Of a DNA stretch of 31,977 nucleotides, positions 1 to 31,977 are shown one piece after another. Position numbers and translations under genes: made by a program. Each line of letters opens with the position of its first letter. Position 1 is the stretch's first letter. The stretch lies in the NCBI GenBank assembly GCA_030587435.1, contig JAUQZC010000177.1, forward strand, positions 1-31,977. Reading direction: 5' to 3'. This DNA comes from Candidatus Baldrarchaeota archaeon. Its GTDB lineage: Archaea > Asgardarchaeota > Baldrarchaeia > Baldrarchaeales > DXJG01. The notes under the pieces are model-generated. The model was not told where the DNA came from, did not search any database, and was given only the letters and a program-made list of their open reading frames with translations.

Positions 1-71
1 GAATATTATTTTGCAATTTTAGCCTCTATAAAAAAATAAATTATTTATTAGTAGAGCACTAGAACTTTAAT

Positions 72-599
72 TTATTTCTCTGAAAGTCTTTTGGCCGCTA
101 GCCCGATTATTTCAGCTGTTATTTTTAAAGAGTTGGGATCAATGTTCTCCGGAATGTCTAAATCAGTATGCCAATATGGATCGTCATATTTCCACAGCCA
201 AGCGGCTGGAACATCGTTTACAAGAAACGGTGTTGCATCCGAGAGACCTAACATGCATACGGTATGTTTTACAACATAGTTTAAGTCTTTTGCAGCTTCT
301 TCAAGTAACCTATTTATCTTTGGATCTGTTTTTATTGGTCCGGCATCGATCCAACTACCTTCAGTGACTATTCGTAAATGTCCGCCAAAACCAACTGCAT
401 CTAAGTTTATTACACCTATAACGTTTTTTAGGTCGTCCTTATGTTCTTCCACATATGTCCATGAACCAACACACCCAAGAACCTCTCCGACACCGAAAGA
501 AACTACTTCAATCGTTGCGTCTGGCCTATACTTGGAAAATATTCTTGCCAATTCAAGTATTATTGCATTTCCAGAAGTATTGCCGCTAGCACCTTTCAT
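72..599 (-). CDS. Truncated M28-family peptidase-like protein
   Basis: The 175-residue product matches the C-terminal two thirds of zinc-dependent M28 aminopeptidases: GASGNTSGNA near residue 3, GVGEVLGCVGS near 37, NLDAVGFGG near 65 and WHTDLDIPENID near 143. In the family the first His-x-Asp zinc motif lies upstream of the GA-DN motif. That part is absent, because the gene starts 5 bases after the surE stop. The bridging Asp of GA-DN is Gly here, and the catalytic Glu of the usual Glu-Glu pair is Gly, while the ligand Glu, the Asp of NLD and the final His remain. Catalytic activity is therefore unlikely. It may be a 5'-truncated remnant or a non-enzymatic derivative, probably co-transcribed with surE. 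Family assignment is solid; functionality is doubtful. Confidence 0.6.
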   Translation of the reverse strand: MKGASGNTSGNAIILELARIFSKYRPDATIEVVSFGVGEVLGCVGSWTYVEEHKDDLKNVIGVINLDAVGFGGHLRIVTEGSWIDAGPIKTDPKINRLLEEAAKDLNYVVKHTVCMLGLSDATPFLVNDVPAAWLWKYDDPYWHTDLDIPENIDPNSLKITAEIIGLAAKRLSEK

Positions 600-604
600 A
601 ACAT

Positions 605-1402
605 TTATTTAAACTTAAAGTGTTTCTGCGTTTTTTCCATTAAATCTTCACTGGTTAATCTTAGTGAGATGGGTGTTATAGAAATTGCTTTCTCGACTTT
701 AATTATATATAGGTCTGTTTCCGTGTCCGTTGGCTCGTTTTCCATTCCAAAAATCCAATAATAAGGTATACCAAAAGGATCTACTCGCTGCTCGTACCTA
801 TTTATGTAACGTGAACGGCATGGCTTTGTAACTTTAATCGGAGTGTTCTCATCAGTATTGGAAGGGAAATTAATGTTCAGCAGGTCTACTCCCTCCGGCA
901 TACCCTTTTCAATGATTTCTGAAACTATTTCTCTAGCTCTTTCTGAGGCCTTTTTAAACAATTCTTGGTTAAGCGTTTCTGGCACCGCAAACCACTGGGA
1001 CATTTCTGCTTCAAACGAAAATGCTATTGCAGGTACTCCGTAGATTGCTGCTTCTAAAACTCCCCCCAAAGTTCCACTAGTCAATATGGATTGCATACCA
1101 ATATTTAACCCAATATTTATACCTGAAATCACAAGATCTGGAGGTTCTGAACACAACTCAGATAAGCCGAAAAGTATCGCATCAGCAGGAGTTCCAGAAA
1201 TCGCATAGCCTTTAAAATTGTTTTCTAAAGTAAACTTGCATACTCTTATGGGTTTATGGAAGGTTAAACTTTTTCCTGCGCCGCTTTTCTGAGATTCTGG
1301 GGCAACAACTAGCACGTCGACAATTTTTATGAGTTCCTTATATAATGCTAATAGTCCAGGTGACCGTATGCCGTCATCATTTGTTAAGATCACTTTATAC
1401 AA
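605..1402 (-). CDS. surE: 5'/3'-nucleotidase SurE
   Basis: This is a full-length SurE of 265 residues, a metal-dependent phosphatase that hydrolyses nucleoside 5'- or 3'-monophosphates in the cytoplasm. The N-terminus carries the family signature ILTNDDGI with the Asp-Asp metal site at residues 9-10. A PES-KSG segment lies near 35-41, and GINIG followed by SGTLGGVLEA-YGVPAIAFS runs from about 95 to 130, all typical SurE active-site and dimer segments. The start is ATG with no strong Shine-Dalgarno site upstream. It is the first gene of a minus-strand pair with the truncated peptidase. Its role is probably nucleotide salvage or stress housekeeping. Confidence 0.95.
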   Translation of the reverse strand: MYKVILTNDDGIRSPGLLALYKELIKIVDVLVVAPESQKSGAGKSLTFHKPIRVCKFTLENNFKGYAISGTPADAILFGLSELCSEPPDLVISGINIGLNIGMQSILTSGTLGGVLEAAIYGVPAIAFSFEAEMSQWFAVPETLNQELFKKASERAREIVSEIIEKGMPEGVDLLNINFPSNTDENTPIKVTKPCRSRYINRYEQRVDPFGIPYYWIFGMENEPTDTETDLYIIKVEKAISITPISLRLTSEDLMEKTQKHFKFK

Positions 1403-1479
1403 CTTTTAACCCCCAGATGCTTAATAGCAACTAACTTCTGGTCTGGAATCCAATGTTTGCGGATTGGCAGTGTATTTCG

Positions 1480-1508
1480 CATGTACATTTAATTTACAAT
1501 TGTACATG
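1480..1508. repeat. Inverted repeat CATGTACA...TGTACATG
   Basis: Two perfect 8-base arms (1480-1487 and 1501-1508) are separated by 13 AT-rich bases, upstream of surE. The spacing of the arm centres, about two helical turns, is compatible with a dimeric regulator site. No regulator can be named. Confidence 0.45.
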
Positions 1509-1649
1509 TGAAGTATTCCAAATAAATAAATTTGGAAAAACACTCTCGGAATAAAAGCATCTTAATTAATAAACTCAGAGTTTTTATAGCTAAAATTTTT
1601 AGATGGTGATTGTAGGTATTAATTTTTACCGGCTTTACCTTTCAAATGC

Positions 1650-1674
1650 AATATCAAATCTTGAATTTGATATT
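1650..1674. repeat. Perfect 10-bp stem-loop AATATCAAAT/ATTTGATATT
   Basis: Perfect 10-base arms lie at 1650-1659 and 1665-1674 with a 5-base loop CTTGA. The sequence could be an AT-rich hairpin or an operator. It lies inside the possible small ORF 1603-1755, so it could equally be chance. Confidence 0.45.
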
Positions 1675-1840
1675 CCCAAGTTACCTATCTTTGGTGTCAA
1701 GCTGTACAGCAACCTAGGCCTCTTACAACACCTCCGAATTTTATTGCTAATTTAAGTTTTTAGTAGGTTGCACAAAACCTTAATACAGTTGTGTTTAAGT
1801 CTCTTAATTAGCAATTTGCCTATGGGAGGTTTGTTTTAAA

Positions 1841-2395
1841 TTGAGTAAAAAGGATATTTCTCTTAACTTGTTTGTGTATCTCCTTCATCCTCGTAACACG
1901 GTGCTTGTTACAACGGTGAGTAGGGATGGGAAGCCTAATGTTCTTGCTGTTGCATGGATAACTCCTATAAGTGTGAATCCGCCTTACTTAGGGATAAGCG
2001 TAAAGCCTGGAAGATATTCGCATAAACTTCTACTGGAAACAGGTGAATTTGTAGTTAATGTACCAACCTTTGATCTTGCGGAAAAAGTTATGATATGTGG
2101 TAGAAAATCTGGAAGACAAGTAGACAAATTTAAAGAAGCGGGTTTAACAATTGAGGAAGCTAAAGTTGTTAAGGCACCTATCATAAAGGAATGTGTTGCT
2201 CATTTAGAGTGTAAAGTTGTCAACCGATTTGAAGTCGGCGACCACGATTTCTTCGTAGGTCAAGTTCTCGCCGCATATGTCTCAGAAGAACATTTTAAAG
2301 ACCTTTACGATGTAAGAAAGCATAAAACGCTTTTGCATATAGGTAAAAACAAATTTACCACGACGGAAGACGCCTATAAGGAAATAAAAATATGA
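1841..2395 (+). CDS. Flavin reductase-like (flavoredoxin/DIM6-NTAB family) FMN-binding protein
   Basis: The 184-residue protein has the FMN-binding split-barrel pattern of the flavin reductase-like family. HPRNTVLVTTVSRDGKPNV comes near residue 17, AWITPISVNPPYLGISV near 39, a basic SHKLL segment near 62 and TGEFVVNVP near 69, followed by a V-AP-I--C-AHLEC core. Members bind FMN and act in reduction of flavins, iron-sulfur partners or other acceptors in the cytoplasm; the substrate cannot be read from sequence. The TTG start is supported by a GGGAGGT Shine-Dalgarno site about 10 bases upstream. It stands alone with its own promoter region. The next gene is radical SAM, but 164 bases separate them, so co-transcription is uncertain. 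Confidence 0.88.
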   Translation: MSKKDISLNLFVYLLHPRNTVLVTTVSRDGKPNVLAVAWITPISVNPPYLGISVKPGRYSHKLLLETGEFVVNVPTFDLAEKVMICGRKSGRQVDKFKEAGLTIEEAKVVKAPIIKECVAHLECKVVNRFEVGDHDFFVGQVLAAYVSEEHFKDLYDVRKHKTLLHIGKNKFTTTEDAYKEIKI

Positions 2396-2559
2396 AGTTA
2401 GCAGCTTTCATAAAGTGGATAAGGAATTACGATGTCCATAATTTTTTCACTTTCCTTAACGTTTTATGTCGAATTACGTATTTTTGAAATTGGTTAGAAA
2501 TTTCTTAATGTTATGAAACGTATAAAAGATGTTTGTGAAAAGTATGATTTGGTGGATAG

Positions 2560-3411
2560 ATGTTGGAGACTGGTTCAGAGTATCCTAGGTATGTTACTCC
2601 TGGTTTTAAGCCGTTTGATCCAGTTAAGCTTGCAAAGGAAACTGAAAAGATCGTTACAAGGATTAGGAATGGTAGATGTGAGCGTAAGTATACTGCTTTT
2701 TATGCTACTGGTGTTTATGGTGGAATTGCTACAGGTTATGCGGTTGGTTGTTGTCTTAGGTGTGTTTTTTGCTGGGTTGGGTGGTCTAGAGATTTTCCAG
2801 AAAAGTTGGGGAGGTTTTATTCGCCGGAGCAGGCTTTTGAAAAGTTAAGGGAAGCTGCACATAAATATCGTGTTAATAAGCTTAGGATTTCTGGTGCTGA
2901 GCCGACTCTTGGAAAAGACCATTTACTGTCTCTTCTGGAATATGTTGAGGATTCTGAGTTTTCACTTTTTATTTTGGAGACTAATGGTATACTTTTTGGT
3001 GTTGATAAGGATTATGTTAGGAGAATTTCTAGGTTTGAGAAGGTTCATGTTAGGGTTTCACTTAAAGCTGGTACTCCTGAAGCTTTTACAAAGAAAACTG
3101 GTGCTGTTCCGGAGAGTTTTGAAATACCCTTTAAAGCTATTGAGAATCTTTTAGATTATGGAGTAAGTTTTCATGTGGCAGCGATGAGTTTGGATCCAAG
3201 GATAATGACTCCTGAAGAAAGAGCTAGCTTAATTAAAAGATTGGCTGAGATAGATGTAAATTTACTTTTAAACTTGGAAGAAGAAGTTGTAGATCCTTAT
3301 GAAACAACTCTTGCAAGGCTTAAACTTGCTGGATTTAAGTTGAAGTGGCCTTTAAGAGAGGTATATACGCCGATCAGGGATATTGTTATGGAATCTGAAA
3401 AGGAGAAATAA
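2560..3411 (+). CDS. Radical SAM domain protein
   Basis: The 283-residue protein carries the radical SAM cluster motif CX3CX2C as CCLRCVFC near residues 64-71, preceded by an aromatic and Gly-rich segment. GAEPT near 113 matches the GGE motif that contacts S-adenosylmethionine, and beta-alpha repeats of a partial TIM barrel follow (ETNG near 141, VRVSLKAGTPEAF near 165). There is no extra Cys-rich C-terminal domain that would indicate SPASM or a second cluster, so the substrate is unknown; the overall build resembles pyruvate formate-lyase activase-like and archaeal MoaA-like stand-alone enzymes. The ATG is preceded by GGTGG about 6 bases upstream, which favours it over the ATG at 2513 in another frame. 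Confidence 0.88.
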   Translation: MLETGSEYPRYVTPGFKPFDPVKLAKETEKIVTRIRNGRCERKYTAFYATGVYGGIATGYAVGCCLRCVFCWVGWSRDFPEKLGRFYSPEQAFEKLREAAHKYRVNKLRISGAEPTLGKDHLLSLLEYVEDSEFSLFILETNGILFGVDKDYVRRISRFEKVHVRVSLKAGTPEAFTKKTGAVPESFEIPFKAIENLLDYGVSFHVAAMSLDPRIMTPEERASLIKRLAEIDVNLLLNLEEEVVDPYETTLARLKLAGFKLKWPLREVYTPIRDIVMESEKEK

Positions 3412-3716
3412 TAAGGATGGTTTTCAGTTCTAAGTTTATGTGTGTTTTGTTTTATTTTGGGTTATTCTTTGCGAGAAGGGGGTTCTTGTTTGTTTTATTC
3501 GTATTATTTTGATTTGTTCCGTATTGGGTTGCATTCCTTTTGAACAAATTTGTTTTGTAGAAAAGTTTTAATATGGGCTGCGACAATTTTAGTTATAATA
3601 AGTATTACTACCATAAAGTACAAGGACTTAGGTTAGTAATTGCGATGTCAACAAAATAGTTACCTTAGAAGGAGGAAAATTTTAGAGAGATTGAATTTAA
3701 TGAAAGGTGCACTGAC
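3412..3716. other. T-rich intergenic region with candidate terminator and promoter
   Basis: After the radical SAM stop there is a long T-rich stretch on the plus strand (about 3430-3560) with several TTTT runs, as expected for intrinsic archaeal termination. A TATA-like AAAAGTTTTAATATG lies at 3561-3575. A strong AAGGAGG ribosome-binding site at 3669-3675 precedes the GTPase gene. No RNA gene is apparent. Confidence 0.4.
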
Positions 3717-4295
3717 TTGCTGTCATTTAAGATTTTATTGATTGGCGAAAGCGGGGTTGGGAAAACAACACTTCTAAGAACGCTCAAATATGGCTATTTT
3801 ACAAAATGTGGAGTTACGGTTGGTCTCGATTTCACTATACATCACATAAAAGTAGACGATGTTACATGTAAACTTGTTATTTGGGATTTTGGCGGTTACA
3901 GAAACTTTATGCGAATGTATTGGGAAAATCCTCACTTTGTAAGTGAAGCTCATGGCGCATTGCTAGCTTTTGATGTATCTTCTTATGAAACTTTTCTTGC
4001 TCTTGAAGAATGGCTTAGACTTGCCAAAAAATATAATTCAAGTGACTTACCAATTGTACTTGTGGGTATGAAAGCGGATTTGCCAAGAAACGTGCCAAGA
4101 GATGAAATTCTGAAATTTATGCAAGAAAATCAAATAGATGATTACATTGAAACATCAGCCCTAAATATGGTAAACATAGAAAAACCATTTGAAAGAATAG
4201 TTGAAATAATATTGAAAAAGAAAAACATTTTGAGAAAGAAAACTGATCAAAAAAGAGCCAAGGTGATTGAGCCAAGTAAATCCATAGCAATCTAG
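3717..4295 (+). CDS. Ras/Rab-superfamily small GTPase (divergent switch II)
   Basis: This is a single-domain small GTPase of 192 residues. The P-loop GESGVGKTT is at 10-18. A switch I Thr lies in GVTVGLDF near 33-40. Switch II is WDFGGYRNF near 57, where Ras-like proteins have WDTAGQE, so the catalytic Gln is replaced. G4 is MKAD instead of NKxD, and G5 is ETSAL. It should bind and slowly hydrolyse GTP. There is no C-terminal lipidation Cys. The TTG start has no Shine-Dalgarno site at a normal distance. The strong AAGGAGG lies about 41 bases upstream, and the frame is open to it, so an earlier non-standard start (for example ATT at 3690) is possible. It is followed by a longin/roadblock-like candidate, a common partner type for small GTPases. 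Confidence 0.85.
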   Translation: MLSFKILLIGESGVGKTTLLRTLKYGYFTKCGVTVGLDFTIHHIKVDDVTCKLVIWDFGGYRNFMRMYWENPHFVSEAHGALLAFDVSSYETFLALEEWLRLAKKYNSSDLPIVLVGMKADLPRNVPRDEILKFMQENQIDDYIETSALNMVNIEKPFERIVEIILKKKNILRKKTDQKRAKVIEPSKSIAI

Positions 4296-4351
4296 TATCA
4301 GCAAAATTTACGAGTAATGTTAAGAATCAGTTAATCAAAGAGGTGGTAAAC

Positions 4352-4936
4352 ATGATCTTAGAATATTATATTGTTGACATGAAGAATCGAAAGCTAGTTT
4401 ACCATTATAAAAACCCTAACAGTAACTATCAGCCAGATGAAGATTACACATCTGAGTTTGCAACGGCAATAGCTAAAATCTCGTCTATGTTATCTCCTGA
4501 CATGTCGGAGAAAATTCAGCGTATTCAAACTACGTCCTTTAAAATTTTTTTCGAAGTTATAAACGATCATGTATTCATGCTTGTTGCCTCAGCTGATCAC
4601 GACGATTTAGAATTAAGTTACGCTCTTACGGAGTTAATGAATAATTCGTTACCTCTTCTTGAACGAGGTAAAATTAAGGAACTAAATGTGAGGGATGTTA
4701 TTCTTCAGGGCAAAGTTAGGCTTGCAAATAGGCAAGTCTTATCGAAAATTATATTGCTTAGGTTTGGGGCTGTCATTAAGAGCTTAGAGAAATTAAAGAA
4801 TGAAGTTAATATACTGTCTACAATGGGAGGTTACGATGCTTCAACCCTCGCAATGATTTCTTCCATGGTTCAACCAGTTGAACAAGCAGTCGACGAACTA
4901 AAAGAAGCATTAAAAAACCTACCATATGTAGAATAA
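4352..4936 (+). CDS. Uncharacterised protein, longin/roadblock-like N-terminal domain candidate
   Basis: The 194-residue protein has no motif I can name with certainty. The first 110 residues alternate strands and helices: ILEYYIVDMKNRKLVYHY, a helix SEFATAIAKISSML, then strands FKIFFEVINDHVFMLVASAD and a helix. This is the order seen in longin/roadblock-type GTPase regulators, which is a structural inference. The C-terminal 85 residues are helical, probably coiled-coil (LEKLKNEVNI). I chose the ATG at 4352 rather than the in-frame GTG at 4343 because GAGGTG at 4340-4345 is the Shine-Dalgarno site. It starts 56 bases after the small GTPase in the same orientation, which supports a partner or regulator role. 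Confidence 0.75.
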   Translation: MILEYYIVDMKNRKLVYHYKNPNSNYQPDEDYTSEFATAIAKISSMLSPDMSEKIQRIQTTSFKIFFEVINDHVFMLVASADHDDLELSYALTELMNNSLPLLERGKIKELNVRDVILQGKVRLANRQVLSKIILLRFGAVIKSLEKLKNEVNILSTMGGYDASTLAMISSMVQPVEQAVDELKEALKNLPYVE

Positions 4937-5123
4937 GCAACCTAAGTCTCATGCCTCCTTTTCTATAAACCTATATAATGTCAGAAATACGGTAATAGTG
5001 AAAATGAGCTTATTGGAGTCTTTATTTTCTAAAGTAGATGAAATGAGCATTCTTAAGATTTACATTTAGTTCAAGTATCTTAATAAGGGGAAGTAATTTA
5101 GTTTAAAAGGGAGGTATAGTTTC

Positions 5124-5906
5124 ATGGTTAAGCCAGTTAAGAAATTTGTGATTGATTTTTGGAAAACGGGTTTACATGGTGAGGAAATAGGTATTAGGCA
5201 GAAGGAACAGTATAGATCTAAAAGTAGGCATTTTACAATGGACATGGACATTATCGGAAAATATATTGAAGACGATAAGGGCATTGGGTTTGCAGCGATA
5301 CGTGAAAAAGTTTGGAAAGGTGAAAAAGGCGAAGAACTAAACGGAAGGCTCGTGCTAAGACTTTTTACGGACGAAGGTAGATGGCTTGGAAGCATTGAAG
5401 AAGTTGTCATAGAGGAGCTTAAGAACAGTATAGGGTCAAACGACGTAATACCCGTGTTTGCAACAACAATACCGAATTACGACTACGTTCTCTGGATTGA
5501 GAAAGTTCATAGAAGACATGGATTTGGCGAAGTTTATGTTTTTAGTTATTTGTCGGAGAAAGAAGAAGAACCAGTAAGCGTGTTTAAAATCGACGAAAAC
5601 AGATTGACTATTGGCAGTGATTGGGACGTCTATTACGGTCCAACCAAGCAAAAAGTAGCATTTATCGATAGTAAAAAGTTTAACATTGGAGGAAAGGTTG
5701 AGATAAACATTTATGACGAAGATTTTGCTAAAAATCGCATAGCAACTAAAGCGCTTGTACTTTTCGCATCAACCATAAAATATCACAACGATATTAAAGA
5801 AAGGATAAAGAAGAGAATTGAACTTATAAAGAAAGGAGAATGGTCATATAAGCCTGATAAAGGTGAAGCATGGCTATTAAGAAACCCCAGAAAATTCTTA
5901 ATGTAA
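5124..5906 (+). CDS. LURP-one/tubby C-terminal-like domain protein (tentative)
   Basis: This 260-residue soluble protein has a C-terminal part from about 145 to 235 built of short strands: FKIDENRLTIGSDWDVYYG, then KVAFIDSKKFNIGGKVEINIYDE, then one long helix with ALVLFASTIKYHND. That order resembles the LURP-one/tubby-like barrel with its central hydrophobic helix, a fold linked in other organisms to membrane phospholipid contact. The match is from pattern only. The N-terminal half is unfamiliar. The start is ATG with AGGGAGGT about 9 bases upstream. It lies between the first GTPase pair and the GvpD-like ATPase on the same strand, with its own promoter-like sequence near 5080. Confidence 0.6.
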   Translation: MVKPVKKFVIDFWKTGLHGEEIGIRQKEQYRSKSRHFTMDMDIIGKYIEDDKGIGFAAIREKVWKGEKGEELNGRLVLRLFTDEGRWLGSIEEVVIEELKNSIGSNDVIPVFATTIPNYDYVLWIEKVHRRHGFGEVYVFSYLSEKEEEPVSVFKIDENRLTIGSDWDVYYGPTKQKVAFIDSKKFNIGGKVEINIYDEDFAKNRIATKALVLFASTIKYHNDIKERIKKRIELIKKGEWSYKPDKGEAWLLRNPRKFLM

Positions 5907-6157
5907 ACTTTCACTATCTAGTTCTGTAAATTTTACACATATTTTATTCTACTGTAAAACAAACATTGTTTTAAAAGAAAGTGCGAGATTCGTTCCTAGT
6001 TTCTTAGTGTTTAATGATTTTTAAGTTTGGGTTTTAGAAGTTAGAATGTCAAGGCTGTTTTAAAAGCTTGTTATAGTACTTATAATAACAAATATAAATG
6101 TGAATAGCGCCTATTAATTTACGTGGTATCTCCTATTTTACGGGAGTTGATTAAAAT

Positions 6158-7570
6158 ATGGTTAAAGCTGTTCTAGGATGCCCAAAAGAGTTATTAAAAC
6201 CACTCAGTAAAGGTGGTTTCTCACTTCTGATTAAGGGTCAAGCGGGAACAGGTAAAACTACGCTGACTTTCGAGATATTAAACAATATGTCAAAACTTGG
6301 ATCTGTACTCTATATCTCTACTCGTGTTTCGCCAAAATTTCTTTATGAGAAATTTCCTTGGATTAAAAACGAGTTACCTAAAGGATGCATAATGGATGCA
6401 AGAGTAACGCGAATACCGCAGGATACGCCCAGTAATCTTGTATTTAAGTATATTAATGAGATGGATATCATTAGAAATCTTCACAGTAGAATTGAAGAGT
6501 CTGGAGAGGAATTAGTGACCATTGCAATTGATAGTTTAGATGCTTTAAAAATGAATTTAGGTCTTCCAAAGGAAAACTTTGATTTGGAAACAACACTAGT
6601 TAGTATGGCATCTAAAGAAAAGGTAAATTTCATTTTGGTTTCTGAAAGAAGTGAAAACACCATGTTAGACTATATTGTTGATGGTATTGTAACCTTAGCA
6701 AGGGAGATCGTAAATAATTGTCTTGTAAGAAAACTGTATCTAGAGAAAATTAGGGGAGTGGAGATAGATAATCCCGTTATATTGTATACCTTAAAAGATG
6801 CTAGATTTACTCATTTTGAAAGCAGCTATATTCCATATCCAAGTAGGTTTGAGAGCCCTCCATTGATTACCTCTGAAGGAAAAATCTCAACAGGAATGCC
6901 GAGTTTTGATAAATTGTTCGGTGGAGGACTTAAACCAGAAGGAAGTATTCATCTTTTGGAAGTAGGTAGCGAAGTGGGTTCATACTATTTTTGGCTTATA
7001 TATCCGCTTGTAATAAGTTTACTGCGTCAAGGGATTCCAGTCGTTTATGTACCGTCTGCAGGAGAAACTGTTAAAGATACTGAGGTTTGGGTTACCTCTT
7101 TCGTGGATAAAGGCCTTTATGAACAGTTTATGAAATTCGAGGAGATAAGCGGAAGTATAGAAGAAGGTTTTTCCGTTCCTAAGCGATCTTTAGGAGATGC
7201 TATTGGAATCGTTCAGAAAATTATGAGCGATATAGATGAGATTAGAGATGTAACTGGAAGCCCGATTGTCGCTTTAATTGTTAGTGCTGACATTATAGAA
7301 TATGTTTATGGCGTTGATTTAGCTTCTCAAATTTTGAACATTTTAACCATCTACTCGAAAAAGGAAAACGTTATGGAGTTTGTTATTGTTAAATACGGTC
7401 AACCGGAAATTATTACACGTTTAAGTCATATGGCTTCAACACATTTCATGCTTGAAAATCTTAATGGTATAATTTTGCTACGTGGAAAAATACCTAAGAC
7501 AGGAATGTATGCTGTTACAGTTAGTACTTCAAAAGGCTACATTGATACAAATCTTGTACCAATCCGATGA
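6158..7570 (+). CDS. GvpD/KaiC-like RecA-superfamily ATPase with two tandem domains
   Basis: The 470-residue protein has two RecA-fold halves. The N-terminal half has Walker A GQAGTGKTT at 27-35 and a Walker B-type strand VTIAIDSLDAL near 120. The second half begins near 243 with STGMPSFDKLFGGGLKPEGS, the KaiC/RadA-like entry motif, but the following loop GSEVGSYYF lacks the Lys of Walker A, so this half is probably non-catalytic. This arrangement occurs in archaeal GvpD/KaiC-like regulators; no gas vesicle genes are present, so a gas-vesicle role is not implied. ATG with GGGAG upstream. The stop is only 9 bases before the second small GTPase, so the two are co-transcribed and may act together. 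Confidence 0.82.
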   Translation: MVKAVLGCPKELLKPLSKGGFSLLIKGQAGTGKTTLTFEILNNMSKLGSVLYISTRVSPKFLYEKFPWIKNELPKGCIMDARVTRIPQDTPSNLVFKYINEMDIIRNLHSRIEESGEELVTIAIDSLDALKMNLGLPKENFDLETTLVSMASKEKVNFILVSERSENTMLDYIVDGIVTLAREIVNNCLVRKLYLEKIRGVEIDNPVILYTLKDARFTHFESSYIPYPSRFESPPLITSEGKISTGMPSFDKLFGGGLKPEGSIHLLEVGSEVGSYYFWLIYPLVISLLRQGIPVVYVPSAGETVKDTEVWVTSFVDKGLYEQFMKFEEISGSIEEGFSVPKRSLGDAIGIVQKIMSDIDEIRDVTGSPIVALIVSADIIEYVYGVDLASQILNILTIYSKKENVMEFVIVKYGQPEIITRLSHMASTHFMLENLNGIILLRGKIPKTGMYAVTVSTSKGYIDTNLVPIR

Positions 7571-7579
7571 GGGAAAGGA

Positions 7580-8146
7580 ATGGTAGAATCTAGAGTTTAC
7601 TTGTATAAAATTGTTTTGCTTGGAGACGGTATGGTTGGGAAAACTACTTTACGGCGAGTTTTTATGGGGGAAGGGTTTAGAGAAACCTACATGATGACTT
7701 TTGGCTGTGATTTCGCAGTTAAAGATGTCATTTTAGAAAACGATGTAAAAATTCGCCTTCAAATATGGGATTTAGCTGGTCAACCCTCATTTGAAAAAAT
7801 TAGGAAAAGCTACTACAAGGGTTCAAAAGGAGCCATATTAGTGTATGATACAACAAGAAAAGAGACTTTAGAACATGTACCTTTATGGGTAAAAGAACTG
7901 CTTTCCAACACTGGGAACAGAGAGATTCCAATAGTACTTGTAGGAAATAAAATAGATCTCAGAACCGGGAAAGAACCTCACGTTTCCACAGAAGAAGGAC
8001 TAAAGATGATGAAATTTCTTCAAGAAAATTTCGGGCTTAATGTTCTTTTTATCGAAACCTCTGCAAAAACTGGTGAAAACGTGGATACTGCATTTAAGAT
8101 ATTAGCCGGGGAAATACTTCAAAGACATAAACAATGTACCAAGTAA
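7580..8146 (+). CDS. Rab-like small GTPase
   Basis: This 188-residue GTPase keeps all five G motifs in eukaryote-like form. The P-loop GDGMVGKTT is at 14-22, and switch I Thr is in MMTFGCDF. Switch II is WDLAGQPSFEKIRKSYYKG, including the catalytic Gln and the Rab-like tail, with VYDTT after it. G4 is GNKID and G5 is ETSAKTG. A Cys sits three residues from the end, but not in a prenylation motif. It should be a cytosolic or peripherally membrane-bound GTP switch. It overlaps functionally with the upstream GvpD-like ATPase (9-base gap, AGGGAAAGG as ribosome-binding site) and is better conserved than the GTPase at 3717, so the two are probably not redundant. Confidence 0.92.
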   Translation: MVESRVYLYKIVLLGDGMVGKTTLRRVFMGEGFRETYMMTFGCDFAVKDVILENDVKIRLQIWDLAGQPSFEKIRKSYYKGSKGAILVYDTTRKETLEHVPLWVKELLSNTGNREIPIVLVGNKIDLRTGKEPHVSTEEGLKMMKFLQENFGLNVLFIETSAKTGENVDTAFKILAGEILQRHKQCTK

Positions 8147-8197
8147 TATTTGCTCTCGCCTTAAATTTAATTCTATTGTCGTTGCTAATGACAGCTC

Positions 8198-8212
8198 AAA
8201 GTTTAAATATTT
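8198..8212 (+). promoter_or_regulatory. BRE/TATA-like promoter
   Basis: AAAGTTTAAATATTT is an archaeal BRE plus TATA-like element about 53 bases upstream of the GTG of the membrane-anchored gene, which also has its own GGGAGGT ribosome-binding site. It implies that the two membrane genes can be transcribed apart from the GTPase. Confidence 0.5.
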
Positions 8213-8264
8213 GCTTCTGGTTATCCTTATTACTTAATGGACAACCTTGGGAGGTTAAGAATTC

Positions 8265-8726
8265 GTGGCTGCAAGAACTATTTTCAACATAATTAAAGCG
8301 CTCGTAATATTGTTTGGTATAAGTGTTTCTGCTCTTTCAACTATAATGACATACGATGCTGCAAGCCTTAATATAGGTCTTAAAGATGCTGCAAGTTCTG
8401 TTGTATTTCACCCTGAACCGACAACGGTAGCAGTAACTGCGGAGATAACAATAGAACACAGAGGACTCCTATTTTCGTTTTCAAATATGAACGTTGTTGT
8501 ACATATTTATTCAGATGCTGTACCCGATGGGCCTGTTGCTTTGGATAAAGAAATTTTCACGATAAATCCTGGTGAAAGAAAAACTTTAACATTTGATTTT
8601 GAAATAGAACGTTCAATTTTTAACGTTACAAGTGAGTGGACCATTGTTATCAATGTTGACGGGGTTATGTCTCTCATGGACAAAAACTTCGTGTCTTTTA
8701 CTCTCAACTACACCGAAACGGTTTAG
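8265..8726 (+). CDS. Membrane-anchored extracytoplasmic beta-sandwich protein
   Basis: The 153-residue product has a basic start and one hydrophobic segment (IIKALVILFGISVSALSTI, about 9-27) acting as signal anchor. About 115 residues of alternating strands follow (VTAEITIEHRGLLFSFSNMN, PGERKTLTFDFEIER, WTIVINVDG). This is an immunoglobulin-like or CARDB-like beta-sandwich in character, probably outside the cell. No enzymatic motif is visible. GTG start with GGGAGGT 9 bases upstream. It is 12 bases before the next membrane protein, so they form a pair, lying downstream of the GTPase gene. Confidence 0.72.
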   Translation: MAARTIFNIIKALVILFGISVSALSTIMTYDAASLNIGLKDAASSVVFHPEPTTVAVTAEITIEHRGLLFSFSNMNVVVHIYSDAVPDGPVALDKEIFTINPGERKTLTFDFEIERSIFNVTSEWTIVINVDGVMSLMDKNFVSFTLNYTETV

Positions 8727-8738
8727 GAGGAGGAACAA

Positions 8739-9161
8739 ATGGGAGTTAAGAGCGGAATCATAAGATTTATATATTATTTCATCACTTGGGGCTATCTCCC
8801 AACGCTTGGAAATGATGTTGCAAAACATTATGGCATATACCTTTTGTTGTTTGACAAAGAAATGATTATGACGATAGGTTTCGTTGTAGCCGCATTAGCG
8901 GCTATTGAAAAAACTTTTGAAGACACTAAGCCAGCTATTAGCGGCGTTTCCGGAATACTTCGAAACATCGTAGTGCTTTGGTACTTTTTCAAATTTTTGG
9001 AAATGATTACTCTCATCCGGCTACCAGCTTTGAACGTTAGCATTAGCGTTTCCTACAATCTTATAAAAGATCTTATAGTAGCATCTATCCTCTTAACGAT
9101 CTTTAAACATGTAATACAAGTTGCATTTAGCAAATACCTAGTGAAGACACCTACGACATAA
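8739..9161 (+). CDS. Small multi-pass membrane protein
   Basis: The 140-residue protein has about three hydrophobic segments (GIYLLLFDKEMIMTIGFVVAALAAI region near 32-55, ILRNIVVLWYFFKFLEMITLI near 72-92, and DLIVASILLTIFKHVIQVAF near 111-130). No family is recognised. The ATG is preceded by AGGAGGA overlapping the end of the upstream gene region, showing translation within one operon. It may form a membrane complex with the upstream anchored protein. It is the last gene before a convergent terminator region shared with tldE. Confidence 0.75.
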   Translation: MGVKSGIIRFIYYFITWGYLPTLGNDVAKHYGIYLLLFDKEMIMTIGFVVAALAAIEKTFEDTKPAISGVSGILRNIVVLWYFFKFLEMITLIRLPALNVSISVSYNLIKDLIVASILLTIFKHVIQVAFSKYLVKTPTT

Positions 9162-9225
9162 AACGTACACTGCACCTCATTCCTAATCGTAAGATCCGTT
9201 AAAAATAGAAAAATCTAAGATAATG

Positions 9226-10575
9226 TTATTTCGTTGCTGTAGTTATTTTCACGTCTTTCACTGCAACGTACGGGGTTATTACTGGAGTTTCTATTTCCCA
9301 CCAGTGAACTTGCTCTACCTCCTTTGTAAACCCTGAAATACTGTTGAAAAGTTTTAGAATATTATCTGAGACTCTGATTCCTCGAATTGCACTTTTTATT
9401 TCGCCGTTTTCAATTAGAAATATTCCGTCACGGGGTATCGTTGAGAAGTCTCCAGTTCTATAGTTTTGGAACCGCGTATACCATGTGTTTTCAATTAGGA
9501 TACCGTTTTTTACATCTTCTAACAGTTCATTAAATGTGCGGTTTCCAGGTTCAAACATAATATTCCACGCGTGAGGTACTATCCAACCAGCATTCCCGGT
9601 GGTTTTTGTCTTAAATTTCTTGGCAGTTTTTACATTATGTAGAAAAGTTTCTACGACGCCGTTCTTTACAAGTTCATTTCGCCTTGTAGGAACTCCTTCA
9701 TCATCAAATGGACGAGAATTATAACCATTAGGTAGATGTGGATCATCCACTATTGTAACCTCTTCGGGCGCTACCTGCTGGTTTAACTTATCTGCTAGAG
9801 GGCTTAAACCACTTTCTACATAAAATGCTGAAAAAGCCATGGATGCAAAGTCGAGAAGATTCGCAAAACTATATGGACCAAATATAACATTATATGTTCC
9901 AGGTTTACCTGAGGCTGGGTTTAAAGACATTTTTGAAGTCTCACCAGCCTTTTCACCTGCTTTCGACGGATTAAATTTACCTAGGGTGCGGGACACTGAA
10001 AGACCCATTCCCTGTGCTACTCCTTCATCATCAGCAAAAGACCTTACAGTTATTTCGATTCTTGTTCCTTTATCCTTGGCTTCCACATTTCTAGATGTAA
10101 CAAGTACTGTTTCATTATATTCTGAGTAAAGTGTGCCAGCTACTCGTTTTCCTCCAGCATTTAAAGCAGAGTTTATCGCTTCTTCAGCGAAGTCTACTAT
10201 TTCCTCTCCAAGTTGATCAATTTTTGGATCATAAGTATCAGAGAGACTTTTATAGGTGAACGGCCCCTCTGGCAACTTTTCGTAGCCTTCAACTTCTCTT
10301 GTTATTTTTATTACGTGTAAGAGCTTGTTTAAGTTTTCTTTAAGCGAATTTTTCTCCATGTTCGTTACTTCGCACATCGCAATTCTCCTGTCCTTAGCCA
10401 CGTACACTTTAATTGCAATATCATCCCAGGTTTTTGTTACTGTTATTTGATTGTTAGAAAATCTTACCTGTCTCTTCACTGTTTTATTAACGAGCGTGGC
10501 TATTTCATCAACGCCTAGTTTAAGCCCTTCCTTGACAATAAAATTAGCTAAATCGTAAATATCTACTTCTACCAT
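9226..10575 (-). CDS. pmbA: TldE/PmbA-type subunit of the TldD-TldE protease
   Basis: The 449-residue protein has the PmbA/TldE layout: an N-terminal domain with VKRQVRFSNNQI near 30, then the C-terminal beta-rich domain with LADKLNQQVAPEEVTIVDDPHLPNGYNSRPFDDEGVPTRR pattern and GNAGW near 325. It lacks the HExxxH motif, as expected of the non-catalytic partner. TldD and TldE form a heterodimer that degrades or trims unfolded and modified peptides in the cytoplasm. Its Shine-Dalgarno GGAGGT is embedded in the last codons of tldD and the spacer is 3 bases, so translation is coupled. Confidence 0.92.
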   Translation of the reverse strand: MVEVDIYDLANFIVKEGLKLGVDEIATLVNKTVKRQVRFSNNQITVTKTWDDIAIKVYVAKDRRIAMCEVTNMEKNSLKENLNKLLHVIKITREVEGYEKLPEGPFTYKSLSDTYDPKIDQLGEEIVDFAEEAINSALNAGGKRVAGTLYSEYNETVLVTSRNVEAKDKGTRIEITVRSFADDEGVAQGMGLSVSRTLGKFNPSKAGEKAGETSKMSLNPASGKPGTYNVIFGPYSFANLLDFASMAFSAFYVESGLSPLADKLNQQVAPEEVTIVDDPHLPNGYNSRPFDDEGVPTRRNELVKNGVVETFLHNVKTAKKFKTKTTGNAGWIVPHAWNIMFEPGNRTFNELLEDVKNGILIENTWYTRFQNYRTGDFSTIPRDGIFLIENGEIKSAIRGIRVSDNILKLFNSISGFTKEVEQVHWWEIETPVITPYVAVKDVKITTATK

Positions 10576-10578
10576 TTA

Positions 10579-12024
10579 TTAACCTCCAAGTCTAATTTTT
10601 CTTAACCTTGCGGGTGGGCCTCCATGCCATACTGGTGCTCCTTGACCTGGATCTCCTTTACCGCATATGGCTGCTTCAAACTCCATTAGTTCGGCTTTTC
10701 CTATGGCATCGATACTGCTCCAGAAGGCTGGAGTTGTTATTTCAAGAATAGGGTTTTTTACAAGATGTTTTATTTCACCTTTTTCGATTAAATAGGCTTC
10801 CTTACCTATGTATCTTTGATTAAATCTACGGTCATCTATGTTCCATTCACCAAAGGTTTTCATATATATGCCCAACTTTATGTCCTCTATAAGTTCCTCG
10901 AAGGAATAGTCTCCTGGCTCAAGATAGGTGTTCGCCATTCTTACGATAGGTTCACGATTATAGCCTATAGCTCTTGCAGCAGCATTACTTTGAACTCCAA
11001 ACTCACCTGCAGTTTCCCTATTATGTAAAAACTCGTTAATAACTCCATTTTTGATGAGATATCTCTTCCTAGCTGGTACTCCTTCATCATCATACCTATA
11101 ATATCCGTAGGAATAAGGGATTGTCGGGTCGTCGACTACATTTACTATTTCACTGCCGATTTTTTGACCTAGCATCTCTTTTTTAACAAAACTTTCTCCT
11201 GCCTGTGCTGCTTCTCTCCCCAAAATTCTGTCTGCCTCATACGGGTGCCCTACAGATTCATGACAAGCTATACCAACGATTTGAGGCCCTAAAACTATAT
11301 CGATTTCCTCTGCTACAGGTTTTTTTGCTTCTCTCAATATTTTAACTAAAATTTCTGTGAGTTCTGCACATTTTTTAGGTAAATTCCATTCTTCCAGTAC
11401 TTCAAATCCTTTTGTAGCTCCCACGTCTATATATTGCTGCTCAAAACCTCCTGAAGAAGGTTCGACAACAGTTATTACCGCAAAACCTGAAACCCCTACG
11501 ATTTCCCCCCTGACCTTAGTTCCTTCACTATTTACATAGTACTTGTAGATATAAGTGTCGCTTAACTGTATGAGCCTGCCGGGAACCATTGCCTTCAAAC
11601 GCTTTCCTGTTTCAAGAATACTTTTATCAACATCTAGAAGTGCTTCCAACTTTTCTTCAGGAGATATATCTAATGGATTTTGTTTAAATATTGTTCTCCA
11701 CGATCCCATTATGGTTTTTTCCTCTGAAAGGACAATAGGTTTCTTTCTAGTTTTTGAAGATTTTTTTGCCATTTTTACGGCTTCTTCAACTTTTTCCTTT
11801 ACAAGTTCCTTTGAAAAACGATTTAGACTTGTGAAGCTCATGCCTCCATCAACTAAAACTCTTATGCCGATACCAAAAAAAGATTCTATTCCAGATACCT
11901 CTGGTACACCGTTTTTTAACAGAAAAACATTGCTTAAAGTTTTTTGAAGCCTAGCTTCGACATAATCAGCGCCAAGCTTTTCACCCATCTCAACTGCATA
12001 TTCAACTAAATCCTCATGTTCCAA
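10579..12024 (-). CDS. tldD: TldD metalloprotease, catalytic subunit
   Basis: The catalytic partner of TldE, 481 residues with the start chosen here. HESVGH (the HExxxH zinc motif) is at 255-260, followed by PYEADRILGREA. VVDDPTIPYSYGYYRYDDEGVPARKR and an FLHNRETA segment are hallmarks of the family, and a C-terminal Cys lies in AAICGKGDPGQG. I start at TTG 12024 because GGGAGGA ends 6 bases before it; the longer form from 12054 would place this site inside the gene. It is the first gene of the tldD-tldE operon. In bacteria the pair matures modified peptides; no precursor peptide is visible beside it here. Confidence 0.93.
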   Translation of the reverse strand: MEHEDLVEYAVEMGEKLGADYVEARLQKTLSNVFLLKNGVPEVSGIESFFGIGIRVLVDGGMSFTSLNRFSKELVKEKVEEAVKMAKKSSKTRKKPIVLSEEKTIMGSWRTIFKQNPLDISPEEKLEALLDVDKSILETGKRLKAMVPGRLIQLSDTYIYKYYVNSEGTKVRGEIVGVSGFAVITVVEPSSGGFEQQYIDVGATKGFEVLEEWNLPKKCAELTEILVKILREAKKPVAEEIDIVLGPQIVGIACHESVGHPYEADRILGREAAQAGESFVKKEMLGQKIGSEIVNVVDDPTIPYSYGYYRYDDEGVPARKRYLIKNGVINEFLHNRETAGEFGVQSNAAARAIGYNREPIVRMANTYLEPGDYSFEELIEDIKLGIYMKTFGEWNIDDRRFNQRYIGKEAYLIEKGEIKHLVKNPILEITTPAFWSSIDAIGKAELMEFEAAICGKGDPGQGAPVWHGGPPARLRKIRLGG

Positions 12025-12054
12025 GAACAGTCCTCCCTCAAAAATTAACATCAC

Positions 12055-12727
12055 AATCTCGTAGCAGTTGTTAAGTTAAGTAATGTGAACAGTATATTTT
12101 AAATTTTGGTTAAACAAGGTTTTAAATCAAATAAACTTGCTTTACATGAGCAGAATTTTACATAATGACAACCATAAACAACATTTGAAAGAATTACAGC
12201 AACACAAGCTTTGTAATACGAAAGTAAAAAATTGATATAACCCACAAAGCCATGTCATACTAAAGTCCCTAACAAAGAAAAATGTTTGATTTCTGCTTAT
12301 AAGTCTAGTTATGTCTTCTAAAATTTTGGTACCATTTTAAAACCTATAAGATAACAAAACGACGATAATGAAAATTTGGTGGAAGAAAAACATTCAATCC
12401 ACAATATGATGGCCAGTAGTTATTGGGGTTCAAACAGCACTTAGAATCGAGCAGTTATCATCCACCATAAAATAACCGTAAAGACGCATCCACGACGTGT
12501 AATTCTTTTACTGATTTTAGAGCATTGAGAAATTTTTCAACATCGATTTACTATTTGAATATGCGCCACTAATAGTATTGGTAGCCCAAATCACTCTATT
12601 TCCATTCCATCAACGGTAGGCTAAAAACGTTAAATTAGAATTTAGTTAGATTTAGATATGTCTCTATTCGGCTGAGTTAAGTATAAATGGGATACCAGCT
12701 ATTGTTAAATTTTGAAGGTGATTTTAG
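12055..12727. other. 673-base intergenic region without a convincing gene
   Basis: Both strands are broken by many stops. A GGGGTTCAAAC sequence near 12424 resembles a tRNA T-loop but has no matching stem. Promoters for tldD (minus) and the zinc-ribbon gene (plus) must lie at the two ends; GTTAAGTATAAATGGG near 12674-12689 is a TATA-like candidate for the latter. The middle is probably degraded sequence. I see no repeat, RNA gene or recognisable protein remnant. Confidence 0.5.
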
Positions 12728-13012
12728 TTGGCTGAGTGTCCAGTGTGTGGTAATCCGATTCCATTCCAGAAATATGTATTATTAACTAATTGGAGTACGA
12801 TTACTTGCCCTAAATGTGGCAGCCGTCTTAAAGCTAATCGAAAGATTAACTCTCTCATCGGAGGTATTGGAGGGGGTACAGGAGCCATAATAGGTACATG
12901 GCTCATTAGAACTTTTTCTCTTTATGCATGGATTTCTTTAATAACTTGGATTACAGCTGTTATCCTAGCTATGAGGCTCCTAACAAAACTGGAGTTAGCT
13001 GAGACCACGTGA
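12728..13012 (+). CDS. Small zinc-ribbon membrane protein
   Basis: The 94-residue product begins with a zinc ribbon, CPVC at 4-7 and CPKC near 33-36, followed by two hydrophobic helices (about 44-60, Gly-rich, and 66-86). The ribbon should face the cytoplasm and the protein be anchored by the two helices. This two-part layout is frequent in archaea and its role is unknown. TTG start with GAAGGTGA about 8 bases upstream and a TATA-like box about 50 bases upstream. It is monocistronic, between two minus-strand genes. Confidence 0.75.
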   Translation: MAECPVCGNPIPFQKYVLLTNWSTITCPKCGSRLKANRKINSLIGGIGGGTGAIIGTWLIRTFSLYAWISLITWITAVILAMRLLTKLELAETT

Positions 13013-13140
13013 AATGTAATGTACCTGCACAAAGATTACGGAGCTAATATATCTGGTAGGAGAAAACGCAAACTTAAAACTAAGTAATGATTGTGGGTTC
13101 AGATAGTTGACGCCGAAATCGTGATGTAATTCATTGTTCA

Positions 13141-13731
13141 CTATTGTTTTGTTGGTTTGAATATTGGTGCTTTTCTGTCGAAGAATGGGTTTTTCCCTAG
13201 TGACGCTAATGGTATTGCCATCACTACGTCGCTTTCAAGGTATTTTAGTTTTCTTGCTGCGGTTCCTGCTCTGAACATTATTCTGTTGTCCACGTTTAGT
13301 AGGCTTGCTGTTCTCACTGCTGATCCTATTGCTATTCCTAGGTCTAAAATTTTGAACATGCAGTTTGGTCCTTTAAAGTGTTCATAGTCTTTTCTCTCAG
13401 CGTTTTTGAATTCTTTACATGTTTCGAAGCCACATGCGCCGCAGTTTATCCATAGGGGGTTTCCGCCATTAACTCCTATTAGGAGTACTGCCTGGGCCTT
13501 TTTTACGCTTTCTGCATCTCTTTTAAAGAATATATCGTTTTTTTCTTCAGCTATTTCGAGCATTTTCTCTACTAATGCGTCTTTTTCAGCTCCGTAGACT
13601 AGTGCTATTTCTATGTCGTCTATTCCAGCTGATTTGGGTGCAGTTCTAGCACTATTTACCATAAGTTTTGCAGCCTCAATAACGGCTTCTGCTTCAAAAC
13701 CTTTACCTTTAATAACTGGTATATTAGCCAC
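13141..13731 (-). CDS. DUF2148 ferredoxin-like domain protein
   Basis: The 196-residue protein matches the DUF2148 family of archaeal and anaerobic bacterial proteins. AAKLMVNSARTAPKSAG comes near residue 20, a nitroreductase-like sequence. A Cys cluster follows, with Cys in NCGACGFETCKEF near 97-106 and GPNCMF near 123, that should bind a [4Fe-4S] cluster. The C-terminal half with IGSAVRTASLLNVDNRIMF is typical too. Function is unknown, presumably redox. The GTG start abuts the GGGAG site with no spacer, so a slightly later start cannot be excluded. Confidence 0.88.
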   Translation of the reverse strand: MANIPVIKGKGFEAEAVIEAAKLMVNSARTAPKSAGIDDIEIALVYGAEKDALVEKMLEIAEEKNDIFFKRDAESVKKAQAVLLIGVNGGNPLWINCGACGFETCKEFKNAERKDYEHFKGPNCMFKILDLGIAIGSAVRTASLLNVDNRIMFRAGTAARKLKYLESDVVMAIPLASLGKNPFFDRKAPIFKPTKQ

Positions 13732-13917
13732 CTCCCAACCGATTGGAACAAATAAGTTGAAAAAAGTAGGTTGTTAAAGTATAAATTTCTTTGGTAAAAT
13801 GGGGGTTTGTTTGAGACATCAGGTTTATTGCTGATTAAGTTTTAAATACCTCAAAAGATTTCAAGTATTATTGTAGTTGTTAAGCTAATCAACTTGGTTA
13901 GGATGTGAGATTTAAAG

Positions 13918-14832
13918 GTGGTAAATTCAGAAGACACTAATAGTTCTATTCATATCTATTCGAGGTTTTTTGACAAAATTATGAAAGGTCGCTTTGTTTT
14001 TACGTTTGAGGTTAGTTGTTTAAAAGGTTTTACTATTAGAAGTATTTTAAAGAAAGTCGAAAAAAATAAAAAGTTTTTTGATGCTTTTGTTGTTCCAGAT
14101 AATCCTTTTGCAAAAGTTTTTCCTCATCCATTAGCCTTATGTGACAAGATTCAGAAAGAAAGTGGTGCAGAAACTGTTATGACTATTTGTTGCCGAGATA
14201 AAAATAGGCTTGCTATTCAATCAGAGGTTTTGGGGGCTGAATTACTGAATATTCGCAATATAGTTGTTGTGACTGGTGACCCGCTTTCGGAAAGCGATGG
14301 AATTAAAAATGTTTTTGATGTAAATTCTATTCAGGCTATAAAAATGATTAAAAATATGACTGTTCAAGGAAATATTTCAAATGAATTGGAGATAGGAGAG
14401 AGATTAAAGCTGCATGTGGGCGCCGTGGTTAATTTATCTGGTAGGAACTTGGAAGAGGAGGTTGAAAGATTTTTCATGAAGGTTGATGCAGGCGCAGAAT
14501 ACGCTTTTACCCAAATTGTTTTTAATCCAGATTTACTAGTAGAATTTAAGGATAATGTGGGTAAAATTCCAATCCCAATTATTGTAAGCATTTACCCGGT
14601 TATATCTTGGGAGCAAATATGTTTCTTAACATCTTTTTCAAGTTTTGAAATTCCTCTTCAAACGATTGCATATTTTAGGCAAAAGAAGAGAGATGTCGAT
14701 ATGGGGGTTAAAGAAGCTTTGAACGTTGCTTTTAAGGCGAAAGAACTCGGCTTTAATGGGGTACATATTGTTTGCAAAAATGTTAATCTTACGGTAAAAC
14801 TTGTTAAGAGGTTAAAGGAGGAGGTTAGCTAG
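13918..14832 (+). CDS. MetF-like methylene-tetrahydrofolate/methanopterin reductase
   Basis: The 304-residue protein has the MetF TIM-barrel pattern: FVFTFEVSC near 22, AETVMTICCRDKNR near 82, NIVVVTGDPLSESDG near 113, GAVVNLSG near 165 and AGAEYAFTQIVFNPD near 186. It should reduce the methylene group on tetrahydrofolate or tetrahydromethanopterin to methyl using a flavin. There is no MetV-type or other extra domain, so the electron donor is unknown. The gene directly abuts the methionine synthase gene and ends with its ribosome-binding site (AAAGGAGGAGG). GTG start; no strong Shine-Dalgarno before it apart from AGGATGTGAG, so the ATG at 13981 is an alternative. Confidence 0.82.
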   Translation: MVNSEDTNSSIHIYSRFFDKIMKGRFVFTFEVSCLKGFTIRSILKKVEKNKKFFDAFVVPDNPFAKVFPHPLALCDKIQKESGAETVMTICCRDKNRLAIQSEVLGAELLNIRNIVVVTGDPLSESDGIKNVFDVNSIQAIKMIKNMTVQGNISNELEIGERLKLHVGAVVNLSGRNLEEEVERFFMKVDAGAEYAFTQIVFNPDLLVEFKDNVGKIPIPIIVSIYPVISWEQICFLTSFSSFEIPLQTIAYFRQKKRDVDMGVKEALNVAFKAKELGFNGVHIVCKNVNLTVKLVKRLKEEVS

Positions 14833-15747
14833 GTGAAACTTCTTACAACCGTTATAGGAAGTTATCCCGCAAAACCGAAAGAAGGAGACGTAGATCCCTT
14901 TTTACACGCTATCAAAATTGCTGTGGACGATCAGCTTGAAGCCGGTGTCGATCTTATTTCCGATGGGCAAACAAGGTACGACATGATAAGATATTTCACG
15001 CTGCATCTGCCTGGCTTTGAAGTCAAAGGTGAAAAAAGCTACATTATTAACAGAATACTACCCTCAGAAGAACCGTTTCTGATCAATGACATAAAGTGGG
15101 TTAAAAGCTACGTGGGAGAAAGAGCCAAGATTAAAGGTATATTAACTGGACCTATAACCCTTGTCTTTTCAACATCAATTGGGAAGACTTCTCCTTACTC
15201 TGGTTATAGAGATGAAAAATTGTACATGGATGTTGCTGAAGCACTTGCCGTAGAAGCTGAAAGACTCGAAAAAGCCGGTGTGGATGCTATACAAATAGAT
15301 GAACCCATGTATTCGGTTACTCCTTTCCCCACAGATCTAGCTAAAAAAGCTGTTGAGAGAATAGCTTTAAGCGTCAAGGTTCCAGTTGCTTTACATGTAT
15401 GTGGAAACATAAAGAAAATTTTTAATACTCTTTTAGATTTTGAGGGAGTGAGTATTTTGAGCCATGCTTTTGCAGCTTACCCCGAAAACTTTGAAGTAGT
15501 GTCAAGGGCAAGGCTTGAAGACCACGGTAAAAAACTCGGGATCGGGTGTGTTAGAACCGATGTAAACAGGGTTGAAGACTTTGAGCACATCCTAAGAATA
15601 TTAAGAAAAGCCGTAGTGAAACTTGGAATAGAAAACATAGTTGTCCACCCTGACTGTGGGCTGAGAATATTGGATAGAGAAGTTGCAAAAGAAAAGCTAA
15701 AACTCATGGTTAAAGCAGCGAGACGGATAGCGGAGGAAGAACTTTGA
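14833..15747 (+). CDS. Short core-type cobalamin-independent-fold methionine synthase (MetE C-terminal domain)
   Basis: The 304-residue protein is the catalytic MetE barrel alone, without the N-terminal folate domain of bacterial MetE. It has TTVIGSYPAKP at 5-15, DGQTRYDMI near 45, GPITLVFSTS near 101, AIQIDEPMYS near 150, and zinc ligands in LHVCGN (His and Cys near 190) and HPDCGLR near 276. Such short archaeal synthases transfer a methyl group to homocysteine, taking it from a methyl-corrinoid rather than from polyglutamylated folate. GTG start directly after the metF-like stop, and it overlaps mtrH by 4 bases, so all three are translationally coupled. This makes a methyl-transfer route to methionine likely. 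Confidence 0.88.
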   Translation: MKLLTTVIGSYPAKPKEGDVDPFLHAIKIAVDDQLEAGVDLISDGQTRYDMIRYFTLHLPGFEVKGEKSYIINRILPSEEPFLINDIKWVKSYVGERAKIKGILTGPITLVFSTSIGKTSPYSGYRDEKLYMDVAEALAVEAERLEKAGVDAIQIDEPMYSVTPFPTDLAKKAVERIALSVKVPVALHVCGNIKKIFNTLLDFEGVSILSHAFAAYPENFEVVSRARLEDHGKKLGIGCVRTDVNRVEDFEHILRILRKAVVKLGIENIVVHPDCGLRILDREVAKEKLKLMVKAARRIAEEEL

Positions 15748-16670
15748 TTCAAAAGTTTCCAGTTGAACAGAAGGTTTATGAAATAGGTGGAGTAAAGTTT
15801 GGAGGCCAACCTGGAGAATATCCACCTGTATTGATTGGAAGCATATTTTTTAAAGGTCACAAAATAGTTTTTGACTCCAAAAAAGGAGTATTTGATAAAG
15901 CTAAAGCTAAAAAGTTAGTTGAAAATCAAGAGAAATGTTCCAGCGAAACGGGTTGCCCTCACGCTGTTGACGTTATTGCTGAAACACCGGAAGCTATGAA
16001 AAACTACCTATCTTTTATATTTGAGATAACTGATGCACCTATTTTAGTTGATTCCCCGGATTTTAACACTATAATTGAAGGTTGTAGGTTTGCGATAGAA
16101 ATAGGGGAAAAGGACAGAATCATCTACAATTCTTTAGGTCCGCGAGTAAAAGAGGAAGAACTCAAAGAAATACAAGATCTTGGCATTAATGCAGCCGTTT
16201 TGCTTGCTTTAAACACTTCAAATCCTTTTCCAGACGGTACACTTAAAATACTTGAGGAAACATTACTTCCAAAAGTTGCAAAAGCTGGAATCACTAAGCC
16301 ATTAATAGATACTCCCATTTTGGATCTTTTAACTACTTCACTTGCGATAAAAGCTATAGATAAGGTGAAGAGCAAACTGGGTCTTCCATGTGGCTGTGCT
16401 CCATGTAACGCCTCTTTTACATCACGTAAAATTTGGCCCTTCAAACGTGGCTCCTTTAGAACTTTTCACACAGCTATAATAACAGCAATTCAGTTATCTG
16501 GAGCAAACTTCATTATATATGGTCCAATTAGATATGCTCCCTACGTGTTCCCCGCATGTGCTGCAATAGAATCTCTAATAAGCTATGGATTAAGATTTGA
16601 AGGAATAAAGACAAAAACCGATATTCACCCATTAAAAATATTCGTCCAAAAACTCAGAAAAAGAATTTGA
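15744..16670 (+). CDS. mtrH: MtrH: tetrahydromethanopterin S-methyltransferase subunit H homologue
   Basis: The 308-residue barrel protein has the MtrH signature run of GGVKFGGQPGEYPPVLIGSI near 15-34, GHKIVFD, VDVIAETPEAM near 75, TDAPILVDS near 93 and IIYNSLGP near 126. In methanogens MtrH moves the methyl group between methyl-tetrahydromethanopterin and the corrinoid of MtrA. No mtrA-G genes are present here, so it is an orphan MtrH, a known situation in archaea without methanogenesis. TTG start with GGAGGAAGA upstream, overlapping the methionine synthase by 4 bases. With its partners it would hand methyl groups to a separate corrinoid protein that then feeds methionine synthase (inference). 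Confidence 0.93.
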   Translation: MIQKFPVEQKVYEIGGVKFGGQPGEYPPVLIGSIFFKGHKIVFDSKKGVFDKAKAKKLVENQEKCSSETGCPHAVDVIAETPEAMKNYLSFIFEITDAPILVDSPDFNTIIEGCRFAIEIGEKDRIIYNSLGPRVKEEELKEIQDLGINAAVLLALNTSNPFPDGTLKILEETLLPKVAKAGITKPLIDTPILDLLTTSLAIKAIDKVKSKLGLPCGCAPCNASFTSRKIWPFKRGSFRTFHTAIITAIQLSGANFIIYGPIRYAPYVFPACAAIESLISYGLRFEGIKTKTDIHPLKIFVQKLRKRI

Positions 16671-16709
16671 ATTCGTGGTTACCGCATAAACAGTTACTTA
16701 GCCTTGTCT

Positions 16710-17075
16710 TTAATTATTTTTCTGAATAGCTCTTTCAATTTTCCCAGATTTATAAGGTGCTGTTTCATTTGATGGCATGTTTAAGCATCCCCTAAAATAT
16801 AGGTATAATAAGTAAACTATAAGCAAAGGAAGCTCGTAGAAAACAATGGGAGACCAGTCGAAAACTACTATTTCCATAAAACTGTCCTCTTCAGGATTAA
16901 CATCGAGAGGTTGAAAGGATTCATGTAGTATCCGATTGTTTTTCATGAAAGCGTAGTATTCAAACCAAACTTGTAAAAAGGCATGCTTTATTGGGGCGAA
17001 AGCATAAAATAATTCGTTTCTAAATTCTTTAAGATCGCTGTAAGATAACATAGCCATTAAATATTGCAATTTCAA
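16710..17075 (-). CDS. Uncharacterised protein, doubtful gene
   Basis: The open frame (121 codons, from TTG 17075) would encode an acidic and aromatic-rich protein with one hydrophobic segment near residues 76-94 (PIVFYELPLLIVYLLYLYF). No ribosome-binding site precedes the TTG, and in-frame ATG codons follow at 7 and 9. It lies alone on the minus strand between convergent and divergent neighbours. It has no known family, so it may be a remnant or a chance frame. Confidence 0.35.
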   Translation of the reverse strand: MKLQYLMAMLSYSDLKEFRNELFYAFAPIKHAFLQVWFEYYAFMKNNRILHESFQPLDVNPEEDSFMEIVVFDWSPIVFYELPLLIVYLLYLYFRGCLNMPSNETAPYKSGKIERAIQKNN

Positions 17076-17179
17076 TGGAACGAAAATCTACGAGATTACG
17101 ATCAACAGAGAATTTTATTAATAAGGAATGAAAATTACGAATGAGAAACCTGTTTAAGTTATGAGGTGGAGGTTTTAAT

Positions 17180-18598
17180 TTGCCTAAAAAAGAGAAAATG
17201 AAAGAACTTGCTAAAAGAATTCGAGAAATTGTTGGCGAGAAGCATGTTTCTGATAGTTTAGATGTGCTTATTGCTTATAGTGTAACCGCTTCTATAGGTT
17301 TTGATTCCTATATGCCTGATCTCGTTGTAAAACCTGGTAGTACGGAGGAGGTTGCAGAGATTGTTAAGTTGGCGAACGAATATAAAATTCCAATTATTCC
17401 TCGTGGAGGAGGGACAGGGCTTCAAGCAGAGGCATTGGCGAGGAGAGGAGGAATAATTTTAGATTTAACTAGAATGGATAAGATATTGGACATCAATGAG
17501 GAGAATTTGTCAGTTACGGTTGAGGCTGGTGTAACCTTTGGGAAATTAGATAAAGCTTTAATGGAGAAAGGTTTGTGGTTTCCCATTTATCCTGAAAGCT
17601 CTCTTTCAGCCACTATAGCTGGAAATGTTGCGGTGAATGGTGCGGGACCTGGTTCAGCTCTTTACGGTTGTATTGGCGAGCAGATCTTGGGTTTAAAGGT
17701 TGTTTTACCTACGGGTGAGATAATTACTACTGGTAGTATGGCAAATCCCAATTCACCTGGACACTATTTGAGGTATGCTTTTGGACCTGACATTACTGGT
17801 CTCTTTATAGGTTCCCTTGGAGCTTTTGGAATAATCACAGAGGTTGCTTTGAAAATTTATAAGCGTCCAGAAGAGTTTAAACATGTAACTTATGGTTTTG
17901 AAGAGGCTAAGGGGGCAATGGAGTTCTTAAGGCAACTTTTACTCAACAATATATCTGTTCTTCACGCATGTATTTATGAAGGGGATATTCTTACTTTCTT
18001 TATTGAGCTTCTCGGCGAGGAATATGGTATACCTAAAGTAGAGTGGCCCCCATACGTTGTATCGCTAACAATAGGAGGGCGCAAGGACATCGTCGAACAT
18101 GACTTTGAATTGATGGAGTCTATTGCTGCTCATATAGGTGGAAGAAACTTAGATGTACCGCAGTTTCCCAGGGGAGAGTGGACGGATAGGATGCGTGTAT
18201 ATGCGAAGGCAAGTTACATGCATCCATTTTACTGGAGGATACTTTACCACCATGCTCCGATTATGAGGTGGAATAAAGCTGCAGAAACTATTCGAGAAGT
18301 TTTGGAGAAATATGGTTTGCTGGGACATACTTCTGGTCTTATGTCAGGAAGATCTTACAACTTTTACCCGCATCTATACTTTTATGTCGACGACAAAGAA
18401 GCTTTTGAAAAAGTTAAGCAGGCTCATGCAGAACTTGCCAGCAAACTTTTAAAGATCGGATGTGTGCCTTTTAAGCTTGCACCATACTGGATTGGAGAAA
18501 TAAAGAAACTAAGAGAATATTATGGTTTTTTGCGCAGGATTAAGCGAGTTTTAGATCCAAATAACATTATGAATCCAGGTGTTTTTCTGGAGGACTGA
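17180..18598 (+). CDS. glcD: FAD-binding oxidase, GlcD/D-lactate dehydrogenase family
   Basis: The 472-residue protein has the FAD-binding PCMH domain. PDLVVKPGSTEEVAEIVKLA is at 45-64, the phosphate loop IIPRGGGTGLQ near 72, and EAGVTFGKLDKAL near 115, with a Gly-rich segment GNVAVNGAGPGS near 147. The C-terminal cap ends with RRIKRVLDPNNIMNPG, the usual family ending. It oxidises a 2-hydroxy acid such as glycolate or D-lactate, passing electrons to the adjacent Fe-S protein. TTG start with GAGGTGGAGGT upstream. It is followed by the Fe-S partner with a 2-base gap, so the two form a membrane-associated or soluble oxidase. The exact substrate cannot be read. Confidence 0.9.
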   Translation: MPKKEKMKELAKRIREIVGEKHVSDSLDVLIAYSVTASIGFDSYMPDLVVKPGSTEEVAEIVKLANEYKIPIIPRGGGTGLQAEALARRGGIILDLTRMDKILDINEENLSVTVEAGVTFGKLDKALMEKGLWFPIYPESSLSATIAGNVAVNGAGPGSALYGCIGEQILGLKVVLPTGEIITTGSMANPNSPGHYLRYAFGPDITGLFIGSLGAFGIITEVALKIYKRPEEFKHVTYGFEEAKGAMEFLRQLLLNNISVLHACIYEGDILTFFIELLGEEYGIPKVEWPPYVVSLTIGGRKDIVEHDFELMESIAAHIGGRNLDVPQFPRGEWTDRMRVYAKASYMHPFYWRILYHHAPIMRWNKAAETIREVLEKYGLLGHTSGLMSGRSYNFYPHLYFYVDDKEAFEKVKQAHAELASKLLKIGCVPFKLAPYWIGEIKKLREYYGFLRRIKRVLDPNNIMNPGVFLED

Positions 18599-18600
18599 AC

Positions 18601-19761
18601 ATGAAACTTGAAGAGTTAATTTCCGAATTGTTGATGTGCCGTAGATGCGGTTTATGCAGAAACCCCATAGACGTAGAACATGGTATTGATGGTGCTTGCC
18701 CAGTTTGGAGAAATTCTACGGGTTTTGAGACCGATTTTGCGAGGGGGAAAATACAGGTAGCTTTGGCTCTTCTTCAAGGAAACCTGGATGTTAGTCCAGA
18801 GATGGCTAAAAGCTTGTATAGATGTACATTGTGCGATAATTGTAGCGCAATTTGTCCCGCAGGGCTGGAAATAGCGAAATTACTTGAGAAAGTTAGGGAA
18901 TTCGTTAGCAGTAAAGTTTACGTGTCTGAGAAACACGCAGCAATTGTTGAAAGTATAGAGAAATACGGTAATCCTTACTTAACTTCTCCCGAAAAAAGAT
19001 TTGAGTGGCTAGGAGAAGATTTATCGAAGATGCCTGATGAGGCTGAAACTGTTTATTTTGTTGGCTGTACAACTTCCCTTAGAACACCTGAAATTGCTAA
19101 GGCAACAATAAAAATATTAGAATCAACAAACACGGATTTCACAGTTCTTAAGAACGAGTGGTGTTGCGGCTCAATACTTTTACGTGTAGGTTTTCGAAAC
19201 GAAGCTATTAAAGCTGCGGAAAAAGTGGTTAAAGCCGTTGAAAATACCGGGGCAAAAACTGTGATTACTAGCTGTGCAGGGTGTTTTCACGCACTTAAAT
19301 ACGATTATCCAGAACTTCTGGGCGATATAGGTTTTGAAGTACTTCATACGGTGCAGTTCATTGATAAGCTTCTAAAAGAAGGGAAACTAAGGTTAAATAA
19401 ATTGTCTGAACGTATAAAAGTTACATATCATGATCCATGTCACTTAGGTAGACATGGACTAGTTTACGAGGAACCTAGAGATGTTCTAAAGCAGATTTCA
19501 AATTTGGAACTTGTGGAAATGGTCCCTAATCGGCAGTTTTCTATGTGTTGTGGTGCAGGTGGGGGATTAAAACTTTTGGAAGGAGAACTTGCGGTGAAAA
19601 TTGCTTCAGAGAAAATAAAGAAAGTATTAGGGATGAATGTTGATGCTTTGGTGAGTGCATGTCCCTTCTGTAAGTACAATTTTATAGAGGCTGTAAGTAG
19701 AGAAAGAACGAATCTTAAAGTGTATGATATAGTGGAACTGGTTGTTAAAGCAATAGGATAA
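18601..19761 (+). CDS. CCG-domain iron-sulfur protein (GlcF/HdrD/LutA type)
   Basis: The 386-residue protein has two N-terminal [4Fe-4S] motifs: CRRCGLC near 13-19 with a later CPVW, and CTLCDNCSAICP near 75-86. They are followed by two CCG domains with CCGS near 189, HDPCHLGRHG near 280, CCGAGGG near 315 and CPFC near 356. This matches GlcF, LutA and HdrD/B subunits, which accept electrons from a flavoprotein and pass them to quinone, heterodisulfide or another carrier. It sits 2 bases downstream of the FAD oxidase. The electron acceptor is not known; in strict anaerobes an Hdr-like role is possible. Confidence 0.9.
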   Translation: MKLEELISELLMCRRCGLCRNPIDVEHGIDGACPVWRNSTGFETDFARGKIQVALALLQGNLDVSPEMAKSLYRCTLCDNCSAICPAGLEIAKLLEKVREFVSSKVYVSEKHAAIVESIEKYGNPYLTSPEKRFEWLGEDLSKMPDEAETVYFVGCTTSLRTPEIAKATIKILESTNTDFTVLKNEWCCGSILLRVGFRNEAIKAAEKVVKAVENTGAKTVITSCAGCFHALKYDYPELLGDIGFEVLHTVQFIDKLLKEGKLRLNKLSERIKVTYHDPCHLGRHGLVYEEPRDVLKQISNLELVEMVPNRQFSMCCGAGGGLKLLEGELAVKIASEKIKKVLGMNVDALVSACPFCKYNFIEAVSRERTNLKVYDIVELVVKAIG

Positions 19762-19818
19762 CATATGCAAGCCAAAATTTCCATTAAATGTTTAAAATAT
19801 GATTGTGTGATTGTTATG

Positions 19819-20099
19819 TCGACATCTGTGAAAATAAATTTGGAAAGTAAGAAAAAGCTGGAAGAACTTCAAGCAATGTTAACTTTGAAATTAGGTCGCA
19901 AGATTCCTCAACACGAAATATTAGATGCACTTATAAAATTAGGTTCCTCCAAAGTCGATGAGTCGGTTAAACACTTCTCTGGAGTCGAGTTACCACCGTC
20001 ACCAGAAAAATAGCGAAAATTTTATCTCTCCCACATGACCGGGGAATTAAAACTTCCGAAGAGGATATAAATAAAATCCTATACGAAAAGAAAGACTAA
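19819..20099 (+). pseudogene. VapB-like antitoxin, frameshifted
   Basis: The first part reads STSVKINLESKKKLEELQAM as in archaeal VapB-type antitoxins (ribbon-helix-helix candidates). It meets a stop at 20011 just after the A5 run 20006-20010. If one A is added, the frame continues through IAKILSLPHDRGIKTSEED and INKILYEKKD to TAA 20097-20099, a family-like ending just 2 bases before the vapC start. A single-base deletion in the homopolymer is the simplest explanation. I start at ATG 19819 rather than the upstream ATG at 19765. It could also be a sequencing error. Confidence 0.75.
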
Positions 20100-20101
20100 T
20101 T

Positions 20102-20300
20102 ATGAGTATATTCGTCGACACCGGCATTTTTATAGCTTTTTAACAAGAAGATAAAAGACACAAACGGGCCGTAGAGTTGTTAAGAAAAGCGATGTCTGGA
20201 GACTTTGGAACCGTTCTCGGATAGTTAACATTTTATTGCTATACGTTCCACTTTGCTTTTGAAGAGGTCATGGGTGGCTTTCGGGGAACGGTAAAGCACC
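20102..20300 (+). pseudogene. VapC-like PIN-domain toxin remnant
   Basis: Beginning at ATG 20102 the frame reads MSIFVDTGIFIAF, the PIN-domain start with catalytic Asp at residue 6. TAA (20141-20143) follows, then the same frame goes on with QEDKRHKRAVELLRKAMSGD until TAG (20222-20224). After that a fragment like FAFEEVMGGF continues. The two in-frame stops and the loss of the C-terminal end show it is dead. It sits 2 bases after the frameshifted antitoxin, the usual vapBC operon order. The 3' boundary is approximate. Confidence 0.8.
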
Positions 20301-20368
20301 CACATGGAAGATTTCAAACCAATATTCCAAGCAGCAACCAAACATCTATCTGCCTCAAACCACATTTC

Positions 20369-20679
20369 TTACAGCGATACTGGTTGTTCTTTTGTAAGCC
20401 ATGAAGTCAAGCAACTAGCCGTAAGTAAAGCTACTTGAACCAATAGAACAAAATATGTTGATGATACAGTAAATTGGTAATGGGAGTAAAACTGAGCTAA
20501 TCCAAGAGAGTACTGAACAGCATAGCCACATGCAACAGTATAAAGAATTCTCTTAAGAATAAGAATACTTCGACCATACTTTAGATTACTGTAAACCGCA
20601 ACCACAAGAGAAAATACGGTAAGCAAGAATAAATTTCCGGAAGCCAAAGACCAAGCCCACCGTTATTCTTCATTCCCAT
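20369..20679 (-). pseudogene. Truncated copy of the neighbouring four-helix membrane gene
   Basis: The open frame (92 codons from 20647) matches the paralogue at 20874-21350 closely: VAVYSNLKYGRSILILKRIL in this copy against VGVYSNLKLGSNILIVKRIL, and both end in WLTKEQP. Before the frame, the upstream end (from ATG 20679, MGMKNNGGLGLWLPEI) matches the paralogue start (MDMDGYRVSLWSPEI). The stretch of about 45 codons in between is missing and the frame is changed, so this is an internal-deletion pseudogene. A short match, TCCGGAAATTT versus TCCGAATTA, lies at the joint. Confidence 0.7.
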
Positions 20680-20705
20680 CACCAGTAAACATAGACTTTA
20701 AATGA
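20676..20705 (-). repeat. Copy 1 of a 30-bp direct repeat covering promoter and start region
   Basis: This 30-base sequence is identical to 21347-21376 and lies at the start of the truncated paralogue. It includes the TTTAAAGTCTATG (TATA-like) and GGTGATGG (ribosome-binding) sequences on the minus strand. Confidence 0.85.
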
Positions 20706-20873
20706 TACAGCCATCTGATCGATTGGATTATAAGACTAAAGAAATTGTAGGAAAAGCCACGGTACTGTACTTGTTAAATCAACTATTTCCGATGTCCAAA
20801 GCTTAAGCTTACCACTCCACAAAGTCCTCACCAGCAGCTACTAATAGACGCAGACTATAAAGGTTGTTAGGAT

Positions 20874-21350
20874 CTATTGTGCTGGTTGTTCTTTTGTAAG
20901 CCATACAGCCATAAAGCTAAGTGTAAGTAAGATGAATTGTAGTATTAGCATGGGATATCCCAGACCGTAGGAGAACTTCACAACCTCTGGATTTGTTAAT
21001 CTTTCGTAGGTAGCGATGAAAAATTCCAAAACCTCGTATCCCACGTATTGTATGCCGAAGCCAAACGTAATGGTGTAAAGAATCCTTTTAACAATAAGAA
21101 TGTTACTGCCAAGCTTCAAATTGCTATAAACTCCAACTAGAAGTGAAATAAGCGTAAGCGTGAATAGTAATTCGGAGACTGTGAGAACTGATGGCGTTGA
21201 TTGCACATGCCTCCAACCTTCAACATAAACCATGTAAATGTATGCCTGGAATTTTTCTGAGAAATAGGTCATAAGAAAACATGGAACCATGCTCAGAACC
21301 GCAAAAATTTCCGGAGACCAAAGGCTAACTCTGTACCCATCCATGTCCAT
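20874..21350 (-). CDS. Uncharacterised membrane protein of about four helices
   Basis: The product, 158 residues when started at ATG 21350, has about four hydrophobic stretches: around 14-30, 55-76 (LLFTLTLISLLVGVY), 85-100 and 130-150 (YPMLILQFILLTLSFMAVWL). It ends with WLTKEQPAQ and has a basic LKLGSNILIVKRI loop. No known family. It is the intact member of a tandem pair with the pseudogene at 20369-20679. Its TATA-like TTTAAAG lies so near the start that transcripts may be leaderless or nearly so. Other starts (GTG 21353, ATG 21344) are possible. Confidence 0.7.
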   Translation of the reverse strand: MDMDGYRVSLWSPEIFAVLSMVPCFLMTYFSEKFQAYIYMVYVEGWRHVQSTPSVLTVSELLFTLTLISLLVGVYSNLKLGSNILIVKRILYTITFGFGIQYVGYEVLEFFIATYERLTNPEVVKFSYGLGYPMLILQFILLTLSFMAVWLTKEQPAQ

Positions 21351-21376
21351 CACCAGTAAACATAGACTTTAAATGA
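21347..21376 (-). repeat. Copy 2 of the 30-bp direct repeat
   Basis: Identical over 30 bases to 20676-20705, at the start of the intact membrane gene. The identity of promoter and start site, while the gene bodies have diverged more, shows that the two genes arose by tandem duplication, or that this part is under selection. Confidence 0.85.
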
Positions 21377-21604
21377 AACCGTCAACCAGTTAGTTGACCT
21401 TGGGAAATATAATCCAAACCAATAGTTAAAGTACCGCCAATCAAATTTAAACTTCACGTAACATGTATGATAGCCTTGAGAAACACATGCACGAGCATGT
21501 ACCAAGATGAAAGCATACCAAAAGCGTTGTTGGATGATCTATGGTCTGCTAAATCTGGATGGTATCCAAAATCCACCACATTTGAATCCAAAGATCTATT
21601 TTTT

Positions 21605-22229
21605 CTAATCAATGTAAGCATGTTCATAAAGGTCACGTCCAACTTCTACATCTACTTTATGTGGGTCGTAGCTTACGGTTACTGAGCAACTAACTCCACC
21701 ATAGCCCACGGTTACTGTAAAGCTATAGCCTACTTCACCTGCTGAAGTACCTGGTGTTGGCGAACCGAAATCTATATCATCGTCTCCGGCCCATACCTTT
21801 GCGTAAAGTATTGTTAATTCTTCGTTTGGGTCTACAGTAGGATCGTTGATATCGTCGGGGATTGGATCGTAGTAGGGTCTATCCAAACAGGGAACCATAC
21901 TGTTATAATTCCTTCCTCCCTCTTGACGACACCAGAGAACTCTTTAATTACGTACTCGTTTTTGAGATGGATATCAGTTTTGATGTAGGTATTGTTGCTG
22001 TGTATTTTACGTCGTTGAGTATAACGTTTACATACAATATTTGCCCAAGCATGTTTTAAATTGACTTTTGCGTCTCCAATTTTCTTGAATGATACTGAAT
22101 CATATTTTATGCCGGTAAATTTGTAGTGATAGCTGTTTTGGGGGGAAACGCGTAGGCTGTTGGTGTCGACATTACTAAGAACGGTACTATAAATAATATT
22201 AGTGCTATAGCTTTTAGGTAGGTTTTCAG
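21605..22229 (-). pseudogene. Secreted protein gene with two frameshifts
   Basis: Three reading frames assemble into one secreted protein. The first begins near CTG 22229 and reads a signal peptide (YLKAIALILFIVPFLVMST, ending PTAYAFPPK). At the G6 run 22140-22145 the frame changes to a region ending in EEGIITVWFPVWID. Near 21876 it changes again to RPYYDPIPDDINDPTVDPNE and a beta-rich Asp-rich domain with VGYSFTVTVGYGG, up to TAG 21605-21607. The whole would be about 205 residues, an exported protein of unknown function. No normal start codon survives in the signal frame, only CTG after GGTGGAG. The gene is broken, or the assembly is wrong. Confidence 0.6.
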
Positions 22230-22446
22230 TTCTCCACCCTTCCTCGTTATCTTTATAATTTTTTGACGAAGCCATACATATTGCGGTTCTGTTTTGCTTG
22301 GCGCCGTAGGTTGTTGACTTTGGCTTTAATGTCTTGTGACGATTTAAAGACGTGCACCTTGAATTTATATTTTAATATTTCAATTATTAGTTTAAGTTGG
22401 ATAGGTTTGTCTTAATGCAGAGCGTTATTAGTGTAGGAGGGACTTT

Positions 22447-23478
22447 ATGGATAATGTGCGTGTTGTTATTTATGGTGTTGGAGCCATAGGGACTCGTATC
22501 GCTAAATTTGTACTTGGAAAAAAGGGTATTGAGATTGTTGGAGCCATAGATGTTTCTTCTGAGAAAGTTGGCAAAGATCTTGGAGAAATTTTAGGTTTAG
22601 AGGAAAAACTCGGTGTCGTAGTGTCTAGTGACGTTTCTTCAGTTTTCTCCGAGAATAAGCCAGATGTGACATTGCATGCCACCGGCTCTTACTTAGACAA
22701 GGTATATCCTCAAATAGCTCAAGCTGTTAAAGCTGGCTCAAGTGTTATTTCTACGTGTGAAACTTTGGCTTATCCATATTACAGATATCCAGAGCTTAGT
22801 GAAAAACTGGATAAGTTGGCTAGGGAGCATGGTGTGACGGTGCTGGGAAGCGGCGTGAATCCTGGTTTCATATATGATACTTTAGTCGCTACTTTAACTG
22901 GTGTTTGTGAAACTGTTGAAAAAATAAGAGCAGTGAGATCTCTTGACGCTGCGAAACGTAGATATCCTTTCCAGAAGAAAATTGGTTTAGGCCTTAGTCC
23001 GGAAGAATTTAAACGTAAACTTGATGCCGGGGAGATTACTGCTCACGTAGGTTATGCTGAGTCAATAATGTTAGTTGCTAAGGCTTTAGGGTGGAGAATT
23101 GACAATGTTGAGGAAATTCAAGAGCCAGTGATTGCAGAAAAAGATTTAGAGACCCAATACTTTAAGGTTAAGCCTGGAGAAGTAGCTGGAGTGCATGGGT
23201 TTGGAATAGGCTATATGAATGGAAAAGAAGTTATAAGAGTGGAACTTGTAGCTGCTGTGGGAGCTGAAGATTATGAAGAAATCATAATAGAAGGCAATCC
23301 AAATCTACACTGGAGAAATAGTTTAGGTATACCCGGCGACATAGCAACTGTTGCAATGATTGTTAATATGGTTCCACGGGTTCTTAAAGCGCAACCGGGT
23401 CTTCTTACGATGATAGATTTACCTCCGCCATCTGCAGTTCTCGGAGACTTTAGAGATTTTGTGAGGAAAGACGTTTAA
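22447..23478 (+). CDS. NAD(P)-dependent diaminopentanoate dehydrogenase-like enzyme
   Basis: The 343-residue protein has a DapB-like Rossmann fold: YGVGAIGTRIAKFVL at 9-23 (GxGxxG), and GAIDVSSEKVGKDLGEI near 33. HATGSYLD comes near 77, ISTCETLAYP near 100 and GSGVNPGFIYDTL near 137. The C-terminal part with RSLDAAKRR, LGLSPEEF and a final NMVPRVLKAQPGLLTMIDL matches the 2,4-diaminopentanoate dehydrogenase group, which deaminates 2,4-diaminopentanoate in ornithine fermentation. The partners of that pathway are not in the window, so the actual substrate may be another amine. ATG with AGGAGGGA about 8 bases upstream and a TATA-like box near 22363. Confidence 0.85.
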   Translation: MDNVRVVIYGVGAIGTRIAKFVLGKKGIEIVGAIDVSSEKVGKDLGEILGLEEKLGVVVSSDVSSVFSENKPDVTLHATGSYLDKVYPQIAQAVKAGSSVISTCETLAYPYYRYPELSEKLDKLAREHGVTVLGSGVNPGFIYDTLVATLTGVCETVEKIRAVRSLDAAKRRYPFQKKIGLGLSPEEFKRKLDAGEITAHVGYAESIMLVAKALGWRIDNVEEIQEPVIAEKDLETQYFKVKPGEVAGVHGFGIGYMNGKEVIRVELVAAVGAEDYEEIIIEGNPNLHWRNSLGIPGDIATVAMIVNMVPRVLKAQPGLLTMIDLPPPSAVLGDFRDFVRKDV

Positions 23479-23514
23479 ATGTCTTTAATACCCATTATCT
23501 GAGTAACCTAGGTT

Positions 23515-24002
23515 TCAATCTTCTAAAACTCTTATTTTTGTTATACTTCCATTTGGAAGTAGAGATGATGACACTATTTCAATCGGTTTATTCAAGATTT
23601 TCCGAATCATGGCAGCAACGCTCATAGCCATAGGGCAAATACCTTCGTTGCCTGCAATTGCGTGTGATCTCTTAGCTAATAGACAATTTTCAAGTTTGAT
23701 TGTAAACTCGCCGTTGTTTATTTCCGGTTTTACATCCGTAACGATAAGAGATTTTTTAAGCAGTTTTGCAAACTTGTCGAATACTTCTTCTATATTATTC
23801 GATTCTTTTAATGTTTCTTCGAATCCAGATACTCTGCTAACGCTTTCTATGACGCGGAGTATGATGAAGTCTCTTAAAGCTGCTTCTCCCAAAAGCTCTG
23901 TAACAGATTTCTGTAGGGGAAAACACAGCTGTGCATGAGACCAGCGATTTCTAAAAATTCTTTTGGCATCATGAAATCTATCATTTTTCTTTTTAAGCTC
24001 AT
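23515..24002 (-). pseudogene. Uncharacterised conserved-looking gene, one frameshift
   Basis: The C-terminal 130 residues are continuous to the stop: GEAALRDFIILRVIESVS, a coiled helix, NGEFTIKLENCLLAKRS, EGICPMAMSVAAMIRK and SLLPNGSITKIRVLED. The better N-terminus is in another frame: ATG 24002 with GGGAGG 7 bases upstream, reading MSLKRKMIDFMMPKEF and EIAGLMHSCVFPYRNLLQS. The two meet at the A4 run 23891-23894 if one base is added. The product would be about 162 residues with two Cys and a weak V4R-like C-terminus. The alternative, a long frame from TTG 24093, has no ribosome-binding site. So it is either a pseudogene or a sequencing error. Confidence 0.65.
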
Positions 24003-24185
24003 CTAGCTTCCTCCCGACTGGTTTACCATCATCAACACAAGTAGTTTTAAAACTAAATCGGTTACATATTTTATAAAGATGATAAAAGCTCAAAGGTGAG
24101 TGGTTTCACTAAGGTCGAGACCAGAGAAACAATTAACAATAATCTAGAAATAGAGAGACAAATATAAGGTAATAATTTCGATAAT

Positions 24186-24438
24186 ATGTACCGGGAAAGA
24201 ACGCTAGAAAAGGTAGATGGAATAGCAATAGATAAGAATCTAACTTTTATTCGTATCGGAGATAAAGAGGTTAAGTCAGGCGATATATCGCTTTCAAGTC
24301 CTTTAACTTTTAATAAAACGATAGGATGATAATTTTGTTAGCGGAACAAAGTTACCAGCGGGAGTTCATAGAATCAATGTAAAAACAAATATACAAGGCC
24401 TTGGAGAGATTTCTTTCACCGTACAAGACCATATATAA
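24186..24438 (+). pseudogene. Frameshifted fragment of a beta-rich (probably extracellular) protein
   Basis: From ATG 24186 the frame reads IDKNLTFIRIGDKEVKSGD, then SPLTFNKTIG and TGA at 24327-24329. A +1 shift right there continues as DDNFVSGTKLPAGVHRINVK and TNIQGLGEISFTVQDHI, ending at TAA 24436-24438. Both parts have the strand pattern of archaeal exported beta-sandwich proteins; LPAGVHRINVKT is CARDB-like. The signal peptide and anchor are missing, so this is probably a fragment. Function unknown. Confidence 0.5.
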
Positions 24439-24531
24439 GTAAAAACTTTAGCTATTACTTTTTTATTTGAATAAGGCTAAGTTATTGGTGTTTGAAAGTT
24501 TTCATTTCTAGTTAATACTCCGTTGAACCGC

Positions 24532-24544
24532 AAAGTATAAATAC
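24532..24544 (+). promoter_or_regulatory. BRE/TATA-like promoter of the ECF operon
   Basis: AAAGTATAAATAC is a BRE plus TATA-like box about 50 bases upstream of the ATG at 24591. GAGG at 24585-24588 is only 2 bases from that ATG, so translation may begin slightly later (ATG 24612) or start by another mechanism. Confidence 0.5.
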
Positions 24545-24590
24545 TGTTTTTAGATAAGCGGGATAAAATATCCTATAGGGCAGTGAGGGA

Positions 24591-25181
24591 ATGAATACTT
24601 CATCGAGTACGATGAAAAGCAGAAAAATCTCGGTTATTGCTATATTTGCAAGTATGGCAATAGCGTCAGCATATGCATCATCTATGATACCAAATGTTGA
24701 ACTAATGTCCTTTATGGTCTTTGTAGCCGGATACATTTACGGATCTTATGTTGGAGCATTGGTAGGGCTTATAGCAATGGGTATTTATGGTATGTGGAAT
24801 CCTTGGGGCGGGGCAGTCCCACCGATTTTTATAGCACAAGTGGGTTGCATGGCTCTCATAGGCGCAGTTGGTGGAGTAGCAAATAGGGTTTTGAATACGC
24901 CCGATTCCAATTCAGAGGAAGCGTTAGGAGCTGCGGCTTTGGGAGGAGTGCTTACAATCATATACGACTTGATTACGAACTATGCTTACGCTGTAGCTTT
25001 TGGCTTAGCACAACAGTTCGTTCTCGTCTTAATAGCGGGGGCTTGGTTTTCACTTGTTCATGTTATCAGTAATACTATAATTTTTGGAATACTTCTAGCC
25101 CCCGTGTCTAGAACATTGAAAAATATTCTTGGCCTAGACAACGGAACGGTGAGGGAAAATAGGTGGAGAGGCGAACACTAA
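24591..25181 (+). CDS. ECF-type transporter S component (vitamin-binding membrane subunit)
   Basis: The 196-residue membrane protein has about six hydrophobic helices. It begins with VIAIFASMAIASAYASSMIPN, then FMVFVAGYIYGSYVGALVGLIAMGIYG, a segment NPWGGAVPPIFIAQVGCMALIGAVGG, and two further helices. Short loops with Gly and Asn are typical of energy-coupling-factor S components that capture vitamins. The ATPase (EcfA) and EcfT subunits are not in the window and are presumably encoded elsewhere. The gene overlaps by 19 bases the following DUF4430 gene. That domain is related to the transcobalamin C-terminal fold, so cobalamin or a corrinoid is the most likely substrate; this is inference from context. 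Confidence 0.72.
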   Translation: MNTSSSTMKSRKISVIAIFASMAIASAYASSMIPNVELMSFMVFVAGYIYGSYVGALVGLIAMGIYGMWNPWGGAVPPIFIAQVGCMALIGAVGGVANRVLNTPDSNSEEALGAAALGGVLTIIYDLITNYAYAVAFGLAQQFVLVLIAGAWFSLVHVISNTIIFGILLAPVSRTLKNILGLDNGTVRENRWRGEH

Positions 25182-25624
25182 TAGCTATACTTTTCGCCAT
25201 AATAATTGTCTATGTTTCAACCTTCGCAGTTTTAATGTACTTAACTCCGCAGTATTCACCAACGGAAAACCCTCAACAAGAAATTAAGCCAGCATATAAC
25301 ATTACCGTTATAATTGACTATGGAAATGGAACCATTGAAACTTTTACGGGAATTAACTTAGACCCACCAAATACTACTGTTTTTCACGCCCTACTACTGG
25401 TGGCTGTCGTGGAGTACCATTATGAAGGCCCGTACGTCTTTGTTGATGCCATAAATGGCGTTAGAAACAACGAAAATAACAACAATAAGTGGTGGCAGTA
25501 CTGGGTTAACGGAGAACTTCCAATGATTGCGGCAAACAAATACTATCTAAATAGCAATGACATTGTTGAGTGGAGATATTGGCCCTCACAATTCTCAAAC
25601 ACAACGTCTCTTAACAGTAAATAA
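25163..25624 (+). CDS. Membrane-anchored DUF4430 (transcobalamin C-terminal-like) protein
   Basis: The 153-residue protein has a signal anchor (about 5-27, IAILFAIIIVYVSTFAVLMYL). A DUF4430 domain follows: VIIDYGNGTIETFTGI near 50, FHALLLVAVVEY near 72, INGVRNNENNNNKWWQYWVNG near 93, and NDIVEWRYWP near 133. The GxxN...KWWQYWVNG and DxVEW pattern is the family hallmark. The domain is shared with the beta-domain of transcobalamin and other ligand-binding surface proteins. It should face the outside and may receive the substrate for the S component. GTG start with GTGAGGGA 6 bases upstream, inside the end of the S component gene. Confidence 0.82.
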   Translation: MERRTLIAILFAIIIVYVSTFAVLMYLTPQYSPTENPQQEIKPAYNITVIIDYGNGTIETFTGINLDPPNTTVFHALLLVAVVEYHYEGPYVFVDAINGVRNNENNNNKWWQYWVNGELPMIAANKYYLNSNDIVEWRYWPSQFSNTTSLNSK

Positions 25625-25657
25625 TGAGTACATAAACTAATATTGGAGGTAGAAATA

Positions 25658-26365
25658 ATGAAGAGATGGAAATGTATGAAAATTGCTTTAACTTTAATGT
25701 TTTTAGCCTGTATTCTAACCTATGCTAGCTTTAATAGTGTTATTACAGCATCTAGTTGGCGTGTGAAAGTAGGCCAAACAATAGAGTGGGAGGTTGTAAA
25801 GTGCATGAAAGATCTTTTGGTGTGGTGGGATGTCAAAACAGGGCTCGTCAAAGTTAATATTTCAGCTAGAGATACGATAACATTGACTTTCACGAACATT
25901 ACTGAGAAGGAGGTCTACGCGAACTTTACAATCGGCAATTTAACGGTTCAAAATGTTGATTTAACTACGATCGGCTTTAACCTTGCAATAGGTTTCTGGC
26001 CTTTTTCCTTAAGCCTAGTTGTTCAACCAATCTGGGAAAATATCACAGAGGCAGCTAAAAACAACAACGTGCAGATAATCGAGGAGAAATCTGCAGCCTT
26101 CTATCTAGGTCTTCCAAGACATGTTATAATATTTGGCAATGAAACAGCTGACGGCAACAAGTTCTACCTGGTTTACGATAAAGCTTCAGGAGTTTTACTA
26201 GAGGGATACAGCAAATACATGGGCTACGAATTAGAAATAGAAATTAAAAACACAGACGTAAAACTAGGAGTCAGCGAATGGTTCATACCGACAATCGGCG
26301 GCGCAATCTTGGTAATTATAATTATCATAGTGGCGATAGTTATTAAAAAGAAAAGCATACAGTAA
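25658..26365 (+). CDS. Secreted protein with C-terminal membrane anchor
   Basis: The 235-residue product starts with a signal peptide (MKIALTLMFLACILTYASF after a basic MKRWKC). A beta-rich ectodomain follows, with GQTIEWEVVK, VNISARDTITLTFTNITEK and NETADGNKFYLVYDKASGVL. It ends with a hydrophobic helix (IPTIGGAILVIIIIIVAIVI) and a basic tail KKKS. So it is a surface protein anchored at its C-terminus, with several Asn-x-Thr/Ser sites suitable for N-glycosylation. I start at ATG 25658 because GGAGGT ends 7 bases before it. It is 33 bases after the DUF4430 gene and probably part of the same operon. A remnant of a relative is at 31022-31099. Confidence 0.78.
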   Translation: MKRWKCMKIALTLMFLACILTYASFNSVITASSWRVKVGQTIEWEVVKCMKDLLVWWDVKTGLVKVNISARDTITLTFTNITEKEVYANFTIGNLTVQNVDLTTIGFNLAIGFWPFSLSLVVQPIWENITEAAKNNNVQIIEEKSAAFYLGLPRHVIIFGNETADGNKFYLVYDKASGVLLEGYSKYMGYELEIEIKNTDVKLGVSEWFIPTIGGAILVIIIIIVAIVIKKKSIQ

Positions 26366-26391
26366 ATATTTTAACAGTTTCGCAAGGCTTA

Positions 26392-26550
26392 TTGGTATGG
26401 CAAGATTTAGATATTTCTGGCTCATGTTTACACATAGATTTTTCACGAATTTACAACGTACTACATCAAAATTTAGGGGACATAAGAGAATACTTAAAGA
26501 CGCTGACAGAAAAGGTAAAGGAAAGAAGAATAGACATAAGAAAACTTTAA
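26392..26550 (+). other. Short open frame, probable gene remnant
   Basis: From TTG 26392 to TAA 26550 the plus strand reads 52 residues with protein-like composition: DISGSCLHIDFSRIYNVL and IREYLKTLTEKVKERRID. No ribosome-binding site or family is seen. The alternative frame 26397-26618 is basic and less convincing. I regard it as a remnant. Confidence 0.25.
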
Positions 26551-26636
26551 CAAAACATTCAGAGGGCATATTGAATTTTAAACTTACATTTCAATGTTAT
26601 ATTGGGAACCGTTTATGAAAGATTTCTCAGCAAGCT

Positions 26637-26663
26637 TTTAAGACATGAAATTCATGTCTTAAA
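26637..26663. repeat. Near-perfect palindrome of 13-bp arms
   Basis: TTTAAGACATGAA (26637-26649) is followed after one base by its exact reverse complement TTCATGTCTTAAA (26651-26663). No gene start follows directly. It could be an operator, a termination signal or the end of an inserted element. Confidence 0.8.
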
Positions 26664-26858
26664 GTCAAAATCATCTTTAAGGTTAAAGCAAAAGCGATCA
26701 AAACAGACAGTGCTATTGCAGATAAGGCAGAAGAGAGCATCAATGTCTCTGCGGACTGGGCTGTCTTGGCACAGGAATTGAAACCTTTATCGGCAATCGT
26801 TAAGGAGCTAAAGGGATACAAGATTCATGTGTGTAATTGGAGATTATTTGAAGCCTAG
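26649..26858 (+). pseudogene. Truncated protein fragment lacking a start
   Basis: The frame with stop TAG 26856-26858 is open from 26649 and reads KVKIIFKVKAKAIKTDSAIA, then EESINVSADWAVLAQELKPL, with composition typical of a soluble helical protein. It has no start codon and no ribosome-binding site, and the palindrome 26637-26663 overlaps its beginning. I consider it the C-terminal end of a lost gene. The antisense frame is less protein-like. Family not recognised. Confidence 0.35.
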
Positions 26859-26987
26859 GAGAATATATAATGCTATTTCAGGTAGATCCGTAAGCTGCAT
26901 GGAGAATATAAAGGTTTATATGTTTACATTTTTTATTCAACATTGATTTGATCTTTGGGTGAAAGCTGAAAAGGAGGAAGTATATCG

Positions 26988-27593
26988 ATGGACATTATTG
27001 TTAAGGTTTCTGACGCCGAAAACGAAAATGATGTTTTAGTTAGAAGTTTTAAGATAGAGGAAGTTTTGCCTTGTTTCACAACACCAGGATACATTAGATT
27101 CACAGCTCAAGCGGACAGAGAAATAGGAGAGGTCATTCCAGTTATCTTTCTGAGTTATCCTCCAGGAAAAGTTAACTATTCACCAGGGAAAAACAGCTTA
27201 ACCTTACATATTTATAACCGTCTTATCACGCTTTTCGCGGATGGAAAGGTCGGCGTTACAAACACTCCTGATATTGAGGGAGCAAAAGAGATTCTAAAAG
27301 TAATAGGCAGCATAATAAACGATGCTTATAAGAAGTATCTGAAATACGGCAAGCCCAGCAAGGAAGAGATTGAGAAGGCTAGAAGGCTATCGTGGATGGA
27401 CATTTACAACTGTCTTCCAAAAACTAACTGCGGGAAATGTGGATATCAAGTCTGCTCATCCTTCGCAGTAAGTGTTCTCCAAGGGGACGTTAAACTTTCT
27501 AAGTGTACATTACTTAGTGATCCAAAGTATAAAGCGAATTTAGAGGAACTGAAGAGAAAGATGGGCCGCCGACTATTTGAAGCTCTATTTTAG
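26988..27593 (+). CDS. [4Fe-4S] cluster protein with CdhD/AcsC-like Fes motif
   Basis: The 201-residue protein has an unfamiliar N-terminal domain with NYSPGKNSLTLHIYNRLITL near 64 and DGKVGVTNTPDIEGAKEIL near 85. The C-terminal domain carries Cys in NCLPKTNCGKCGYQVCSSFAV near 142-160 and LSKCTLLSD near 172, the CX2CX4CX(n)C pattern of the Fes domain. That domain is known from the gamma subunit of CODH/acetyl-CoA synthase and from RnfB-type proteins. It probably accepts electrons or activates a corrinoid protein, but no corrinoid gene is adjacent. ATG with AAGGAGGAAG about 8 bases upstream. It is monocistronic. Confidence 0.82.
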   Translation: MDIIVKVSDAENENDVLVRSFKIEEVLPCFTTPGYIRFTAQADREIGEVIPVIFLSYPPGKVNYSPGKNSLTLHIYNRLITLFADGKVGVTNTPDIEGAKEILKVIGSIINDAYKKYLKYGKPSKEEIEKARRLSWMDIYNCLPKTNCGKCGYQVCSSFAVSVLQGDVKLSKCTLLSDPKYKANLEELKRKMGRRLFEALF

Positions 27594-27632
27594 TGGCGAA
27601 TAAGTTATTTTTAAGGAAGAGTACGCTAGTAC

Positions 27633-27646
27633 TAACCCATGGGTTA
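27633..27646. repeat. 14-bp perfect palindrome TAACCCATGGGTTA
   Basis: It lies 40 bases after the Fe-S protein stop. It may be an operator or part of a termination signal; nothing else supports a role. Confidence 0.5.
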
Positions 27647-27865
27647 ATCCATAGCTTAAAACTTTGGTGAGAAATTTATCGTTATATCTGGGAACTAGTA
27701 ACTTGAAAAAACCGTAAAATGCTTAACTTTTTCCAACTTTTTAAATCTTGTTGAGAATATAGAATTTTCACTGTTTACTACCGTTAACATCACATGTGAT
27801 ATACAAAATACTTTACAACAACGATGTTAATTTCATTGACATAAGAGTATTATTTAGTTTTAAAG

Positions 27866-27933
27866 TTTGTAAATTATGGGTGATGAACGTTACTATTGTA
27901 TGAATGCAGCATTAGAACGACTGTTAATTTAAG
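27866..27933 (+). pseudogene. 68-bp deleted copy of the retropepsin-like gene
   Basis: The left 15 bases (TTTGTAAATTATGGG, 27866-27880) equal 31256-31270. The right 24 bases (27910-27933, ending CTGTTAATTTAAG) match 31652-31675 with one mismatch. Bases in between (GTTACTATTGTATG) weakly match 31275-31290. So it is a short copy of the 420-base sequence with about 350 bases of interior missing. TAAATTA at the left and TAATTTA at the right are short inverted ends in both copies. Confidence 0.75.
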
Positions 27934-28303
27934 GGGAAAATTTGCACTAACGGCTTATAAATCCTTTAAGACCTAATATCGGTTATTTTGCTTGTTTATA
28001 ATTTTAGGGTTAGTAAACGGGAAAATAGCTAAGAAAACTTGATGAATTTGCCTAGAATACGTGTTCAGAAAGATAAAAATACGTGATGCCCCTCTAGAGA
28101 TCATTTTGAATGTATTTTCGTGAAATTTACATTTAGATAAGTTTGGTGTTTGGGCTTCTAGCAAAGATTTGAGGTCAGGCAAGGTGTTATGTAATTTTAG
28201 GTAAGTTTTGAGTCATAATCTGTTAAAATACTTAAAACCTATATTAGGTTTTGATTTCTTCGCTTAGATTGTCTTATGAACTTGTTTTCAACAAACTTTT
28301 AAG

Positions 28304-29062
28304 GTGCAGAATTCTAGTATTTTAGGGATTGGTATGGGCGTTAAAATACCTCGGCTTCTGATGGGTACGAGTCCTTTTATTGGTGCTGGACAATTTGGTG
28401 TAAAAGCATTCAAATATTACATGACGTTTTACATGGTTCCAGAAAACATGGTTAAACTTTTTGTTAAGAGCTTTGAGCTTGGTGTTAAAGCTGTTCAACT
28501 TCTTGCTGATAAGCCTATAAAAGCTTTAATTGAAGCTTCTAAACGAACCAACGTTAAGCCGTTTGTAGTTTATAGTACAGACCTCACTGATGACAGATTG
28601 ATAGCTAGAATAAAGACGTTAGAACCTTTAGAACCAGAGGTTATAGCTATTCACGCTGAAATTGCTGATAGAAGAAAATTGGATATTATAAATAGGAATG
28701 TTAAGATTTTAGAGGATCATGGAATAGTTGCGGGCTTAGCTACACATCAGCCAGGCATAACTTTGAAGTGGGTTGAAAAAGAAAATGTTCCTGTGGAAGT
28801 GGTTTTAGCTCCTCTTAACAAAATTGGATATGCCATGGATCCAGATTTTAATGAATCCTTGGAAGCCATTAAGTCTTGTAGCCGCACGGTAATTGCTATT
28901 AAGCCTCTGGCTGCCGGAAAAATTAAACCTTTAGAAGCTTTTGAATTCGTGTATAAATATGTGGATAGTGCAGCTGTCGGTGTGGTAAGCGAGGAAGAGA
29001 TGCGTGAAACTTATGAAGCAGCTTTTAAAGCTAATGAAAAAATAAAGGGATCCCCTCCATGA
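28304..29062 (+). CDS. Uncharacterised TIM-barrel-like protein
   Basis: The 252-residue protein has regular beta-alpha units: RLLMGTSPFIGAGQFG near 16-31, KAVQLLADKP near 64, VKPFVVYSTDL near 85, EVIAIHAEIAD near 113, GIVAGLATHQPG near 141, VVLAPLNKIGY near 162, VIAIKPLAAGKI near 196 and AAVGVVSEEEM near 225. This is a TIM-barrel order, aldo/keto-reductase-like at the end, but cofactor residues are not clear. GTG start without a clear ribosome-binding site; ATG 28334 after GGGATTGGT is the alternative. It overlaps the next gene by 4 bases (ATGA), so they form an operon. Confidence 0.7.
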   Translation: MQNSSILGIGMGVKIPRLLMGTSPFIGAGQFGVKAFKYYMTFYMVPENMVKLFVKSFELGVKAVQLLADKPIKALIEASKRTNVKPFVVYSTDLTDDRLIARIKTLEPLEPEVIAIHAEIADRRKLDIINRNVKILEDHGIVAGLATHQPGITLKWVEKENVPVEVVLAPLNKIGYAMDPDFNESLEAIKSCSRTVIAIKPLAAGKIKPLEAFEFVYKYVDSAAVGVVSEEEMRETYEAAFKANEKIKGSPP

Positions 29063-30531
29063 GCGGCAGACAGATATTTATTAGTTTAAGAGGATTTGCA
29101 AAAGAAGAATTTGAAGCAAAAAGGGCTAAAAAGGTAGAAGTTTTAAAAATTAAAAGAAAGGGAGCAATTCACTATAAGCTTGGACCCGTAGAGTACATTG
29201 TTCTCAGCTATTTTAGAGATTCTGTCCGCATATACTATTTCCTTCATGGAGGTTTCCTTGCCGGCGCAGATACCGTTAGCACCAAAGACTTTAAGCGATT
29301 AAACAAACTGTTAGAGGGGAAAGCCAAACTTCTAATAAAATTTGAGGAGAAAGTGGAGAAGCCGCCGACATTACCGGAACTTTCAGCCAAACTTCATAAA
29401 GAATTTCTGAAAATCTTGGAGAAATTGAAACGTTTATGTAACCGTAGACCGAGGGATGTTCCCGTAATTATTTTAAAGAAAGAGTTGGACAAGTTTCTGG
29501 CTAGAGAGGGAGAAAGAGTTCTTCTCGACGCTTCTCTGATTGAAAAGCCCTATGAAGCATTTCTGTTTTTCGAAGCATTTTATCAAATTTTGCCAGAATT
29601 CTTTGAAAACAGAGAGTATTGGAGCAAAATTTTAACCACGATTCTACTTCCTGATCAGTGTAAAAATTTCCCAGAATATTTCCCGAGCGTATCTACAAGT
29701 TTTCATAGTAGAGAGGAGAAGATAAAAAGTATTTTTATGTTTTTAAACTTTTTAGAGAGATTTGAAGAACATCTCGGAGCCAAAGAAAGTAAAGTGTTGT
29801 TAAACTATGTTTTAGCCAAAGATGTAAGCCGAGACTTGTATTTTGAAGCGTCAAAACTATACCAAGAAATCTACTTAGATAATAAAAATGTTTTTTGGGC
29901 TTTTAAGGTTGCACTATTCAATCTTGCAGCATGGGATACCAAAGATGCTTTAGAAATTGCTCAAAAATATTTAAATGACTTCAGTAATCCTAAAGTTAAA
30001 AATTTCTCCAGATATATAGATTCTTCTGCAAACCTAGCTATCAAAGCAGCCACCGAACTTCTGCTGAAAATAAAGCAGGACTTTAATGCAGATAGTAGAT
30101 TTTTGAGACTTTTACTTGAAAGCTTTGAAGCTGTGAAAAGCCACGTACTTAAGGTAAATATAGAGCCCGCTGAAGAATATTTTGCTAACGAAGAAACCTC
30201 TATTAAAATTATTTTAGAAAATCACGCTAAGGACATCTCCCTTAAAAACATCAAAGTAAGATTCAAGGATACGGTACCTAGAAGCTCCATTAAGCTTTTA
30301 GAAGACTGGTCGCAAGGAGAGTATATCCTAAAAGAAGTAAAACATAAAGAAGCCAAAGTTTTAATTGTACCACTCGTGTTTTTGAGATCTGGTAAAATAA
30401 AAATCAGAGTAGAGGCAAGCGCAAAAGATAACTTAAACAATGAATACAAAATCAACACACAAAAAAGAATACTCGCCAAAGCCTCAACAACAGTAAAACC
30501 AAATACCTCCTCAAAACCTAACACAACATAG
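29059..30531 (+). CDS. Uncharacterised cytoplasmic protein with C-terminal beta-sandwich domain
   Basis: The 490-residue protein has a basic N-terminal region with a strand-rich part (AIHYKLGPVEYIVLSYF and RIYYFLHGGFLAG). A long helical middle runs from about 105 to 365. A C-terminal domain from about 370 to 465 (VNIEPAEEYFANEETSIKII, then KIKIRVEASAKDN) resembles the CARDB/COG1361-like beta-sandwich. A Ser/Thr-rich tail ends it. No signal peptide and no transmembrane segment. No known family. It overlaps the TIM-barrel gene by 4 bases, implying coupled function. Helical middle plus beta-sandwich suggests a scaffold or binding role (inference). Confidence 0.75.
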   Translation: MSGRQIFISLRGFAKEEFEAKRAKKVEVLKIKRKGAIHYKLGPVEYIVLSYFRDSVRIYYFLHGGFLAGADTVSTKDFKRLNKLLEGKAKLLIKFEEKVEKPPTLPELSAKLHKEFLKILEKLKRLCNRRPRDVPVIILKKELDKFLAREGERVLLDASLIEKPYEAFLFFEAFYQILPEFFENREYWSKILTTILLPDQCKNFPEYFPSVSTSFHSREEKIKSIFMFLNFLERFEEHLGAKESKVLLNYVLAKDVSRDLYFEASKLYQEIYLDNKNVFWAFKVALFNLAAWDTKDALEIAQKYLNDFSNPKVKNFSRYIDSSANLAIKAATELLLKIKQDFNADSRFLRLLLESFEAVKSHVLKVNIEPAEEYFANEETSIKIILENHAKDISLKNIKVRFKDTVPRSSIKLLEDWSQGEYILKEVKHKEAKVLIVPLVFLRSGKIKIRVEASAKDNLNNEYKINTQKRILAKASTTVKPNTSSKPNTT

Positions 30532-30743
30532 TTAGTTAACATTATACTAAAAAATAGAAGGATATAACGGCTGAAAACAATATTAAAGTACATCTTTCGA
30601 ATCGCAAAAACAGTTATCCCTACCACATAAAACCATTGTACATCGAAGAAAATCCCATTGACCCCTTTTAAGTTTAGAACTTATTCAAAAATCCCTATTT
30701 CTCATCCGTTAGGTTTGTTCAACCATCTAAAAATATAAAATTG

Positions 30744-30878
30744 TTAATAACATTGCCATTTTGAATATCTGAAATCGGGTTCATACGAGTAACCAGGGAT
30801 CTTTCTCAATGCCAGCGCTATAGTCGGGGAGGTAATCACACCAATAATTGTATAAAATGGAGTTTTTGGATATTTCAT
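30744..30878 (-). CDS. Possible small exported peptide or 5' gene remnant
   Basis: From ATG 30878, with GGGTGATAG 5 bases upstream, 44 codons read MKYPKTPFYTIIGVITSPTI followed by ALALRKIPGYSYEPDF, then RYSKWQCY. The good ribosome-binding site and the signal-like hydrophobic start are evidence for a gene. The short length suggests a truncated exported protein. No family. Confidence 0.35.
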   Translation of the reverse strand: MKYPKTPFYTIIGVITSPTIALALRKIPGYSYEPDFRYSKWQCY

Positions 30879-30998
30879 TTCTCTATCACCCTTTGATGGA
30901 AAATTTTGAACTGTCAACACGTGATTATAAATGTTAGCTTCTGTGGTTGACATAAATCTCCAATTAATTTTGTCTTGAACTTTATTTATTTCTATTTT

Positions 30999-31014
30999 TA
31001 GAACATATGTTCTA
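30999..31014. repeat. 16-bp perfect palindrome TAGAACATATGTTCTA
   Basis: The two halves are exact reverse complements with no spacer. It lies between the small minus-strand gene and the remnant at 31022 and is of operator size. No regulator can be named. Confidence 0.6.
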
Positions 31015-31021
31015 GTTTCTA

Positions 31022-31099
31022 GACCGTAGCAGCCTTGCCCTCTACAATGAAATAGTTGATGGTAACAAGTTTTACTTGAAGGAAAGAAAAAACCCGTAA
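31022..31099 (+). pseudogene. Remnant related to the anchored secreted protein at 25658
   Basis: The frame reads LYNEIVDGNKFYLKERKNP then TAA. The intact protein at 25658-26365 has FGNETADGNKFYLVYDK, so DGNKFYL is shared. No start and no other domain is left. It suggests that another copy of this type of surface protein has been here. Confidence 0.4.
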
Positions 31100-31314
31100 G
31101 TATAGTACTGTAGCATTTTCTTTTTATTTAAGTGCTCGTTTAAGTAGTTAAAGTCATGATCCAGTGCCACCAACATTATATGTGATAATTAACGGAGAAG
31201 GCAACCAACAAAATATTACTATACTGTCATGGAATATTTTAGTCTATAGATTTGATTTGTAAATTATGGGAGCAAGTTCTATTATTATGTGGACATACAA
31301 AGAGCGTGTCAAGT

Positions 31315-31674
31315 ATGAGTTATGTAAAAGTTAAGGCTAAGGTTTCTAATCCTCTTAAGAGGGAAAAATATCTTGAGTTAGAACTATTAGTAGATACTGG
31401 AGCAATATATTCTGCTCTTCCTGAGGATATCCTAAATAAATTGGAGATAAAACCTATGGGTAAAAGAAGCTTTAAAGTCGCCAGCAGAGAACTCAAGGAA
31501 TATAAAGTTGGTGAGGTGTTTATAGAAGTACAGGGGATAGGAGCAACCTCACTTGTAGTATTTCTACCTAAGAATTCTATGCCCCTTCTCGGAGTAACAA
31601 CACTCGAACTTCTTGGCTTACAATTAGACCCTGTAACGGGAAAACTAAAACCATTAGAACTACTGTTAATTTAA
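31315..31674 (+). CDS. Retropepsin-like (clan AA) aspartic protease family protein
   Basis: The 119-residue protein has the single-lobe pattern of retropepsin-like proteases. LELELLVDTGAIYSALPED carries the catalytic VDTGA near residue 26. A flap-like GKRSFKVASRELKEYKVGE region follows, then PLLGVTTLELLGLQLDP with the second hydrophobic-Gly motif. Such proteins act as homodimers. Archaeal examples are often found beside AbrB-like or other small genes, function unknown. I start at ATG 31315; the frame is open to TTG 31252 but those residues do not resemble the family. A deleted copy of the locus is at 27866-27933. Confidence 0.8.
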   Translation: MSYVKVKAKVSNPLKREKYLELELLVDTGAIYSALPEDILNKLEIKPMGKRSFKVASRELKEYKVGEVFIEVQGIGATSLVVFLPKNSMPLLGVTTLELLGLQLDPVTGKLKPLELLLI

Positions 31675-31815
31675 GAACAAAACGCATTTGACTTTTCAAT
31701 AGCAAATCAGTTCCAGTTTTCACATGAACCTAAAAGGCGAGAAAGGGAAAGCAACTAATTATATCCTGTTACAACCATTTTAAAAACGAAAGAGAACAAG
31801 AATGTTGATTTGTTG

Positions 31816-31977
31816 TCATAGTAAAGTCTTAAGAACTTTCTCTACGTTTTTCTTTACTACGTTACTGATTTTTTCTCTAATATCTGTGTTTTGTTCGGGT
31901 AGGTAGCCTGTGTCTTCGGCTTTAAAGGGGATTTCAGCAAGGGTTGAGACGATGCCGTATATTGATAGTTTTGCTAC
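31816..31977 (-). CDS. 3' end of a minus-strand gene, product not recognised
   Basis: The last 53 codons read AKLSIYGIVSTLAEIPFKAED, then TGYLPEQNTDIREKISNVVK and KNVEKVLKTLL, followed by TGA (stop at 31816-31818). The rest lies beyond the window. Codon use and composition look real. The C-terminal helix is basic. I cannot name the family. Confidence 0.6.
   Translation of the reverse strand, partial: VAKLSIYGIVSTLAEIPFKAEDTGYLPEQNTDIREKISNVVKKNVEKVLKTLL

Follow-up and report, generated by a model that had tools for sequence, protein, structure and literature searches.

The 31,977-nucleotide stretch of Candidatus Baldrarchaeota DNA analysed here (contig JAUQZC010000177.1, hereafter the window) carries seven plus-strand genes in 3717..9161, which raises the question of whether they form a single GTP-controlled membrane module, as an initial annotation had proposed, or whether a smaller unit lies among them. 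Asgard archaea are considered the nearest relatives of eukaryotes. The initial annotation had taken the host for an archaeon that does not look Asgard-like, which was mistaken: the organism is Asgard, and the ATPase encoded at 6158 is 94–95% identical to proteins of MAGs labelled Odinarchaeota and Baldrarchaeota. All seven open reading frames (ORFs) were present:

GTP1, 3717..4295, plus strand: Ras-superfamily small GTPase, 192 aa, with an intact G1
LONG, 4352..4936, plus strand: probable longin-like domain (about 115 aa) with C-terminal helices; alternative start at 4343
LURP, 5124..5906, plus strand: 260-aa protein without a Pfam match, from a family widespread in Asgard archaea; C-terminal half with remote similarity to LURP-one-related (LOR) proteins
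ATP, 6158..7570, plus strand: GvpD/KaiC-type ATPase; N-terminal P-loop intact, second RecA half without the Walker A lysine
GTP2, 7580..8146, plus strand: canonical Rab-like small GTPase (WDLAGQ, NKID, ETSAK)
MEM1, 8265..8726, plus strand: product hydrophobic in an N-terminal stretch, judged by eye; no family above cut-off
MEM2, 8739..9161, plus strand: by eye, a hydrophobic and probably multi-span membrane protein; no family above cut-off

The genes look real and under purifying selection, since dN/dS was 0.01–0.17 in 12 of 13 pairwise comparisons (a set that includes one for the neighbouring radical-SAM gene); the remaining comparison, MEM2 against the related genome G005, was saturated. Their spacing sets off three pairs, with gaps of 56 bases between GTP1 and LONG, 12 between MEM1 and MEM2 and, as had been pointed out before, 9 between the ATPase stop (7570) and the GTP2 start (7580), while the remaining gaps from the radical-SAM gene through MEM1 measure 118 to 305 bases. 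A sigma-70 promoter scan returned 17 sites against 20.4 expected, from a model that is uninformative for an archaeon. A Pfam scan of 10 window proteins gave no match above cut-off for the products of 4343, 5124, 8265 and 8739; for the two proposed membrane proteins, hydrophobicity by eye stands for both MEM1 and MEM2, and a Pfam family above cut-off for neither.

The 6158 product matched the Pfam GvpD P-loop family at 82.4 bits (cut-off 24) and KaiC at 48.6 bits (cut-off 26.6), and our reading agrees with the earlier description of a double RecA-fold ATPase whose second half has lost the Walker A lysine, the motif there reading GSEVGS. Among 112 aligned relatives, GxxxxGK[ST] was found in the second half of only two and was absent from the other 110, so that its absence is a trait of the sampled ATPase family; the first-half Walker A lysine was present in 110 (the other two being gapped) and the Walker B aspartate in all 112. 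A double KaiC ATPase, in contrast, has a Walker A lysine in each of its two RecA halves. The RecA/KaiC fold (by profile) and the intact first P-loop are common to the 6158 product, GvpD and the archaeal KaiC-like ATPases, from which it differs by the missing lysine of its second half. Whole-genome searches identified matches to this family in at least 101 of 227 genomes. A PADLOC search with the same protein gave five matches, all of which begin at the P-loop, with a best E of 2.3e-4, and no match to a known defence system that reached beyond the P-loop region.

The two different small GTPases read from the locus were both recovered by the Pfam Ras profile, at 111.4 bits for the 3717 product and 150.2 bits for the 7580 product. 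In its translation, GTP2 displays G1, switch II DxxGQ, G4 NKxD and G5 SAK. Its closest solved chain is a Thorarchaeota Rab (PDB 7ezb, which we take to be the Thor-Rab structure from the Asgard small-GTPase paper), and it shares the canonical motifs of these Asgard Rab-like GTPases.

A search of gene neighbourhoods in fetched Asgard loci revealed that a GTPase adjoins this ATPase more often than it adjoins control genes. The next gene, defined as the next ORF of at least 80 residues (ORFs being called from the first start codon, longest and non-overlapping), was a small GTPase for 20 of 108 full-length ATPases and for 30 of the 844 controls (Fisher p 6e-8), an enrichment of about 5-fold. When the same strand and a gap of up to 60 bases were required, the counts were 12 of 108 and 8 of 844 (p 1.5e-7), or about 12-fold. 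The 844-gene control set includes genes adjoining ATPases; in a first count, where controls were kept apart from ATPases and those drawn from ATPase loci excluded such genes, a GTPase lay beside 25 of 126 ATPases and beside 8 of 310 and 11 of 312 controls. Clustering at 45% identity, which removes shared ancestry only partly, left adjacency at 8/31 versus 23/498 (p 2e-4) and tight same-strand pairs at 3/31 versus 5/498 (p 0.008). The ATPase sample comprised 100 regions, mostly around top-ranked matches and not every match, from assemblies of unstated completeness in which the absence of a gene weighs little.

These rates bear on a simple alternative, namely that small GTPases are so abundant in Asgard archaea that they land beside any large gene family by chance. 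GTP2-like GTPases do occur in 225 of 227 genomes (E 1e-30 or better), and no GTPase adjoins 88 of the 108 full-length ATPases within the retrieved sequence, where contig ends hide some; yet chance does not predict the excess over controls, nor that ATPase and GTPase should be missing together from G005, and we hold this account to be improbable.

The recurrent pairs are arranged in more than one way. Of three operon-like groups, the ATPase precedes the GTPase in Baldr (by 9 bases) and in seven loci of G085–G088 and G090–G092 (gaps of 3–50 bases), and the GTPase precedes the ATPase in the four loci of G064, G065, G066 and G068 (from an overlap of 4 to a gap of 26 bases); we refer to G085–G092, G064–G071 and G077–G079 by names of our own, as clades A, B and C. 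In clade C, GTPase proteins of about 300 residues stand beside the ATPase on the opposite strand, one of them (L133) being a longin-Arf fusion by Pfam, and in G081 the fusion found one gene from the ATPase is of the roadblock-Ras type. Counting against the pair, the clade B ATPase of G069, G070 and G071 stands without a GTPase, and in G005 and G002 some 4 kb separate the closest paralogue of the ATPase, at 46% identity, from the nearest GTPase seen. A FastTree tree built from 110 ATPases requires nine changes of the GTPase-neighbour label, seven of them forced by starred branches. Repeated recruitment of GTPase partners was considered, the operonic groups being separated by the tree, but the AU test, whose alignment held 22 ATPase-linked rows among 85 GTPases, rejected neither a single clade for the three operonic GTPase groups (p 0.142) nor one uniting clades A and B (p 0.639), and for this reason repeated recruitment is not claimed. 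In G002, GTP2 was not the best match of the clade A or the clade B GTPase.

Comparison with G005 singled out the same two genes. There, GTP1, LONG, LURP, MEM1 and MEM2 are kept in order at 61–90% identity, and the ATPase/GTP2 pair is absent between the kept flanking genes. The 389-base gap that takes its place encodes a 27-residue stretch sharing 70% identity with the C-terminal end of GTP2, at E 1.4e-10 when the gap alone was searched; against the 18-kb locus, a match of 29 residues had E 7e-8. The three best matches of this stretch among 88 GTPases are the GTP2 proteins of the window, L002 and L001. The remnant looks like a former GTPase end and suggests that the pair was once present in G005. 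Insertion of the pair as a cassette, which was considered first, is held less likely than loss because the gap holds this apparent GTPase end; repeats within 5850–8300 are short and imperfect. The loss is a single event and may be a chance deletion.

The same comparison weighs on the initial proposal of one seven-gene membrane module, in which two switches and a longin platform would work as a whole with the ATPase, two membrane proteins and a LURP-one-like protein that binds lipids. Such a module fits the ordered conservation of five genes, and the remnant would add the pair to the former gene set of G005, but it does not explain why the pair alone went missing, and the order common to both genomes spans 605 to 15747 of the window, so far past the seven genes that its conservation is not module-specific. 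Moreover, among 40 regions sampled around LURP matches, a GTPase lay within two genes in 2 and an ATPase of the 6158 kind in 0, and MEM1 adjoins MEM2 not only in G005 but also, on weaker matches, in G003 and G174. These comparisons do not support a single seven-gene module, and we regard it as unlikely.

Since the pairing is commoner than expected in other Asgard lineages and was lost as a pair in a relative, these findings suggest that the ATPase and the Rab-like GTPase work together. We lean towards a two-gene core, in which the GvpD/KaiC-type ATPase and the GTPase are produced together and each acts on the other. Mutual control is the most likely form of this action, for which we infer both the binding and its direction. 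In such a scheme, the ATPase would oligomerise, its first RecA half would hydrolyse ATP, and its second half, being without a P-loop, may serve as a regulatory or docking half. The GTPase would bind the ATPase in one nucleotide state, with GTP acting as a switch for the ATPase, or ATP hydrolysis serving to reset the GTPase.

The likeness to GvpD offers another role, in which the ATPase would regulate the expression or stability of its neighbours and not the nucleotide state of the GTPase. In haloarchaea, GvpD induces the breakdown of GvpE, an activator encoded on the gvpDE transcript, and needs its Walker and arginine-rich motifs to do so; its target is a product of its own transcript (PMC4390858). 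The 6158 product exceeds the GvpD P-loop cut-off and likewise has a gene next door; however, that gene encodes a small GTPase, as do the recurrent ATPase neighbours elsewhere. In addition, GvpD basic region 2 scored 25.0 bits, below its cut-off of 27.9, and neither GvpE nor gas-vesicle structural families were among the Pfam matches listed for the 10 window proteins scanned. We therefore give a GvpD-like role little credence. In the open-licence literature, GvpD with Asgard returned only Halorubrum genetics by title, and no publication was found for KaiC with Asgard archaea and GTPase.

An Asgard genome may carry small GTPases by the dozen, as does MK-D1 with 74 related sequences. Pairing them with GAPs or GEFs is described as hard because GTPase genes generally share no operons; in MK-D1, these genes generally lie outside operons with roadblock, longin or TRAPPC3 genes (PMC10933270). 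Against this MK-D1 pattern, the GTPases of the window adjoin a longin-like gene (56 bases) and an ATPase (9 bases). The recurrence of operon-like ATPase/GTPase pairs supplies partners that are open to testing and, if the ATPase regulates the GTPase or is driven by it, would give pre-eukaryotic GTPases a regulator or effector outside the roadblock and longin families. As GTPases fused to longin or roadblock domains also occur next to these ATPases or in their vicinity, we tentatively raise a broader possibility, that Asgard archaea hold a class of GTP switch with a dedicated KaiC/GvpD-type ATPase partner, dead in one half, that couples ATP and GTP cycles in one machine; this ATPase might then fill the place of a missing regulator or effector for part of the Asgard GTPase repertoire. 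A small GTPase within a conserved archaeal gene set is also found in the haloarchaeal vesiculation operon ArvABC, but ArvB (DUF2073) and ArvC (DUF2072), as named in PMC10927574, were not among the Pfam matches listed for the seven window products.

Apart from this pair, GTP1 and the longin candidate would form a second, separate switch; the LURP-one-like protein and the membrane pair are assigned to neither switch. The first GTPase had been described as lacking the switch II glutamine and carrying an unusual G4, and both traits are evident, in WDFGGY and in MKAD in place of NKxD. Its relative in G005, 62% identical and among the same neighbours, reads WDFGGC and TKAD, and the closest solved relative of GTP1 itself is Rab11B. 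Because the usual glutamine is missing, GTP1 would probably cycle slowly on a longin platform. For the adjoining gene, proposed to be longin/roadblock-like, the longin part was borne out weakly by profile and the roadblock part was not, with no Robl_LC7 among the Pfam matches listed for the seven products. Sequence profiles make a longin-like domain probable in the 4352 product. Weak matches to Pfam Fuz_longin_1 (best E 0.011) came from 8 of the 13 members of its family, the window's own protein not being among them and having no longin match among its listed Pfam matches, and the family profile matches the N-termini of GTPase-containing proteins. Ten matches to solved structures had E 0.64 or worse, and the single-sequence structure model was of low confidence (pLDDT 55). 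As read from the alignment, the ATG at 4352 appears to fit the relatives better than the GTG at 4343 as a start. MglA/MglB and Rag/Ragulator combine a GTPase with a roadblock or longin platform; GTP1 likewise adjoins a longin-like gene, and the likeness extends to the longin and roadblock GTPase fusions seen next to or close to ATPases in other loci. Unlike in those systems, the GTPase neighbour with the strongest statistical link is an ATPase, and the seven products include no roadblock match.

The proposed LURP-one/tubby-like protein kept its LURP-one affinity, weakly and by profile, without a Pfam match to PF04525 (LOR) for the 5124 product. A remote LURP-one likeness is indicated by hhalign, which aligned the C-terminal half of the family with LOR at 75.6% (score 42.9), above the nulls run for it. 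In an LOR-side control, one other family scored higher (47.8 over 26 columns), at the LOR N-terminus and thus away from the C-terminal half in which the LURP match lies, and another scored 30.9. LOR was not among the 25 of 30 Pfam families listed for 37 relatives, each listed family being matched by a single relative. A search of the family against solved structures gave no match up to E 10, the structure model (pLDDT 35) was unusable, and no publication on LURP-one in Asgard archaea was found in the open-licence literature. The family was identified in 155 of 227 genomes, with a single match in 136 of the 155, making this a functionally uncharacterised protein that is widespread in Asgard archaea. 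Separate LOR genes were found in 58 of 148 Asgard genomes searched, 53 of them over the cut-off.

Seven plus-strand genes, which carry our own labels here, occupy 3717..9161 and, as the initial annotation had it, include two small GTPases, both assigned to the Ras superfamily by Pfam:

GTP1, 3717-4295, plus strand: Ras-superfamily GTPase (Pfam)
LONG, 4352-4936, plus strand: no Pfam match over the cut-off
LURP, 5124-5906, plus strand: no Pfam match over the cut-off
ATP, 6158-7570, plus strand: GvpD/KaiC-type ATPase (Pfam)
GTP2, 7580-8146, plus strand: Ras-superfamily GTPase (Pfam)
MEM1, 8265-8726, plus strand: no Pfam match over the cut-off
MEM2, 8739-9161, plus strand: no Pfam match over the cut-off

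Within pairs, the gaps are 56 bases (GTP1-LONG), 9 bases (ATP-GTP2, confirming the spacing first reported for the ATPase and the Rab-like GTPase) and 12 bases (MEM1-MEM2), while LURP is flanked by 187 and 251 bases, 118 bases lie ahead of MEM1, and 305 separate the upstream radical-SAM gene from GTP1. GTP2 possesses the canonical GTPase motifs, and its closest solved relative is a Thorarchaeota Rab. GTP1 has neither the switch II Gln, whose loss had been noticed together with an unusual G4, nor the G4 Asn, and the same holds for its relative in genome G005. Over eight genes, 12 of 13 comparisons gave dN/dS of 0.01 to 0.17; the remaining one was saturated.

The ATP protein was searched against 84,980 species genomes, giving two loci, L001 (titled Candidatus Odinarchaeota AUK032) and L002 (titled Candidatus Baldrarchaeota Yap30.bin4.67), whose ATPases are 94% and 95% identical to that of the window. 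Baldrarchaeota are placed within the kingdom Promethearchaeati and Odinarchaeota are likewise Asgard; the earlier impression of an archaeon not otherwise Asgard-like therefore fails. GTP2 identity to the window is about 96% in L001 and about 90% in L002, and the phylum label of one or the other locus is probably wrong. The phylum-wide counts below refer to 227 genomes of the phylum of G002, the genome of L002, taken as Asgard through that locus.

Among 112 aligned ATPases, all 110 that cover the position of the first Walker A lysine have it, and the Walker B Asp is found in 112/112. GxxxxGK[ST] occurs in the second half of just two of the 112, which makes a P-loop-free second half a feature of the family as sampled; the loss of the Walker A Lys initially seen in the window's protein holds. 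Sequence search at E 0.01 gave a single solved relative, SSO2452 (2w0m; E 7e-4).

In G005, the gene order FLAV and RSAM (the two genes before GTP1), GTP1, LONG, LURP, MEM1, MEM2 is that of the window minus ATP and GTP2. A 389-base gap there holds, on the matching strand, 27 residues that are 70% identical to GTP2 residues 158-184 (E 1.4e-10 against the gap alone), and a 29-residue match scored E 7e-8 when the entire 18-kb locus was searched. The best three matches of the gap peptide among 88 GTPases were the GTP2 proteins of the window, L002 and L001. The simplest reading of these sequences is that the ATP-GTP2 pair was ancestral and was later lost from this spot in G005; at other places in that genome, identity of the best match is 46% for the ATPase and 61% for GTP2. 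The initial proposal, a single GTP-controlled membrane-linked module of all seven genes, could draw on the synteny of the five retained genes. However, G005 has the window's order from 605 to 15747, except for the ATP-GTP2 pair and a zinc-ribbon gene, and this synteny is therefore a weak sign of joint function. With ATP and GTP2 gone while the five others stay, tight pairs are the likelier arrangement and the seven-gene module a less probable rival.

ATPase matches were found in 101/227 genomes, with a maximum of 9 per genome, some being pieces of one gene. The window and 100 fetched regions yielded 126 family members, for which a neighbour was defined as the next ORF of at least 80 residues. 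That ORF was a small GTPase in 25/126 cases, compared with 8/310 control genes in LURP loci and 11/312 in ATPase loci away from the ATPases. Chance neighbourhood would have to account for adjacency in 20/108 full-length ATPases versus 30/844 controls, and for same-strand gaps of at most 60 bases in 12/108 versus 8/844. After clustering at 45% identity, the corresponding values were 8/31 versus 23/498 (p 2e-4) and 3/31 versus 5/498 (p 0.008). The 12 operon-like cases comprise the window, seven loci (G085-G088 and G090-G092) in which the ATPase comes first with gaps of 3-50 bases, and four (G064, G065, G066 and G068) in which the GTPase precedes it, from an overlap of 4 to a gap of 26 bases; L001 and L002, outside the 108, carry the same pair as the window. 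G069, G070 and G071 have the corresponding ATPase without the GTPase. In G077-G079, the neighbours are opposite-strand GTPase proteins of 304-310 residues; a Pfam scan of one of these, L133, shows longin and Arf parts fused (Arf 3e-22, clathrin adaptor small chain 0.0014). G081 has a roadblock-Ras fusion one gene from its ATPase. On a FastTree phylogeny of 110 ATPases, the pairing label required 9 changes, and starred branches force 7 of these. The GTPases may have been recruited several times: the operonic groups are separate on the tree, but AU tests did not reject a single clade for them (p 0.142) or for clades A (G085-G092) and B (G064-G071) together (p 0.639).

ATP and GTP2 are thus linked, recur together, are jointly absent from this spot in a relative that keeps a remnant, and have the motif states described; most likely, they bind each other. 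The nucleotide state of GTP2 might switch the ATPase, which may act as an oligomer, or ATP hydrolysis might reset GTP2. Less likely rivals are chance neighbourhood, one module of seven genes, and an ATPase that controls protein level in the manner of GvpD: haloarchaeal GvpD is described as oligomerising, and GvpE breakdown as requiring its Walker motifs (PMC4390858). A literature keyword search, mostly of titles and abstract starts, found no paper on a GvpD/KaiC-type partner of Asgard GTPases. ArvABC is described in PMC10927574, and prokaryotic GTPase neighbourhoods are treated in PMC4316618, whose main text nowhere mentions KaiC or RecA.

Several further features were seen around the ATPases. 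Another family member lies at most two genes away in 40/126 cases, and in clade B (L169:4468-8902, L172:5022-9461) the ATPase shares a small cluster with three relatives of one domain each, about 230-280 aa long. In G005 and G002, a small GTPase (L129:12554-13066, L130:12172-12684) with the switch II Gln replaced by Lys (VDLKGK) lies ~4 kb from the closest paralogue (46% identical) of the window's ATPase. The gene between fusion and ATPase in G081 (L110:4977-5615) encodes a CYTH-domain protein (25.4 bits against a cut-off of 23.2), and NAD synthase genes occur a few genes from ATPases in G078 (L134:8978-9886), G079 (L135:16310-17218) and G077 (L138:8005-9012).

LONG is probably longin-like. 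Its family has matches in 16/227 genomes, and 8 of 13 relatives matched Fuz_longin_1 weakly (best E 0.011), although the window's protein did not. A profile of these 13 also matched GTPase proteins over their first 100-115 residues, including, beside ATPases, L145 (E 1.1e-5), L144 (2.1e-4) and the Pfam-supported longin fusion L133 (1e-3), but not the fourth such protein, in L120. A weak single-sequence model (pLDDT 55) places two strands, two helices, two strands and a helix in that order, ahead of more short elements and two long helices. GTP1 and LONG may form a separate switch with slow hydrolysis; within flanks of 1.5 kb, a GTPase lay at most two genes away in 1/15 LONG-family loci, G005 itself. 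MK-D1 is reported to have 74 small-GTPase-related sequences, in 26 of which a roadblock or longin domain is also present, such genes lying generally outside operons of roadblock, longin or TRAPPC3 genes (PMC10933270).

The LURP family has matches in 155/227 genomes (one in 136, 2 to 5 in 19), with an NPR motif invariant across 37 aligned members. The suggested LURP-one similarity is at most remote. Alignment with 27 Asgard LOR proteins (hhalign) gave 75.6% and a score of 42.9, with the match in the C-terminal half of LURP, against 24.6 for the best of 30 other locus families, at most 18.8 for 60 column shuffles and 14.4 for the reversed alignment. However, no PDB match was found, LOR was absent from the Pfam matches listed (25 of 30 families), and in the comparison starting from LOR another family reached 47.8 across 26 columns of the LOR N-terminus, which shows that a lone score this high can have other causes. 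Since a GTPase lay within two genes in 2 of 40 LURP loci (one being G005) and this kind of ATPase in none, the position of LURP beside the window's switches is probably incidental.

MEM2 has matches in 10/227 genomes and MEM1 in 7/227; the two are adjacent again in G003 and, by weak matches (E about 4e-4), in G174. Between the counterpart of window 10579-12054 and the zinc-ribbon gene, L001 (6568-8724) and L002 (8201-10918) carry two or three genes whose products start with a hydrophobic stretch and which the window lacks at this place; by eye, window 16710-17075 (minus strand) resembles a fragment of that kind. Also by eye, genes in 13918-19761 resemble methylene-tetrahydrofolate reductase, methionine synthase, an MtrH-like methyltransferase and a GlcD/GlcF-like oxidase pair, which together may be a methyl-transfer cluster.
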